Of a stretch of 64,000 nt of DNA, positions 1 to 64,000 are shown in pieces (within the stretch, counting starts at the first letter, position 1; every line of letters begins with the position of its first letter). The notes beneath the pieces were generated by a model. The model had not been told where the DNA came from. It made no database searches and saw only the letters and a program-made list of their open reading frames with translations. The stretch lies in contig JAQMWT010000361.1 in the NCBI GenBank assembly GCA_029834535.1, positions 94,225 to 158,224 of the forward strand, in the 5' to 3' direction. The translations under genes were made by a program, and so were the position numbers. This DNA comes from Chrysophaeum taylorii (lineage: Eukaryota; Sar; Pelagophyceae; Pelagomonadales; Pelagomonadaceae).

Positions 1-289
1 AGAACCGCTCGTAGTTCCCCATCACGGCGAGCGTGTCGGCCGCGTCGACGAGGGTCATCATGTACCCCCCGAGCGAATCGTCGAGGGTCCCGCGCTCGCG
101 GCGGTCCCACCTTCGCGGAACGCACGACAGGGGCATCAGCTCGTCGTGGGGAAAGGCGTGGATCATGTAGGATGCGAAGGCGTGCTCGTGCATCTCGAGG
201 GTCTCGTCGCGCAGCAGGAGCCGCTGCGAGTACGACACCCCATCGCCCGTCCCCAACAAGAGGAGGAAAGGGAGCACCAGCAGCACCAT
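1..289 (-). CDS. EDEM-like GH47 alpha-mannosidase-related protein, N-terminal part (runs off the window)
   Basis: Reading leftwards from the ATG at 289 gives an uninterrupted frame to the window edge. It starts with a hydrophobic signal peptide (MVLLVLPFLLLLGTG). It continues with features of the EDEM branch of glycosyl hydrolase family 47: an A-[FS]-x-x-Y helix, the block FPHDELMPLSC, and then GGYMMTLVDAADTLAVMGN, equivalent to the family's S-L-T-L-[IV]-D-[AS]-L-D-T-L block. EDEM proteins act in the ER lumen, trimming or recognising mannose on misfolded glycoproteins and handing them to ER-associated degradation. About 96 residues are present, so the catalytic acids lie outside and activity cannot be judged. 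It is divergent with the MidA-like gene, with 47 bp between the two ATGs. Confidence 0.8.
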   Translation of the reverse strand, partial: MVLLVLPFLLLLGTGDGVSYSQRLLLRDETLEMHEHAFASYMIHAFPHDELMPLSCVPRRWDRRERGTLDDSLGGYMMTLVDAADTLAVMGNYERF

Positions 290-336
290 ATGGATATTAT
301 GATGATGACGCAGATCAGAGGGTTTAGATTATTATT

Positions 337-1587
337 ATGGGAAAACGACGGCTGGTGCGCGATGTGATCGGTGAGGCGCTTGCCGCGCCGGTGACGGGGT
401 ATTTTTGCCGCGACGTGAGCCCGGTGTCGCGGCTCGGGGAACGGCTCGAGTTCGCGGCGATGGCCGGAGAGCGGGAGTACAAGCAGGCGGTCGCCTCGGC
501 GTACGCTGCGGGGACCGGACATTTCCTGACCCCGAGCGAACTCTTCGCGCCGTGGTATTCGCAGGGTATCGCGCGCTGGATCCTCGACCATCACCACGAA
601 CCCTTGAGAATCGTCGAGTTCGGCGGTGGCTCGGGCGCGAACGCGAAGCACCTCCTAGACTTTGTTCGCGCGACCGCGCCCGACGTCTACGCGCGAGCCG
701 AGTACCTCAGCGTCGACGTCTCGGCGACCATGGTTGCGGCGGCGCGCGACTTGGTTGGACACCCTGGCGTCTTCGAGGCCGCCGTCGCCGACGCTTCGGG
801 TGACTGGTCGCATTTGGTACTCCCCCGAGGGACCCCCGCCGTCGTTCTTGCCCTCGAACTTCTCGACAATCTCGTCCACGACAAGCTCCGGTGGACGCGC
901 GATGAGTCGTGTTGGGTGCCGACGGGGCAAATCGAGGTGCTCGGCGAGCGCGAAGAGGTCGAGCGCCCCCTCGAGGACGAGTGGATCCGCCTCGCCGCCG
1001 ACGTCGTCCGGCGGCGCGGCGGACCGCCCGTACGTAACCCTAGCCTCTGGTTCTTTCGCCGCCGTCACGTCGTCGACCACTTCGTGCCGACCGGCGCCCT
1101 CCAGTTCTTTGCGAATTTGAGGGACCACCTCCCGAACCACAGCCTCTTCCTGGCCGACTTCGACGAGCTTCCCAAATGGTCCCTTTTCGACCCCGACCTC
1201 AACAGTCCCCTCGTCGCCGCCCCGAACAACCGCGATCTTCCATCTTACCTCGATGCGAGGGCCGGCGAGGCCGATATTTTCTTCGCCACCGACTTCTCCT
1301 GGCTCAGGGACGCCTACGCCACCATATTATCTCCGGACGACGACGACGACGATTATGACGATGATGATGATGATGGTGGTGGTGGTCACCTCCACACCTG
1401 CAAGTCCTCGGTCTTCTTTGCGCCCTATGCGGCGCCCTGCGGGACGCGCTCGGGCTACAACCCGCTCTTGTCCGACTTTACCAACACGGCCGTACTATTT
1501 ATTATTGGTCCACCACGAAAGCGTTTTTATAAGTTCGTTCCCCCCCCCCGCGAGGAGGTTGTTTATTTATTACAACGTTCAAGTTGA
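337..1587 (+). CDS. MidA/NDUFAF7-like SAM-dependent methyltransferase (DUF185 family)
   Basis: A 416-residue frame from the ATG at 337. The SAM-binding glycine loop EFGGGSGAN is at residues 93-101, an acidic post-I motif (YLSVDVSATM) near 125, and the DUF185 signature ALELLDNLVHD near 172-182. The C-terminal block NPLLSDFTNTAVLF matches the end of the family. NDUFAF7/MidA proteins are mitochondrial and methylate an arginine of complex I subunit NDUFS2 during assembly; the fungal branch is less well defined. No clear mitochondrial presequence is visible, so targeting is uncertain. An Asp then Gly run (about residues 330-352) is encoded by a GAC/GAT/GGT repeat at about 1337-1385. The last 30 residues (from IIGPP) fit the family poorly and could be read-through past an unrecognised intron or end. 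Confidence 0.8.
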   Translation: MGKRRLVRDVIGEALAAPVTGYFCRDVSPVSRLGERLEFAAMAGEREYKQAVASAYAAGTGHFLTPSELFAPWYSQGIARWILDHHHEPLRIVEFGGGSGANAKHLLDFVRATAPDVYARAEYLSVDVSATMVAAARDLVGHPGVFEAAVADASGDWSHLVLPRGTPAVVLALELLDNLVHDKLRWTRDESCWVPTGQIEVLGEREEVERPLEDEWIRLAADVVRRRGGPPVRNPSLWFFRRRHVVDHFVPTGALQFFANLRDHLPNHSLFLADFDELPKWSLFDPDLNSPLVAAPNNRDLPSYLDARAGEADIFFATDFSWLRDAYATILSPDDDDDDYDDDDDDGGGGHLHTCKSSVFFAPYAAPCGTRSGYNPLLSDFTNTAVLFIIGPPRKRFYKFVPPPREEVVYLLQRSS

Positions 1588-1635
1588 GGCGGACCCACTG
1601 CTTCGCGCAACAAGTAGAAGAAGATCTACTACTAC

Positions 1636-3102
1636 ATGAACAAGAAGAAGATTGGAGGAGGTGGAAGAACAATCTTTTTCTTGTTCTTTGCCGTCTCGTG
1701 TGACGGCCTCCTCCCCGTGCCCCGAATCGTGCCGGGGGGATCCCAAACAACGAGGAGGATTCGCGCACCCACTACTACTAGCAGCAGCGAGGAAACCTCC
1801 CGGGTAAGAGAACCGCTCATGTCCGGGGACCGCGGCAGGTTACTGGGGGCCCTCGTGCTCATCTACACGTCGAACCAGTGGTGCCGGTCGCTGCTATTCT
1901 CGACGGTAAACTTCGAGTCGAGCGATCCGTACCGGTTCATGAACGCCGACGTGGGTCTCACCGCGTCGCAGTACGCGACGCTCGGGACGCTCGCATTCAA
2001 CGTACTCTTTTCGGCCGCGAGCCTCGTCGCCGGCGCGGCCGTCGACGCCTTGGACGCCCGCGTCCTCTCGGCGGCGGCCTGTCTCGTCTGGTCGTTCGCG
2101 ACGGTCGCGCTCGGCCAGATGCACTCGTTCGGCGGCGTCGCCGCGTGCCGCGCGGCGCAGGGCCTCGCGATGGCCGCGACCGCGCCCGCGGGCTACGCCC
2201 TTCTGGCGCGCGCCTTCGACCCTTCGCGCCTCGCGAGTGCCAACGCGGCCTACGCGTCGGCCGTGAGCGTCGGCGGCGCGCTCGCGTCGGCGTCCGTCGT
2301 CCTCGACGAGCGCCTCGGCTGGCGCAACACCTTCGCCGTCGCCGGCGTCGTCGGCGCGGCGATCGCCGCCCTCGCCGCCCTCGTTTTCGCGCGCGTCCCG
2401 GTCGCGGCGCCGCCCGAGACCCGCGGCGCCGACAAAGATTCCGCGACGCGCGACGCGGTCACTTTCCCGCCCGCGGCGATTGCCATCCTCGTGACGACGG
2501 CCGTCCGCTTCTGCGCGGGATTCGCCATCGCCGTCTGGGCCCTTCCCTGCCTCCGCGCGACCTTTCCCGACCGCGCGACCGATCTCGGCCTCGCGTATGC
2601 GCTCGTCGTCGCTGCCTGCGGTTCGGCGTCGGCGCTCCTCGGCGGCCGACTCGCCGACGCCTGCGCCCGCCTCCAGACCTCGCTCCCCTGGCCCTTCTCG
2701 CGCCACGCCAACGCCGCGCGCGCCATCGTCCCCGCCCTCGGTTCCCTCCTCGCGGCCCCCCTCTGGTACGCGGCGCTCGCGACCCCCTACTTCTCTATAG
2801 CCATCGCCTTCCTCGCCCTCGAGTTCCTCGTCGCCGAGAGCTGGATCGGCCCCGCGACCGCCCTTCTCGCGACCGAGGTCCCCCCCGCCTCCCGCGGCCT
2901 CGCCCAGGGCATCTTCACCTCCCTCACCCTCGTCGGCAACGCGGCCCCCATCGCCATCGGGGCGGCCCTCTCGCGCCACCTCGTCGACGACCTCACCACC
3001 CTCCTCGCCGCGGTCGTCGTCCTCGCCTACCTCGCTTCCGCCGCGGGCTTCGTCACCATCGCCTCTCTCCTCAAAGAGCCCCCCACCACAAAGGCCGACT
3101 AG
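1636..3102 (+). CDS. Major facilitator superfamily transporter
   Basis: A 488-residue frame with about twelve hydrophobic segments. The region after helix 1 (FMNADVGLTASQYATLGTLAF) resembles Spinster/sugar-phosphate type MFS proteins, with a D-A-L-D-A-R loop between helices 2 and 3 and an R-A-A-Q-G-L helix 4. A central hydrophilic loop (about residues 250-275) separates the two six-helix halves. The substrate cannot be read from the sequence. Two starts are possible: ATG 1636 gives a 61-residue Arg/Ser/Thr-rich leader that could be an organelle or ER presequence, while the in-frame ATG at 1819 starts just before helix 1. It lies 48 bp after the MidA-like gene and 69 bp before the next gene, all on the same strand. 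Third positions are almost all G or C. Confidence 0.75.
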   Translation: MNKKKIGGGGRTIFFLFFAVSCDGLLPVPRIVPGGSQTTRRIRAPTTTSSSEETSRVREPLMSGDRGRLLGALVLIYTSNQWCRSLLFSTVNFESSDPYRFMNADVGLTASQYATLGTLAFNVLFSAASLVAGAAVDALDARVLSAAACLVWSFATVALGQMHSFGGVAACRAAQGLAMAATAPAGYALLARAFDPSRLASANAAYASAVSVGGALASASVVLDERLGWRNTFAVAGVVGAAIAALAALVFARVPVAAPPETRGADKDSATRDAVTFPPAAIAILVTTAVRFCAGFAIAVWALPCLRATFPDRATDLGLAYALVVAACGSASALLGGRLADACARLQTSLPWPFSRHANAARAIVPALGSLLAAPLWYAALATPYFSIAIAFLALEFLVAESWIGPATALLATEVPPASRGLAQGIFTSLTLVGNAAPIAIGAALSRHLVDDLTTLLAAVVVLAYLASAAGFVTIASLLKEPPTTKAD

Positions 3103-3171
3103 TAGGAGGAGAGGGAGTATTATTATTAGGGTTTTTCTTTCTTTCATTCTTCCTCCTGAAGGGTTCGATTG

Positions 3172-4140
3172 ATGAGTGGAGACCGTCGTCGTCGCCTGCG
3201 ACCGCAGCGCGGAGAACCTTCCTCAAAAAAGACGTGGGAATCGGTTTCAGACGAGGACTTGGTGCTTCCAGTGCCCGAGGAGGAGGAGGAGGAGGAGGAG
3301 GAGGGGGTTTACGAGGCGTCGTACGACGAGGGCGAGGGCGCGTACGCAATATCGGATGAAGGAGAAACGGAGCTGACGGCGGCGCTCGTGGTGCCACCAC
3401 CGGGGGTCGAGGTTGGCGAGCTGGCGAGCGGGAGCGAGATCGAAGCGCTGTGCGCCCGCGGCGCGCGGCACGCCCTCGTTAGTAGAGACGAGGCGATACG
3501 AACGGTCGACGGCGAAGCCTGGGTCGTGGCGCGGTTTGCCGACGAGGTCGAAGGCGCGTCGAGCGCCGCGCTCTGGCGCGCCGCGAGGTCGCGGTCCTCC
3601 TGCGCCGCCGTGCGCGACCTCAAAAAGCTCGCGAGCGAGGCGTCGCGTCCGCCGGCTTGGAAAGCCGACCTCGCGCGCGAGCTCGACGACCTCGCGGCAG
3701 GCTGCGCCGCGCGTTCTAAGCGCCTCGACGGCCTTCGCGTTGCGAGGGAGGCCTTCGAGCACCGCCTCGAGACCGCCCGCGCGGCTCTCGCCGACGAGCC
3801 TCCCTCGTCGGAGAAAGCGCGAGCCGCCGTCGCCGCCGAGCGCCAGGTTCGCCGCCGCTTGCGCCAGATCGACGACCTCATCCTCGGCTTGGGGGAGCGC
3901 GACGACCACCGCCACCTCCTCGACTCCATCCTCGCGATGATCCTCCTGCGCCACCACCGACCCCCCGCCGTCTCCGAGGAAGCGCACTGCCGCTGGCTCC
4001 TCGACACCCACGACCGCCTCGTCCAGGCGTGGCGCGCGGACCTCGGCCTCCTCCCCGTCCCCGAAGATGCCATCCGCCCCGCACAAGTCCCGCCCCTCCC
4101 CAAAAAAAACGTCCCCCCCGACGAGACGCGGAGTAGTTAG
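3172..4140 (+). CDS. Hypothetical helical protein with acidic N-terminus
   Basis: A 322-residue frame from ATG 3172. I do not recognise a family. Residues 1-70 are basic, then strongly acidic: a Glu run near residues 38-47, encoded by GAG repeats at about 3280-3306, and a DEGEGAY/DEGETE patch. From about residue 80 the chain is Ala/Arg/Glu-rich and predicted helical, with likely coiled-coil stretches (residues 150-235). The tail is Pro/Lys-rich. No signal peptide, membrane segment or metal-binding pattern is seen. It is tightly spaced between an MFS gene and CSN7 on the same strand. Support is the long open frame with typical G/C third positions and the spacing. Confidence 0.55.
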   Translation: MSGDRRRRLRPQRGEPSSKKTWESVSDEDLVLPVPEEEEEEEEEGVYEASYDEGEGAYAISDEGETELTAALVVPPPGVEVGELASGSEIEALCARGARHALVSRDEAIRTVDGEAWVVARFADEVEGASSAALWRAARSRSSCAAVRDLKKLASEASRPPAWKADLARELDDLAAGCAARSKRLDGLRVAREAFEHRLETARAALADEPPSSEKARAAVAAERQVRRRLRQIDDLILGLGERDDHRHLLDSILAMILLRHHRPPAVSEEAHCRWLLDTHDRLVQAWRADLGLLPVPEDAIRPAQVPPLPKKNVPPDETRSS

Positions 4141-4217
4141 GGTGTGAGTCCTTGATTTTATTTTATATTCCTACAAGAGAGAGCTCGCCCACTCGTCGTC
4201 GTCCTCATATCATCATC

Positions 4218-5047
4218 ATGGAGGGGGTCATGGGCGAAGACCACCAGGCGCTAGAGCAATTCACGCTGTTGGCCAAGTCGCTCAAGGGTCGCGCAGTGGT
4301 GGGGATCATCCAGCAGACGTTGTCGTCGAAGCGCGTTTTTGTGTTCGGCGAGCTGCTCGCGATGCCTAACGTTCAGGCCCTTCGCGAAACAGAGCACGCG
4401 CCGTACCTTTTGCTCCTCGAGTTGTTCGCCTACGGGCGCTACTCGCAGTACCGGTCGACCGAGGGCCTCCCCGAGCTCAACCCCCAACAGACGCTCAAGC
4501 TTCGCCAGCTCTCGATCGTGTCGATCGCGCGCGAACGCGAGGTCGTCCCCTACGCTCTCCTGCACGACGAGCTCGACGTCGCCGACGTCCGCAACCTCGA
4601 GGACGTCATCATCGAAACCATCTACGCTGGCCTCGTCTCGGGAAAGATGGACCAGAAGTCCAAGCTCTTCCGCGTCGCCCGCGCCGCCGCCCGCGACGTC
4701 GCGGTCGAGGACGTCCCCGCCATGGCCGCCAAGCTCAAGCAGTGGGCCGAGACGGCCGACAAGCTCGTGGCGGCCCTCGACCAAAACCGCCAGCTCGGCA
4801 CCCAGATGCGCCAGGAAAAAAAGGATCGCGCCGCCGCCCTCGAGTCCACCGTCCAGGAGCTCAAGAAAAACCTCAAGGACTCGGCCGACCACACGGTATC
4901 TTTATCCTTCTTCGCGCGCCCGGAACTATACTGTCGCAGGTTGCTCCTGATCGTCTCGGCGCCGCGAGCTACGACGGCATGGATCTCGAGAGACCCAAGC
5001 GCCGCGGCAAGCGCTCCCGTATGCCTTTCGGCCGCGGCCGCGACTGA
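4218..5047 (+). CDS. CSN7: COP9 signalosome subunit 7 (PCI domain), one 44-nt intron
   Basis: Exons 4218-4895 and 4940-5047 (261 residues). The N-terminal half matches CSN7/eIF3m PCI proteins: QFTLLAKSLKGRAVVG, VFVFGELLAMPNVQAL, LFAYGRYSQYRS, LTLRQLS-like KLRQLSIVSIA, and the winged-helix segment VRNLEDVIIETIYAGLVSGK. A coiled coil follows (about 180-225), then a basic tail PKRRGKRSRMPFGRGRD, typical of CSN7 C-termini. The intron 4896-4939 (GTATCT...TCGCAG) falls between codons. Unspliced, the frame runs on into an unrelated 90-residue tail, so the splice is well supported. CSN7 is a scaffold of the COP9 signalosome, which removes Nedd8 from cullin ligases. The start is the ATG at 4218, since upstream in-frame sequence has no ATG. 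Confidence 0.9.
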
Positions 5048-5138
5048 GCTGCCCTCCCGGGCCGCCGAAAGAAAAACAAAGCGCCATATTTATTTATTAC
5101 TGATAGATTGATTTGTAATATCCCGTCCGCGATGTTAT

Positions 5139-5194
5139 CTAAGGCACATCATCTTGCGACCAGGCGTGGTCCGTCCGCGACGCGTGGTCGCACT

Positions 5195-5232
<38 letters not shown>

Positions 5233-6221
5233 GCGACGAGTCGGCGGTGCTCGTCGATGGCAGATCTAATGGCGTAGTTTGGGACGAGGTGCTTCGAGTC
5301 CAAGGGCAGGCCAGTTTTGGGCGAGGTGTCGTGCGCGACGAGCCAGTGCGCTATCGCGCGTCTTTCGTAGGTATGGCCGTCGGAGCAGGTGACGGGGTCC
5401 TGGAGGAGTTCCCTCGTGATCGAGCATATGAAAGCGTCCGGGAGCTTGACGGCAGCCACGAGAAGTTTTTCGCGGTAGCGCGCGATGCGTCGCGCGGCGG
5501 CCGCGACGTCGTCCTCGAGGGCGGCGAGCTCGTCAACAGACATGCCGTGGAGGTCGTAACCCTGGCGTTGCTTCAATTCGGCTCGAAGGCGGTCGCACTC
5601 GGCGCCGAGGCGATCGGCGGTGGCGCGCGCGGCGAGGAGGTCGTCCAAGAGCTGCGTCGACTGCGTCTCGAGCCCCGCGACTCGCCGTCGATCAGCGTCG
5701 CGACCGGCCTTCTCCTCGCGCAACGACCGACGCGCTGCTTCGAGCTGCAGCACAAACGTTCGTTGAGGCTCCTCGGGGTGCTTGCGCTGCGTCATGGGAA
5801 GCGCCGGAAGAACAGTGGCTTCGCGATGGCGCGCGGCGAGCGATCGGAGGTGGCAGACGATCTCGCCGTAGCCCGCCGCGGCCGCTGCCTCGAACGCCGT
5901 CTCGCCTCGCGCGTCGGTCGCGTCGACGTCGGCGCCCGCGTCAATCAGTAGCTTGCACAGCGCCTCGTCACCCCGTCGGCAGCACACGTGCAGGGGATCG
6001 CCCTTGCTAACGTCGCTGCCGTGCGCCAGTAGCAGCGACACGATTTCCTCGTGGCCCTGGCGACACGCGGCGACCAGTGCGGTGTCGCCTTCGGCCGACA
6101 CCCACTCCACGCTCGCGCCGATGGCAAGCAACGATTCCACTTCTTCGTACCCCCCGCCCTTGGCTGCGGCCCACAAAAACGACTCCTTCATACGCTCCAG
6201 CTGTTGCTTTGCCAAATCCAT
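5139..6221 (-). CDS. Ankyrin-repeat / U-box E3 ubiquitin ligase
   Basis: A 360-residue frame from ATG 6221. Residues about 15-135 form three to four ankyrin repeats (e.g. GDTALVAACRQGHEEIVSLL, GADVDATDARGETAFEAAA). A coiled coil follows (about 155-250), including HGMSVDELAALEDDV. A U-box sits near residues 258-325 with ICSITRELLQDPVTCSDGHT, YERRAIAHWL and the conserved PNYAIRSAI end. The U-box recruits E2-ubiquitin; the ankyrin repeats are presumably the substrate-binding side. A poly-Ala run near the C-terminus is encoded by a GCC/GGC repeat at about 5197-5232. It is divergent from the SDR gene with 164 bp between starts, and its 3' end converges on CSN7 91 bp away. The ankyrin-first, U-box-last order is less common than the plant armadillo form. 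Confidence 0.85.
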
Positions 6222-6385
6222 TTGTGTGGCGCTAATACACTGTTTCAACACTCAAACCCTTATGCGACGACGAACGAACGACACCAGAGCAATAATATAA
6301 GTTGTAATTCCCTAAACCCTCAAGTAATAATGACCTCTTAGCTTTTTACTCCCCCCTTACCCTCTTTGAGCATCGCATCGCATCC

Positions 6386-7279
6386 ATGAGCATCTCGGAG
6401 CTCTACCAACCGCTGGACATCTCGGGGTGGACCGTGTTGATCACCGGTGCGTCGTCGGGATTCGGATGGGCTGCGGCGTGGCGGTTCGCCGAACTTGGAT
6501 GCAAGCTCGTCCTCGTCGCCCGCCGCACTGACCGGCTTCGCGAGCTCGCCGCCGAAATCTGCACCAAGTACAAGGAAGCCAGGGTGCACTGCGCGCCCCT
6601 CGACGTGTGCGACGTCGACAAGATCGAGTCCCTGCCGTTCATGCTGCCCCCAGAGTTCGCGCAGGTTGACATCCTCGTCAACAACGCGGGCCTCGCTCTG
6701 GGAAAGCTCCCCGTCCAGGACAACGTCACGGCCAACGTTCTTACGATGATGCAGACCAACGTCTCGTCCCTCATCGTCGCCACGGCCACCTTTTCCAAGG
6801 GGATGGTCGCGCGCGGTCGCGGCCACATCATAAACATCGGCTCGATTGCGGGCCACGAAGCCTACGCTAACGGTTCGTATTCGTGGATTTGATTTCGCGG
6901 CAGCGTCGTGACCTTTACCGCAGGGAGCGTGTACTGCGCTACCAAGCACGCCGTCACCGCCTTCACGACCGCCGCGCGCCACGACCTCGTCGGTACGCCC
7001 GTCCGCGTCACCTGCATCTCCCCCGGCTTCGCCGAGACCGAGTTTTCTCTCGTCCGCTTTGGCAACGACACCGACAAAGCCGCCGCCGTTTACTCGAACC
7101 TAGTCTCGCTTTCCGCGAAAGACATTGCAGACCAAATAGTCTATGTTGCGACGCGCCCGGCCCACGTCCAGATCGCCGACATCATTTGCTGGCCGACAAA
7201 CCAGGCTGGAGCCACGAACATTGCGCGAGTTGGACCATCCCTCGGGGCGCCTTCCCCCGACAGCAGCGGCTCCAAATAA
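6386..7279 (+). CDS. Short-chain dehydrogenase/reductase, YdfG/YMR226C type, one 51-nt intron
   Basis: Exons 6386-6872 and 6924-7279 (280 residues). Cofactor loop TGASSGFG near residue 21, NNAG near 100, catalytic Ser in INIGSIAG and Y-x-x-x-K in GSVYCATKHAV. The acceptor tail DIADQIVYVATRPAHVQIAD followed by PTNQAGAT is diagnostic of the YdfG/YMR226C clade, NADP-dependent reductases acting on L-allo-threonine, 3-hydroxy acids and related compounds. The intron (GTTCGT...ACCGCAG) splits the Gly codon just before the catalytic tyrosine; without splicing the protein stops before the active site. ATG 6386 gives the usual short lead before the first beta strand. Confidence 0.9.
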
Positions 7280-7410
7280 TAATTCCTTGCACGCGACGAA
7301 AGAATCAAAAATCCAAGTCCCCTTCCCTTTTGTTGCCAAGTGCGCCTCTTTTTTCGGAAGAAACCACCTCCGAAAAGCAACGAGCTCTCGGCATCATTTC
7401 CTTCGCATTT

Positions 7411-7455
<45 letters not shown>

Positions 7456-7816
7456 CGGCTGGTTATAATTATTATTTCTACAAGTATCACGCTTCGCATC
7501 CCGCCTTCTCCACGCGACCGCCTGCTCCTCTCGGGCGGCCGCAATAATGATTACACTATCGCTTGATGCGCGTTTTTTTGTCGCGCGAAGCTTGAATATA
7601 TATACGTCGATGATGAGGAAGAGGAGGTCTCACCTCATCTCATTTCGTGGGAGGAGGTGCGGTCGACGGCACGCTGCGCAGGAGAAGAGTTGAGCGTGGG
7701 GATACAAACAAACAAACAAACAAAAAGGCGGGCGTGGCGGTAGTAGTAGTAGTATGGGCAAAAAGAAAAAGAATTCCCAGCAGCAAAAATAAAGGTCATG
7801 ATCATCATCATCATCA
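7280..7816. other. Intergenic, convergent 3' ends, simple repeats
   Basis: The gap lies between the convergent SDR and RING-CH/DUF179 genes. It contains a perfect (CAG)14 tract, an (ACAA)n run at about 7704-7723 and a GTA run near 7740. I see no coding pattern on either strand beyond repeat-driven frames. Confidence 0.6.
7411..7452 (+). repeat. (CAG)14 trinucleotide microsatellite
   Basis: Fourteen uninterrupted CAG units lie 132 bp past the stop of the SDR gene, probably in its 3' UTR or spacer. The flanking sequence is not coding in any convincing frame. Confidence 0.95.
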
Positions 7817-9034
7817 TCAAACGGGAGACGAGGTCGCGGGTGGGTCGGGCGCGGCGAGGTTGTCGGGTCGGGAAATGGCGGAACGCCAGAGGTCGGGACC
7901 GGCGTTGTCGAGGTCGTCGAGGTTGGCGGAGGAGAGGGCCCAGGAGTGCTTGGTGATTTCGGCGATGAGCTGGTTGCTGGACCAGACAGCAACGCCGGCC
8001 CAGCAGTAGCACTTGGCCGTCCAGCGGTAGTCGGCGCAGAAGAGGCGGGCGCAAGCGACGAGGTCGGGGACGGAACCGACGAAGGCGCGGCGCGAGGGCC
8101 CGAGGTCTCGCCAGGGCTCGATGTCGCCGACGGCCTCGCGGAGGGCGTCGAGGTCGTCGAGCACGGGGGGTGCCGCGGCTTGGGGCGGTCTCTTTAGGAC
8201 GAGGAGACCGAGGGGCGTGTCCGAGTGGACCGGTCCGCCGCGAAAGGCCGAAACGTCGACGCCGAGGGCCCGGAGCTGGCGGAGCGCGCGGTTCGCGCGG
8301 ACGGCCTCGTCGTCCTCGTCCTCTTCGTGCTGGCGGCGGAGCGCGAGCGCCGCCGACCGCAGCCACGAGAGGCGTCGCGTCGGCGCGTCGGAGTCGGCCT
8401 CGTCCTCGAGACCGGCGCCCAAGTTCGTCGCCGGTCGCGTCAGATTACCGGCGACGACGACGTCCGAGCCGTCGGAGGCTTCGCGCTCGCCGACGTACAG
8501 AACGAGGAAGGCCCCGCGGTGCCAGTGGCGCAGGCCGCGCGCGCGCACGACGGCCGCGATCAGACTCCGAACGGTCGACGACGACTGGTGCTCGACCTGA
8601 CCCTCCGACGGCGTCGTCAAAAGCCCGCGGAGCCGCGAGATGCGCGAGGCGATCACTTCGCGCGGCGCGGCCTCGACGGGCCGCGGCTCGGCGGCGTCGA
8701 ACAGCCGAGCCCGCGACTCGGTCTGCAACACGAGACCGCCCGCGACCATCGACACCCGCAGCCGCCCCTCGAGCTCAGAGCTCAGCCGCTCGGCGGGCAC
8801 CTGGTACCGCCGCGCCGTCCGCACGCGCCGCAAAAACAGCGACCGCACCACAGCCGGCGCCGGTGTCGACCACGAAGCTCCGCACACCCCGCATCGCTTC
8901 CGCCCGCGCCCTTCGCGACGCCAGCGCTCGAGGCAGCTCTCGTGCACCCACTTGGCGCTCCCGCTGCACGAACACGGCGCCACCATGCCCTCATCATCAT
9001 ACTCGAGGCAGAACCGGCACTGCCGGGAACTCAT
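7817..9034 (-). CDS. RING-CH (MARCH-type) finger fused to a YqgE/DUF179 domain
   Basis: A 405-residue frame from ATG 9034. Residues 6-55 are a C4HC3 RING-CH finger: CRFC, then CSCSG, H-x2-C in VHESCLERW, and a final C-x2-C (CGVCG). RING-CH proteins are E3 ubiquitin ligases, usually membrane bound, but no strong membrane segment is obvious here. The C-terminal two thirds follows the YqgE/DUF179 (UPF0301) plan: a GAFLVLYVG strand, GNLTRPATN in place of G-x-x-L-N-R-P, FRGGPVHSDTPLGLLVL for the GGPV block, and CWAGVAVWSSNQLIAEITKHSW for the G-Y-A-G-W-x-x-x-Q-L-E-x-E-I block. The combination is unusual and sits in one frame without an intron boundary between the parts. No assembly break is visible at the junction. 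Confidence 0.75.
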   Translation of the reverse strand: MSSRQCRFCLEYDDEGMVAPCSCSGSAKWVHESCLERWRREGRGRKRCGVCGASWSTPAPAVVRSLFLRRVRTARRYQVPAERLSSELEGRLRVSMVAGGLVLQTESRARLFDAAEPRPVEAAPREVIASRISRLRGLLTTPSEGQVEHQSSSTVRSLIAAVVRARGLRHWHRGAFLVLYVGEREASDGSDVVVAGNLTRPATNLGAGLEDEADSDAPTRRLSWLRSAALALRRQHEEDEDDEAVRANRALRQLRALGVDVSAFRGGPVHSDTPLGLLVLKRPPQAAAPPVLDDLDALREAVGDIEPWRDLGPSRRAFVGSVPDLVACARLFCADYRWTAKCYCWAGVAVWSSNQLIAEITKHSWALSSANLDDLDNAGPDLWRSAISRPDNLAAPDPPATSSPV

Positions 9035-9206
9035 CCTCGCGCCTCGGGTGACGTTCTTGATGATGCACGCGCCTTCGGACCCCGGGTGGGTGGGTGGGTA
9101 CCCCCCCCTTTAATGACCCCACCACAAATGTCGATCGATCGAAGAATCCCCCCCTCCCCCTCTCAAATCCGCACCGGACCTAACGACGTTGAATCTTCGT
9201 TGCAAG

Positions 9207-9779
9207 ATGTGCCTCGTGACACTTCTCCTCGCATCATCATCACGGTGCCTCGCCGTGCAGCTGAGCCCCCAGTTAGCGCAGGCGCGCGCCGCCCTCGCGC
9301 AAGCTCTTGTTGATGCGCCTCCCGCCGTTGGGAGGCGCGAGCTCTTGGGCGGCAGCGCCGCCGCCCTCGCCCTCGCGCGAGTCGCTGCCGTAGACGCCTC
9401 GGGCGGCGCTACCGCCGGTGGCGCGTACCTGCTCCGGGCCAAGGAACGCTACAACGCGCGCGTCGTCGCGGGCGCGAAGGACTTCCGCGCCCTCAAGGCC
9501 TCCGTCGATGGCGGCGACGCGACCGCGATGACCGATTTCTTCGCGGGCGACTCCTTCGAGGACCTCTGCGCCGCCGGCTTCTTGCTCTCCAACGCCTTCA
9601 GGATTAACTCGACCCAAAACCCTGACAAAATCTTCCAGGTCCAAAAGTTCAAAGCCTTCAAGAAAGAGGCCGACACCGTCACGGCCGCCCTCAAGAAAAA
9701 AAAAATACCCGACGCGACCGCCGCCTACGCCCGGGCTTCGGCCGCTCTCGACGACTACATGAACGCCGTCGGACTCTAG
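9207..9779 (+). CDS. Plastid-targeted thylakoid-lumen protein, PSII extrinsic (Psb31/PsbQ-like) candidate
   Basis: A 190-residue frame from ATG 9207. It opens with an ER-type signal peptide (MCLVTLLLASSSRCLAV). A transit-like stretch leads to a second hydrophobic segment preceded by twin arginines (GRRELLGGSAAALALARVAA), the arrangement of lumen proteins imported by the Tat route into plastids bounded by extra membranes. The mature part (about 125 residues) is all helical by pattern, with Lys-rich amphipathic helices and the ending ASAALDDYMNAVGL, which recalls four-helix PSII subunits such as PsbQ' and Psb31. The family call is from general pattern only; another small lumen protein is possible. 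Targeting is well supported, function is not. Confidence 0.6.
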   Translation: MCLVTLLLASSSRCLAVQLSPQLAQARAALAQALVDAPPAVGRRELLGGSAAALALARVAAVDASGGATAGGAYLLRAKERYNARVVAGAKDFRALKASVDGGDATAMTDFFAGDSFEDLCAAGFLLSNAFRINSTQNPDKIFQVQKFKAFKKEADTVTAALKKKKIPDATAAYARASAALDDYMNAVGL

Positions 9780-10380
9780 ACACAGCTTCCTTCCTGTTTT
9801 TTGTTCTCGCGACGACGTTGTTTCCGGTCGGGGGGAGGTCCTCGGTGGACTCGGAGGTACGCGCGCGCGTCACGAGGTACGCAACTGTATCGGTCGTCGA
9901 AGAAACGGCGGGAGCGCGGATGTCTGTCTGTCTGTCTGTCTGTCTCAGGCTGCCTGTCCACGATGAGGAGGCCTGTCTGTCCCCGCGGCGTCGTCGTCGT
10001 TGTCGTCGTCGTCGTCGAGGTGATCGGTTGGACCAAGATGGCGTCGTCACTCGGACCGGAACGAAGCAGCGAAGAGGACGCCCGAACGGATCGGCGCGGA
10101 CCGTGGAAATAGAAACGCGTATCTAGCTAGCTCTCCCGACGGACGGGACCTTGCCACCGCGGTTCCTTGATGGTGCGCGGCACGAGCGGCGATCGAGTCC
10201 AAGCCGCCGTCGCGATGGAATTGCGCCGGTGCTTCCTTTCACCACGTCGGCCGAACGGGACATCGCATGCCTCCCGATCACGTTCACTTCGGGCCGCGCG
10301 GGTTGTTCGTCGTCGCGACGACGTCCGTGGAAGCAGCGCCGCGAATCCCGTAGTCGAACGCCACGCAAGGGTAAGTATTG
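9780..10380. other. Intergenic with (TGTC)n and TCG-rich repeats
   Basis: A 600-bp gap with a TGTC microsatellite at 9921-9945 and a GTC/GTT-rich stretch near 9990-10020. Several overlapping frames are Arg/Ser-rich and look like composition artefacts. A strong donor-like string, GGGTAAGTATTG, at 10369-10380 just before the next gene's first ATG suggests an upstream exon may exist within this gap. Confidence 0.5.
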
Positions 10381-11625
10381 ATGACGAGTCCAGGACCCCA
10401 ATGGCGTCGTCGTTCGGCCACCACGTTTTTGTTGGCTGTTGCGCCAACCCGCGGGCGAGTCATGGTGAGCTCAATGGTGTTCGAGGCGCCGCCAACGATC
10501 ATGGCCATCGTGAAAAACCTCGTGCAGTTCACGCAGGAAGGCACGCCGATCGTAATCCACGTCTCGAGCGGCGTGCACGCCTTCGATGTTGTCGAGGAGC
10601 AGCTCGGCAACGCCCGATTCTCCCCAAGGGTGTACCTTAACCCCCGACGCCTAGCGACGGCGCACGGCGCGGGCACGATCCTGCTGGGTCACGTGCTCAA
10701 CGCCGAGTACGCGGCGCGCGGCCTGGGCCTGGAGGAAATCGAGTACTGCGCAGTCATGGCCTCAGCATCCAGATTCTTCCTGCCCGGTATCGAGAGATGG
10801 GTCGCCGCGGGACAATTTTCCAAGGTCGCGCCCCGCGTCCCCTGGCTCGAGCATTACTGCGAGGACGGAGGCAGACGCGCCTCCGGAGGCAAGGACGGCG
10901 GGCTCCACGCGTGGTACTTCAACGCGAGCTTTTTCGACAAACGCGACAAGTGCATTACCGGTTTTTCTGGGCACGAGGGCATGTTTTTCCCGATGCACGT
11001 CTTCCTCGCTTTCATTGACTGGGCGCGACGCACGCGAACCGAAGACAACGCGACGATTGAGCAAAGACTTTTCGAACAGCGCGGCGCATTCGGTGGCTTT
11101 GGATTCGAGGAGGTCTACCTCCAGACTTTTATTCTCGCCAATTTTAGGACCGACTACGACCGACATCATGCTGGCGGCAGGATATCGCAGCATTGGCCGC
11201 CGAGAGCTGGTCGCGTCGGCGCCCTCGACGTCCTCGCGTATCGCCTCGCTCGCAACACCTCGCAAACCCCAATGCCGCTCGCCATCAAAAGATGGAGTGG
11301 CCTCCCGCACGATAATGCGTTCGTTGAGTGCCTCGGACGCGCCGACGAGTCCTCGATGTCGCTCGCGCCGCGCGCAAATTCCAACGACGACAGCCCGTTG
11401 TTGGCGTACGCCCCACCTCTGCCCGTGCTGCAACTCCAGCTAAACACGCTCGCCTGTCTCAACGAGACGAACTTTAACCTCGACCAGAACTTGCGTGGGA
11501 ACATCAAATCCGACCAAAAGCAACTCACCTCGATCCTTGGCTCGAGAGATGCCTTCCCGAGTCTGAGGGCACTTTACGGCCAGGTCCGCGAGTGGGTAGC
11601 CAACCAGACGCGCCGGTCTTTCTGA
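10381..11625 (+). CDS. Hypothetical protein, possibly a glycosyltransferase-like luminal enzyme
   Basis: A frame of 414 residues from ATG 10381, with internal ATGs at 10462 and 10474. The alpha/beta core includes PTIMAIVKNLVQFTQEGTPIVIHVSSG, CAVMASASRFFLPGIERWV and HEGMFFPMHVFLAF. This layout (a strand ending in H, a stretch like 'ASNELFV+PG', then 'EG-FYP') reminds me of algal and nematode GT14/core-2-like proteins, but no decisive catalytic motif is seen. Several N-x-S/T sequons would fit a luminal domain, yet the visible N-terminus lacks a good signal anchor. The donor-like GTAAGT just upstream suggests the true N-terminus may come from another exon. The C-terminal 60 residues are Asn/Gln-rich. 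Confidence 0.5.
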   Translation: MTSPGPQWRRRSATTFLLAVAPTRGRVMVSSMVFEAPPTIMAIVKNLVQFTQEGTPIVIHVSSGVHAFDVVEEQLGNARFSPRVYLNPRRLATAHGAGTILLGHVLNAEYAARGLGLEEIEYCAVMASASRFFLPGIERWVAAGQFSKVAPRVPWLEHYCEDGGRRASGGKDGGLHAWYFNASFFDKRDKCITGFSGHEGMFFPMHVFLAFIDWARRTRTEDNATIEQRLFEQRGAFGGFGFEEVYLQTFILANFRTDYDRHHAGGRISQHWPPRAGRVGALDVLAYRLARNTSQTPMPLAIKRWSGLPHDNAFVECLGRADESSMSLAPRANSNDDSPLLAYAPPLPVLQLQLNTLACLNETNFNLDQNLRGNIKSDQKQLTSILGSRDAFPSLRALYGQVREWVANQTRRSF

Positions 11626-12135
11626 TATTTATTTATACATTAACGATGTCGCGCGAAACCAAAAGGGACTGCCAATCCTTTGCACTCACTCCCAACCGCT
11701 GTTGTGGAGAAACGTCGTGGAGAAACCTGCTTTGCGTCACTGTATGCTCCTCCTCATGTGGACATTTGTGCCGGCCTCCCTGCTTGCAATGGCGCCTTTG
11801 GTGGACCTGTAAAACGGCGACTAACTCCAGGGATATAATTAATAAGGTGGCTGTCAAGGTGTTGTTGCAAGAAACTTTGATGGACGCCTTCCTGGACCTT
11901 GTTGTCCCTCTCATAGCGCAGCGCTGATCATGACTGGCGAAGGGATGGACGTGCGCAATGTTGCTGATGCACACCCCCCTTGCAACTGCGACGTTCCTTT
12001 TCCGCGCCTCATCATCGTCATCCACTGCGGACGCACGCGTATTGACCGCCAAAAAGCGCTAGCCTAACCGTCCTTATTAGGTAGGGTAAGTATAGACGAG
12101 TAGGATAGGGTCAACGATCAAGATACTAAAAAAAA
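11626..12135. other. Intergenic, no feature recognised
   Basis: The gap lies between two same-strand genes. Frames on both strands are short and show no domain pattern. AT-rich short runs and a GGTAAGTATAG string near 12085 could belong to the 5' UTR of the large gene that starts at 12136. Confidence 0.4.
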
Positions 12136-15100
12136 ATGGCGGCCGATGTGCTAGACCTGGCTGGGACGCCGCTCACGGACGCGGCATTCCGGGGGCTCGT
12201 GCACCGCGGAGTGCGCGAGCTACGGATCGACCGCACAGGTCTCACGGACGTGGCAATGCGCATCATCTCCAAGAGCGACATGCGGCTCGAGATCATGTCC
12301 GCGACGCATCTGCCGATCACTGATCTCGGGGCGTCAGCCGTCGTGCGCACCAGTGTCTCGTCTGAAAACTCCAATCAGTGACTCTCGCATCTAGGTGCGC
12401 TCCATGCCGCTTCGCGAACTCGACTTGTCGTACTGCGCACGTCTGGGGGGGGAGGTGTTCAGCAAGGTACGCGGGCTGCGGGCGGTTGCGCTTGGGGGCT
12501 TGCCTCGTGTCGACGACGACGTGTTCGCGGATCTTCTGGCGAACAATGATCTCCAAAAGCTTGAGCTGCGGGACGCCGCAGTGACTGACCGGTCTGCGCG
12601 CGCGTTGACGTCGACCAAGCTCGCGTGGGGCCGCAAGCGCCGAGAGCTGCGCCTCACCGAGCTCACGATCGAGAGGTGCGCTAAGATCACCGACGTTTTC
12701 GTCGAGCGCCTCGCCAAATGCCCTCTAGTTCGCGTCACGCTGCGCGACGTGGAGGTGCGAGGGTTGGGCTGGCTCAAACGCGTCGAGTTCCTCGACGCGA
12801 GCCGGACGGCGGTGAGCGATTTGCGCGGCCTGCCCAAGACACTTCGCGCGTTAGACGTGTCCGAGTGCAAGATCACGCAATTCATCGAGTGCCGAGATCT
12901 TCGCTCGTTTAAGGCCAACAAGACCACATTGAGAGACCCAATCGCCCTCGCGTCGAACCCGCTTCGCGAACTCTCGCTGAGCCGCTGCCCGCTGTCCGAC
13001 AAGTGCGCGGTTCTTTTGGTGAGACGACTCCGCCGTCTCCGGCGCCTCGATCTCTCATTCTCTATATCGTCAAGAGTTCTGCGGGAAATCGCTACTTTGA
13101 CGTGCCTTGAGTTTTTGGATGTTTCGGGCATCGTTGATGAGGCGGCGGTACAGCTGCCGAGAGTGCGAGAATTACGAGCCACTGATTGCAATTTGAACTC
13201 GGCGGAACTACCGTGTGAAATTGTAGACGTTTCAAGATCGCGCGTAGGGACGGCGACGGCTTTGAAACTTGTCGAGAAAAATCTTGAGAAAATCACCTTG
13301 ACGGGGTGTCCCATCGACTTTGAAAAGGTGCGCGAGAGGGTCACGGAGCATCCGTTTCTGTCGATGATCGAGCCGACCGTTGTTGGGCGCTCTGCCGAGA
13401 ATCAAATGGCTCTCGACGAGTGGCGGGAGAAGATGCGCCACAGAGCCGCGATCGTCATCGGAGGTTTTTTTGCTACGTTCTTCAAGTCGCCAGCGGAGGA
13501 GGAGCCTGAGCCTGACGACGAGCCTGCTGTCGAAGGAGGAGAAGACGTGCCTCCCGAGATCCCAAAGGTGCAGAGGACACTGCCGGACGTCGGAAGACCG
13601 GAGGTGCGGTCGTGCGAGCCGCTCGAACAGCCGACTCTCGCTCCCGTGATCCCAAAATCGTTTCTGCTGCTCAAAATATTCCGGAAGTGGCAGGCTTACA
13701 AACGGGAGCTCCCATGGGCTGCCGCGGACGCGCTCTTTAAGCGACGAAGACGACCATTGTTCGCTTTGTGGAAACGCCACGCCAAGCTAGCTGTGCGGAG
13801 ACGCCGACGGCTCGTCGCCGTGTTCCTTCAATGCGTCAGCGCGGAGTCGTACTGCGGCGAGCTGCGAGTAAAGGCAGAGCTCGCGGAGCGTCACTTCCGA
13901 CGAAAGAAGCTGCGTCAGCACTGGCCATTAGCGATTGTTGGACCCAACAGATACGTCCTTGCCCTCGCGGCGATCCGCCGGCGACGATCTGCCGCTCTGG
14001 TCCCGCGAGTTTTTGAGGCCTTCTGCATCTACAGACTCCACAGAATCCACCAGCGCCGTAGGAGCCACATCCCAACAGGGCCGCGATTTGCTGTGCGACG
14101 CATCCACCGCGTCGCCGTGATGCGAATCCGCGAGCGGAGAGCGTCCGAGATCGCCGACGAGTTTTGGAGCGAGAGACGGCTAACGTTGGCACCACTCTCG
14201 AGATGGCGTCTCGTGCGAAAGCACCTCAGACCAGCCATGGCTCTGGCCGAGGACCACTACGAGACCTCGTTGCAACTCCGATTTGAGCGAAGCTGGCCGG
14301 CTTGGTTGGCCGTACTCGATCGCGCTCGGAAAAGAGCACGGCTACGTCGAAGCCAGCAGGCAGTCGAAACCAGCGTGCTCTTGTTGTTGTTGTTGTTGTT
14401 GTTGTGACGAAGTCGTCTTTGTAGATGTGAGTGAAAAAGAGCTCGCAGAAATCATCAATCTCGCGACAGGTAAAAGATCTCGCGAGGCATCGGTTCGCAA
14501 TGCGGTCTTTGTGGCGGTTCCGGAGTGGGCTGCTCAGCGCGCGCGCCGAGCGGGTCGTCATTGCTGTGTTGCTCTCGGTGGCAACGGAGGTGGCCGGGAC
14601 GATTGGCCTCACGGCGTCCATCGTGACGCAGAGAGAGGCAATTTTGGCTTCGGTGGCCGCTGCGAGGGCTCGAGTGACACTGAGCCTCGGCGAACGGCGC
14701 GACTTTTCGTTAGAGCAGTGGGAGCGGAGCGCTGACGAATGCATTCTCACGCAACGTGCTGCTCTACGGCTGCAGACAGCGTACCGAAGGGCACGCGACG
14801 CGCGTCTGGTCGAAGAGTATCGTGCGTGGCGGGACTTTGCAGTTTTGGTGCTCCAAAAGAACGTCCGACGATGGTTCGCTCAACGGCAACTCTTTAAACT
14901 TCGGCGGCACCGGGTCCTTCGGGAGACAGTCACAGCCGAAAACGAGCGGCTCGCGATGGAATCCGAGGAAGAAGAAACTCGAGAGTTTCTTTATTTGGAG
15001 ATAATGTGGCGCCGCGTCGAGAACCTCGTCCGCCGAAAATTGGCTTGGAAGCGAACCGCAACGCTCCGGGCGGAAATCACCAAACACAAACAGCGAGCGT

Positions 15101-18100
15101 TTCTTACCAAAAGAGGCGCAGACATCGAGGAGATGCAGCGCCGCGAGCAACAAAGAGCGTTGGACGAAATTCGAGAGACTGAGGCTGCGTTGGCCATTCA
15201 GCGGCGCTTTCGAGGCGCGGTCGGGCGACGAAGGTTCAGGAACAAGCTGCACGTGCAATTGGACGCGCTCGCAGCCATACGATGCCAGACGGCGTACAGA
15301 GCGGCGATGGGCCGCAGGAAGGCTGCGGCAATGCGGCGGACGATCGCGGCGCAACAATACTTTCGAGCGAACCGACGAGTGCAAGGCGCCGTGTTGCGGT
15401 TGCTCGGAAAGAAACAACGAAAAACGCAACGCGAACTGCTGCGAGTGTTGGTCCCACTCGGGCTAGATCCTTTGTCGTTTACATTATCGCTCAAAGCGCA
15501 GCTCCGCGATCTTCGCGCCGATATGCTGCGGAAACCTGTGCCGCCCGTCGATTGCGGCGATCCCGTCCAACACCGCTCTGGAAAAACGGCGTTCCTTGTG
15601 GCGATCGACAAGTCAATCCCGGAAAACCCCGTGGCCGAGCTGACTTTTGATGATGACGGCGGGCGTTCGTCCGTGCCCGTCGATGCGTTAGTCAAGTTCG
15701 AGCGAGCAGCCAAGCGCAAGATTCGCATATTTTCGGCCGCGGACAGGGCGGCGTTAAAAATACAATTGCTTGCGCGCCGCCGACAGGCGATGCGACGCGT
15801 AGCGAGACACAGATATGCCTTTTGGCGAGATTCCCACGCCAAACGGCGCGTCCTTTTGGCCGTGTTGACTTCGTTTGACGCGTTGCAACACGACGCCGTT
15901 CGCGTGCTTCGTCGGTTGCACGGACTCCGATTGGAGCATTTTGATTTGCCAATTGTCCCTTCGGCCTTTGCCAAAGTTCAAAGAGATAAGCGGCTCGAGC
16001 GCCAGATCAAAGCCGAGCTCAAACTACGCGCGCACTTACGGGCGAAGCGAGTCCGACATTTGCGGAAAGGTGCCCGCCCGAACAACGCCGTCAAAAAGGC
16101 GCTCTTCGGGACCCAAACAATGACGACCGTGAGAGACAGCGAGGCCGACGAACGCGACTGGGCGCGATTCCTCAACGCAGCGCCTCCGGCGCGCCAGATG
16201 CGAACTCGCTGGGCACCACCGTTTCTCCATGCACATTTTCTCTTTGGCGCGGACGCCGTGCTCGCTTTGGCCGTCCGCAAGAAGCTTGCTACGGCTGCGA
16301 CGAGCGTCCGCGCCAAGCCGATTGATATCTCCACGCAGTTTGGAAGATCTCCACACCTTCGTGTTCGCGAGGTCGCGTTTTACCACGGCACTTGGCCCGA
16401 GGGCGAAGGATTCCTCGAATTTCTCGACGGCTACGGCTGCGAAGAGGAAAAAACTCTTCGAGTCCGCATCATCCGTGCCCAAGACCTCCGCGCCAGCGAT
16501 TTGTCCACGAGCGACCCCTACGTCCGAATAAAGTGCAACGGACGGACCTTCCGCTCGAGGACCAAGCTCCGGACGTTGAATCCAGTGTACGACGAAGTCT
16601 TCGAAGTGGACGTGAGCGACCCCAAGGAGCGCCTCGTGTTGGAACTTTGGGATTGGGACAAGTTTTCTGCTGACGACTACCTCGGTAGCGCACAGATCCA
16701 GCTCGGGGCGATGGACCTCACGGCGCCAAGGCGATTTTGGATATACCTCGGGTGCGTACGTGTTTTCGTGTGCGTTTTTTTTTGGACGTCAAACGCGTGT
16801 GTTTTTGGACGTCGCAACTCCCGGTACTGGGACACAATGAGGGAATTAAATTTGTGTCTTCCCTTCGAATGATGCCACGGTCTCTGTCTCGAGAAGTGCA
16901 TCGGCAGCTTAACAACAGTGCCTGATCGCAAAAGAAAAAACAACAACAATATTCGTGTACTTTAAGTCGCGTTGACAATGCAGACAAATGATAGGACCAG
17001 CAACAAGTCCGACGCACATAACTATAGTGCCCTTGATGATGGTCGCGCTTGCACACATTTGATCAGTCTGTCGTGTCGACGAACGGCTGGCAAACAAAAG
17101 TAACGAATTTATTGTTTCAAGTGGTTGCATCATAATCTCTGCTCTCTTGTAACTCTCTCCCTAGGGGACTGATGATCCCACGTTTGTGTGTGTGTCTTTG
17201 TTTTTTTGTTTGTTTTTTTGTTTGTTTGTTTGTTTGCTATCAGAAGTCTTGTCTCACAGACTGGGGTTGGATGACCGATGACCTCAGGTACTACCCTTCG
17301 CGAGGGCAGCAGACGCACGACAGAGGAGCATTGGAGATAGAATTGCAGTGGATGGAGAAAATGAGTGCCGAGGATCTTGACCTGCGCAGAATGCGAAGAC
17401 GGGCAGCCTTGCGATTGGAGACCTGGGCCCGCGGCCGCTTGGCCGTCATCCAGCGGCGTGCCTTGGAAAGGTCGCACAGAACAGCGTTAAATTTCATTTT
17501 CGAGTCGGCTTCTACAATTCAAACGACTTGGCGGGCACTGATGTCGAGGAGATTCGTGAAGAAAGTGCGCGTCCAACGACGAGCCGCGCTGCGGCTCCAG
17601 GCACTGTGCCGTCGGAAGCTCGCCTTTTTGGATTTGCAGGAGCTTCGTAAGCGGTTTCACGCAGCACTGACGATCCAGAGGATTCGGGGGGCAAGGCTGC
17701 TGGCCGCCCGACTGCGGCTCGTACGATGGATTGAGGAGACGTATGCCGCGTTGGTTATTCAAGCGTTCTCGCGCTCGCGCGTACGGCGGCCACGCGCTCG
17801 AAAAGGGCCTTTAGATTGGTTGGCATGGTACGGGCGTGATTTTTTGTATGGCTCCAAGCGACTTCGTCGTATCTGCCACAGAGCGATGCGGGTCCTTCTG
17901 AATACAGGAGGGAGAGTACGGACAGTCTATGGTCATGCTATCGTGATAAGCGTCAACAGATTCATCACGGTGATTTTGCTGCAGACGACGCTTGAGAGAA
18001 CGACGAGGGCCGAGCGTGCGGAGAGACTCGCAACCGCGCCAAGACACACTGCCGTTCTCAGACCGGCGAGCCTCTTGACCAAGGTAACTATCCTCGAGAA

Positions 18101-21100
18101 AGTCGTGATGCTCCAGTGCCTCTTCAGATTCACCAAGGCCTGCCGACACGTGTTCTGTCTGTTCGAAGAGCACCGCGCCGCGCGACGCGTCCAGCGGATC
18201 GCGCGGAGGCGATTAGGCCAGAAAGGCAGAGCTGCGATTAAGATACAGACGCGAGTCCGCGTCGATTTAGGGCGCAAAGCGCTCCGAGAGCTGCGAAAAG
18301 AAGTTGCCGCAGCCGTAAAACTCCAGTTGAAACATCGCCAGCGGCTCGCTCTGCGACGTCTCGAGGACAAGCGATTGGCTGGATGCACTGCCTGCCTGTG
18401 TTCGTCTGAATACTTTCCGGCGTCTCTGACGCTGGAGAGCAAAGGCTTCTGGAGTTCGAGTCGACCCAACAAACAGTGGATCGTGTACGACATGCAGGAC
18501 CCAACATGCATCGGCGTGTGCGATTTGATCTGCCCAGACAACACGACTGCTCCGCGATTTGTAACGATCGACGTCAGCGATTCTGCGACCGGATCATTCG
18601 AGACGCTTCTATCTGCCGAGCTTTGTGCCCCGCGGAGCCTTTCCGAGCTTCGGGTGCTCGAGAAAAACGCCGTCGGCCACAGGCTTCAACTCCCGCTGAC
18701 GCTAAGGAGATTTTGGCGACTTTCATTTTTGAGAAACTGGGGGAGCACGGAGTGCGTCGCTCTCAGTCGAGTGCGGTGGCTTGTAGCCAAGGAGTTCTCG
18801 CCAAATATCCTGCGACATCCCGACTCACTTTTTGTCGAGGGACCGCAAGTCGGGGGTTGGGTGCAATTCGAGTTGTCGATCGACGCGTTCGCGTGGCCGC
18901 CGCCCGAGTTTGAATGGTTTCGAGACGGCCACCCTGTGGGAAAAGGTGCCACCCTCAACGTAAAAAGCCGCGTGCTTCGGAGCGCGGAGACTAAGAAGTT
19001 TAGATGCCCACACTGCCGAAAAGTTAACAGAGACGTGCCGAAAAACGTTTACCGCACCCTTTGCATGAACTGTCAGACTGTCTTCAACTGGCCAGAAGTG
19101 ACCTACAAGGAGCCTATTGACGATGGCGAGATCAGCCGACTAAAGCGTCAGCTCGAGCGCGAGAAGGAGGACTATGCGAGTCTCGAGCTCCAGTTGCGAT
19201 TGCAGAATAAACCAATCCCCGATCGGGACCTTTCGCTCGAAAAAATGATTCAGCAAAAGGAAGAAGAGAAAAAGCGGCGAATATTTGAAGCGCTTAAGGA
19301 GCCGCGGCTGCTCGAATATGACTGCGAGGGAGTGTATACCTGCCACGTGTCAAACATGCGCCGAACGATTCGACGAACTGTTATTTCGGAGCCGGCAGCC
19401 ATATTGGTCGGCGACCCCCCGCCCTTGAAGACAAAAGTCGTGAGTGACTTCAGGCCGAAACCGCACCGTCGAAGAAAACACTTCGAAAGGTACGTGTCAG
19501 TACACGGTTTTTTTCGCCGAGGTGTCGTCTCGGGAGAAGTTATCCTTCGCTACGCGTCGGGCGACACTTACTGCGGGCCTATAGTCCCCGAGAAATTGCT
19601 CGACCATATGGGAGTATCGCGTCCAGGAGCAGACCACTGGGGCTTGTGGATCATGCCGGATGGCACGAGGTACGAAGGAGCGACTGTGGACAACCATTTC
19701 GATACGAGGAGAATAGTCGGTGACTTTCGGGTAACGACGACGACAGAAGTCTACGACGGCCAGATCGTCGACGGCAAACGCCACGGCTTCGGAGAGTGAG
19801 TGCTTGTGTGTGGTTGTTGTGCGCTGCCTTGGATAATAATAGCACCGGTGTGCTGCTCGCGAAGTATCAGGCGCAGCGGTGAAACGCTTGAGTCGCTGTC
19901 GCGAAGTATCAGGCGCAGCGGTGAAACGCTTGAGTCGCTGTCGCGACTTTCATTGCGGTGCACGCGATTGTCTCGAGATAGGAACGAAACGCGCGATCAT
20001 TGCTTGAACAGATGTATTTGTTGTGCTGTATGCAATGAACTCGCGCGATCACTGGAACATAGGTGTCGGTATCCGGACGGATCTTTGTACAGTGGGGAGT
20101 GGCACCAAGGCCTTCGACAGGGCTTCGGTCGATTGGAAGGATCTTCAGTCTACGAAGGAGACTGGGATAGGGACGCGATCCACGGCCAGGGGACGTGGCA
20201 TTGGAGGGATGGCTCTTCGTATTGCGGTGAAGCGGTGCACGGGATTCGGCAGGGAGTGGGCGTCTATGTGTCAGAGAAGCACGACGTGTTCATCGGCGAG
20301 TTCGCTGACAATCAGATGCATGGGAAAGGAGTTTTATCATACCACGACGGCTCCCGTTTTGAGGGCGAGCTTTCGATGAATAGCCGCATTACTGGCGTTT
20401 TCACTGACATCCACGGGGTCCGTTACTTTGGAACCTACAGAGACGGGGTCCGCCACGGCGAGTTTCTGGTTCGGAGACCGGTGGGCGACGCAGACGAGAT
20501 TCAACAAGGCTTGTGGGAGAACGGGGAGTTTATCGAGTGGACGACGCTCCCGTTGAATCCGATCGCGACAGAACAGTTCTGTTCCGTGTTTGAAAATGAG
20601 GAAGAATATGATGGAGTTTATGCGCTAATGGTCGCGACCAGAGTTGATTCTGCGCGTATTGCCGTCGGAAAGCTGTCTCCGCAGCACGCAGAAATTTTCA
20701 CGCGTACGCGCGCGTGTGTGTGTGTGCCACTACGCGTGTTGTGAAGTGTGTGTGACACTCGCGTGAACCAACCACGCAGGTTGCCCGCCGATTGCCGTTG
20801 TTGCCGCCAGGGGTGCAACCGGACCATCCGAGGGTGGTGCCTATCGTAAAAAGGATTCGCCGGGAAGGTGGGAATCTTGTGGCGAAGGATACGTACGAAG
20901 AGGCGAAGGCCGAACTGCTGCGTATCGAGCCCGAACTTGCAGAGGTCGCGACAGCGATGCGAGCGGCACGCGCGGAAATCGAACGTCACAGCGACTTTGT
21001 CAGCGAGAAAGAACGAATAGTGAGTGGTTGTGATCTGGAGATTTCAACGCTGGAAAAGAAGAAGCGACTCGTCGAAGCCAAAATTTCGAAATTCTGGGAT

Positions 21101-23676
21101 ACGGAGAAAGCGCGGACGACGTTCGAAGCAGAGTCCTCAATTCACTCGGATTGTCGTCTGTGTCTATGTGTGTGTGACCTTTTTCGTAATTCCTGTCTTG
21201 TCGCGCCGCCTGGGCGCGCCACGCACGGGGCGGGGCGCGTGTTTCGAGCGTCGCGTTTAAGAGTTCCCGGCGGTCTGTGTCTTGAGCTCGACCACAGGTT
21301 CGACGCGATTGTGGCAGAAATCGAGGAGGTGCCTGTCAGAGATTTTTTTGTCATTCGGTACTTCCCCGAACCGCCGCCGTTGCTCGAGAAAATTATGCGC
21401 GCAACGTGTGGTGTTTTGGGCGAGCCCGAATCGTGGAAATCGGCGCAGCTTTTGCTGTCTGCGAGCCAGCAAAATGCAGACGCGGGTGACAAAGAAGCAC
21501 TACTTGCTTCCTACGAAGTAAAGCTCAAGCACAAGCTTCAAAATTACGACGTCTGGAATGCTGATCTGGATGCCCACAGACGAGTCGCCGGAATTTTGGT
21601 AGATCCGCGATTTTCATCGACGCACCATCACGTAACATCCTACGGCGTTGTGCCGCCGCTCTTGGTGCGGCTCGTAAGAGCTGCCCACGCCTACGTCCTC
21701 CGGTCCAAGGCCATAAAAGAAACGAAACTTCAGTTGGAGGAGATCCAGAACGCGCTGCAAAACGCCGAGCTTCGGCGGAGCGAAGCAATCACGGAATCGG
21801 AACAAACAACCCTGCGGTACGAAGCGAAGAAGCGAGAACTCCACGAAACGGAAAGCACTGGACGAAGAACGGAGCGACGCGTCGAGAAAGTTAGGGAACT
21901 TGTGCTACAGTGCGAAGCCATGATCGAAGAATACAGATCCGACTCGGAAACCGAGGAGGATTACTACAAGGCGATCGACAAGCCGGACGTCTTGGCAACA
22001 ACTTTGGACGTCGTGTGCAGAACTGTCGAAAGATTCTCCACCAAGGCTAAGCTCGTCGGAGTGGCATTTGGTTTGGATCTGGACGAAGATAAGCTCGAGG
22101 CACAGAAGGCGATCCAAGCCGCCAAAGAGAGAATTCCAGTGGGTCACTTTTCATTGATGGAGTTTGCGAGGCACACCGTAATGAGCAGTGTCAGCATCAT
22201 CAGAATTTTGTTGTCGTGGCACTCGCGGGCGTGTCGTAGGCACCACCAGCCTATGTCTCAAATAGGACCCAACAACTCATTGATGCAGTGTGTGTGGTCG
22301 CGTTTATGACGTGCTCTTTGTAGGTCTCGTGGCTTCGAAAGCAGATCATCGGAAACTCGGAGTACTCTGGTGGAAAGTTAAGTTTACAGCAGTCGTTCGA
22401 CCCTACGCCGGCCGTCGAAATCATATGCAACGCGCTCAAAAATTACTGGCTCCCGGGAATCGATCTCGCCTTTGTCGACGTCTTGGTGCGCCATTTGTGG
22501 CTCGAAGAGGCGCGCGTCGCTGGCCGGAAAGCCGCGGTCGAAGCGTGGAATGCTGCGTTCGAGGATCCAGCTTCCATGGCAGTAAATGCTCGCACGAATT
22601 GGGTCATGTCTTCGAGTGCGCGGCGAGAAGCTGCCATCTGGGCTGAAGAACACCCTGTCGAAATCGTCGCTGCCGAGGCAGCCATCGCCGAAGCATTTGA
22701 AGCGGAGCACGAACCGACGGACGAGGGCGTGGCGCGCGCCGCATTGAGGATCCGCGACGACAGGGAGTTGGGTCCGGATGCCGTGTGCGGCGCGACGGTT
22801 TGGTGCAAGCTGCATCCCGAGTGGGTAGAAGCTGTGATGGACGACGAGTTCGACCTCGCGGCGGACTTCGAAGAAGAGCAGGCGACGCCTGCTTTAGCTG
22901 CCGCGCGGATTCTGGCCGGAATAACGGAAGACTTCGAGGACGATGACGGCAGGGACGCGCACAAGGCACGAGCCTGGGCGAATTCGCACATTGAGGAGCT
23001 CCGCGAAGCGGAGCAACAACTCGGTGACGAACTCGCGTCAAAGTTCGAGGAATTATTTTCTGAAGACGCGGCTGCAAAGGCGGTGCGCTCAATCGAGCCT
23101 GGCACTCCAGCGAGATTCCGCGCGGCCGGGCGTGCGTGGCGCGCGCGGCACCAACGCGAATTCAATGACGCGATGGAAGAGCGCGTCGCTCAACGCGAAT
23201 TGGAGGACCAAGACAATGCGTCTCAGATCGCCAGACTGAGAAAGAGGCTAGAAGAGAGACGGAAAATCGCGCAGCAGAGAGTAACGGCGAGAAACGCCCA
23301 GCTCGCGAGGGCCGACGAGAGGCTGCGAGTGGAACTCCAAGCCGCTAACGAAACAGAAAGACGTGGTGCGGAAGGCGACATAGATAGCCTCAAGGCCGAG
23401 TGTGTGCAACTACTGGAGTACCGAGTTTCTACCCATGCGCTCAAACTCCAGCACTGCGAAGAGCGACTCTGGTTTGTCCAAAGCGACAGGGCGTACCTCG
23501 TCTGCGCCGTGCCTTCTGCTCGCCCGTCGGACATCAGCGCCACCATTCAAAAACAGAAGATCCAGCACCTCCGTCTTCTTGACGCGCACCAAGCGGCATT
23601 CGCGGCCCAGCAAGCCACACTCCAACACCTTCGGACGCAGCTCAACGACCTCCACAACTTCACTCTAGACTGCTAG
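12136..23676 (+). CDS. Giant multidomain protein: LRR - IQ - C2 - IQ - Ig-like with zinc ribbon - MORN - dynein-stalk-like
   Basis: Predicted exons: 12136-12342, 12395-14374, 14470-16751, 17324-19795, 20063-20703, 20811-22177 and 22324-23676 (about 3,400 residues). Phases agree at each join. Domains in order: leucine-rich repeats (exons 1-2); IQ-rich helices (13.7-15.9 kb); a C2 domain near 16.44-16.75 kb (LRVRIIRAQDLRASDLSTSDPYV) whose last strand ALEIELQW is in exon 4; more IQ motifs; an Ig-like fold at 18.84-19.42 kb interrupted by a CPHC...CMNC ribbon and a coiled coil; MORN repeats across the 19796-20062 intron; then coiled coils around a stretch like the dynein microtubule-binding stalk (PPPLLEKIMRATCGVLGEPE, W-K-S-A). 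One more intron is likely at about 21155-21298. Less certain are the 572-nt intron 3 (donor GTGCGT or GTACGT) and intron 5. It may be two genes, but the C2 and MORN continuity argue for one. Likely a calmodulin- or centrin-binding microtubule scaffold; function is inferred. Confidence 0.7.
19858..19941 (+). repeat. Perfect 42-bp tandem duplication inside an intron
   Basis: Two identical 42-bp units (19858-19899 and 19900-19941) starting CGCGAAGTATCAGG lie inside the 267-nt intron between the MORN exons. A third partial CGCGA follows. The duplication makes this intron longer than the 40-60 nt typical here. Confidence 0.95.
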
Positions 23677-23931
23677 AGCAGCTCGTAGTATCGTAAGGTA
23701 GCTCCAGATGACGAGATAGATCTGAAATAAGAACAAACCCTCCGAGCACCAAGAGTTTGTCGCTCTTGCGACACTTCCCGCGGCCCGGCGCGAGGAATGC
23801 GGCGCTGTAATTAGCGTCAGGTGTTCCAAGGGTGCGCTCGCCGTTCGCCGACTCTCGGAGAAAAGAATTCAATCCACCAAGTTTTGAGGCGGCCTCGATG
23901 GCGGCGGCGACTTGCGATCGCGCGAAGCTTC
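23660..23931 (-). CDS. Possible C-terminal exon of an unrecognised minus-strand gene
   Basis: Reading from about 23931 leftwards gives a frame of coding-like composition (QVAAAIEAASKLGGLNSFL, then ANGERTLGTPDANYSAAFL) ending at a stop at 23660. It is preceded in frame by a TAG, which overlaps a possible acceptor, so it would be a spliced last exon. No upstream exon is convincing; the frame at 23869-24165 is a weak candidate. No family is recognised. It would overlap the 3' end of the giant gene by 17 bp. Confidence 0.25.
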
Positions 23932-24789
23932 TCTAGTCGAGTTGGTCCTCCGGCGCAAATCTTCGTCTGGTACCCATAAATTATACTTTGCTACATTCAG
24001 AGCGACAGTGTTGATCTCAATGGCCAGCTTGGCTTTTATGTTGTGCACTGTCCATGCGACAGTTCCTGGTTCGAGATATACACGTAGATAAGCAGGGCCG
24101 TTGCTGCCTGGATATTCCAGCGCCCGACCATGAAGTACCATCGCCCCGAGCACCCAGACAGACACTCTGGAGTTATTTTGAGTTCGTGAGCTTGATTAAC
24201 CCTGGTGCACAGCCCACCACAGTATCGCACGCAAGTTGTTCGTTTTCTGGTGGCATCTCCCCTGCGCGCTCATTTTTTACTGCTACATCCATAGCCGTCA
24301 TGTGCCCGCACCGCCGATCGTGCCATGCGTACTTATCACCTGGTCAACTGCCGACATCTCGGTGGTAGTTTATAAACGTCGAACTCCCACCATGGAGTCG
24401 CATTGCGCACGCACCAAAATTTTTACTATATAAAAAGCGTATCTCTGCGGACATAGAAGACGCGCAACACGAGTTTAATTGAGGGAATCCCCTCTCAGGG
24501 CCCGCCCTCTCTTCGCCTGCCCCGCGGCGATGACTCCGACTAGGCCCCGCCTTTCAGGCATCCCTCATGTCTTCGCACAACCCCCAAAGCCCCAGAGCGA
24601 GAATCCTCCGCCTTTCCGGCACCCATTCACGTCTCCACACAACCCGCCAAAAAAGCCTCTCAACACCCGCACCCCTCCTCTTAGCAGTCGACTTTCCAAC
24701 CCCCCCCCCTTTCAAGAGGCCAACGATCCCCTCGATATGTATTAACCCGGAAAAAACTCCAAAAAAAAGGAGCACACAAGCGCGCATCG
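23932..24789. other. Gene-poor spacer with a TATA-like string
   Basis: No convincing coding region. TACTATATAAAAAGCG at about 24423-24438 on the plus strand is the best TATA-like string in the window, yet no plus-strand gene follows it closely; it could serve an unseen non-coding RNA or be chance. Downstream, 24480-24780 is Pro/Thr-rich in all plus frames, a composition effect. Confidence 0.35.
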
Positions 24790-25887
24790 TCACTCGCGCG
24801 GTTGTGAGGGCGATGCAGGCCACTTTTCTTCGTCAAAGCGGGAAGAAGAAGAAGAAGAAGAAGGGAGATCGGGGGGCATCGTAGTTGGAGGGAGCCAGCG
24901 CGCAAAGTGGAGTTGCGCGGTCGGTACTTCCTCGACCGAGGCAAGGAAATACCAGGTCTTGACGATTGGATCCCATCGCGCGCCCTTTGCCTTAGCATCC
25001 TCTTTTTCCGAGTACGGGCAGTTGAGGTCTATTCGCACGAGCGTGCCGGACGGGACCTGGATGCCTCCCTTGGCGACGTCGTCGTCGTCGGTTGCGTTTT
25101 GGGGGGATGGCCGGAGAACGCCGGTTGCCCAATCGATGGGTTCGAGATGTCGTTTCTCGAGCTCGATGTTGGCCTTGGTGAAATGGCCTGACCCAAAAAA
25201 GCCGCGTCGCGCCGAGAGCGGGCTCGGGTGCGGGGCTTCGAGCGCGATTGTCGTCGAGGCAGCGTCGAGGAGGCCGCCGACTTTCTTGCGCGCGTGGGCG
25301 CCCCAGAGCAGAAAGATGACGCCGCGCGGCACGAGCGCGGCGACGACCGCGTCGCTGAACTCTTCCCAGCCGCGGTCCTTATGGCTCGTCGGCTGGCCGG
25401 CTCTCACGGTGAGCAACGTGTTAAGAAGCAAGACGCCTCGCGAAGCCCACGGCGACAGGTCCCCGGCGTCGTCGTCGCGCTCGGGCAAGCTGAGGTCTCG
25501 CCGGAGCTCCTTGAGAATGTTGCGAAGTGACGGCGGCGTTGGGCACTCGCCAGCGACGGAGAACGCGAGACCGTCCGCTTGCCCCGGGCCGTGGTACGGG
25601 TCCTGGCCGACGATGACGACGCGAACGTCGTCAAAGTCAACCTCCCGCAGCGCCCGCAGCGTCCGGTCCGGCGGTGGGTACACCGTGTGCGCCGCGCGCT
25701 CCTTCGCGACAAATGCGCGCAGCGCGGCGTGTCGTTCCGTCGACAGCTCTTCCGCGAGCACTGACGACCACTTGGGCGGCAAACCCCACTCGTCTACGGC
25801 GGCGCCGTGTCGGACGACGTTCTGGCTTCGAAGAATGGGAGCCAGCAGCACCGAGCTCCGCCTCGCGAACGACAGCAACTTGCGCAT
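24790..25887 (-). CDS. UNG: Uracil-DNA glycosylase family 1 with a C-terminal DUF5710-like domain
   Basis: A 365-residue frame from ATG 25887. Family-1 motifs are intact: the water-activating block GQDPYHGPGQADGLAFSV, LLLNTLLTV, the uracil-pocket region IFLLWGAHA, and the HPSPLSARRGFFGSGHF loop. Residues 1-25 (MRKLLSFARRSSVLLAPILR) are a good mitochondrial presequence. After the catalytic domain, near residues 288-330, comes RIDLNCPYSEKEDAKAKGAR followed by WDPIVKTWYF. This matches the small DUF5710 module seen in bacterial and phage DNA-metabolism proteins. The tail is Ser-rich. It removes uracil from DNA as the first step of base excision repair, probably in mitochondria. The extra module is not part of standard UNG. 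Confidence 0.92.
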   Translation of the reverse strand: MRKLLSFARRSSVLLAPILRSQNVVRHGAAVDEWGLPPKWSSVLAEELSTERHAALRAFVAKERAAHTVYPPPDRTLRALREVDFDDVRVVIVGQDPYHGPGQADGLAFSVAGECPTPPSLRNILKELRRDLSLPERDDDAGDLSPWASRGVLLLNTLLTVRAGQPTSHKDRGWEEFSDAVVAALVPRGVIFLLWGAHARKKVGGLLDAASTTIALEAPHPSPLSARRGFFGSGHFTKANIELEKRHLEPIDWATGVLRPSPQNATDDDDVAKGGIQVPSGTLVRIDLNCPYSEKEDAKAKGARWDPIVKTWYFLASVEEVPTAQLHFARWLPPTTMPPDLPSSSSSSSRFDEEKWPASPSQPRE

Positions 25888-26125
25888 CGGTACGTGTCGC
25901 TTACCCCCTATAGCGAGGATAGCTGGGGCGGCACGAAAAGCGCCGTCGTCTAGTCCACGACAGGCACCGAAGCGTGTGAAGAAAGGCCGCTACACTACCC
26001 CCCGGCCGTCGCAAATTAGGACCCCAGTACGCCACGGATACTCAGCCACTTGCGCTTTATTCTTCTGGCTCTGCCAGCCTGGAGGTTGGTTTTCAGTAGG
26101 ATTCGTAGAAGACTCAGTGAATCTC

Positions 26126-27332
26126 CTAGAGTTCCCCGTCCGGCGGGTCCCACGTCGTGCGCCGAGCGTGGCGCCGTCGCGGGACCTCCTCTCCAGGTTC
26201 GTCGTCGCCGAGGTAGTTGTGGAAGAAGGTCGGTCGCCAGGCTGTGTCGAACTCGTGGTGGAAGAGGACGCGATCTTGCCTAGCGGAGGACCACGACTCG
26301 GGGAGAAAAAGCCAACGACGCACCATCGCTCCTGGAGGTGCCCGCAGCCTCGGCTGCGAAAAAAGCAGTAGGGCATGACGAGGACGTCGGCGCCGACTTG
26401 AGAGACGACGTCCCAGGTCGAAGCGTCGTCGGCGCGCTCACCCGCGGCTTCCCGAAGTGCGCGAAGGGACGCGGGGGGGCTGGCGGGCGTCGCGCGTTTC
26501 GCGTAGGACAAGAGCGCGTCGCCTAGCATGGCCGGGCCCGTGAGGTCGAGGACCGGAACGGAGCCTCCTTTGGCGCAAAACACTCCACGCGTGCCACGAC
26601 ACCGGTCGGCGAACGCACGCCTCTCGATAAACCGCAGGACTCGATCCGAGGCCTCGAGAAGAGCGGCCAGCGCGAGCGCGTGGCGCGGAGCACATGCCAC
26701 GGCCCAGTTGAGCGGGGACGACGGCTCGTCTTTGACGGCACCCTCCCACGCCAGCAAGCAGGACGGCGTCCTCGCGAGGGTCGGAAGACTATCGACGTCG
26801 TCGAGACACGCGACGTCGGCGTCCAGCCACCAGCCGCCGACGAGCCACAGGAGTGCGAGCCGTGCCATGTCAGCGCGCGCGACTGGCACGTCCTGCATCG
26901 CGTCCGTCGCGCGGCGGATCTTGGCCGCGCCCGTCAAGTTCGCGGCCAAGCTCAAGGCGCCGTCGATGCCCGAGTCGTCGTAGTAGAACGTTTTGTACCC
27001 CGGGTTGACTGCTGCGCACTTCAGCTGGTTCCGGGCAACGCGCGTCGCCCGAGCGTTGTGCACGAGCACCGAAGCATTTTCGAGCTCGCGGGCGCCGTAC
27101 TTGTGACTTCCTGCGAGGGGAGCTCACCGACGTTCGACACAGGACACTTGCGATGGAGGATGCGAGGGATGCCGCCCTGCGAGACGCTATACGAGCAAGC
27201 ATCTTGATTATCAGTCCGCCACACCGGCCGCCCTCGCTCCAGCGATGCTCTATTGTCGAGCTCGCTGAACTCCAACCGGCTGCACGCTCGGTCGTCACCA
27301 ACGGCGCTCGCGAGGATCAAGAGTAGTATCAT
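26126..27332 (-). CDS. GT32-like (Och1/Gly_transf_sug) glycosyltransferase, secretory
   Basis: The start ATG 27332 gives a signal peptide (MILLLILASAVG), then GGIPRILHRKC, the usual opening of the GT32 catalytic domain. After a frame change near 27111-27127 the fold continues: NPGYKTFYYDD, then VARADMARLALLWLVGGWWL and the DXD motif DADVACLDD. A 44-nt intron at 26280-26323 (GTGCGT...CGCTAG) joins HLQERW to QDRVLFHHEFDTAWRP, restoring the family's C-terminal H-x-x-x-x-W part and ending at 26126. Unspliced, the tail is Ser/Thr/Arg junk. The frame change is explained either by one missing G (27111-27114 region) or by a 17-nt GTGAG...CAG intron. It transfers a hexose to a glycan in ER/Golgi; donor and acceptor unknown. 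Confidence 0.75.
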
Positions 27333-28371
27333 TCTTACCCCCGATCGGATCTTCACAGTCGTCGCCACTGGCAAACGGTGCTTGTTGGGCCGGATTATCC
27401 ACCTCGCGAGCATACACAAATGAAACTAAGGAGGTAGTAAGCCTCGCGGCCGTCGTCCCGTTTGTCGTCTTTCTTCGCGATTCTGGCTCTTTCAGCCTGG
27501 GAATTGATTTCCGTAAGTTTATGGGCACTAAGTTTGGCAATCTTGCTGCACGGATCAAAACATGTTTAGGATGTGATGTATCGTGCTGCTGCGACGGCTT
27601 CGTAGCATTGTCTTCCGCAGTCTCTCTGTGCTCCTTTTGTTCGCCGGCCTCCTCATCTCCTGCTCCTTCGTCGAGTCGACATGTAAACCACTGTCTCCTT
27701 GACTCGCCTTTTTTTTTCTTCTTTCGCTCGCACCTACTCTTCTCCGTCCTGTAGTCTCTCCGTGCGATCTCTTCTTCTGCATTGCCATTTTTTATATTTC
27801 CCAGCTTCATGTTTCATCGCCCTCAACTTTTCATCGCCCTCAACTTTTATTTCCTTCTTGCTGCCATAAAAACAACAATAATGACAAGACCACTCCGCGG
27901 CCTTCCTCCTTCTGAGACTATTGGAGGAGCCGAGAAGCTGCTTGCCACAATATAAAACAAAAGAAACACCCATGGGGCAGGAGGAGCCCAAGCAAAAGAA
28001 GCCAGTTAATTATCAAAAGAGGCGATTGCAAAAGGTGGGCGGGGAGGAGAGCACTGGAATTGTACCTATAACAAGTATCCGAGTTCGAGTGTCTACAAGT
28101 ATGACGAGGGGAGCACAGGGGACGGAGAAGCGAACGATGGTATGGTGGCGATCACAGACGCCCGGCGACTAGCATCGCGGCACGACTTTAGTAGTAGCCA
28201 GGACGCGCGCTCAGGCAGCAGGAGCATCGAAGGCGCGTTAGTGACCGCGGAGAAAATATACTAACGTGGGGACAGAGATGATGGCATGCGACGACGGCGA
28301 CGAAAGATGGTCCCATCACTGCAATTCTCCCAGAGCTGCCGTTGCCCCGCGAAAAGAAAGCGAATACTACG
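27333..28371. other. Spacer without recognised gene
   Basis: About 1 kb between two minus-strand genes. It contains a 17-bp tandem duplication (CATCGCCCTCAACTTTT, twice, near 27809-27842). Frames such as the one at 27555-27788 are Arg/Lys-rich and lack domain pattern. Confidence 0.4.
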
Positions 28372-29528
28372 TTAGACCTTGCCCGGGCTGTCCGCGAGGG
28401 ATGGTGGTGCGCTTGGTTTTGCCTGGCGCTCGGCCTTGTCGCGCTGGGCGCACTGCTGGTACGCGACCGAAGAAACGATGCAGATGACTATCGAAAACTG
28501 GGCGTAGAGGGATGCGTGGTGATTCCAAACTAAGACGTTCATCAAGATTGTCGCGAGCTTGCAGGCGACTCCAAGCACGGTGAACTGCGTCGCCGAAATC
28601 GCAGAACGAGTTCCCCATCCCGCGAAGGAGATGCCCGTCCCGAGGACACACGACAAGAACAGGGGGAGCACGGCGCTGATGGTTGGCTCTGGAGACGTCC
28701 GCGACAGAGGGGTCGCTTTGGGTATCAAGCCAGCGACGCGCGCGATTTCTGTAAATTCGCCGGTACAGATCGACGCGAACGGAAAGATGAAGAGCGCGAT
28801 CGTATTTTGGTACAGGACGAGTCCCCACGTGCTTAGCCCGATAGTCGAGGTGATGTGCTTGGCGTAGACCATCTCGGTCACGATGACGACGAGGTAGACG
28901 GCCGCCCATACGTAGCCGGCGACGTTGAAGTTTGTGTCGTCGTAGGCATACGTCGCCGCGCCGATCGCGATCATGACCAAGCATATCACCGTCCGTAAGC
29001 TTGGCATCGGCTCGCGCCGAATGATCGTGTCGACGCAAGCGACCAGCAGCGGCGCGAGCGACCGGAACGCGACGAACGTCTCGACCGTCGAGTACTGGAG
29101 AACCTTTCCGTTGGTGAAGATCGCGAGGTAGAAAATTATGTTGATGGGCGCCATCCTGACCAGTTTGTCCTTTTCGAGCGGCCTAAGGGCGCGGGTCTTC
29201 TGAATAGCGACGAAAGTTCTCGAGACCGCACTCGACTGTGAGAACATCGAGCTTGCCGAGCACGTAAACGAAAAGCGCCGTCGCCTGCGTGCGTCGACCT
29301 CGGCCCGCACATACGTCTCATGGGCCGCACCAGAAACTGGCAGGCCGTCACGACCCCTGGGAATGGCACCCACAAGATAGCCCATTTGTTGACGATCGAG
29401 AGGGACGACGAGCACGACGCGTAGAGAACCACGAGCGCTACGACTCGCTCCGGCGAGCTTTTGTCCGGATTTCCGCGGGTCACCTCAGCGGTAAGCGGTA
29501 CGCCTTTCGCCCCCATGGTCCTTGTCAT
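28372..29528 (-). CDS. Nucleotide-sugar transporter (NST/TPT family), three exons
   Basis: Exons 29528-29331, 29284-29237 and 29199-28372 (357 residues), introns 46 nt (GTGCGG...CGCAG) and 37 nt (GTCGAG...TTCAG), all between codons. About ten hydrophobic helices. Helix 1 reads VVALVVLYASCSSSLSIVNKW, with the conserved N-K, followed by the P-F-P/F-P-G turn and a Q before intron 1. After intron 2 come KDKLVRMAPINIIFYLAIFTN and TVETFVAFRSLAPLLVACVD, as in GDP-mannose/GDP-fucose-type carriers of the Golgi. The segment IGLSTWGLVLYQNTIAL and GVACKLATILMN fit the second half. The exact sugar cannot be assigned, as a clear G-A-L-N-K motif is absent. Start could also be ATG 29516. Confidence 0.8.
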
Positions 29529-32408
29529 CAACAAGCGGCAAAACGCGTTACCAAGTTTTTCGTCTGGCGATCCGTTCAACGGGTCGGGCGTTAGATAATA
29601 ATCAAGGACCTTCTTTTGTGACAATTTGTACCGCGCTGCTCCACGACATCCTCGCGCGCCCCAAGGATGTGGCCGACTTCCAGCAGTTAATTGCGCAGAC
29701 GGAGAGCGAAGATGCTCTCTAATCGAAGTGAGGGTGCCTCTGGATGGCGATCGATAAACACAACAAGCTTTTTTTTTTTTATGATCTGCGACTCCAACGA
29801 TGACAAAACCGACGACGACCAGCTAGCTCCCGCGCAAGCTGAAGTCCCAGCATTTCACGACAGACTTTTTCCAGCGACGGCAAGGCAAAGCAGCACGGGA
29901 TCATGGCATGCCTCGTCGCAAACCTCCAGCGCGAAGTAAACGCAGCCAAATCCAAGACTATCTTCTCTGACGATTTCCAGAGGTGCGTTGTCTTTGCTCG
30001 TGTCGTGCAATGGACTCAGATCCTCCCGCTTCATCACCAAACCCAGCACGTTGACACAAATTTCGACCACTCACCCGCCGGCATGGAAAATTCGGCGAGA
30101 TTCGGCGGACAGACGCTGCAAGGGTGACATCGCGAACTCGCCGCGAGAAAGTCGCGGCAGTCCTGAGTCGCACGTGGAACCGAAGCGAGGAAGCACCTTG
30201 AATTTAGTCCGGCCGAATTGGCAAGCCAGCGTGAGGGATCATCAGCCAACGACATCAGCAGCAGCAATGTCATCATCATCATCATCATAGGGAGAATGGC
30301 ATTTGGGCATACTCCAACTACCGTGGACACAGAAACGGCCTTAAGGCACCATCGGCATCACCCCTCTTACCGCATGAAACCACGACCTTGGGAGTTGCGA
30401 AAAGTATAATCCCCTTACAAGAAGATTTCGCGACAGTCGTCTTGCTCTCCGGGAACACTACCGGATACGTCTCGGAAAGCACTATTTGAATTAATGGCTG
30501 CTGCTAGATTTTTCTAGCTGCAATTGTAGAAAAACTATCATTAATATGACATTATTGTTGTTTTTTTGTTTAATAAAGTTTCTAGCCTATTTGCTTTAGG
30601 AACACAAAATATTTGCGAGGGAACAAATGTTAAATGTTTTCCGACACCAGTTGGTTTTCGGCACTTCCTTCACACTTGGACCCACCCAGATTTTGAGTTG
30701 TCGAGCGAAGGGATCACCGGGCCGTTGTTGGGGAAGCTTTGCGACGTGGCTGGCGCCGGAAGCATGGCGAGAAAGGCCTTGGCAGCCGTGGATCGGGCGC
30801 GAGTGGTGCCGCAGCCCATCGCGCAAGCCGCGAGGTGGACTAGGCCGTGGGCTGCTTGCGAAGAAGCAGAAGGTGGTGGACAAGGTGGACAAGATGCTCC
30901 GCAAGCGCAAGGCAGATGACGAGACGGGCGACTCGGAGCACATAGGCCTCTGGTAAAAGTCTTAGCTAGCGGAACAAGCAATCCCGCAATCGGTACGGCT
31001 GCCTCATGAGTGTACCCACGAGTACGCCGACCACCTCGATTGAGAGAAGCAGGACACACACGACAAGGTCGCCTAGGTGGATGCCAGAAAAAAGAAATTC
31101 AGGGGAAACCGTCATTCCGGCGGTCCGGACGTCGGAGGCCAACCTCGCCGCGGGCCGGCACGCCGTCCAAGCTAAGCTCGCCGTTAAGAACTTGAAGGCA
31201 ATTATTGTCTAACCGCCGGCAACCCAAAGGCCAAGAACAACACCAAGGATGTCGAAGACCAAAATCCCCTCCTCGAAGTCGAAGTCCGCATCGCCCTCCG
31301 AACACATCGCCAACTCGCAGTGCTCGCCGGCGCCCGCGCCCCGATCGCAAATCACCACCGACTGCTCCTACGATCGAGACGAAAAATGCCTACTGCGTCG
31401 ACTACGACGCCGACATCCTCGATACCACCTCCGATGACGATGGCTCCGTTCTCTGCCCCTGTTAATTCGGAGCCGTATAGCCCGAATCGGGTCCTGTTGG
31501 TTTTTGATATCTGGGCGGCGAACGGTCGCCGTTGGGACGATCCCCCCGCGACACCCATGCGCGTCCAATCGTCGTTGCCGTCACGGCACAAGAAAGGAAC
31601 ACGCCAGGGCGTCGCTCCCGGTGGCCAGGGTAGGGTCACTGGGTCAGGGACGCGGGCATTGCAGCGCGCCCTTCCCCGTCTGGATTTGAACAGTTTTTGG
31701 TGTCGAAAGCCACTGCAACCCACTCGAAGTAAAATCGATTTCACAAAGGGGCACGACAATGGTCTTAGCACAAATACACTGTGAAGGGATCGCGGTGCGT
31801 GCTCATGGCACCCAAAGAGGACCGTATTAAAGTGTCGGCAACGGGGGGGGGGGGGTGTTGTCATGTCAGACTACGCGCGCAAGGAGTGCGTGCGTCCTCT
31901 GGAGCATGAATGTCCGAGCTCCCTTAGTCCCCGCTGCACTATAGATGGTACCTACTATAGGCGTGTTTTTTGGCTCCTTTAGACAAACACTTTCCTAAGG
32001 CTTCACGAAAAAATTCCCTACCTGAACAACCCCGTTCCCGGAGTCTGCCTCTGGCAAGTTTTTGCGATCTCCCCCCCCACCTTGAGATCGCCCGCCCGCT
32101 GAGGAGAAAATACGAGAGATTTGTATGTTCCGAAGAAGGGGTGAAGATGGGTTGACAAGGTGCCCGGCGCGCTTGCGGCGAAGGTGGGACGCGGTATGAA
32201 AAGGTGGTTTGCGAGCTCGCAGCGAGTCCCGGCGTCCCGAAATCGAAGCGCACAACAAGGGTAGCTCGCGCGATAATTAATCGACGCGCGTGGTACCAAG
32301 AGAATTGCGCGAAATTAAAGCATCGCGGGCCTCGGAGCTGGCATTGTTGTCATTTCTATACATCATAACGCGAGCGACAGTAGGCGTTGAAGAGCAAAGC
32401 CGAAGACG
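29529..32408. other. Gene-poor region with possible degenerate coding fragments
   Basis: Nearly 2.9 kb lack a convincing gene. Two stretches look like broken coding sequence on the plus strand. One is at about 30680-30955: frames carrying DFELSSEGITGPLLGKLCDV, then in another frame KKQKVVDKVDKMLRKRKADD. The other is at about 31080-31211 (ANLAAGRHAVQAKLAVKNL then stop). Both fit a decayed gene or element, but no family is recognised. A run of ten G lies near 31846-31855, and CAT repeats near 30271-30288. Base composition is less GC-rich than the flanking genes. Confidence 0.35.
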
Positions 32409-33383
32409 ATGCGGTGTTGCTGCCGTCACAAGGGTCACACGCAGCTGGCGATTCGAGGCTCGTTCGTCGCGATGCAAGGGTGTTTGTCGCTCTTGCTCGC
32501 AATCTACGGCGTCGACATAGACCACATGTTTCCGACTGCCTTGGCCCAGTTCGTATCGGGTATGACGCTGCTGACTCAATGGCGAACAGCCTGGGACTCG
32601 ATGTTTGCTTTCCGCGCGTGCGCGTCGATCGCGCGCGCCTTCGTGGTCTCGCACCTCGCGGTGTGCGGGAGGTTTTCCATAGGAGGCAGCGTCTGCGACG
32701 TCACCCCTTGGACGCGTGGCGATTTGAGATCGTGCTTTCGTGTCCTCCATGTCGTGGCGGTCGTGCGCCTTTGTTTCAACGGCCACAGCCTGCTCTCGCA
32801 GTTCGCGGCGCCGGCCTTCCGGACGCGCGCGGACAGGGGGCACGACCAATTACGGAGACGTGCGTGCATTCGCCTCTCCGGGGTCCCAATCCACTTTTTG
32901 CGCGCCGGTCTCAAGGTTGGCCTCTTGACCGGCACGCGCTACGAACGCTCGCAGCTTGAAATCATAGCGAACGTTGTTCGCGCGGTCGTTTTCATCCCGA
33001 TCGAAGCGTGGTCGCTCTACATGCAGTGGTACGCGCCGCCGCGGGTCGGTCGCGCGTCGTCGGCGGCGGCGCAAACCGACCCCCTCAACTCGCCGGCACC
33101 CCTGGCTGGTGAGCGATATCGCTACCTCGGCACTTTCGTTGGCCTCGGACCGCCGACCGAGATCGAGGCGCAGCTCACCAAGTCGACCGTGTGCGGGATC
33201 GACTACGACGACGACGACTTTAGCTTCAAGGAGACCGACGCCGAGATCAAGACTGCGAGCGATTCAGGGTACGACGAGGAAGTATGCCTCCCCGAGACCG
33301 ACGTTGAGACGATAAAAGTCGCGAGCGACTTCGTCGAGATCTCCTCTACGGCGAGTCGCGACGATGGGGCCCACAAGGAATAG
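32409..33383 (+). CDS. Hypothetical membrane-associated protein with acidic C-terminus
   Basis: A 324-residue frame from ATG 32409. Hydrophobic helices occur near residues 18-40 and 85-125, and a third near 185-205 (IIANVVRAVVFIPIEAWSLY). The C-terminal 100 residues are acidic (e.g. GIDYDDDDFSFKETDAE). No family recognised. The middle (residues 100-160) has less natural composition, so an intron or frame change there is possible. Confidence 0.45.
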   Translation: MRCCCRHKGHTQLAIRGSFVAMQGCLSLLLAIYGVDIDHMFPTALAQFVSGMTLLTQWRTAWDSMFAFRACASIARAFVVSHLAVCGRFSIGGSVCDVTPWTRGDLRSCFRVLHVVAVVRLCFNGHSLLSQFAAPAFRTRADRGHDQLRRRACIRLSGVPIHFLRAGLKVGLLTGTRYERSQLEIIANVVRAVVFIPIEAWSLYMQWYAPPRVGRASSAAAQTDPLNSPAPLAGERYRYLGTFVGLGPPTEIEAQLTKSTVCGIDYDDDDFSFKETDAEIKTASDSGYDEEVCLPETDVETIKVASDFVEISSTASRDDGAHKE

Positions 33384-33699
33384 GAAGAATCACAGTTCTG
33401 AAGATGATGGCGGTGTGGTCAGAGACACGATAACCGCTACTCTTCGGCGGCGGCGGCGGCGGCAGGGAATGTTTGTCCGGAGCTTACGCACGTTTTCTTC
33501 GTTTTAATTATCGCGCCGTCGATCTCTTCCTTCCGAAGTAGTCGGACGTTCCGTTCGGAGGGAGTGCACGGCCCCAGCGCACCCCTCGTCGCGTACCACC
33601 GCTTCTTCTTTCGGTCGACGTACCACCCAAGATCTTAAACTCTCCGCAGCAATATCTATAAAAACAAATCCGCCGCGTTGCCAACAGTCTGCCAGTCAT
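33384..33699. other. Spacer, convergent 3' ends
   Basis: The gap lies between the convergent membrane-protein and GMC genes. It holds only a short GGC repeat near 33448-33465 and no coding pattern. Confidence 0.5.
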
Positions 33700-35554
33700 T
33701 TATCTGGATGACGACGACGACGACGACGACGACGGCTCGCCGGCAGAGGCTGAGGTTGAGGCGGCGACGCGCTGGCGCGACTGCCAGGTGGGGTCTATCC
33801 AGCCGTGGGGATTTTGAAGCGCCGCCAGGGGTACCGGCGGGGGCGTATTGCCAAGAATAGTGTCGGAGAGTTTCTCGGCGACCATGATGGTGGGCGCATT
33901 GAGGTTGCCGTTGGGGATGGTTGGAAAGAGCGACGCATCAACGACTCGCAGGTTTTTCGCGCCGCGGACAGAACCGTCGGGGTCGCAGACGGCGGCGTCG
34001 TCGTCTGGAGCGCCCATCTTGCAGGTCCCGCAGGGATGGTAGGCGGATTCGAGGTGCTCCGCGAGGTAGGCGTCGATCTGAGCATCGTCGTCGACAGCGG
34101 GCGAGACCTCGAGGACGCCCGGCACGTCCATACGCGCGACGATCTCCCTCGAGAGGCGGAGGGCTCGGCGGAAACTTCTCCAGTCGTCATCGGTTGACAT
34201 GTAGTTGAAGTCGATGTCGGGGGGGTGCGTGATGTCGTTGGAGAGCGCCTTGACGTGTCCGCGACTGGGCGAGCGGTTGCAGCCGACGTGGAGCTGAAAC
34301 GAGTGTCCCGTCGGCGTTCGCGGAACGGTAACGCCGTCGTAGCTGATGGCGACGGGCAAAAAGTGGAGCTGGACGTCGGGGTACTCGACTCCTGCTCTCG
34401 ACCGTAAGAACCCTCCGGCTTCGAAGTGGTTGGTCGCGCCGAGGCCCGTGCCCGCGAGCATCCACCGCGCGCCGATCGCGAGCTTGCGATGCCACGCGAG
34501 GTACGGCGCGAGCGACGACGAGTCGCACGCGAACTGGAGGTAGAACTCGAGGTGGTCTTGGAGATTTTCCCCGACCCCGGGGGAATGGATGCGCGGTTCC
34601 GGCCCGCCGATCCCCGACACCTGGAGGAGGTGGGGCGAGCCGATTGCGCCCGCGCATACGACGACCTCGCCGCCCAGGAACTCGCGGCCGTCGACGCACC
34701 GGACGCCGACGGCGCGATCTTCGTCGTCGAGCAGCACTTTGGCCGCCAGGGCGCGCGTCGCGACGGCAATCTCGTCGTCGTACTTGGCGCGCGCGAGCTC
34801 GAGGTAGGCCGCGGCCGTCGAACACCGCTCGCCCTCGCGAGGACCCGAGTGGAAAATCGTCGCGGGCATGAGGCCGAGGCCCTCCTGGCGCACCCCGTTG
34901 TAGTCGCCGTCGCCGAGGTCTCCGTAGCCCACGGCGGAGCCCGCTTTGATGAACTCGTCGAAGAGCGGCGTTTCGAGGGCGTTGTCCCCGACCTTGACGT
35001 GCAGCGGCCCGTCGCGCCCGCGCAGATCGGTGAAGTCTTCGGGGCCGTTGTAGTTCTCCATGCGCTTGAAATACGCGGCGACGTCGCACCAGCTCCATCC
35101 CGCCGCGCCCGCCGCCTCCCAGGCGTCGTAGTCGCGCGCGTGGCCCCTCACGTACACCATTCCGTTGATAGACGACGTCCCGCCGAGCCCTCGGCCGCGA
35201 GGACAAGTGATTCTGCGCGACCGCAGTCTCGACTCGGCCTTGGCCGAAAATTTCCAGTTCCATTCCCGAAAGTGCATCGGCAGCCTTGTGATAACGACAG
35301 TAGTCATGGGACCACCAACACACGATGTTCTCACGCACGAGAAGGCCGTCGGCATGCGCGTCAATAAGGACAACGGTCCACCAAGTGGACTCGCGCTTCC
35401 AGCCTCGAGGAGTACCACCGAGCATCCCGCCTGCTAAGAGGTGACACACGTCACGCGACACGCAACAAACCTCGGCAAGCCGGCTCGCGACAACGCTGCC
35501 GGCGCTTCCGGCGCCGACGACCACAAAGTCGTAAACACGACGACGGCTTCTCAT
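33700..35554 (-). CDS. GMC-family FAD oxidoreductase (choline dehydrogenase-like)
   Basis: Predicted exons 35554-35471, 35430-35339 and 35284-33700. Exon 1 encodes the FAD-binding beta-alpha-beta unit (FVVVGAGSAGSVVASRLAE). The 40-nt intron joins it to AGCSVVLLEAG, the conserved end of that unit. A second, in-frame 54-nt intron (GTGCGTGAG...ACAAG) is inferred because its removal joins PTAFS to LPMHFREWNW. The GMC signature PRGRGLGGTSSINGMVYVRG is present. The C-terminal active site has YHPCGTCKMG (catalytic His) and GNLNAPTIMVAEK. The tail is Ser-rich, encoded by a TCG repeat near 33710-33735. It oxidises an alcohol using FAD and oxygen or a quinone; substrate unknown. Divergent with the CFAP97-like gene, 78 bp between ATGs. 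Confidence 0.88.
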
Positions 35555-35632
35555 TCTTGTACACACACCGGCGATGACCGTTGGAACGGCCGAGTCGCTT
35601 GCTGGCTCGAGCAGCATCCTAATATTATTATT

Positions 35633-36178
35633 ATGGATCATCAGACTTATGATGTCGATAATGATGACGACGACGACGACGACTTCGACGAGGAGGAGTG
35701 GGAGGCCGCGGTGGCTGCCAACGCCGAGTTGAAGAAGAAGCTGGCCGAACACGAGCTACGTCACCGGGAGGACGAACACCTCCCGGCAGCACCTGCCAAG
35801 CCAAAGCGACCCCGGCCGCGAAAGGACCAGCTCCTCAACGAGTCCGAGCGCCTGCGCATCGAGCGCGACAACATGCACCTCGTGCGTCACATTCAAGAGC
35901 TCGGCAAGAAGCGCGAGGCTTTTTCGGTCAACACCCGATACGCCGAGGAGCGCCACGTCGCGGCGAGCGCCATCATCCGACGGCGAACGGAGTCAAAAAT
36001 CTGCCGCGAAAACAGGCAAATCGCCCACCGCCTCGAACAAGTCGGCGAGGGTGGCATTCGCAGTAGCGGCTACGGTCGCCGCCCCCAGCAGCCTCGCGGT
36101 CCACTCGCCAAGAAGAATATGGAAATGGCGCGAAATAGGCGACTTCCAAGACTCCAGCAACCCGAAATGTCCTTTTAG
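35633..36178 (+). CDS. Hemingway/CFAP97 (KIAA1430)-like coiled-coil protein
   Basis: A 181-residue frame from ATG 35633. An acidic N-terminus (Asp run) is followed by helical sequence in which QLLNESERLRIERDNMHLVR and RRRTESKICRENRQIAHRLE repeat the pattern L-x3-E-R-x-R-I-E-x-(E/D)-N of KIAA1430/Hemingway proteins. These are linked to cilia and flagella (CFAP97, fly hemingway). The C-terminus is basic and Pro/Gln-rich. The assignment rests on this pattern and on length; it is moderate. It fits with other cytoskeletal genes in the window. Confidence 0.55.
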   Translation: MDHQTYDVDNDDDDDDDFDEEEWEAAVAANAELKKKLAEHELRHREDEHLPAAPAKPKRPRPRKDQLLNESERLRIERDNMHLVRHIQELGKKREAFSVNTRYAEERHVAASAIIRRRTESKICRENRQIAHRLEQVGEGGIRSSGYGRRPQQPRGPLAKKNMEMARNRRLPRLQQPEMSF

Positions 36179-37352
36179 CCGACGACCGCACTTTTGTTTG
36201 CGTTTTTTTTTTTTCGATCGTCCGGTAGTCTGGTTCTTTGATGTGCTCCCCGCCGCCGCCGCCACCGCCCCTTACGGTTTTTGGTCTCTATTCGCGTTCC
36301 CCGCCGCGTCGTTTATGTCATGTCCGGAGCCCTTAAAATAGGAACGAACCGTAGATCGAGCTCGTCGTCAGTGAAAGCACGCAGCCAGGTAAAGAAAGAA
36401 CTCCCTATCATGTTTAGTCGTGGGGGCTGTGCCGGGGCTTCCATTGTCAGCCTTTCAAATCGTGAGGCTTGCCCCGCCACCACCCGTCGCGATGTTCGGC
36501 ATAGAAGCCAGGCATATGGGCAACCGACATTCATTTACAAGCAAAAACAACAAGGACGACGACGATAATAGTATCTGTGACTTTATCCGGACTTCGCGGC
36601 GGGGTCCTTGGACGTCTCTAGTAGGACTCCTAAATTTCGTAGATGTAGAAGGGGGCTGGTGGCTCAAACGCGGGCCAGGAAAAACGATTCCTCCAACGGG
36701 AAGTCAAAGAACGCCACCTGCGTGCGAGGGCGCACCGTCCGCCTGGTTAGGGTCGGTGGAGGAGCTTTCCCGCGAATCCACAGAAGCGTGTCACACCAAG
36801 ATCGTCACTCCAAAGCATACGTCAAAGAGTTGCACAGACGTCAGAACATCGCGTCGACGACGTGTTCGTTCTCAAGGGACGCGGGCGGCAGGTCAGCCGC
36901 CAGAGGAGGCAACCCCAAAAAAAACTCCGTTGGGAGTGGCAGTAATTTTTGTGGATTCAAAGGAGGCGGGCATAGAAAAGAGATGCTGGAGCCAAGGAAC
37001 CGCGAAAGATCAGCGAGAAAGACGCCGACGCGAAAGGATGAAAGTTTTTTGTAAAAGGGCGAAAAAAACGAACATTGGGTGGGTGGACCCTTTTGTTGGA
37101 AAGATGGGCATGGGGAAGAATCCGTAAAAAAAAATCACTAAGTCTTCAATAGTGTCCGGAAAAGCGACACATTCTAATATGCGGTTCTTTTAGTATAGTA
37201 CTCTAATTTCGTATGTTGAATTCTGTATATAGACAATTAAAGCACATCTTGAATCGAAAGTCATAATCATGCGAAGTTGTTCCTAGAGAATGCTCGGGTC
37301 AATGTGAACGACGCCTCATCGAGCACCAGGTGTAAAGCTCGCGACGTAACGG
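36179..37352. other. Spacer without recognised gene
   Basis: About 1.2 kb. The longest plus-strand frame (36420-37127) has unnatural composition and no domain. A short AT-rich stretch at 37130-37270 precedes the next gene. Confidence 0.45.
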
Positions 37353-39489
37353 ATGAAGACGACGATGCGTGCGGCGCTGGCTTTGTTTGCTATCGCTCGT
37401 GCCGAGCAGGATGTGTGCGTCATCTCTAAAGCGACGACGTGCGCGTTGTCCACGTTGCAGGAGAACGTGTGGACGACCATCTTTCCCGGGGGGAACACGG
37501 GATGCATGTACAACCGCATATTCGAATCGCCGTTCGCTTTCGAGGTTTACGCGGGATCAAAGGAGAAGGTCCTCTTCCAGATCTCGGGAGGTGGAGGGCT
37601 CAACACCGACTTGTTCGCCGTGTTCGACTACCTGTCGTTCGTCGGCTTGCCTGGGTTTATTGATTTTGCCGACACGCTGCCGGACGTCGCCCCCGATGAG
37701 CGCGTTGGAATTTACGACATGACCAATGAGGCGAACCCGTTCCACGGCTACACCATAATTCGCGTACCGCAATGCACGGGCGATTTTAGTTTGGGAGACT
37801 CGCTCAATGACATCGAGATTCCGACCGCGTTTCTCGAGGTCCTGTTGGCCGACACGCTCGCAGGCCTCGGCATCACGCTCACCGAACTTCTCGCGAGCGT
37901 TGGCTTGGGCAGCGGCATTTTGCCAATTTCATACACGGGTTACAACAACACGCGCGTCGCGCTCGACTACTTCCGCGACCAAATCGAAGACTATTTCGGA
38001 GGTCAGGAACTCGAGCAGTTTACGGCGGCGGGCTACAGTGCCGGCTCGATTGGCTTGATGACGCACTGGGCTCCGGAGATTCTTGCCGGCGTCTCCTCCA
38101 AGCGAACCCTCGTACTGAGCGACGCGTTCGGGCTCGTTCGTACAGAGCCGTGTATCCAGCAAATCATCAGCGACTACATTCTCTCCATCAATGCCTGCCA
38201 GCTGCTTCCTGGCGACGCGGCAGAAGATTGCTTCGACAATAAGCCTCTGGATCCATCTTTGGTCTACGCGGACATAATCGACCTCGTCGGCGTCGACGCG
38301 ACCGTGCTCGAAATTCACGCCAAGCGCGACTCGCAATACCGTGCCTTTTTCCAATCCGTCGCTTCCTTGAGCACCTCTTTCCCTGACGTAAGTGGGCTCC
38401 ATATTGGTGATCGTCGTTTTGACCCTCTTGGTTGCTGTTGGTGTCCCGCAGACCTGCACCTTGCCGGGCGACCTCGTGATCGCGTCCGAAGACGAATACT
38501 ACCAGTTCGCGAACAGCTTCTTCAGCGGCGTGTCCGAGATCGTCGGGGATCACAACTACGTCATCTATTACGTCAACGACACAACCCACACCTACACTTC
38601 GTCCGAAGCGGTGACCCAAATTGAGTTTCCGACAGGTATTTACACTCGGACCGCCACGCCGAGCCCGTTTTATACGACGAGCCTCAGTGGCGCGACCCAA
38701 TTGCCGATCGGAGAGCCCTTGCTCGCCGATTATATCACTGCCATTGTAGACAACGTGGATGACGAGATCTGCTCGCGATGCCTGGGCACGATGGTCTCGG
38801 CTGAAGATCTCATGAGCCAACTCGAGTGCGATGAAGTCTTGACGGAAAAGTGCATACCCGCGCGCTGTGCCGTGATCGACTTCGAAACGGGCTTTATCTC
38901 CGGTGACGTTGTAGCCCATGTTGCGAGCGACCTCGGCATGAGCGGCCAGGGCATCCAAGGCGAAATCCGCGTCTCAGGATTGTCAAGATCCCTGTGGGAC
39001 GACGAGGAAGAAGACTTAAACTCGGCTATGATATACGACAGCACTTGCTCGACGCCGCGCGAGTATGAAGACGAGGACGAAGACGAGGACGAAGACGAGG
39101 ACGAAGATGAGGGCCCATGCACCGGCGACACCCAGGACCTCTTCGAGCCTAAGTTGGGAAATACGTTGATACTGAGCGAAGATCTTGGCTCGATGGACCC
39201 AAAGCCCGATTCCATGGGAGGTTTGCTCACTTTTGACTTTCCCAACTATGGCCCAGGCGTCGTCATAGTCAAATCGGCGAGCCTTCTCAATGTTGACCGC
39301 TATCATGGAGCGTACCTCGGGTTTTTCGCGGCGGACGGCTCCTTGATAAGCGAACAATTTTCGCCGATCACGGCGAGCGGTGAAGTCGCCGAGTTCGCCG
39401 TGTCAATCAAGAACGTCGCGACTCTGAAAATTTTTTACAGAAGCACCTTTGCATTGGGCGCTATTGAGGTATGCGTTGTTTCCGAGTAG
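37353..39489 (+). CDS. Secreted pectin-acetylesterase/NOTUM-like hydrolase with C-terminal beta-sandwich, one 64-nt intron
   Basis: Exons 37353-38387 and 38452-39489 (690 residues). A signal peptide (MKTTMRAALALFAIARA) is followed by a PAE/NOTUM-like fold: GNTGCMYNRIFESPFAFEVY, the strand and glycine turn KVLFQISGGGGLN, a Y-T-G-Y-N-N-T strand, and the nucleophile elbow TAAGYSAGSIGLMTHW. The intron (GTAAGT...CCCGCAG) has the most canonical donor in the window. The linker near residue 560 is an (ED)n run followed by CTGDTQDLF. The last 120 residues are beta-rich (GLLTFDFPNYGPGVVIV, YHGAYLGFFAADGSLI), like choice-of-anchor or calcium-stabilised adhesion modules. It probably removes acyl or acetyl groups from extracellular polysaccharide or lipid-modified protein; substrate unknown. 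Confidence 0.7.
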
Positions 39490-39671
39490 CTGCTCGCACG
39501 ACGAGGTGCAGTGGCGGGATTCCAACAAGAAGCAAGAGAGAGAGAGAGAGAAACAGCGCCCGTGGTTTCTCACTGCGCTTCTTCATCATCGTAGTTTTAT
39601 GTCTTCTTATTACTTGCTCTTCCCCTAATTTTTTTGTTGGTGCCGCGTAACTAAAATAATTACCAGACGCG

Positions 39672-40604
39672 CTAGGACGGATTCTCATCGCGGGCCATGT
39701 CCCGGGCGGTGCGGAACATTTGGAGGAACATTGGCGCGTTGGGGTTCGTCTCCTTGGGGGGCTCGGGCTCATCATCCGCGTCGGAAGGGGCGAAGCGGTC
39801 GCTGACGAGGGCGGCGATCGCGGCTCGGTCCTGGGGGGGTCTCGTCTCGAAGAACCTCCGTGCAGTCGCGTGGACATGGATAGCCTCGAGGATGCCGGCG
39901 GGAGCAAAGTCCGTGCCGAGGTCTTCGGCGTACTCGATGGCGGCGTCTGCCGCGTCGGGGAAGGCGAGGCACCATGGCGCGTAGGGGTTGGTGTCGAGCG
40001 CATCGCGCACGAGGGGGTCGATGGCGTCGCCCGCGAGCCAGGCGGCGATAAGGCGAGTCCAGCGGGGCATCGCTCTGTCGGCCGCGAGATGCCGAGAGCT
40101 CCAGGCGGCGAGCACGGCCGGGTCGGCTTGGAGGGCCTCGACGGCGACGAGACCCGCCCCGCGCGCGTCGGCGGCGTCAACGCCGAGGGCCTCGGCCGCG
40201 AGGTCGGGAGCGGAGCCTACGCCGTTGGCGAGGCGCCACTTCGCGAGCTCGACGAGCGCGTCGCGCCACTCGCGCGCGGCACCGAGCCGCTCGCACAGCG
40301 CTTGACCGTGCTCGGAAATCGCGTCGGTTGGTGTGTCGTGGTGGTCCGCCGTCTTCGCGGCCTCGACCTCGACCCATGGCCGCGCCGCGCCCCGCAGTTT
40401 CCACCCGATTTCCCTCGGTTTGGCGGACTTGGGTGGAACGTACCGTCGCAACTCCTCGCGGCCGCGCCGGACGGCGCGCTCCAGTCGCTGCCGCCGCATG
40501 CGCTCCACGATCGCCGTCTTGCTCGCCTCCGTCTCGCGCGCCGGGGGCTTCTGCCGCTTCTTCCCGCCGTCGTCGCCGTCCTCACCTCTGCGCTTCTTCC
40601 CCAT
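39672..40604 (-). CDS. Hypothetical protein with basic N-terminus
   Basis: A 310-residue frame from ATG 40604. Residues 1-50 are Lys/Arg-rich (possible nuclear localisation: GKKRRGEDGDDGGKKRQK). The body is helical and Ala-rich with ALDTNPYAPWCLAFPDAADA and AIEYAEDLGTDFAPAGIL, a pattern reminiscent of TPR-like ends in which 'A-L-x-x-N-P-x-x-P' precedes 'E-A-x-x-Y'. No confident family assignment. The tail is Pro/Glu-rich. Confidence 0.5.
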   Translation of the reverse strand: MGKKRRGEDGDDGGKKRQKPPARETEASKTAIVERMRRQRLERAVRRGREELRRYVPPKSAKPREIGWKLRGAARPWVEVEAAKTADHHDTPTDAISEHGQALCERLGAAREWRDALVELAKWRLANGVGSAPDLAAEALGVDAADARGAGLVAVEALQADPAVLAAWSSRHLAADRAMPRWTRLIAAWLAGDAIDPLVRDALDTNPYAPWCLAFPDAADAAIEYAEDLGTDFAPAGILEAIHVHATARRFFETRPPQDRAAIAALVSDRFAPSDADDEPEPPKETNPNAPMFLQMFRTARDMARDENPS

Positions 40605-40882
40605 GCTTTACTTTACTATACTTTACTTTACAGGGGGGAGGTAAGAACACCATCCGGGAGTGCGTCACGATCTCGAGCCGATTGATTGGCGGCGGCGGCC
40701 CACATCACCTCTCTGGCGCTACGCCCAGCGACACACCGAGGGACCGCCGCCGATGGCGCCGGTCTGGATCGGAAGAGGCGGCGACATTCTGCGCGACATT
40801 GACAAAAGGCTGTGTGTCGGCTTGACACCAAAAAAAGCACCCGCCGCCGTGTCTCGCGTTCGGTTTGTCGTGATTGTATAGA

Positions 40883-41716
40883 TTAGGTGATTCTAAGGGT
40901 TTTGGACTGGAGAATGGCGGCGATCTGGGTGGTGGAGAAGACGTCGTCGTCCTTGTGCTCCTTACCGAGGGCGACGTCGGCCGCGGCACCAAGAAGTTCG
41001 GCGGGGGTCCGCCGGGCGTACTGCTGGGCGGGGTAGCGGTCAGCAGTCTCGACGACGAGGGCGGACGAGGGTATGTGGCCGGCGAGCGCGATCCAGTCGA
41101 GAAGTCGCGCCGCGTCGAGGCGGGGGACGCGACCATCGTCGTCGGCGACGAGACCCGCGAAGGCCATCGCGCGCTCGTCGGGCGTGGCGTTCAAGGCGAG
41201 GCCGAGGACGGCGACGAGGAAACCAACTTTGAAGGAATCTTGGCGCTCGAGGGCCGCGTGGTTGAGGACCACGCGGTCGATGTAGTGGGCCAAAGCGAGC
41301 GGCCGGTCGAGGTACCGAGTCGCGACGCGGACGAAGTCGGGGTACGTGCACTCGGCCTCGAGTCCCCCGAGCTCTCTCGAACAGCCTCGCGCGACGTCCT
41401 CGAACGCGACCGGCGTCAACCCCGCGTTCCGGTCGCGCAGCTCGAGCCGCTCCTTGTGGTCGAGGGCCTGCTGCGACTCGACGAGGTCCAACTGCTCGGA
41501 CCGATTGGCCTGCGACCGCGACGCCCGCCAGAACCACGCTCCAAGCGACCCTAGGACGCCCACGACGGCATACGGCGCCCACCACACGCTCTCGTCCTTC
41601 TTCGCTTCCACGTGCTGCGCCGTACTTGATGACCATCGCTGCTCCTGGTTCGCCGCCAAAGCCACCGGCCTCCGACGGCAAGACGCAACGGCGAGACTGG
41701 TGCCGCGGCGAGACAT
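40883..41716 (-). CDS. Hypothetical mitochondrial single-pass membrane protein
   Basis: A 277-residue frame from ATG 41716. The Arg/Ser/Ala-rich N-terminus (MSRRGTSLAVASCRRRPVAL) is a good mitochondrial presequence. One membrane helix follows (APYAVVGVLGSLGAWFW). The C-terminal part is helical; AFAGLVADDDGRVPRLDAAR resembles a degenerate EF-hand loop between two helices, but the calcium ligands are incomplete. Function unknown. Confidence 0.55.
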   Translation of the reverse strand: MSRRGTSLAVASCRRRPVALAANQEQRWSSSTAQHVEAKKDESVWWAPYAVVGVLGSLGAWFWRASRSQANRSEQLDLVESQQALDHKERLELRDRNAGLTPVAFEDVARGCSRELGGLEAECTYPDFVRVATRYLDRPLALAHYIDRVVLNHAALERQDSFKVGFLVAVLGLALNATPDERAMAFAGLVADDDGRVPRLDAARLLDWIALAGHIPSSALVVETADRYPAQQYARRTPAELLGAAADVALGKEHKDDDVFSTTQIAAILQSKTLRIT

Positions 41717-41797
41717 ATTTATTAATCCTCCTACCCTCATCCACCCCGAGCTCAAAAGAGCAGAAATTCAAAAGGAGTCGACTTGAAAAACAACCTA

Positions 41798-42424
41798 CTA
41801 CGCCAAAATCTTGCCCTGGCAGGTGTTGACGACGCTGAGAGGGAAGGAGAGGGCCCCGAGGGGGGCCGTCAGCACACACTTGAGGTCGAGGACACCCGCG
41901 GGCCAGAGTTTGGCGTGGCCGACGGAGTGGGTTTCGAGGACGTTGTTGCGGAGGGAGTCCCTCGCGAGCGCGAGGAGCATGCTCGGCCGGAGGTCGTCCA
42001 GTACGTAGACGGCCGTGGTCAACGAAGCGCCGAGGGGCAGGGCGGCGAACCCCTGGATCTCCTGGTGCCCCGCCGTGTATAGGTCGTCGCCCCCGAGCAT
42101 CCTAAAGTTGGCGGTCATGTTTATCCCCCGAATGCGAAAGGCCACCGGCATGTCGTTGTGGAGCCGCATCTCGAGGAGGGTCTCGAGGTGGAGGCCGCCG
42201 TCCCGCTTGAGCCAGAGCTTGGTGATCCGCGAGTTGAGGATGTCGATGCGCATCGGGTTCGGCGGTGATTTTACTCGCCACGTGGTCGGCTCGGCGAGCC
42301 GGGACGTGTGAAAGACTGCGGGGGCGAAGTAGAGCGCCAGAGCGCACATGACCACCGCGGGCCACCGTCGCTTTTTTTTCTGGGCGACGCCGCCATTCGA
42401 CGTCTTGGCTATGGGCTGACACAT
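41798..42424 (-). CDS. Single-pass membrane protein with LEA2/NDR1-like domain
   Basis: A 208-residue frame from ATG 42424. A basic cytosolic start (KKKRRW) is followed by a membrane anchor (AVVMCALALYFAPAVF) and a beta-rich domain: MRIDILNSRITKLWL, LHLETLLEMRLHNDMPVAF, then a GINMTANF strand. The alternating strands with an N-x-x-P-V-x-F core resemble the LEA_2/NDR1 fold of plant and algal membrane proteins. Assignment is by pattern only. Divergent with the NADPH-oxidase-like gene, 86 bp between starts. Confidence 0.5.
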   Translation of the reverse strand: MCQPIAKTSNGGVAQKKKRRWPAVVMCALALYFAPAVFHTSRLAEPTTWRVKSPPNPMRIDILNSRITKLWLKRDGGLHLETLLEMRLHNDMPVAFRIRGINMTANFRMLGGDDLYTAGHQEIQGFAALPLGASLTTAVYVLDDLRPSMLLALARDSLRNNVLETHSVGHAKLWPAGVLDLKCVLTAPLGALSFPLSVVNTCQGKILA

Positions 42425-42510
42425 CGTCGTCTGACGACGCCTTTTTACTACTATACTAGGATGAGCAGAAACGTGGAAAATAATTGAAGTACGTCGTCGA
42501 TGTCGTCCTG

Positions 42511-44931
42511 ATGTGGTCGGCATTAGCCGAATTTTGCGCCGGGGTCGCGCTCTTCGTGGTCGGGCTCCACGAAGGGCACGTCTGGATGCGCACGGCCGTC
42601 ATCACGGGAGTCTACTCGACGCGCGACCTCGAGCGCGGCGGCATTGCCGAGTATTACCGAAAGGGTGAGTTTCGCGCGCTGCTGGTGTGGACCATGTTGC
42701 CCCCGCTCGCGGTTATCGTGCTCCTCCATTCGAGCTTTGGCATGTATCGGAGGTCGCTCGACGCCTCTTCGACGGAATGCGCTGCCATCGCCCTCACGTT
42801 TGTGGTCGCGGCCGCGGCGTGCGTGTTTGGCGGCGTCCTCGCGCAAAAGCTCGCCAACCGAAACAAGCTGTGGGATTGCGGGATATTTTCGCTCGATTGC
42901 AACATCAACGATGATTACGATTACCAGCAGACGGGTCTCATCTCGCTCACGGGGTTCGTCGAACTTTTTGTGTTCGCGTTCTTGTTTGCCATCGCGGCGC
43001 CGCTCGCGGTCTTCTCGTCGCTTCGCGCGGAGAGGAAGCGCCGCCGCGAGCAGCAGCAGCAGCAGCAGGGCGGGGGGCTTCCGACGATGGAGCCCTCCTC
43101 GACGACGACGATGACAAAAGAACCGTTGGCGGCGGAGGCCAAGCCGCTCCTCGGGATAACCCCGCTCCCGGAGGAGGAAGCGCCGCGGATATCGCGCGAC
43201 GTTCGGACGGTCGCCGGAGGCGTCGCCGGCGGCGTCGTGTTCGGCCTCGTCTTCGCGTGCGCGGCGTTGTTGCCGACCTCGTTCGAGACGTTTGTGCCCT
43301 CCGCGATCAAATCGTACGTGCTCTCGAGGATGCGGCACCAGTGGTCGTCGACCGATACGTCCGGTTGGCGCTACGTGTTGAAGATCGCGCTGCTCGACTC
43401 GGCCGCGTTCAAGTTTTGGCCCGACCTTTTGATGTGGTACGGCTACCTCGCGATCATCGCGCTTGTGGGCGTCGCCTCGCGCTTGTGGGTCCCGCTTCGT
43501 CGCCTCTTGGCACGGCCCGTTGTCGTAATACGAACCGTCACGGTCGGCGAGGCGGCGTTCTGGGTCGCGACGACGGCGCTCTTCGTCGGGCTGACCGCGT
43601 ACTGGCGAAGACGCCGATACTGGGCGGGGTCGCGTGCGTCCGAGCTCAAGTCGAGCGAGCTCTGGGCGCGCATCATCGGACAGCTCGCGAACGCGACCAT
43701 CGGACTCCTCGTGCTGCCGGTGACGCGCAACTCGGTTTGGTCGACGTACCTCGGCGTGGGTTGGGACGGCCTCTTGCGCTTCCACGTAATCGCCGGCAAC
43801 GCCTTCCTCCTGCTCGTCCTGGCGCACGCAGCTCTGTGGTATCAGACGGAAAAACACGACCTCATCACCTACCCGCTTGGCTTCAAGTTTCCATACCCGA
43901 ACGCCTCGAACTGGACGGTCGCGCTCGTCGTCGTTAACGCGTCGGCGATGCTCGTCGCCATGGGAATCCTCGCGCGTTTTCGGCGCACCAATTGGGAGCT
44001 GTTCAAATGGTCGCACCACATCGCGCTCGCCGTCTTTCTGGCCGTCCTCTGGCACGCCAACATGTGCTGGTACTACCTGATCGGGGGCCTCGCGCTCTAC
44101 TCGTTTGATCGCTACGCGCGCTTTGCCAAGGCGACGCTCGCCGCCGACGACGATTTTTCCCTCGTCGCCGCGACCTGCCTCGACGGCGTCGACGGCGACG
44201 ACTACGGCACCGTCGTCCGCCTCGAGTACGCGTCCAAGCAGCTCTCGTCGCACTTCCCAGGTCAGTACGCGTGGCTGCACGCGGCCGAGGCGTCGGCGCT
44301 CGAGTGGCACCCCTTCACGATCTCGTCGGGCCCGACGGGTACGACGACGCGGACGCATCACATCAAAGTCGTGGGGGCGGGGGGATCATGGACGCGACGC
44401 CTCGCGGAGGCTGCCCGCGAGCACGGTGCGGATCTCACGCTCTCTGTCGACGGACCCTACGGCTTGCCGCCCTCGCTCGATCTCTACGAGCGCGTCGTCT
44501 TCGTCGCCGGCGGCATCGGTGTCACGCCGATCGCGTCAATCATCGCCGACCAGCTGCAATCCGCGAACGACGACAGCCCCATCCTCGCCGCTCGGCTCTT
44601 ATGGGTCGCAAAATCGCGCCGCCTCTTCGACGTGTTCAGCCAAACCCTCCGGCTCGCCGACCTCGCGGGGCGGGGCGGCTCGGTCGGCCTCTCGGCCGCG
44701 CTCTACGAATCTCGCGGCGCGCCCGACACGCCCGACGACGAGCAGAAACAGCAGCCACTCCCGGTCACCCGTGGTCGTCCGAATCTCGACGCCGAGTTCG
44801 AAAACTTCATTCCTCGCGACGCCTCGGCCACTCTCTGCTTCGCCTGCGGTCCCGTGTCCCTCGTCGCCGCCGCCAGAAACGCCGCCGTTCGCCGCGGCGC
44901 CTTCTTCTATGCCGAGTCGTTCGAGCTCTAA
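42511..44931 (+). CDS. NADPH oxidase / ferric reductase-like flavocytochrome
   Basis: An 806-residue intronless frame from ATG 42511. The N-terminal third has several extra membrane helices and a Gln run followed by an acidic/Pro loop (residues 180-225). The ferric-reductase core has paired haem histidines: RFHVIAGNAFLLLVLAHAAL and WSHHIALAVFLAVLWHANM. FAD binding is shown by HFPGQYAWLH and EWHPFTISSG. NADPH binding is shown by DGPYGLPP, AGGIGVTPIASII and the final CGPVSLVAAARN. The chain ends in E-S-F, as is usual. It moves electrons from cytosolic NADPH across a membrane to oxygen (superoxide) or ferric iron. No EF-hands are present, so direct calcium control is not indicated. Confidence 0.9.
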   Translation: MWSALAEFCAGVALFVVGLHEGHVWMRTAVITGVYSTRDLERGGIAEYYRKGEFRALLVWTMLPPLAVIVLLHSSFGMYRRSLDASSTECAAIALTFVVAAAACVFGGVLAQKLANRNKLWDCGIFSLDCNINDDYDYQQTGLISLTGFVELFVFAFLFAIAAPLAVFSSLRAERKRRREQQQQQQGGGLPTMEPSSTTTMTKEPLAAEAKPLLGITPLPEEEAPRISRDVRTVAGGVAGGVVFGLVFACAALLPTSFETFVPSAIKSYVLSRMRHQWSSTDTSGWRYVLKIALLDSAAFKFWPDLLMWYGYLAIIALVGVASRLWVPLRRLLARPVVVIRTVTVGEAAFWVATTALFVGLTAYWRRRRYWAGSRASELKSSELWARIIGQLANATIGLLVLPVTRNSVWSTYLGVGWDGLLRFHVIAGNAFLLLVLAHAALWYQTEKHDLITYPLGFKFPYPNASNWTVALVVVNASAMLVAMGILARFRRTNWELFKWSHHIALAVFLAVLWHANMCWYYLIGGLALYSFDRYARFAKATLAADDDFSLVAATCLDGVDGDDYGTVVRLEYASKQLSSHFPGQYAWLHAAEASALEWHPFTISSGPTGTTTRTHHIKVVGAGGSWTRRLAEAAREHGADLTLSVDGPYGLPPSLDLYERVVFVAGGIGVTPIASIIADQLQSANDDSPILAARLLWVAKSRRLFDVFSQTLRLADLAGRGGSVGLSAALYESRGAPDTPDDEQKQQPLPVTRGRPNLDAEFENFIPRDASATLCFACGPVSLVAAARNAAVRRGAFFYAESFEL

Positions 44932-45104
44932 AGCTGGAAAAAAATTTTTGTCGGGCTGGCACTCCCGCTGCACACCCCTGCCTTCTAGAAGGAGAGAGAC
45001 AACAAAGCAGCAGCTGTAGAGTGGTGATGATGATCTCCCGGGCCCGCCCGCCCCCTTTTTGTTCGTTTGTATGTTTGTTTGTTTTTATAAGCAACAAGTG
45101 CAGG

Positions 45105-45440
45105 CCAGTAAGTTCGCCAGTAAGTTCACCTGGTCCCAATCTCTAACCCCAGTAAGTTCACCTGGTCCCAGTAAGTTCACCTAGTCCCAATCTCTAACCC
45201 CAGTAAGTTCGGCGTAAGCCCACTCGTGCTCACATCCACTCACCCCACTCTCCTTCGAGCTCGTCGCTCTCACCTCCGCCAATCTAAGCTGCTTTGATCC
45301 GTACACGCCGCTAGCCCTTGCGTTCACTCTAAAAACCCCAGTAAGTTCACTTGGTCCCAGTAAGTTCACCTGGTCACTTAGTTCACCTAGTCCCAATCTC
45401 AAACCTCAGTAAGTTCACGTGGTCCCAGTAAGTTCACCTA
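45105..45440 (+). repeat. Interspersed array of about ten CAGTAAGTTCACCTGGTC-type units
   Basis: CAGTAAGTTC occurs in clusters (45115-45215 and 45337-45440), mostly followed by ACCTGGTCC and sometimes by a CAATCTCTAACCC spacer. Units are separated by 0-20 bp in the clusters and by a 120-bp unique stretch between clusters. It abuts the broken helicase and looks like mobile-element or satellite debris. Confidence 0.85.
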
Positions 45441-46030
45441 CCGTGCGCGTGTAGACGCCGGGAGGGGGCTTATCGGTATTGCGCAGCACGTGTGGGGTAG
45501 GGTGGAGTCGTCGACCCAGATGAGTATATCTCCTCGGGGTTGCCGATCGACAGAGAGCCACGTAGAGCTGGACGTGGCAGAAGACGGGCTTGGGAAAGAG
45601 GACGCCGACCTCGCGGGGCGTCTGGCCCTGGCTCTTGGTGATCGTTTGGCGTCGGCGGGCCTTACGGGATACAGGTTGGAGGAGCCTCGGTGACAACGAC
45701 ACGATCGATCATGTATCTGGTACCGTTGCAGTGGCCGTGCGACGGGTCGAGGTTGAGAAGACATTAAGCTCGCGATCAAAGTCAGCATGCCGTTGGTTGT
45801 CAGGGAGTTGAAAACTCTACTGTAAAGAGCGAGGCGTCGTCTTCCGACCCAGCCTAGTCAGCCGAAAAGAACTCCGACGCCTCGTCTCCGGGAAAAAAGG
45901 CCGCGGTCATGCGCGCGTTGTCCGCATCGACAACATCGTTTCGACGGGGCGTGAGAATGGCGCGCTGAAAGAGCCGCCGCGGGTCGTGGAAATAGTCTGC
46001 GAGGTCGCCGTAGACGGCTTGGAGGATCAC
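45420..46030 (-). pseudogene. Degenerate PIF1/Helitron-type DNA helicase fragment
   Basis: Minus-strand pieces in several frames line up with the C-terminal half of PIF1-like helicases, in order. 46030-45854 carries QRAILTPRRNDVVDADNARM and PGDEASEFFSAD, then a stop. Near 45800 is NSLTTNGM. 45760-45690 carries NLDPSHGHCNGTRYMIDRVV, then a stop. 45665-45527 carries RRQTITKSQGQTPREVGVLF and HVQLYVALCRSA. Stops and frame changes separate them, and the N-terminal Walker motifs are missing. PIF1-like helicases of this class are typical of Helitron transposons as well as host genes, so the fragment is probably a dead transposon remnant. Confidence 0.85.
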
Positions 46031-46101
46031 TTTCTGGCTCTCGCGCCTACCTGATGCTTACTCTCGCGCCTATCTGATCCTTACCCTAAATCGAGGGACA
46101 A

Positions 46102-46132
<31 letters not shown>

Positions 46133-46206
46133 AACATCTGTCGATTAGTAGTTAGGAAGAGAAGCGCCACGTCGTCGTCCGCGCGCGATACGTACAGACG
46201 ACGCAA

Positions 46207-48144
46207 CTAACTCTGATAGCCTCGCTCGTCGTCGCTCCAGCCGCTTCGCCATTCGCGCATCCAGCCGGGCCCCATGCGCCTCGGGTCTCTGAGGCTGTGG
46301 ACGCGGCCCTTGGTGTGATAATAGCTGGCCTCGCCGAGACCGTGGTAGCCCCGGAGGCGGTGGATGAAGCCAGAGAAGGTGGACCAGAAAGTGCCCGCAA
46401 AGACCTTGGCCCGCGAACAGACGAGCTGGTCGACCATGCCGAAGTGGTTGGGGTTGAGGTCGGGAAGGAGGGTGGACCGAAAATCGTCGAGCACGAGAAC
46501 GGTCCAGCCGTGACGCGCGAAGGGGTCCCAGGATGGGTCGTCGGGGCAGCCGTACTCCTTGGGTCTGGGGACCGGGTAGGAGGAGCAGGGCTTGCGGTCG
46601 TACATGCAGCCCTGGCACTTTCCCTTTGGGTCGTCCGTGGCGAGATACACGAGCGCGCCCCGGGGGATGATGTCGTAGCCGCCGAGGTTGTCGATAATCT
46701 CCTGGGCGCCGATCTTGGCGGTTCTATATTGAAAGTCGTTCCGGCGCGCGTGGATCGCATAATAAGTGCCGTTGCGGTCGCGGATAGCGCGGACAACCTT
46801 GTCGGCGGCGCATTGGATTTCGTCGCGATACCTCGCGTAGTCTCTCACGAACCTGCGGTAGAACGCCGCCGCCCTGGGATCTGCGAAGAAGGCAAACGAG
46901 TAAAAGTTCATCAAGATGCGGTGTTCGCCAGACCCCGCGGCGTGGAGATGCCTCGCCGCGCGCAGCCCTTGATCGTAAAACAGCGGTTGGCGTCCCTGCG
47001 CGAACGCGTCGAGGCGCCGCGCGAAGCGACTAGACCTCCGGCCGGGCTGCTGCTTTCCGTGCCGCAGGTGTGTGGTGGTCGTGTTGATGATCGAGTCGTC
47101 CGCGAGGTCGCCGTCGGGAAAGACGAAGAATTTTCGGGTGACGGGGGGGAGCATTGCGTCGGCGTTTCTCTTCATAAAGCCCCAGAGCGCCGGTCCTTTC
47201 GACTGGGCGGGCGGCTCAACTCCCTTGCTCCGGACGACGTCCGCGAGGAACTCGGGCATCGGCCGCGTCTTCCAGCCCCGGTGCGAGCTCAAGAGTGTCA
47301 CGTTTAAAAAGGCCGCGAGCCCAAACGCCCGCCGTTTCTCGAACTCCTTTGAGACGAGGTAGAGCTGTTGAGCGGGCGGGAGCACGATCGTGCGTCCGGT
47401 AACGTGCGCGAACACGAGCATGCACTCGACGCCCATCCGGATGTTGTTCCAGCCGCCGGCGTCGTACTCGAACGTCAGGAACTGCTCCTCGCCGCCGGGT
47501 CTTTTGTAAGGCGCGCGCTCCAGCGCGCGGTCCGCCGGCACGTCCCGCCAATAAATCAGCTCCGAGTCTACAAACCGCCCGTCGCACGTCAGCGTGCCGC
47601 GCGGCGCCCCGGCGGCCTCGTCGTGCGACGCGTACCTCGCCGCCGCTGCCGTCCGAGGAGGCGGCCCAGCACCTTTTTTTGAAGAAGGCCGCGGCGGCGG
47701 CGACGGCGGCGGCGGCGGCTTCTCGATCGGTCGTCCAGACGTACTCGTCGTGGTCGTCGCCGCGGTACTATTGTCCGCCAACCGTGGTGGTGGCAGTCGT
47801 CGTCGTTGTCCTGGGGGTGGCGGGGGCGGGATCGTCGCCGGCGCGCGCGTCGTCGTCGTAATAACCGGATTCTTTGGCAGTAAGTTTTTGGTCGGCGGAT
47901 TCGCCGCGGAGAAGAAGAACTTGCGCGCGAAGTTTTCCCTTAAGGCCTGAGCGACCTCGGCGGGGTGGTCGATGACAGCCCTCAAGTGCGTCCTTTCGAG
48001 GTGCGGACGCACCCCGAGCAAGACGAGGAGCATCCAGAGCGCGAGGAGCGGCCCGACGCACGCGACAACCCGCGCCGGGCGCACACGCTTGGCCCCCATT
48101 CGACGACCGTTTTTCTTGTAGGGGGGGGGGGAAGAACCCACCAT
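46207..48144 (-). CDS. GDP-fucose O-fucosyltransferase-family protein
   Basis: A 645-residue frame from ATG 48144. It is type II: a short basic N-terminus and a membrane anchor (VVACVGPLLALWMLLVLLG), then a long Pro/Ser/Thr-rich stem (residues 100-170). The catalytic region starts with GGWNNIRMGVECMLVFAHVT and TGRTIVLPP, as in plant and algal O-FucT proteins. Later come YYAIHARRNDFQ, the H-x-R-x-x-D site that binds GDP-fucose, and VFAGTFWSTFSGFIHRLRGY, the S-T-F-S-G-x-I-x-R-x-R-G-Y signature. It probably transfers fucose to protein or glycan in the Golgi. It partners functionally with the nucleotide-sugar transporter in this window only by inference. Its ATG is 16 bp from that of the divergent GCN5-PHD gene. 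Confidence 0.85.
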   Translation of the reverse strand: MVGSSPPPYKKNGRRMGAKRVRPARVVACVGPLLALWMLLVLLGVRPHLERTHLRAVIDHPAEVAQALRENFARKFFFSAANPPTKNLLPKNPVITTTTRAPATIPPPPPPGQRRRLPPPRLADNSTAATTTTSTSGRPIEKPPPPPSPPPRPSSKKGAGPPPRTAAAARYASHDEAAGAPRGTLTCDGRFVDSELIYWRDVPADRALERAPYKRPGGEEQFLTFEYDAGGWNNIRMGVECMLVFAHVTGRTIVLPPAQQLYLVSKEFEKRRAFGLAAFLNVTLLSSHRGWKTRPMPEFLADVVRSKGVEPPAQSKGPALWGFMKRNADAMLPPVTRKFFVFPDGDLADDSIINTTTTHLRHGKQQPGRRSSRFARRLDAFAQGRQPLFYDQGLRAARHLHAAGSGEHRILMNFYSFAFFADPRAAAFYRRFVRDYARYRDEIQCAADKVVRAIRDRNGTYYAIHARRNDFQYRTAKIGAQEIIDNLGGYDIIPRGALVYLATDDPKGKCQGCMYDRKPCSSYPVPRPKEYGCPDDPSWDPFARHGWTVLVLDDFRSTLLPDLNPNHFGMVDQLVCSRAKVFAGTFWSTFSGFIHRLRGYHGLGEASYYHTKGRVHSLRDPRRMGPGWMREWRSGWSDDERGYQS

Positions 48145-48160
48145 CCGCGATCAATCAATC
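48145..48160. promoter_or_regulatory. 16-bp divergent intergenic region between two ATGs
   Basis: Only 16 bp separate the start codons of the O-fucosyltransferase (-) and the GCN5-PHD gene (+). Their 5' UTRs and promoters must overlap each other's coding sequence, unless one true start is downstream. For the minus gene an in-frame ATG lies 14 codons in (MGAKR). No TATA-like string is visible. Confidence 0.5.
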
Positions 48161-49858
48161 ATGTCGGAGGAGGCGTCGTTGTTGAGCCAGCGGTACGAGC
48201 TGGTGGCGCTCAAGGCGGCGTCGTCGGAGGACGAGGAGGCGGTCCGTCGTCTTGAGGCGTTGTCGCGCGTGCTGAGCACGTACATTCCGAACGTGGCGTG
48301 CGAGGAAATGGTCCGCGACGCGCGGTACGAGTGCATCGGAATCGTGGAGAAGGAGACGGAGGAGGTAGTCGGCGGGACGTGCTATCGGGTGTGGCCCGAG
48401 GACAAGACGGGTCCCGCGTTCGTGGAGCTCGCTTTGTTCTGCGTCGACGTCGCGCACCAGGATAAGGGTCTCGGAGCGCGCCTGATGGCGGGCCTCGAAA
48501 GGACGAGCGTCGAGGAGCACGACGCGTCGACGATCCTCGCTTACGCCGACAACCGGGCCTTTGCGTTTTTCCGGCGGCTTGGCTTCTCGCGGACGGTCAC
48601 GACTCCCTTCTCGCACTGGAAGCCGAAGATCATTGATTATTCCCTCGGCGCCGTCGTCGCCGAGAAGCGGCTCGGAGATGGCGGCCCGACCCCGGGGAGT
48701 CAGGCGGCGAACACGTCCGCCGCCGCCGCCGCCGACTCGTCGCGGGCCCTCGCGACGGGCGTGCGAAAGTGCACGAGCGGGCGCGCGAACTGCTACTGCC
48801 GGTCGGGCCGGACGCGCGCCATCGTCCGGTACGACCCGGTTACGGGCAAGGTCCTCGAGGAATACTGCTCGACGTCCGACGCCGCGCGCAAGCTTCACCT
48901 GACCTCGCCCCAGATCACCCACGTCCTCAGCGGCGCCAAGGAGGACGCCAACGGACACAAGTTCCGATATGCCGTCGAGGTCTCGTGGATCCGCGGCGCG
49001 GGGGCGCGCGCCGTCGTCGAGATAGATCCCGCGACGGGCGACGTCGTCCGAGAATTCGACTCGGCCGCGCAGGCCGCGCGCGACCTCGGGATATCCAACT
49101 CGACGATAGGCCTCGTGTGCTCGGGCCAGCGGGACGAGGTCGACGGCCGCGTCTTCCGCTTCAAAGAACCCCGAATCTATCCGTGTGCCGTCTGCGGCTC
49201 TGACCACGACGGCGCGACGCTCCTCCTTTGCGACGGCCTCGACGGACGCTGCGTCTCGACGGCGCACACCACCTGCATCGGCCTCGACGCGGTCCCCGAC
49301 ACGGACTGGTTCTGCGAGAGATGCCGCGCTAAAGGCGAGCACACCAAGGACAAGCGCCTCGCCGCCGACGCCTCGCGCGCCGCGATCGTCGCCAAGCGAC
49401 ACCTCGCCGCCCTCGCCGCCGAGGCATCGCCCGCGAGATCGACGCGCGCCCTCGCCACGCGCCCCCAACATCCCTCAAAGCCGGCCACCAGGAAGCGCAC
49501 CGACATGAACGACGACGACTGTGCCGCCTGCGGCGACGGCGGCGAGCTCTTGTGCTGCGACACGTGCGAGAGGGCCTACCATCTCGAATGCGCCGCCCTC
49601 GACTTGGTTCCGGAAGGCACCTGGAGCTGCGACGTCTGCGTCACCGAAGTCCTCCGCACCGGGACCAAGCGACGGAAGCTTCTTTCTTCTTCTTCTTCTT
49701 CTTCTTCGAAAAGCAACAAAACCAAAGCGGCGGCGGCGGCGGTGGCGGTTCCGCCGAGGCACGCCTATGATTTCGACGCCCAACCCCCCGCCATCGTTTC
49801 CGTCCTTCCGCCCGCGCGTGATGTCAACGCGGGCGTCCCGATCCTCTTCCCCATCTGA
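48161..49858 (+). CDS. GCN5/PCAF-like acetyltransferase with IENR1/NUMOD-like repeats and two PHD fingers
   Basis: A 565-residue intronless frame from ATG 48161. The GNAT domain (about 35-165) follows GCN5: VVGGTCYRVWP, then VELALFCVDVAHQDKGLGAR (acetyl-CoA loop Q-x-x-G-x-G), TILAYADNRAFAFFRRLGF and the end KIIDYSLGAVV. Next come two copies of an intron-endonuclease-associated repeat (IENR1/NUMOD1-like), near 218-265 and 278-330: V-x-[YI]-D-P-x-T-G-x-V, then [SD]-x-x-A-A-R-x-L-x-[LI]-[ST]-x-S-x-I. Two PHD fingers follow, CAVCGSDHDGATLLLCDG with a canonical H and W-F-C-x-x-C, and CAACGDGGELLCCDTCERAY. The C-terminus is Ser/Lys/Ala-rich. It probably acetylates histone H3 at sites chosen by PHD and helix-turn-helix contacts; site choice is inference. 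No bromodomain is seen. Confidence 0.88.
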   Translation: MSEEASLLSQRYELVALKAASSEDEEAVRRLEALSRVLSTYIPNVACEEMVRDARYECIGIVEKETEEVVGGTCYRVWPEDKTGPAFVELALFCVDVAHQDKGLGARLMAGLERTSVEEHDASTILAYADNRAFAFFRRLGFSRTVTTPFSHWKPKIIDYSLGAVVAEKRLGDGGPTPGSQAANTSAAAAADSSRALATGVRKCTSGRANCYCRSGRTRAIVRYDPVTGKVLEEYCSTSDAARKLHLTSPQITHVLSGAKEDANGHKFRYAVEVSWIRGAGARAVVEIDPATGDVVREFDSAAQAARDLGISNSTIGLVCSGQRDEVDGRVFRFKEPRIYPCAVCGSDHDGATLLLCDGLDGRCVSTAHTTCIGLDAVPDTDWFCERCRAKGEHTKDKRLAADASRAAIVAKRHLAALAAEASPARSTRALATRPQHPSKPATRKRTDMNDDDCAACGDGGELLCCDTCERAYHLECAALDLVPEGTWSCDVCVTEVLRTGTKRRKLLSSSSSSSSKSNKTKAAAAAVAVPPRHAYDFDAQPPAIVSVLPPARDVNAGVPILFPI

Positions 49859-50678
49859 TGTCGATCCTCTTCCACATCTGCTGATGTTTCACGAATACAC
49901 CTTGACGACGACGACCCTTCAGAGATCATATGTCTGCTCCGCATCAACTTTCTCGTCGTTGAACGAACGAACGAACGAACGAACGAACGAACGAACGAAC
50001 AGCGTTGCTCTCGCTGTTGCTCTCGCACGAGGAAGGACAAGAAGAAGAGGAAGACGATTTTAATCCAACTAAGCGTGCGCCTCTGCTGCCGCGCATCTCA
50101 CGACCTTCGTTTCACTACTACGTGCTGCTACTAGCGGACGCTCACGCGCCTGCACGCTCCCGATATATACTATAACTCCCCGTCGTGCCGCACTGAGTGT
50201 CTCTGGAGAGAAGGTCTAAGAGAGAGAGATTGATAAATCGGGCCTACGGAGGGGATGTTTCACACGGGAGATTTTCGTCGTCGTGGACGGACGGACGGAC
50301 GGACGGACGGACGGACGTTGACAACGTCGCTGGCCGGGTGACAACGACGACAATGCCTTTTCTAGCGCCATCAAGCCGCGATAGGGTGTGGTGGACTCGT
50401 GCACTTGAGGCCCGGCGGTGTGCCGCCGAATCTGCTGTAGCACGGGCAGCACCTTGCCTGCATAGTGGCCACGCACTCGCGCGGCTTCTTGCTGTTCGGG
50501 TGGAGAAAGTATTGGACAGGTTGGGAGACGACGAAGAAGCAGAAGACGAAGATGCGAAAGACGTAGTAGTCGTAGGATGAAATAAAATAAAATAAAATAA
50601 AATGCAGCGCGCGCGCGCGAAAATGTAGACATGGCGTCATCGCCGCAGGGTGTAGTGGTAGTAGTTAGTTAGTGTGCC
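49859..50678. other. Spacer rich in tetra- and pentanucleotide repeats
   Basis: Between convergent genes. It contains (GAAC)10 at 49961-50000, a (GGAC)8 run at about 50285-50316, an AATAA/AAAAT run at about 50580-50602 and a short (GC)n run after it. No coding region seen. Confidence 0.7.
49961..50000 (+). repeat. (GAAC)10 microsatellite
   Basis: Ten perfect GAAC units, in the 3' flank of the GCN5-PHD gene. Confidence 0.95.
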
Positions 50679-52069
50679 TCAGTTGGACTTCGTGGCGTTG
50701 TCACCCCTGTGTTGCTTGATGTACTCGAGACGGGCTATTTCTTCCGAGTTTCCGCCGAGCATGGTCATGACCTCGTGCCAGAGGGGAGTTGGCAAGTTGA
50801 GGCACTGCTTGAGCGCGAGGGCGCGCGAACAGGCAGCGGGGCGGTAGATACCGTTCTGGATGGCTCTGTCGAGGTCGCCGGCCGCCCACTTGTAGGTGCC
50901 GATGAAGAAGCGAAAGTCGAGCTGGTCGCTCTGGTTGTTGATAATGCGGTCGACGGCCGCCTTTGAGCCGCCGCGATAGATGCCGAGGCCGGGGGCGAGC
51001 TCGACCGCGCCTTGGAGATCGCCGACGCCGTGGACGAGCACGGCGCCGTCCGGAGCCTTGGCCGGGGCGCGCGAGGCGGGACAGCCCACGTAGGCGGCGA
51101 TACGGTCGCCGAAGGCGCCGTGAAAATCGTCGACGGCGGGTATGTCGGTTTCCTCGCGTTTGAGGGCCTCGACGAGGGCCGCGGAGAGGCGGGAATTGGA
51201 GCGCGTCGCGGCTGGACGGTTGAGGGCGACGCCGCGGGAGCCCGTTCGGGAATCGTGGTCGAGCACGAGAACGACCTCCTGCCAAGAGTCGATGTAGTCC
51301 TGGCGCATGTCGAGGAGGGCCTTGTCGGCCTCCCCAGTACCCGGGGGTCGATGACCAGCCGTCCCGCGTCGTCGACTTTGCCCTTGCGCGCGATGCGTTC
51401 GAGCTCAAACTTGATAAAGCGACCGGCTACTCGGTACAGGAGCATCTCGTGGAACGGAGTCTCGGATTCGTCGCCGTTGTCAAACACCTTGGTGCTCGCC
51501 GGCGTCCCCTCGCGCATCAACCGTCGCGACTCCTCGGACGCCGCGAACTGCCGCAACCGCTTCCCCCAGTACGTCTCTCGCGCGACGACCAGCTGGAGCT
51601 CGAGCGGCAACCGCAACAGCAGGCCGCCGACCTCGGCCGCGCCGACGGGATGCGCCCAGCTTCCCGTCAACTCGTCGGCGAGATCGGGGCTCTGGCTCTT
51701 CGCCAACTCGAGGTTCTCGGGAGACGCGTTCGCGAGTGTCTTGCGTTTGGGTCGCGCGCGCGCGGCCGCGCGACCAGCCTGCCCCGTCCCGTTCCGCGTC
51801 ACGACGCCTTCTTCGACCAACGCGCCCTCGACGGCCTCGGGGATCTTCGCGGTCGCGAGGCCCGTTTCGATCAGCCGCGCCCGGAACGCGCGCCAGTCCC
51901 CCGACGGCACCGCCGGCGCGTCGTCGTCCTCGTTCCAGCCGAGTGGGGTCTCTTCTTCTTCCGACTGCGACGACCAAACGAGTTGGCGTCTTCGGCACCC
52001 GACCGACGGGGACACCTGGAGCGCCAACGCTTGAGACACGACCACAACCATCGCCAACCGTCGTGCCAT
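50679..52069 (-). CDS. YqgE/DUF179 (UPF0301) protein, signal-peptide bearing; one frame change
   Basis: Start ATG 52069: MARRLAMVVVVSQALALQVS is a signal peptide, probably the first part of plastid targeting. The first frame runs to about 51335, and the protein continues in another frame from the ADKALLDMRQDY region to the stop at 50679. The join coincides with a G run (complement of CCCC at 51332-51335), so one missing base is the simplest cause; an 11- or 26-nt GT-AG intron is possible but unlikely. DUF179 features: SWQEVVLVLDHDSRTGSRGV followed by ALNRP, VLVHGVGDLQGAVELAPGLG, and FFIGTYKWAAGDLDRAI in place of the G-Y-A-G-W-x-x-x-Q-L-E-x-E block. The role of the family is unknown. This is the second DUF179 gene in the window. 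Confidence 0.7.
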
Positions 52070-52330
52070 TCTTCGTCTTCTTTCTTCACGCGACGGGCCA
52101 CGTCGGCATCGCGCGTGCCGCTTTTCGTCCTGTCTCAACGTTAACCCTGCCCAAACCTCAGACTCTACTTCTTCCCTTACCCTTTTACTGGTCGTCCCTA
52201 ACCCTTAGTGTCTCATGCGAGCTCCACGCCTTCACCCCCGCCGATCTAAGGTGCTGCTTTGATCAGCGCACGTTCGCTAACCTTTGAGTTTACTCCTCAA
52301 ACCCTTAAATGGCGTTGGAAAGAATGGCCG

Positions 52331-55300
52331 ATGGACGACGATGATGACAACGACGAGTGCCCGAACGCGCTTGTCATCAGTGCCCCGCCGCAGCGGCTCG
52401 TGCCGACGCAGCAGGCGATCGACAGAGCTCGGGCGGCCTCGAACAAGCGACACGAGGCGGAATCATCGTTGAGACCGAACGAGAATGTCGTCGCGCGCGT
52501 ACGTGCGGCGGCGGCCGAGCGCCAACGGACCATTGACTCCTCGCCGGACGTCAAGCCGCCAAGCTCCCAGTGGTCGTCGTCGTCGTACCACCCGCGCGGT
52601 CCCCCACCCCGACCGATGGGGCCGCCTCCGCGTCACGTTCGACCCCCTCTGCGAGGAAGCGGACACCCCCCGCCCCGGACCCCCGCCGCCGCGCGGCCCG
52701 TCGATCGTGCCACGCGGACCCCCGCCGCTACCTCGCGGCGGACCGGGCTTCCGACCGGGGCCTCCTCCGCCGAACGCGTTTGGACCAATTCGACCGGGAC
52801 CACCCGTACCTCGACCAATCGTCGCGCCGTGCGTTTTTTTTTGACGACTGCGCTTATATTCTTTCATTGTAGGCACCAACAACAATCACCCACGCCAACG
52901 GTACCTCTGCCGCGGGCCGCGCCGAGACCAACTCCCCCGAATAATAAAAAGCCAATCGACGAGGATCCTGACGCGGCGGCATCCATTTCCTCGGTGACGT
53001 CGGCGACGTCGTTCGACGTGTCTTCGGTAGCAGGCGCCCGCGCCTCGAGGGCGGCGGCACTCAACGCGCGCGGTGTCAGCTCGACACAACAACAGACGGC
53101 TCGTCCCCCGAACGCGTTCTTCGCGTCGCAAGAATATATCAAGCCTTTCGAGGCTTCTCCTCCTCCAAAACCCCCTCCGTGCCGACGCGGGCATCGCCCG
53201 AGCCGCGGCCGCTGAACGCGTCGAATCGGAGCAACGTCCCTGGCTGGCAGTGCCCACTGTGCAGCAAGCGAAACGACGCAAGCGACCCAAAGTGCGGCTG
53301 CTGTGGACGCGCGAGAGAGCTCGCCGCGTCGGCCGCCGACCGGCTCTGGGCTGGACCAAAGGCTCGGGCCGCGGACCCGCCGTTGCGATCGCGACCGGCG
53401 CCGCCATCCAGACAAGCGACGACGGGCTACGATGCGCAGGGGACTGTCGCAGCACTCGACGCGGGAGAGAAGCAACGACGTCTCGAGTACTATCGACGCC
53501 GACCACCGCCAAAGCGACCGCGCGGACCGACCCCGCGCGCGCCGCGACGACCCCCCGGCCCTCCTCCCTCGCACGCGGTGTCTTCGTCATCTTCTTCCAA
53601 CCAGGCGCACGCGGTCGAGACAAAGCATTTCACGTCGCGGTTCCACGACAAAGAAGAACACGAGCCGCTGCGCCTCAAAGAAAATGATCGGCGGCTGCAT
53701 AAGTCGCTCGCCACGGAGAGAAAGGGAGCTCGTCTCGGCGTCCCCGACGGCGTCGTTCTATCCGAGCTGTGTAGTCTTGGTGGGTGTCCTTGCGCCGTGA
53801 CTGTTGTGCAGCGCGAGTGGCGGGCAATCGTCCACGCCGTCGATCTTGAACGCGGCGACGAGTACTCGGCTAGTACAGAGTTGCACGCGCGGTACGTTGA
53901 CGCGGCAGCACCGACCGACGCGGAGAAGCTTAGTTTGTATCGCGAGCTCGTGGCCGCGTGTACTTTCAAGTCCACGCTCGCAGCCAACAACAACAGGGGT
54001 GGCGATCCTTCCTCCTCATCGTCGGAAAAGGTGCAGCGACGGCTCGTAGTCAACGCGCCAACGTCCGAAGACTCGCAGCTGGCCAAGTTCTCTAAAGCCC
54101 GGGCCAACGACGAGCGCCAGACGCGAGCGAGAAATGATGCTAAAACGAGACGTGCCACATTCCTCGTGCTCGCTGATGAGCGGCTCTTGCTTGGCGAAGT
54201 GTTGACGCACGTCGAGGCGACCGTTCGCGATCCACCTGCTATCGTCGAGGTACAGCTGGAAGACCCGACGACGCATCTCAAGTCGTCGCTCTCGTTTCCT
54301 TTGGGGGCCGCGTTTGGGCTCGCTACAGCCCTTCAGGGCAATCGCCACGCATCCTCGAAGGACAATCACGCGCGACGGCCGCGCGTCGTGCCCGTCGTGG
54401 GCTACGCCTTCATCGCGCACGACAACAACACGCCGCACGGCCCGTCCGCGTCGATGACACCCTGGGCCTCGTCGGCAGCCAAGCGCGCTCCATCCAAACT
54501 GCACGCCGCCCGAAAGAAGACGAAGAAGAAGAAGAAGACGAATGCGGACGACTCATCCAGGATAACGACAACAGCAGCGGAGATACGGGTCCTCGAGCCG
54601 GAGGCGTATCGGATTCGAATCGCAATGGCCGTCGAGTTCGTGTGTTCAGAGCTGACGTCGAGCGTCGTGGAGGAGAATTTGCAAAAAGTGCTCCGAGTCA
54701 CGCCCTCGGCCTCACTCGTGGCAGCCATCGCCGACGCCTGCCGACACAATCGCGCGGCGGTCATCGCGCAGGCTGCGTGGCGCCGTTTCGCCGCGATTAA
54801 GCGCTTCAGAACTCGCAGCAGAGAACAAGGCGCGGTGGACGCGGTTGCGGCATCGCGAGTGCAGTCCTTCCTCCGCTGTCGCGTCGAGAGACGCAAATTC
54901 GAACGACGTCTCGCAGCGCGCGAGACCATTCGACGAGAATGGCGTCGGCACAAACGGCGCACTCGAAGGCGACACGCTGCCGCCGCCACGCAAATCGCCA
55001 CCACGTACCGCGTTTATATGGCACAGAAACGAGTGCGACTCGCCCGGGCGCGAGTTGAGGATGCTCGCGCAGCGCGGCGAGTCGTTGCTATCGCTATGGC
55101 AAAAGAACGCGAGAGACAGCGCGAGGTAGCGCGGTTGGCGAAGGAGCGTCAGGTACGGGCAGTAGTCGAGCTACAGCAGTGGGCGCGCGAGCAGATTGAG
55201 CGCCGTCGGATGATAGGGGAAGCGAGGTGTGAATTGTCCAAGCTCCGACGTTCAAAAGCTGGTTCGAAGCTCGCGCGAGTGAGTCGCGGCATGCTTGGAC

Positions 55301-56802
55301 GCAGACGAGCGCGGCACATTCGTGCGTCGCGTGTGGCGGCTCAACTCGCCGAGCAACACCGCCTCGAGTCCGTAGCTACTTGTCGTATTCAATCGTCCTG
55401 GCGACGACGTCGAGCCGCAAAGACGGCCGCATGCCTGCGACACGAACGCGCGCGACACATCGCCGCGTCTCGGATTGCTTCGGAATGGAAGCATAGTGTT
55501 GAGCGACGCGAGGCGCGCGAGACGCTCGAGGATCGCCGGACCGACCTGTTGCTCCGAGCGGCTCAAGCCGCTGAGAGTGCGTCCGAGGCGGACGTCAAGC
55601 GCCACGAGCACGACATGGCCGAACGTTCTCGCCGAATGGCCCATCAAGAACGCGTCGTCGCCGCGGTCCGTGCCGAGCGCGCAGCCGTCAACGCAGCTGC
55701 GGCGGCGAAGCGGGCTGCAGTCATGGCTGTCCGGGCCGCAAGGTCATCGCGTGACGCACACCAATCCCGAGCGGCGACGACAATAGTGTCGGCGTTCTAC
55801 CGCGCCCACCGAAAACGAGCGGCAACCGTGCGCTTTGCGCAACGCGCGATGGCCGCGGTTCGAATACAATCAATGTGTCGTGAGACACTCGCTCGGCGCG
55901 TGGTAGTATCGAAGCGCCAGCGGAACGCGGCCGCCGGCTTGCTCCAGCACGCCTTTCGCGGGTGGTTGGCTCGGTCCTCGTACGCGGAGTTGTTGGCATC
56001 GAGGTGGCTTGCCGCGACTCGAATCCAGGCGCGCGTGCGACAGCTCGCCGCGCGACAACTCGTGAGAGCAATTTTGTCGGAACGGCGCGAGCGCTCGGCG
56101 ACGCGAATCCAGACGACGTGGCGGCGCGTGCTCGCAAGATTGTATGTCTCCGCGGTTCGTAGCGAAATGCAGGCAGCCGCTGATCGAGCGCGGACGGAAG
56201 CCTGGCGAGAATGGGCCGCGACCGTCATACAAGTGCGGTGGCGCGAGATCGTGGCTCGAAAAGCCGCGGAAAACGAGGCAGCCTGGCGCGAGTGGGCGGT
56301 GGCTGTGCTTCAAGCATGGTGGCGGGAACGTCTTGCGGCGCTTCGAGAGCCACCAATCGATACGCGACGACCTACGATGCCGATCAATACTGCTGGCGAC
56401 GATGAGGACGAAGATGAAAGCGACGACGACGACGAGCCCTTCGATTTCAACCCTCAAGACCGCCACGATGTTCACGAGGCGTTTCAGTGGGCACGCCATG
56501 GTCGACGAGATAAGCTGCGCAAGTTCTGCGAGGGCGGTTTCGACGTCGACTTGCGAAATGAGTTTAACCAGACGCTTGCGATGGTCGCCGCGCAGAACAA
56601 CAGAAAGGGTGTCTTGAAGCTCCTGTACAGATGGGGCGTCTCGATCAACGATGTTGACTGGAAAGGCAACACAGCCTTGCATTATGCTTGTAAATATGGG
56701 TACGTGACCCTCGCCGAATACATGGTCCGCAAACTTGGTGCTGATGACAGAGTCCAGAACAACCTAGGAGCCACATGCTATTTAAATATATCGGCAGGTT
56801 AG
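52331..56802 (+). CDS. RanBP2-type zinc finger / multi-IQ / ankyrin protein
   Basis: Exon 1 starts at ATG 52331 (MDDDDDNDECPN). A 44-nt intron at 52829-52872 (GTGCGT...TTGTAG) follows, and the chain continues to 56802, about 1,470 residues. Two one-base frame changes fall in C runs: near 52650-52680 in the Pro-rich part and near 53170-53176. Domains: a Gly/Pro/Arg-rich linker; a RanBP2-type zinc finger GWQCPLCSKRNDASDPKCGC (W-x-C-x2-C-x10-C-x2-C); about ten IQ motifs between 54.7 and 56.3 kb (e.g. RIQSMCRETLARR, TRIQTTWRRVLARL); an acidic patch; and three ankyrin repeats at the end (NTALHYACKYGYVTLAEYM). It should bind several calmodulin or centrin molecules. The last residues (CYLNISAG) look like read-through into an intron, so another exon may follow. 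Confidence 0.7.
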
Positions 56803-56980
56803 TGAGAGTTATTAGTGGACGTGCACCCTGGAGGACACTGGAAGAGCACGTGCGCTATGCTTACAACGCAGGCTGCCCGAAGCTGGGAGCTCGGCTGTGT
56901 TTGAGATTCGTGTCGGTGTGCAGCACACATGTGTTTCGGCGAAAATTTGAGACCGCGCGAAAAGATAGAAGAGATGAGAC
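56803..56980. other. Short spacer, convergent 3' ends
   Basis: Lies between the IQ/ankyrin gene and the kinesin stop codon. A last exon of the plus-strand gene may lie here, but none is convincing. Confidence 0.4.
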
Positions 56981-59662
56981 TCACTGAATAGCACAGAAGC
57001 GGGAGCGCCGAGTCGCCGGCTTTTCAGTTTTGGCGAGGCAGGCTGGGTCAGCAGAGTGGCGCCTCGACGATGGACTAATGGTGGGGTGGCGGTGTTCTTC
57101 TAGGGACTGGGCGCGCTTCTGTAATTGCCACAACTGTCGTTTGAGATGCTCATTCTCCTGTTTGAGGTGATCGTGGTCCCCCTTCAACTTGGAGTACTTG
57201 GCGTCGAGCTCGCGAACTTTAAGCACGGATGCGGCGAGGTCCTGGTCTTCTTTGCGTTTCGTTTGCGCCGTTCCTGCTCGGATGCTGTCGTGCTCGAACC
57301 TCTCGACGGCCCGATCGCGCTCGGATTGCTTCGCGAGTTTCTCTTCGAGGGTCGCAATCTTGGCCCGCAGGGACGCGTTCTCGGCCTCGGTGGTTTGCAG
57401 CTTTTGCGTCGAGGCGCCGTCGTTCTCAATGCGACGATTTTGCCCTATCCGTGAGGCGAGGTCCACTAGGAGGTTCGCGCCGTCGGCGCTACCGCTGTCC
57501 GCGATGCGCTGCAGCAACGCGAGCAGGTCGGCTTGGTAGGCTTGGTCGTGCAATCTCGCCTGATCCTTCGCGTCCAGCAGCCGTCGCTTGGCCACGCAGA
57601 CGCCATCCTCTGGGTCCTCCGACGAGGAGTCGGGGCTAGTACTTCGGTGCGCACCGATACTCTCTGTCGCGGCCGCCTCCTGTTCAGAGCCGTTAATAAT
57701 GTTGTCGTTGCTGTCGTCGGGTGTTTTGTCGAGCGACTCGAGGACATCAATAGTCAGGCGGCCCTCGTCGGGTGGTGACGGCGCCGGCGTCTCCTCAACA
57801 GAAGTGCGGGAGCGCCACTCGTCCATCGGGCTCACCGAGTGGAAATCGCCCTCCTCGGCGAAGCTCGCCGCTCCAGAGTCGCTCGAGGCGCGGACGAAGG
57901 GATGACGATGTTTTTTAGTGTCATCCGAGGTGGGGCGCTTGGTCGGTGAGCGCGTCGCCCAGGTCTCGTGGTCAAAGGCGAGCCCGCAGTGCGGCGCGAC
58001 GTCGGCGTTGGCGTCGTAGAGGTCGGGGCACGCGCGCCTTACGGCGTCGTCGAAGCCCACGAGCAAAGGGCGGCGTTTGTTGCGTCCGAGGGAAAACACA
58101 GAGTCGTAGACAAAGACAAGCTGGTCCATCAACAACCGCGCCAAAAGCTCCCAGTTTGTCTCGTGGCACTCTTCGGCGACCGGCTTGTTGTCCAGGCTCT
58201 GGAAGACGGCGGCGAAGTCGAGCGTGTTGATCGTCGGGCCGGAGAGCTCCTGGCGGCAGCACCCAAAGAGCACCGACATGTTCTTGCCACCAAACGCCTG
58301 GTTCAGCAGCAGCGTGAGCTGGCTGTCTCTGCACTTGGATCGAATGGCGCCCGAGTATGTCTCTTCTTCCTTTGCAGAAAGCGACTTTGGCTTTTCGGCG
58401 GTAAACGCCACGACTTGCCCGAGCGCGAGCAGGGACTTGTTGATCGACTTGGTCTCGCGCATGCGCGTCTCCTTGTCCTTCTTGCCGTCGTGTACCGAAA
58501 TATTTTCGTTTCCGGCGAGATCCACCAAAAAAATCGACGAGAGCGTGCTCTGTGCGTGGCCGTTGGCCTCGCGGCGTTCGACTCTGACCTCGATCTTGAA
58601 GATGCAGTGAGCCCTCGACGAGCGGTTGTTCATCGCGGTCGCCGCCGTCCGCCGGTTCCTCTCGCCAGATCGGATCACGTCGAGCGCGGCGCTCAAGACG
58701 GCGTCGGGCGGGCCGCCGCACATGTTGATGTGCTTTTGCGACAATCCTTTCATGTCGAGGGCGTGCGCGCCGGTGACGGGGTCCTTGACGATCCGCAGCC
58801 GGAACTCCTTGTTGGTCGTCAAGTCGTACAGCTTCTCGTTGTACACTTCAATCAGCGAAAATTTGCAGCTCGCGTCAAAATTGCGCCCCACCAGCGCACA
58901 CCGCGCCCTCTCGCGCGTCGCTTCTTCGGCCAGGCTCGCCGTCACGGCGCGCCGGAGCGCGTCGATCGTAAACGTCTTGCCCGAACCGGTGCCTCCGTAC
59001 GCCATGATCGCCGTGCTATACCCAGCGAAAGCTTTTTGCGCGACCCCGTCGACGAGGTCCTCGGGTGTCGCTGCGCTGTCGCTGGTGAGGACGTGGTCGA
59101 ACCGTGCAGGCCGTCTCTCGCCGAGCCGGAGCGCGTACTTGCCCTCGAAGAACTCGGTCTCGACGTCGGCGTCGCCCGACTCGGGTCGGAAACGAACGAA
59201 CGCAAACACCCCGTTTGTCGCGGCGTGCGGCGCGCAGATCCCAATCGAAAACCGCAGCTGCCGGCGTCGCGGTCTTATCTCCTCCGGCAACGGCGTCGTC
59301 TCGGGAAAACTCACTCGGACGTTTCGCGCGAAGCTCGCGACGCCCGATCCCCGCAGCCCTGCGGCAACGATCACGACGCCCGCGTTCGTCAGGTTGTTGC
59401 CGTCGAGCAGCACCTCCTTGAGGCCGAGTCCCACCAACCTTCCCAAACTCTCGGCCGCGCGGTCGTCGAGCCCACAGTCGCGCATGTCCACGCGAAGCTC
59501 GTCGACCAACCGCTGCTCCCGCAGACCTTGAAAAATCTCGTCGACGTCCGAGCTCGTCATGGGCAGAAACGAAAAGTCGAGGCATGTCGCCGACCTGTGT
59601 GCGCTCTTGACTGCCTTGAGCCGCACCTTCTTCACGCTCAACACCCGCTCGTCGTTTTGCAT
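56981..59662 (-). CDS. Kinesin with N-terminal LRR-like segment, coiled coil and C-terminal CaaX box
   Basis: An 893-residue intronless frame from ATG 59662. Residues 1-130 include a leucine-rich-repeat unit (LKEVLLDGNNLTNAGVVIVA). The motor domain has P-loop AYGGTGSGKT, neck strand FSLIEVYNEKLYDL, switch I AMNNRSSRAHCIF, switch II FLVDLAGNE and helix alpha-4 SINKSLLALGQVV. It then has an acidic, Ser-rich region and a coiled coil (about 740-860). The last four residues are CAIQ, preceded by a basic patch (RRSRF), a good CaaX prenylation signal. The motor is divergent (MAYGGTGSGKT rather than AYGQTGSGKT; SRAHCIF rather than SRSHxIF), so class and direction are uncertain. Prenylation would tie it to a membrane or kinetochore, as with farnesylated CENP-E. 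That is inference. Confidence 0.92.
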   Translation of the reverse strand: MQNDERVLSVKKVRLKAVKSAHRSATCLDFSFLPMTSSDVDEIFQGLREQRLVDELRVDMRDCGLDDRAAESLGRLVGLGLKEVLLDGNNLTNAGVVIVAAGLRGSGVASFARNVRVSFPETTPLPEEIRPRRRQLRFSIGICAPHAATNGVFAFVRFRPESGDADVETEFFEGKYALRLGERRPARFDHVLTSDSAATPEDLVDGVAQKAFAGYSTAIMAYGGTGSGKTFTIDALRRAVTASLAEEATRERARCALVGRNFDASCKFSLIEVYNEKLYDLTTNKEFRLRIVKDPVTGAHALDMKGLSQKHINMCGGPPDAVLSAALDVIRSGERNRRTAATAMNNRSSRAHCIFKIEVRVERREANGHAQSTLSSIFLVDLAGNENISVHDGKKDKETRMRETKSINKSLLALGQVVAFTAEKPKSLSAKEEETYSGAIRSKCRDSQLTLLLNQAFGGKNMSVLFGCCRQELSGPTINTLDFAAVFQSLDNKPVAEECHETNWELLARLLMDQLVFVYDSVFSLGRNKRRPLLVGFDDAVRRACPDLYDANADVAPHCGLAFDHETWATRSPTKRPTSDDTKKHRHPFVRASSDSGAASFAEEGDFHSVSPMDEWRSRTSVEETPAPSPPDEGRLTIDVLESLDKTPDDSNDNIINGSEQEAAATESIGAHRSTSPDSSSEDPEDGVCVAKRRLLDAKDQARLHDQAYQADLLALLQRIADSGSADGANLLVDLASRIGQNRRIENDGASTQKLQTTEAENASLRAKIATLEEKLAKQSERDRAVERFEHDSIRAGTAQTKRKEDQDLAASVLKVRELDAKYSKLKGDHDHLKQENEHLKRQLWQLQKRAQSLEEHRHPTISPSSRRHSADPACLAKTEKPATRRSRFCAIQ

Positions 59663-59676
59663 TTTTATATGAAACG

Positions 59677-61444
59677 TTAACGGTCGTTCCAAACGGCGAT
59701 GGGGGTATCATCGAAGCTCGCCCCCGTCGTCGGCGAATCCGCCGAGTCGCTCCCCAATCGCAGTGATCGCGCGTGCTCGAGAAGCTGGATGGTCTCTCGC
59801 ATCCCATCCGGGAGAGGTTTGGCCGGCGGCCTGCGAGGACGCGGTTTTTGTTCTTGACGAGGAGAGGCGAGCGTTCCTTGACGTTGTCGAGGGGCGTGAG
59901 TCCGAGGGCATTGATGGCCTCCGCGTTGGCACCGCCCCGCAACAGGCACGCGACGCAGTCGCAGTTTCCCATCCATGCTGCCAAGTGGAGCGCCGTGTCG
60001 GCGTCGTCGTTAGGCTGGTCGATGGGTGCCGCGCACGAGAGTAGGAACTCGAGGATATCGGCGGCGCCGCGCGCTCCGGCGACGTGCAGCGCCGTGTTGC
60101 CGCCGGCGTCGCAGACGTCGACATCGGCGCCGCAGTCGTACAGTATCCGGACGACGTCGCCAGCGTTGACAAAGGTCGCGTGGTGCAGCGGGGTACGACC
60201 CTGACCATCGCAGATGTTGGGCGACGCGCCCGCGTTCAGTAGAGCGAGCGCGCGACCCGCGTCCATGTTCGCCGCCGCGTCCACGAGCTCGTTGGACCGC
60301 GGAGACAATTGCGCGGTGCGAACGGCGTTCGTGATGAACCGGTCCCAGATAGCGAGGTGCGTCGGGTCCATGTCGTCGCTTAGTGGTGACTCGGGGGAAT
60401 CCTCCTTGGCGTCCGAGACGCGCGACCTAGACGTCGGCGTCCCTTCTTCTTCTGACGTTGGCGACACGGCCGACAATGGAAACGCTTGCGCATAGGGATC
60501 TTCGTTGTCGTCTTCGTAGCCCGTGGGGGCTTTTTCGTGCTGCAAATCAAGCAGCTCTGACAACAGACTTCCCTCTTGATCGGCGCCGCCGCCCGAGTCG
60601 TCCAAATCGTCCTCGCGGTCGTCGTCGACGCCGCGAGGTCCGTCCTCGTCGTTTTCAGCCGGGGGATAGTCGCGACGACCATCATTGTTCGGCACAACAA
60701 GTTTTTGTAGCGCGTCTGCTTTCTCGTCGACGACAGCGGCCGTTATGATGCCAACGAGAGTCGGAGCAGAAGCGGCGTCGTCCTCGTCGGAGGACGAGAC
60801 CTCGAGGACCGACAAGTCCGCGGGCGGAGCTTCCACGACGACCGCATCCGGATCCTCGGGTGGGTACCAGCGCGAGTCGCCCGACAAGGGATGGTACCAG
60901 TAGGGATCTCCGGCTTCAGTCACGTACCGTATCCAGTAGTCTTCGGTCGCTCGCTCTGCTCGTTTCCAACATAAGAAGCGTCGGCCGCAGTCTCGTCGTC
61001 GCGCCCCCACAACACGAGCGTTTTCATGCACTCAACATGGCCGCTCACGGCGGAGAGATGCAAGGGCGTATCGCCGGCGTGATTCGCTCCGCACTCGGCC
61101 CCGGCGCGGAGCAAGGCCTCAACGCAATTGGCGTCGCCCACCTCGCAGCACGAGTGGAGGGGCGTCGCACCGGTCGCGTCTGTCGCGTTGGGCGAGGCCC
61201 CCGCCTGCAGCAGCGTCTCCAGACAGTGCAAGCGCGCCTGTGCGGCCTTGCCGACGTCCTTATTCTTCGAGGGCCGCGCGGAGCACACGAGAAGCAGAGC
61301 CGTGCGACCCTTGGCATCCACGAGGTCGACCGAGGCCCCATGTGCCAGCAACACTTTGATCCCAGAGTCCCACAGCTGCTTGGCGGCCACGTGCAGCGCC
61401 GTGTCCGCGTTGTCGTTCTTGCTGTCGACGATCGCAGCGCACAT
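59677..61444 (-). CDS. Ankyrin / WW / ankyrin protein
   Basis: ATG 61444 begins CAAIVDSKNDNADTALHVAA. Five to six ankyrin repeats follow (ATGATPLHSCCEVGDANCVE, GDTPLHLSAVSGHVECMKTL). A predicted 62-nt intron (GTGTTG...GCAGAG, about 60951-61012) joins them to a WW domain: YWIRYVTEAGDPYWYHPLSG then SRWYPPEDP. After a long acidic linker come four more ankyrin repeats (GRTPLHHATFVNAGDVVRIL). Near 59850 a frame change, probably a missing G in the GCAGGCC run, leads to PLPDGMRETIQLLEHARSLR and the stop at 59677. The chain is about 580 residues. It lies 14 bp upstream of the kinesin ATG on the same strand. WW domains bind Pro-rich ligands; the Pro-rich neighbour protein at 52.3 kb is a conceivable but untested partner. 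Confidence 0.7.
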
Positions 61445-61533
61445 CTGTGGGGTCGTCGGTTTGAAACCGTAATATTCTGAGATTATGCTTGCTTTGAGAG
61501 TCGTTTTGCCTGACGCTAACGGCAACAAGTTTT

Positions 61534-62858
61534 ATGGTCTCGCTTCGCGAGCTCCTGGTCCGCGCGAGGGGCAGGGCGAGTGACGCGGCCGTCGAGTTGC
61601 ACTCCGAACTCACCTGTAGGCTGGCGGACCAGTCTCGGTTGGCGGCGGCGGTGGCGGCGCGGTCTCGCCTGTCGGCGGCGGCGAGCCCCGCGCGAACGCT
61701 CGAGATGATGGTATCAGGTATCGGTCGCGACCTCGCGAGCCTCGATCGCCTTTGCGCCAAGCTCCCGCGCGAGAGGTCGCTCCTCGACGCGTACCACGGT
61801 GAACTGCGAAAGATCGAGGCGCGGTCGTCGCTGACGTTGACGAGCGTCGTTGACGTCCTCCGAGAGATGCGCGACGCCGACGCGCGCCTCGACTTGCTCG
61901 AGGTCTTGATTCGAGCGCACGTGGGGTCTGCGTTGCTCCTGAGAAACCACCTCGTCGCGCACGCCGCGCATCTCGAAAACCTCCCGAGCGTGCGCGAGCG
62001 ACTTCGACGAGGAACAACCGACGACGACTATTCGGGAGCCGCGCGAGGCGCTTCCGCTGCGCACGGTCGTCGTCGACGCAGGGCGCCAAGCAGCGCTCTT
62101 GGCCGAGCACGCCGGCCTCGAGGAGGTACCGCCCTGGACCTCGTCGGCTTTGAGTCCGAACCCTCGGCGGCCTGCGTCCCGCACCACGTCTCGCACGTCC
62201 TCCTCGAGCTCCTCAAGAACGCCTTCAACGCTCACCTCGTGGCCGGCCGAGCCCACGCTCCTGTTGTTGTCCGACATCGGCGGCTGGCGGTTGGACACCC
62301 CGCAGTGTGCCTCGACATCATAGACTCCGGCGTTGGCGTCGCCGGCGGCGTGCCTGCCTTCCGGCTCGCCAAACTCAGGCCTGAAAGCGCTACGACCGAA
62401 TCGACAACCAGACCTCGTACGCGGCCGTACCGGACCCGCTGTCCGGCATCGGTGTCGGCCTCTGTGTCGCTCGCGTCCACGCCGAGCACTTCGACGGTGG
62501 CGGCGTGCTCCTCGCGTCGGACGGCCCCGACGCTGGCGCGACTGCGACCCTCGTCTTGGCGAATGATCTAGACGCATCAGAGCGATCCTATTCCGAGGAT
62601 ATTTCCCAGCACCGACCAGCGCACGATATACCGTCCACGATCGAGGTCCTGCCGAAGAAGCCGCCAGCACAGGCGCCTGTGCCTCCTCGAGGTAGAGAGG
62701 TCACTCGCTCTGTGTCACGACGTTTATTTTTACTCCGATCGATCGATCGATCGATCGATCGATCGATCGATCGATCGCAGGGGTTTCATGAAGGAACTGT
62801 TGTTACGCGGAGTGATTCGCAATGCTCTTTTGCGAGCGAGGAGACGCACGTATTATGA
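61534..62858 (+). CDS. Mitochondrial PDK/BCKDK-like protein kinase
   Basis: ATG 61534. The regulatory helical domain (RTLEMMVSGIGRDLASLDRL, HVGSALLLRNHLVAH) is followed by the GHKL ATPase parts: CVPHHVSHVLLELLKNAF (N box), CLDIIDSGVGVAGG (G1), and DPLSGIGVGLCVARVHAEHF then LASDGPDAGATATLVL (G2). These features identify the pyruvate/branched-chain keto-acid dehydrogenase kinase family, which phosphorylates E1alpha and switches the complex off. The frame changes three times. GT-AG introns at 61990-62038 (49 nt), 62126-62154 (29 nt) and 62350-62387 (38 nt) restore the protein; the second and third could instead be single-base run errors. The tail contains (RSID)n from a GATC repeat at 62737-62777 and may be read-through. 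Confidence 0.82.
62737..62777 (+). repeat. (GATC)n microsatellite, about 10 units
   Basis: Perfect tetranucleotide repeat inside the last open frame of the PDK-like gene, read as RSIDRSID. It could be in the true 3' UTR if the protein ends earlier. Confidence 0.9.
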
Positions 62859-64000
62859 ATGGAGTGATGATTAAATGATATTTCCAGGCTCAAAGCGAGC
62901 CCGCAAGAATAATGTAGCGAGTGGCGAGGGCTCCGCACGTATTTACGCGAAATATACTCGGTCGAATCGCGTGATAATGGGAAAGAATACTCAAGTCGTA
63001 ACATCATTTCAGCAGGCGGTGCACGACATTCTAGGACATACGCAGCTTGAAGAAGGTGATTCACGCTGCAATTCCGCACGAAAGTCCGCGCACACATACT
63101 CGTTCCCGCCAATAGCATGAATGTGCGCTCATTTTTGGGATTGATTGTCCTCGTAAGCAGGCCCTCCGCTGCCGCCGTCTAGCCGCATCGCCTTGTCGAG
63201 TGCGCAGAAACCTCGTATTCCGAGGATGACAACACCGCCTCGACAAATCGTTGGCTGAACTCGTCCTCGGGCAAAGACTCGAGCAAGTCGCGTGCCTCGA
63301 CGAAAATCTGTTGGACTCCACCGGGGCTGTGTTTTGCAATCTTCGATCCGCTTCGCAAAGTGGCGAATTTACTCCTGACATATGTCGTACAAAAATTTCG
63401 TGTCAGTGCCCATCGTCGCTGCGGCGAATCGCCGTACCAAATGGTCCATTGTTGTCGTTTGCAAACTCCTCGAATCGACGAGTGAGTGAGTTCCTACGAA
63501 GTGCACGCTTTCCTCCAGCCAGGATGTGCGTAATAAGTCGTCTCCCATCGCTTTGGTGATCGTTTTGTGCATCTTTCTTGTGTATGTATACGTATCCTTG
63601 TCGGCAAGAAATGAATCCTGAATGGCCGCTTATCGTATGAAGGACCCCAATGTGTAAGAATTGGTGACGCCAACAGCCTGCGCTGTGGACGAGAAGCGCG
63701 CAGCGAGATCAGTAGTGATGATGGAGCAAAAGAGTCCCAAGGCGGCGGCGGCGGCAACAACGATCTCGCAACCGTTCGGCCACGGCGGAAAGAGGAGCGC
63801 TCGGCGGTCGAGCTTAATGCCTCTCGGAGGGCTCAAGCCGCCGCAGAGCGGTAACGCGAAAAGTTCGAGACGAGAGCTGCCGCGGCTAGGGGACAGGCGA
63901 TTGACTGGCGCCAACATCAAAACCATCTCTGTGGATCGCCGGAAATCTGCAGTCGCGTCGCTCACGTTGGATATGGTGGGTCAGTCTCAGTCGTCGAAAA
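62859..64000. other. End of window; possible minus-strand exons
   Basis: No confident gene. On the minus strand about 63380-63190 reads SKFATLRSGSKIAKHSPGGV then FVEARDLLESLPEDEFSQRF and stops, with natural-looking composition. 63570-63370 and 63965-63630 (ATG 63965, a hydrophobic stretch GCEIVVAAAAALGLFCSIIT) may be other exons of the same gene. Splice joins could not be fixed, so no CDS is claimed. Confidence 0.3.

Follow-up and report, generated by a model that had tools for sequence, protein, structure and literature searches.

The 64,000-nucleotide window of Chrysophaeum taylorii DNA contains, at positions 12136-23676 of the forward strand, coding DNA for leucine-rich repeats (LRR), an IQ-like stretch, a C2 domain, an IQ array, an Ig-like domain, MORN repeats and a region homologous to the dynein stalk, in this order, with no detected AAA domain. 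The reading that we prefer, at a probability of about 0.45, is that an eight-exon gene encodes a non-motor, calcium-responsive, static microtubule-membrane scaffold of about 3,400 residues, whose stalk comes from a dynein heavy chain.

Gene model and coding signal

The spliced eight-exon model (12136-23676, +) reads 3,402 amino acids with zero internal stops. All exon borders are GT-AG, and both the product length of about 3,400 residues and the set and order of modules given in the preliminary description stand in coding DNA. The exons are as follows:

12136-12342, +, exon 1 (GT-AG borders)
12395-14362, +, exon 2 (GT-AG borders)
14449-16751, +, exon 3 (GT-AG borders)
17288-19795, +, exon 4 (GT-AG borders)
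20063-20703, +, exon 5 (GT-AG borders)
20811-21159, +, exon 6 (GT-AG borders)
21298-22177, +, exon 7 (GT-AG borders)
22324-23676, +, exon 8 (GT-AG borders)

Codon usage was scored with a table trained on 8,011 codons from eight dynein loci in this genome, with stop codons penalised. The modelled frame was preferred in all eight exons taken whole, in exon 5 weakly: in-frame means ran from 0.0 to 0.23, with exon 5 the lowest, and the other frames from -0.22 to -0.69. Some 120-nt windows within exons favored a different frame (their starting positions include 15730, 17440, 17710, 17800, 18700, and 19420). All seven introns scored below 0 in the three frames; for introns 1, 2, and 5, other borders are offered by models m1 and m2. 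The phase is indeed kept at every join, as had been pointed out earlier, but this carries no proof value because, of the 704 GT-AG pairs available in the seven gaps, 219 are frame-preserving.

Modules upstream of the stalk

The features encoded before the stalk are listed here:

12136..13318, +, leucine-rich repeats, aa 1-377, exon 1 and start of exon 2 (Pfam LRR_6, coding signal)
13658..14362, +, basic, Trp-bearing region, aa 491-725 (without a Pfam family)
14743..15405, +, first IQ-like stretch, aa 824-1044 (full-length motif once, at aa 975)
16450..17360, +, C2 domain, aa 1393-1517 (Pfam C2; intron 16752-17287, 536 nt, precedes the last strand)
17385..18380, +, second IQ array, aa 1526-1857 (Pfam IQ, core-motif count)
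18816..18968, +, I-set-like Ig domain, first half, aa 2003-2053 (Pfam I-set)
18999..19085, +, zinc-ribbon-like CPHC...CMNC insert within the Ig-like domain (Zn_ribbon_4 match)
19119..19310, +, coiled-coil part of the insert (AlphaFold2 helices)
19311..19415, +, Ig-like domain, second half, aa 2168-2202 (Pfam I-set)
19749..20540, +, MORN repeats, aa 2314-2488 (Pfam MORN; split by the 267 nt intron 19796-20062)

The LRR part, joined across an intron of 40-52 nt, passed the Pfam LRR_6 cut-off on the spliced product, in line with the earlier assignment (30.8 bits vs. 23.4, E 2e-7); in the PDB, a generic LRR chain was its single match at E ≤ 0.01. Pfam recognized no family in the basic region at aa 491-725, which we take to resemble SFI1-type repeats loosely and weakly; in aa 480-775 the pattern [FLWYI]..W[KRQ] occurs three times (reached by 44 of 2,000 shuffles) and [FLWYI]..W four times (reached by 328 of 2,000). 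A PDB search with aa 491-1392 gave no match at E ≤ 1.

The C2 domain (PF00168) was found well above its Pfam cut-off, as expected from the preliminary description (83.9 bits vs. 22, E 1e-23). It had also been proposed that this domain is completed only by splicing. The Pfam match stops at aa 1490, ahead of the join at 1492/1493, and therefore the proposal holds for the last strand, but not for the rest of the domain, which precedes the join; among 18 matches elsewhere in the genome, four continue past the join to aa 1514-1515 in one open frame. The domain aligns to synaptotagmin and ferlin C2 domains, and in the alignment it has acidic residues where the calcium loops of synaptotagmin 7 have them, at positions that take part in calcium binding.

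The IQ motifs announced earlier are clear after the C2 domain, but not before it. Nine core motifs occur in aa 1505-1900 (maximum of 6 in 2,000 shuffles), and Pfam IQ (PF00612) reached 21.1 bits against a cut-off of 20.3 in aa 1526-1665 and 10.7 bits in a later piece. In the first IQ-like stretch, the scores of 12.6 and 15.3 bits were under that cut-off, and the four core motifs in aa 775-1180 were reached by 88 of 2,000 shuffles. Overall, IQ was over the cut-off in one of four short pieces and was unlisted at E ≤ 1 when the product was searched as long pieces.

The Ig-like domain scored below the I-set (PF07679) cut-off in its natural sequence (14.4 bits vs. 23.7), but over it (24.9 bits) once the 103-residue insert at aa 2064-2166 was removed, and the earlier assignment stands in this qualified form; there was also a weak titin match (E 0.017). 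On the insert, Zn_ribbon_4 gave E 0.001 and 19.3 bits, below its cut-off of 30.3, and the coiled-coil part had the best scores in an otherwise poor AlphaFold2 model (pLDDT blocks of 86-90, helices).

The MORN repeats (PF02493; 75.6 bits vs. a cut-off of 22.5, E 1.2e-21) are completed by splicing, as had been claimed: the match to MORN1 in the PDB (E 3e-21) runs across the join, and of the 24 matches in other parts of the genome, 20 span it as well. The regular array is like those of MORN1 and radial spoke head 1 (E 4e-14). In contrast, the MORN chains among the best 60 of 116 matches have 146-823 residues, compared with 3,402 in the present product, in which MORN is combined with C2, IQ, and a stalk.

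Dynein-stalk-like region and C-terminal end

The dynein heavy chain is built around an AAA+ ring, and its stalk lies between AAA4 and AAA5. In the present product the corresponding region, the in-frame intron within it, and the C-terminal end are distributed as follows:

20888..21151, +, dynein-stalk-like coiled coil 1, aa 2569-2656 (own-genome dynein-stalk HMM)
21160..21297, +, in-frame intron, 138 nt, stop-free (codon score below 0 in three frames)
21320..21697, +, dynein microtubule-binding-domain (MTBD)-like region, aa 2667-2792 (phmmer, hhalign)
21698..21937, +, dynein-stalk-like coiled coil 2, aa 2793-2872 (HMM; low-confidence model with a long helix)
22537..23187, +, possibly about four W...H repeats of about 55 residues each, aa 3024-3240 (self-comparison)
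23194..23676, +, coiled-coil-like tail and stop codon (weak kinesin-like match)

All three PDB matches of the stalk region at E ≤ 10 were dynein heavy chains (phmmer). The best, 8glv_Fm (E 9e-6), is entered in the PDB as an AAA+ ATPase protein, and its own match to the dynein-stalk profile stands at 2.6e-90. An HMM built from eight dynein stalks of the same genome gave 29.3 bits and aligned aa 2577-2865; the reversed sequence scored -7.5, the best of 2,000 shuffles 14.7, and, over 409 sequences, the runner-up after the region itself 3.3 bits. The shuffle control alone is too easy because plain shuffling destroys coiled-coil periodicity. With hhalign we obtained 84.9% over stalk residues 105-273, and 0.15% for a control made of the C-terminal 450 residues. 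Removal of the intron at 21160..21297 leaves a dynein alignment without gaps across the join.

These three methods agree on the dynein stalk that had been suggested by eye, but the Pfam model of the stalk (PF12777) was not reached: the spliced C-terminal part had no hit at E ≤ 1, the MTBD alone had none at E ≤ 10, and a genome search that yielded 17 matches on 15 contigs gave none on the present contig (C361). On the alignments, homology to the dynein stalk extends over the coiled coils and the MTBD, and this reading is better founded than a sequence reading without tools could tell.

As in the dynein heavy chain stalk (PF12777, MT), there is a coiled coil 1, near-identical in length, then an MTBD-like block marked by Pro-Pro, Trp, Phe, and Tyr, and a coiled coil 2. 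The region is 14-19% identical to the eight dynein stalks and has identical residues at 23 of 74 well-conserved dynein columns; all eight share P142, W162, F221, and L238 with it. Counted from where coiled coil 1 begins, the Pro-Pro kink is displaced by a single alignment column relative to those seven of the eight dyneins whose matched stretch starts at that point. Unlike the dynein stalk, about 15 residues are inserted after the conserved Trp, and coiled coil 2 is shorter by 7 columns in the alignment used. In PMC6629372, conserved prolines are described as delineating the MTBD. The first of these is present, and the one after the MTBD, kept in all eight aligned dyneins, is Glu here in the alignment used. 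Both AlphaFold2 models, run without an alignment, were poor (mean pLDDT 45.8 and 47.3).

A further difference from dynein is that Pfam found no AAA family in pieces covering aa 1-3402. When the best candidates were scored, PF12780 lay within about 0.6 kb in all 15 contigs with a PF12777 match, and it had no match on the contig of this gene. Toward the C-terminus, self-comparison of the W...H repeats scored 36, and 20 shuffles reached at most 32. The last 450 residues had no Pfam family at its cut-off, and their sole PDB match at E ≤ 1 was weak, to a kinesin-like chain (E 0.06).

Proposed function and alternative readings

A calcium response of the predicted product is plausible, since its C2 domain keeps the acidic loop positions and an IQ array comes after it. 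The linking of membrane and microtubules, which had been suggested together with it, is more conjectural, the proline after the MTBD being Glu. In our proposal, the divergent stalk in the C-terminal third (coiled coil 1, MTBD, coiled coil 2) would descend from a dynein heavy chain without its AAA ring and would hold a microtubule statically. With calmodulin or centrin bound to it, the IQ array could be a stiff, calcium-sensitive arm; a rise in calcium would dock the C2 domain on acidic membrane, and the LRR, Ig-like, and MORN modules may hold membrane or partner proteins. The product would then be a calcium-responsive membrane-microtubule tether, perhaps in the flagellar apparatus; flagella are likely because the genome encodes dyneins.

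We infer that all parts lie on one transcript. Joins 3/4, 4/5, and 6/7 are backed by the continuity of the C2, MORN, and stalk alignments through them; joins 2/3, 5/6, and 7/8 lie outside recognized domains and are weaker. It is unlikely, but worth weighing, that the eye merged two or three neighboring same-strand genes: 12136-14407 would then encode an LRR protein, about 14500-20744 an IQ-C2-IQ-Ig-MORN protein, and about 20957-23676 a dynein-stalk-like one. The ambiguous borders of introns 2 and 5 would agree with this, as would the in-frame ATGs near the starts of exons 2, 3, 4, and 7 (51 nt into exon 3) and the lack of a domain across joins 2/3 and 5/6. However, the modelled gaps at these two joins are just 86 and 107 nt, and thus leave little space for a terminator and a promoter. 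In exons 5, 6, and 8 the first in-frame ATG is deep inside (at 253, 146, and 252 nt), which counts for one gene. That of the stalk exon (20957) falls within coiled coil 1, and upstream of this ATG there is still some coding signal, as well as similarity to dynein from aa 2577 on. A pseudogene or an assembly chimera is barely credible: a second copy for comparison was not found in the genome, but the 3,402 model codons run without an internal stop and codon usage favors the modelled frame in every exon.

Even within one gene, the C-terminal region might be a decayed dynein stalk or a coiled-coil spacer that has ceased to bind microtubules, in a scaffold that binds calmodulin or centrin and is held solely through contacts of its MORN, LRR, and C2 modules. 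The strong divergence, the lost proline and the failure to reach the Pfam model speak for this reading, which we consider somewhat doubtful. The conserved spacing up to the Pro-Pro kink and the four invariant residues count against it, because drift would be expected in a coiled coil that decays without constraint. In dynein, microtubule affinity is switched when the AAA ring slides one coiled coil against the other. That the stalk moved from motor to scaffold and has its affinity switched by calcium, via IQ, C2, and MORN instead of ATP, is a speculation to which we give little credence.

The dynein stalk is usually met as a leg built into a motor. Should the static scaffold exist, it would be a natural protein with the leg and without the engine, making the stalk a portable microtubule-binding module, and a simple system for what sets stalk affinity when no ATPase ring is pulling. 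Its packing with IQ, C2, and MORN would bear on the way in which membrane, calcium, and microtubules are linked in flagellate protists.

No relative with the same module order was found among the genome, viral, and prokaryote contigs searched: 33 stretches in viral contigs fitted the pattern of the MTBD exon and 10 in prokaryote genome contigs that of exon 4, with none confirmed in either case. In the open-licence literature searched, no protein with this architecture is described in the titles and abstract openings listed. In myosin and ASPM-type proteins, tandem IQ motifs form calmodulin-binding arms, and the array here would be of the same kind, but there is no motor and the companion modules differ. 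The likeness to ferlin and synaptotagmin C2 domains lies in the aligned acidic loop residues; unlike those C2 proteins, the present product has one C2 domain according to Pfam. Giant multi-C2 frames occur elsewhere in the same genome.

Dynein-stalk homology and the missing motor

Contig C361, which holds the window, belongs to a genome of 70.8 Mb in 697 contigs, plainly eukaryotic since it contains 17 matches to the Pfam dynein-stalk model (PF12777) on 15 contigs. PF12777 matched neither the spliced product of the gene at 12136-23676 (+) nor its microtubule-binding domain (MTBD), which is the chief finding against the stalk reading. However, when aa 2543-2951 were searched with phmmer against every PDB chain, three matches came up at E ≤ 10, all of them dynein heavy chains. 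The best, 8glv_Fm (E 9e-6), covered stalk and MTBD; its PDB entry names an AAA+ ATPase domain-containing protein, but a profile of this genome's dynein stalks finds it at 2.6e-90. A local HMM built from eight dynein stalks of the same genome gave the isolated region 29.3 bits, or 22.8 when the full product was scored, compared with 14.7 for the best of 2,000 shuffles and −7.5 for the reversed sequence. Because shuffling destroys coiled-coil periodicity, real sequences were scored as a further control, and the best of 409, besides the stalk region itself, reached 3.3 bits. Against the same eight stalks hhalign gave 84.9% (E 6.5e-6); the C-terminal 450 residues of the product gave 0.15%.

The stalk landmarks Pro-Pro, Trp, and Phe were retained. 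At 74 columns conserved in at least six of the eight aligned dyneins, 23 residues were identical and 45 identical or similar. PMC6629372 delineates the MTBD by universally conserved prolines; where coiled coil 2 begins, Glu replaces the proline found in all eight dyneins aligned. Thus, the segment called dynein-stalk-like in the preliminary description falls short of the Pfam profile but is recovered by three other comparisons. By sequence it appears to be genuinely related to the dynein stalk, though divergent, and we put the probability of this homology at about 0.85.

No AAA family was found in the product with Pfam. Among the best candidates scored, an AAA_8 domain (PF12780) lay within about 0.6 kb of a PF12777 match on all 15 contigs bearing one, and the contig of this gene (C361) had no AAA_8 match. 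Two contigs without PF12777 also matched AAA_8 (G000:C330:44541-44690 and G000:C267:20398-20730); these may belong to dyneins whose stalks have diverged or to other giant AAA proteins. At E ≤ 10 the genome held no match to the MTBD beyond itself, and, with 25 of 35 candidates scored, matches elsewhere to aa 1518-3402 at E ≤ 0.001 were confined to the surroundings of the MORN region. Searches of this sensitivity thus show one copy of the gene, and no other ringless stalk was found in the genome.

Gene model and continuity of the exons

Eight exons (12136-12342, 12395-14362, 14449-16751, 17288-19795, 20063-20703, 20811-21159, 21298-22177, and 22324-23676), all with GT-AG borders, yielded an uninterrupted product of 3,402 residues; model m2, with alternative borders for introns 1, 2, and 5, gave 3,424. 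A codon-usage score trained on 8,011 codons from eight dynein loci of this genome preferred the modelled frame in all eight exons when each was scored as a whole, narrowly in exon 5 (mean about 0.0 vs. −0.22 and −0.69), and was negative in all three frames for the seven introns, including the in-frame intron 21160-21297. Another frame was sometimes preferred in single 120-nt exon windows (e.g., starts 15730, 17440, 17710, 17800, 18700, and 19420). By direct reading, intron 4 (19796-20062) contains a stretch of about 42 nt with an immediate tandem copy.

Phase kept at every join had been offered as evidence for one product. This argument is empty, since 219 of 704 GT-AG pairs over the seven gaps keep the frame, about the third given by chance. 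It was also proposed that C2 and MORN are completed by splicing. The Pfam C2 match ends at aa 1490, before join 3/4 (1492/1493), and therefore the last C2 strand alone is completed in this way; of the 18 matches to aa 1-1517 elsewhere in the genome, every one of them in C2, 4 continue past the join to aa 1514-1515 in a single open frame. Join 4/5 was spanned by 20 of 24 MORN matches elsewhere in the genome and by the PDB MORN1 match. This is support rather than proof, because MORN is repetitive and most genome matches start just 11-25 residues before the join. The 8glv_Fm alignment crosses join 6/7, in the stalk, without a gap. For joins 2/3, 5/6, and 7/8, which fall between recognisable domains, a single gene is argued for by the short gaps (86, 107, and 146 nt) and, in exons 6 and 8, by the distance to the first in-frame ATG (146 and 252 nt into the exon). 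Exon 3 has an in-frame ATG after 51 nt, which makes join 2/3 the weakest. We consider it likely that all exons belong to one gene, presumably expressed as a single transcript.

Other modules and proposed working

Pfam searches bore out the LRR, C2, and MORN calls (LRR_6, 30.8 bits; C2, 83.9; MORN, 75.6; all above cut-off). The acidic C2 positions align with those of synaptotagmin 7 and ferlins, where they have a role in calcium binding. IQ arrays had been described. Pfam IQ was absent at E ≤ 1 from long product pieces and passed the cut-off in one of four short ones (aa 1526-1665, 21.1 bits). The array after C2 stands, with nine core motifs in aa 1505-1900 against a maximum of six among 2,000 shuffles; the four before C2, equalled by 88 of 2,000 shuffles, are not clearly above chance.

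The Ig-like domain is interrupted: I-set scored 14.4 bits on the uncut sequence, and removal of aa 2064-2166 (103 residues) raised this to 24.9, above the cut-off of 23.7. The insert (18999-19310) bears a CPHC...CMNC knuckle whose zinc-ribbon resemblance is below threshold, and a coiled coil that scored highest in an AlphaFold2 model that was poor elsewhere. Thioredoxin_4 matched it at 24.2 bits, slightly above the cut-off of 23.2 and with the CPHC motif within; this is probably chance, the best stretch being mostly on the coiled coil. After the stalk there are perhaps four weak repeats, and no Pfam family reaches cut-off there.

The analysis shows which modules the coding DNA holds and in what order, the stalk homology, and that no AAA domain was found; the working set out next is inferred. 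One transcript would carry all modules; the stalk would bind the microtubule statically, the IQ array would carry calmodulin or centrin, and C2 would dock on membrane in a calcium-dependent manner, with LRR, Ig-like, and MORN modules in holding roles. The protein may sit in the flagellar apparatus. As a whole this mechanism is tentative, somewhat short of even odds.

Genome context

Eight open frames elsewhere in the genome were scanned. Seven (L026-L032, chosen for C2 matches) hold 4 to 15 C2 stretches each, one also with GYF and LRR and one with ankyrin repeats; no family was found in the eighth, a neighbour. These seven make up a ferlin-like or multi-C2 group. Since large mosaics are no rarity in the genome, a giant one is in itself less surprising, and interest centres on the motorless stalk. 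No description of the architecture or stalk was found in the titles and abstract openings of the open-licence papers listed.

Other frames of the window were as follows:

5142-6251 (-), ankyrin repeats and U-box, likely an E3 ligase
24793-25989 (-), uracil-DNA glycosylase superfamily domain and DUF5710
48122-49855 (+), an unusual mixture of GNAT acetyltransferase and NUMOD-type homing endonuclease domains with PHD fingers
56984-59707 (-), kinesin motor domain, another microtubule gene about 33 kb downstream

A clue to lineage, in keeping with a stramenopile though no proof of one, comes from another contig (L017:1685-1785), on which a permuted mitochondrial 5S rRNA (Rfam mtPerm-5S) directly follows a bacterial-type small-subunit rRNA.
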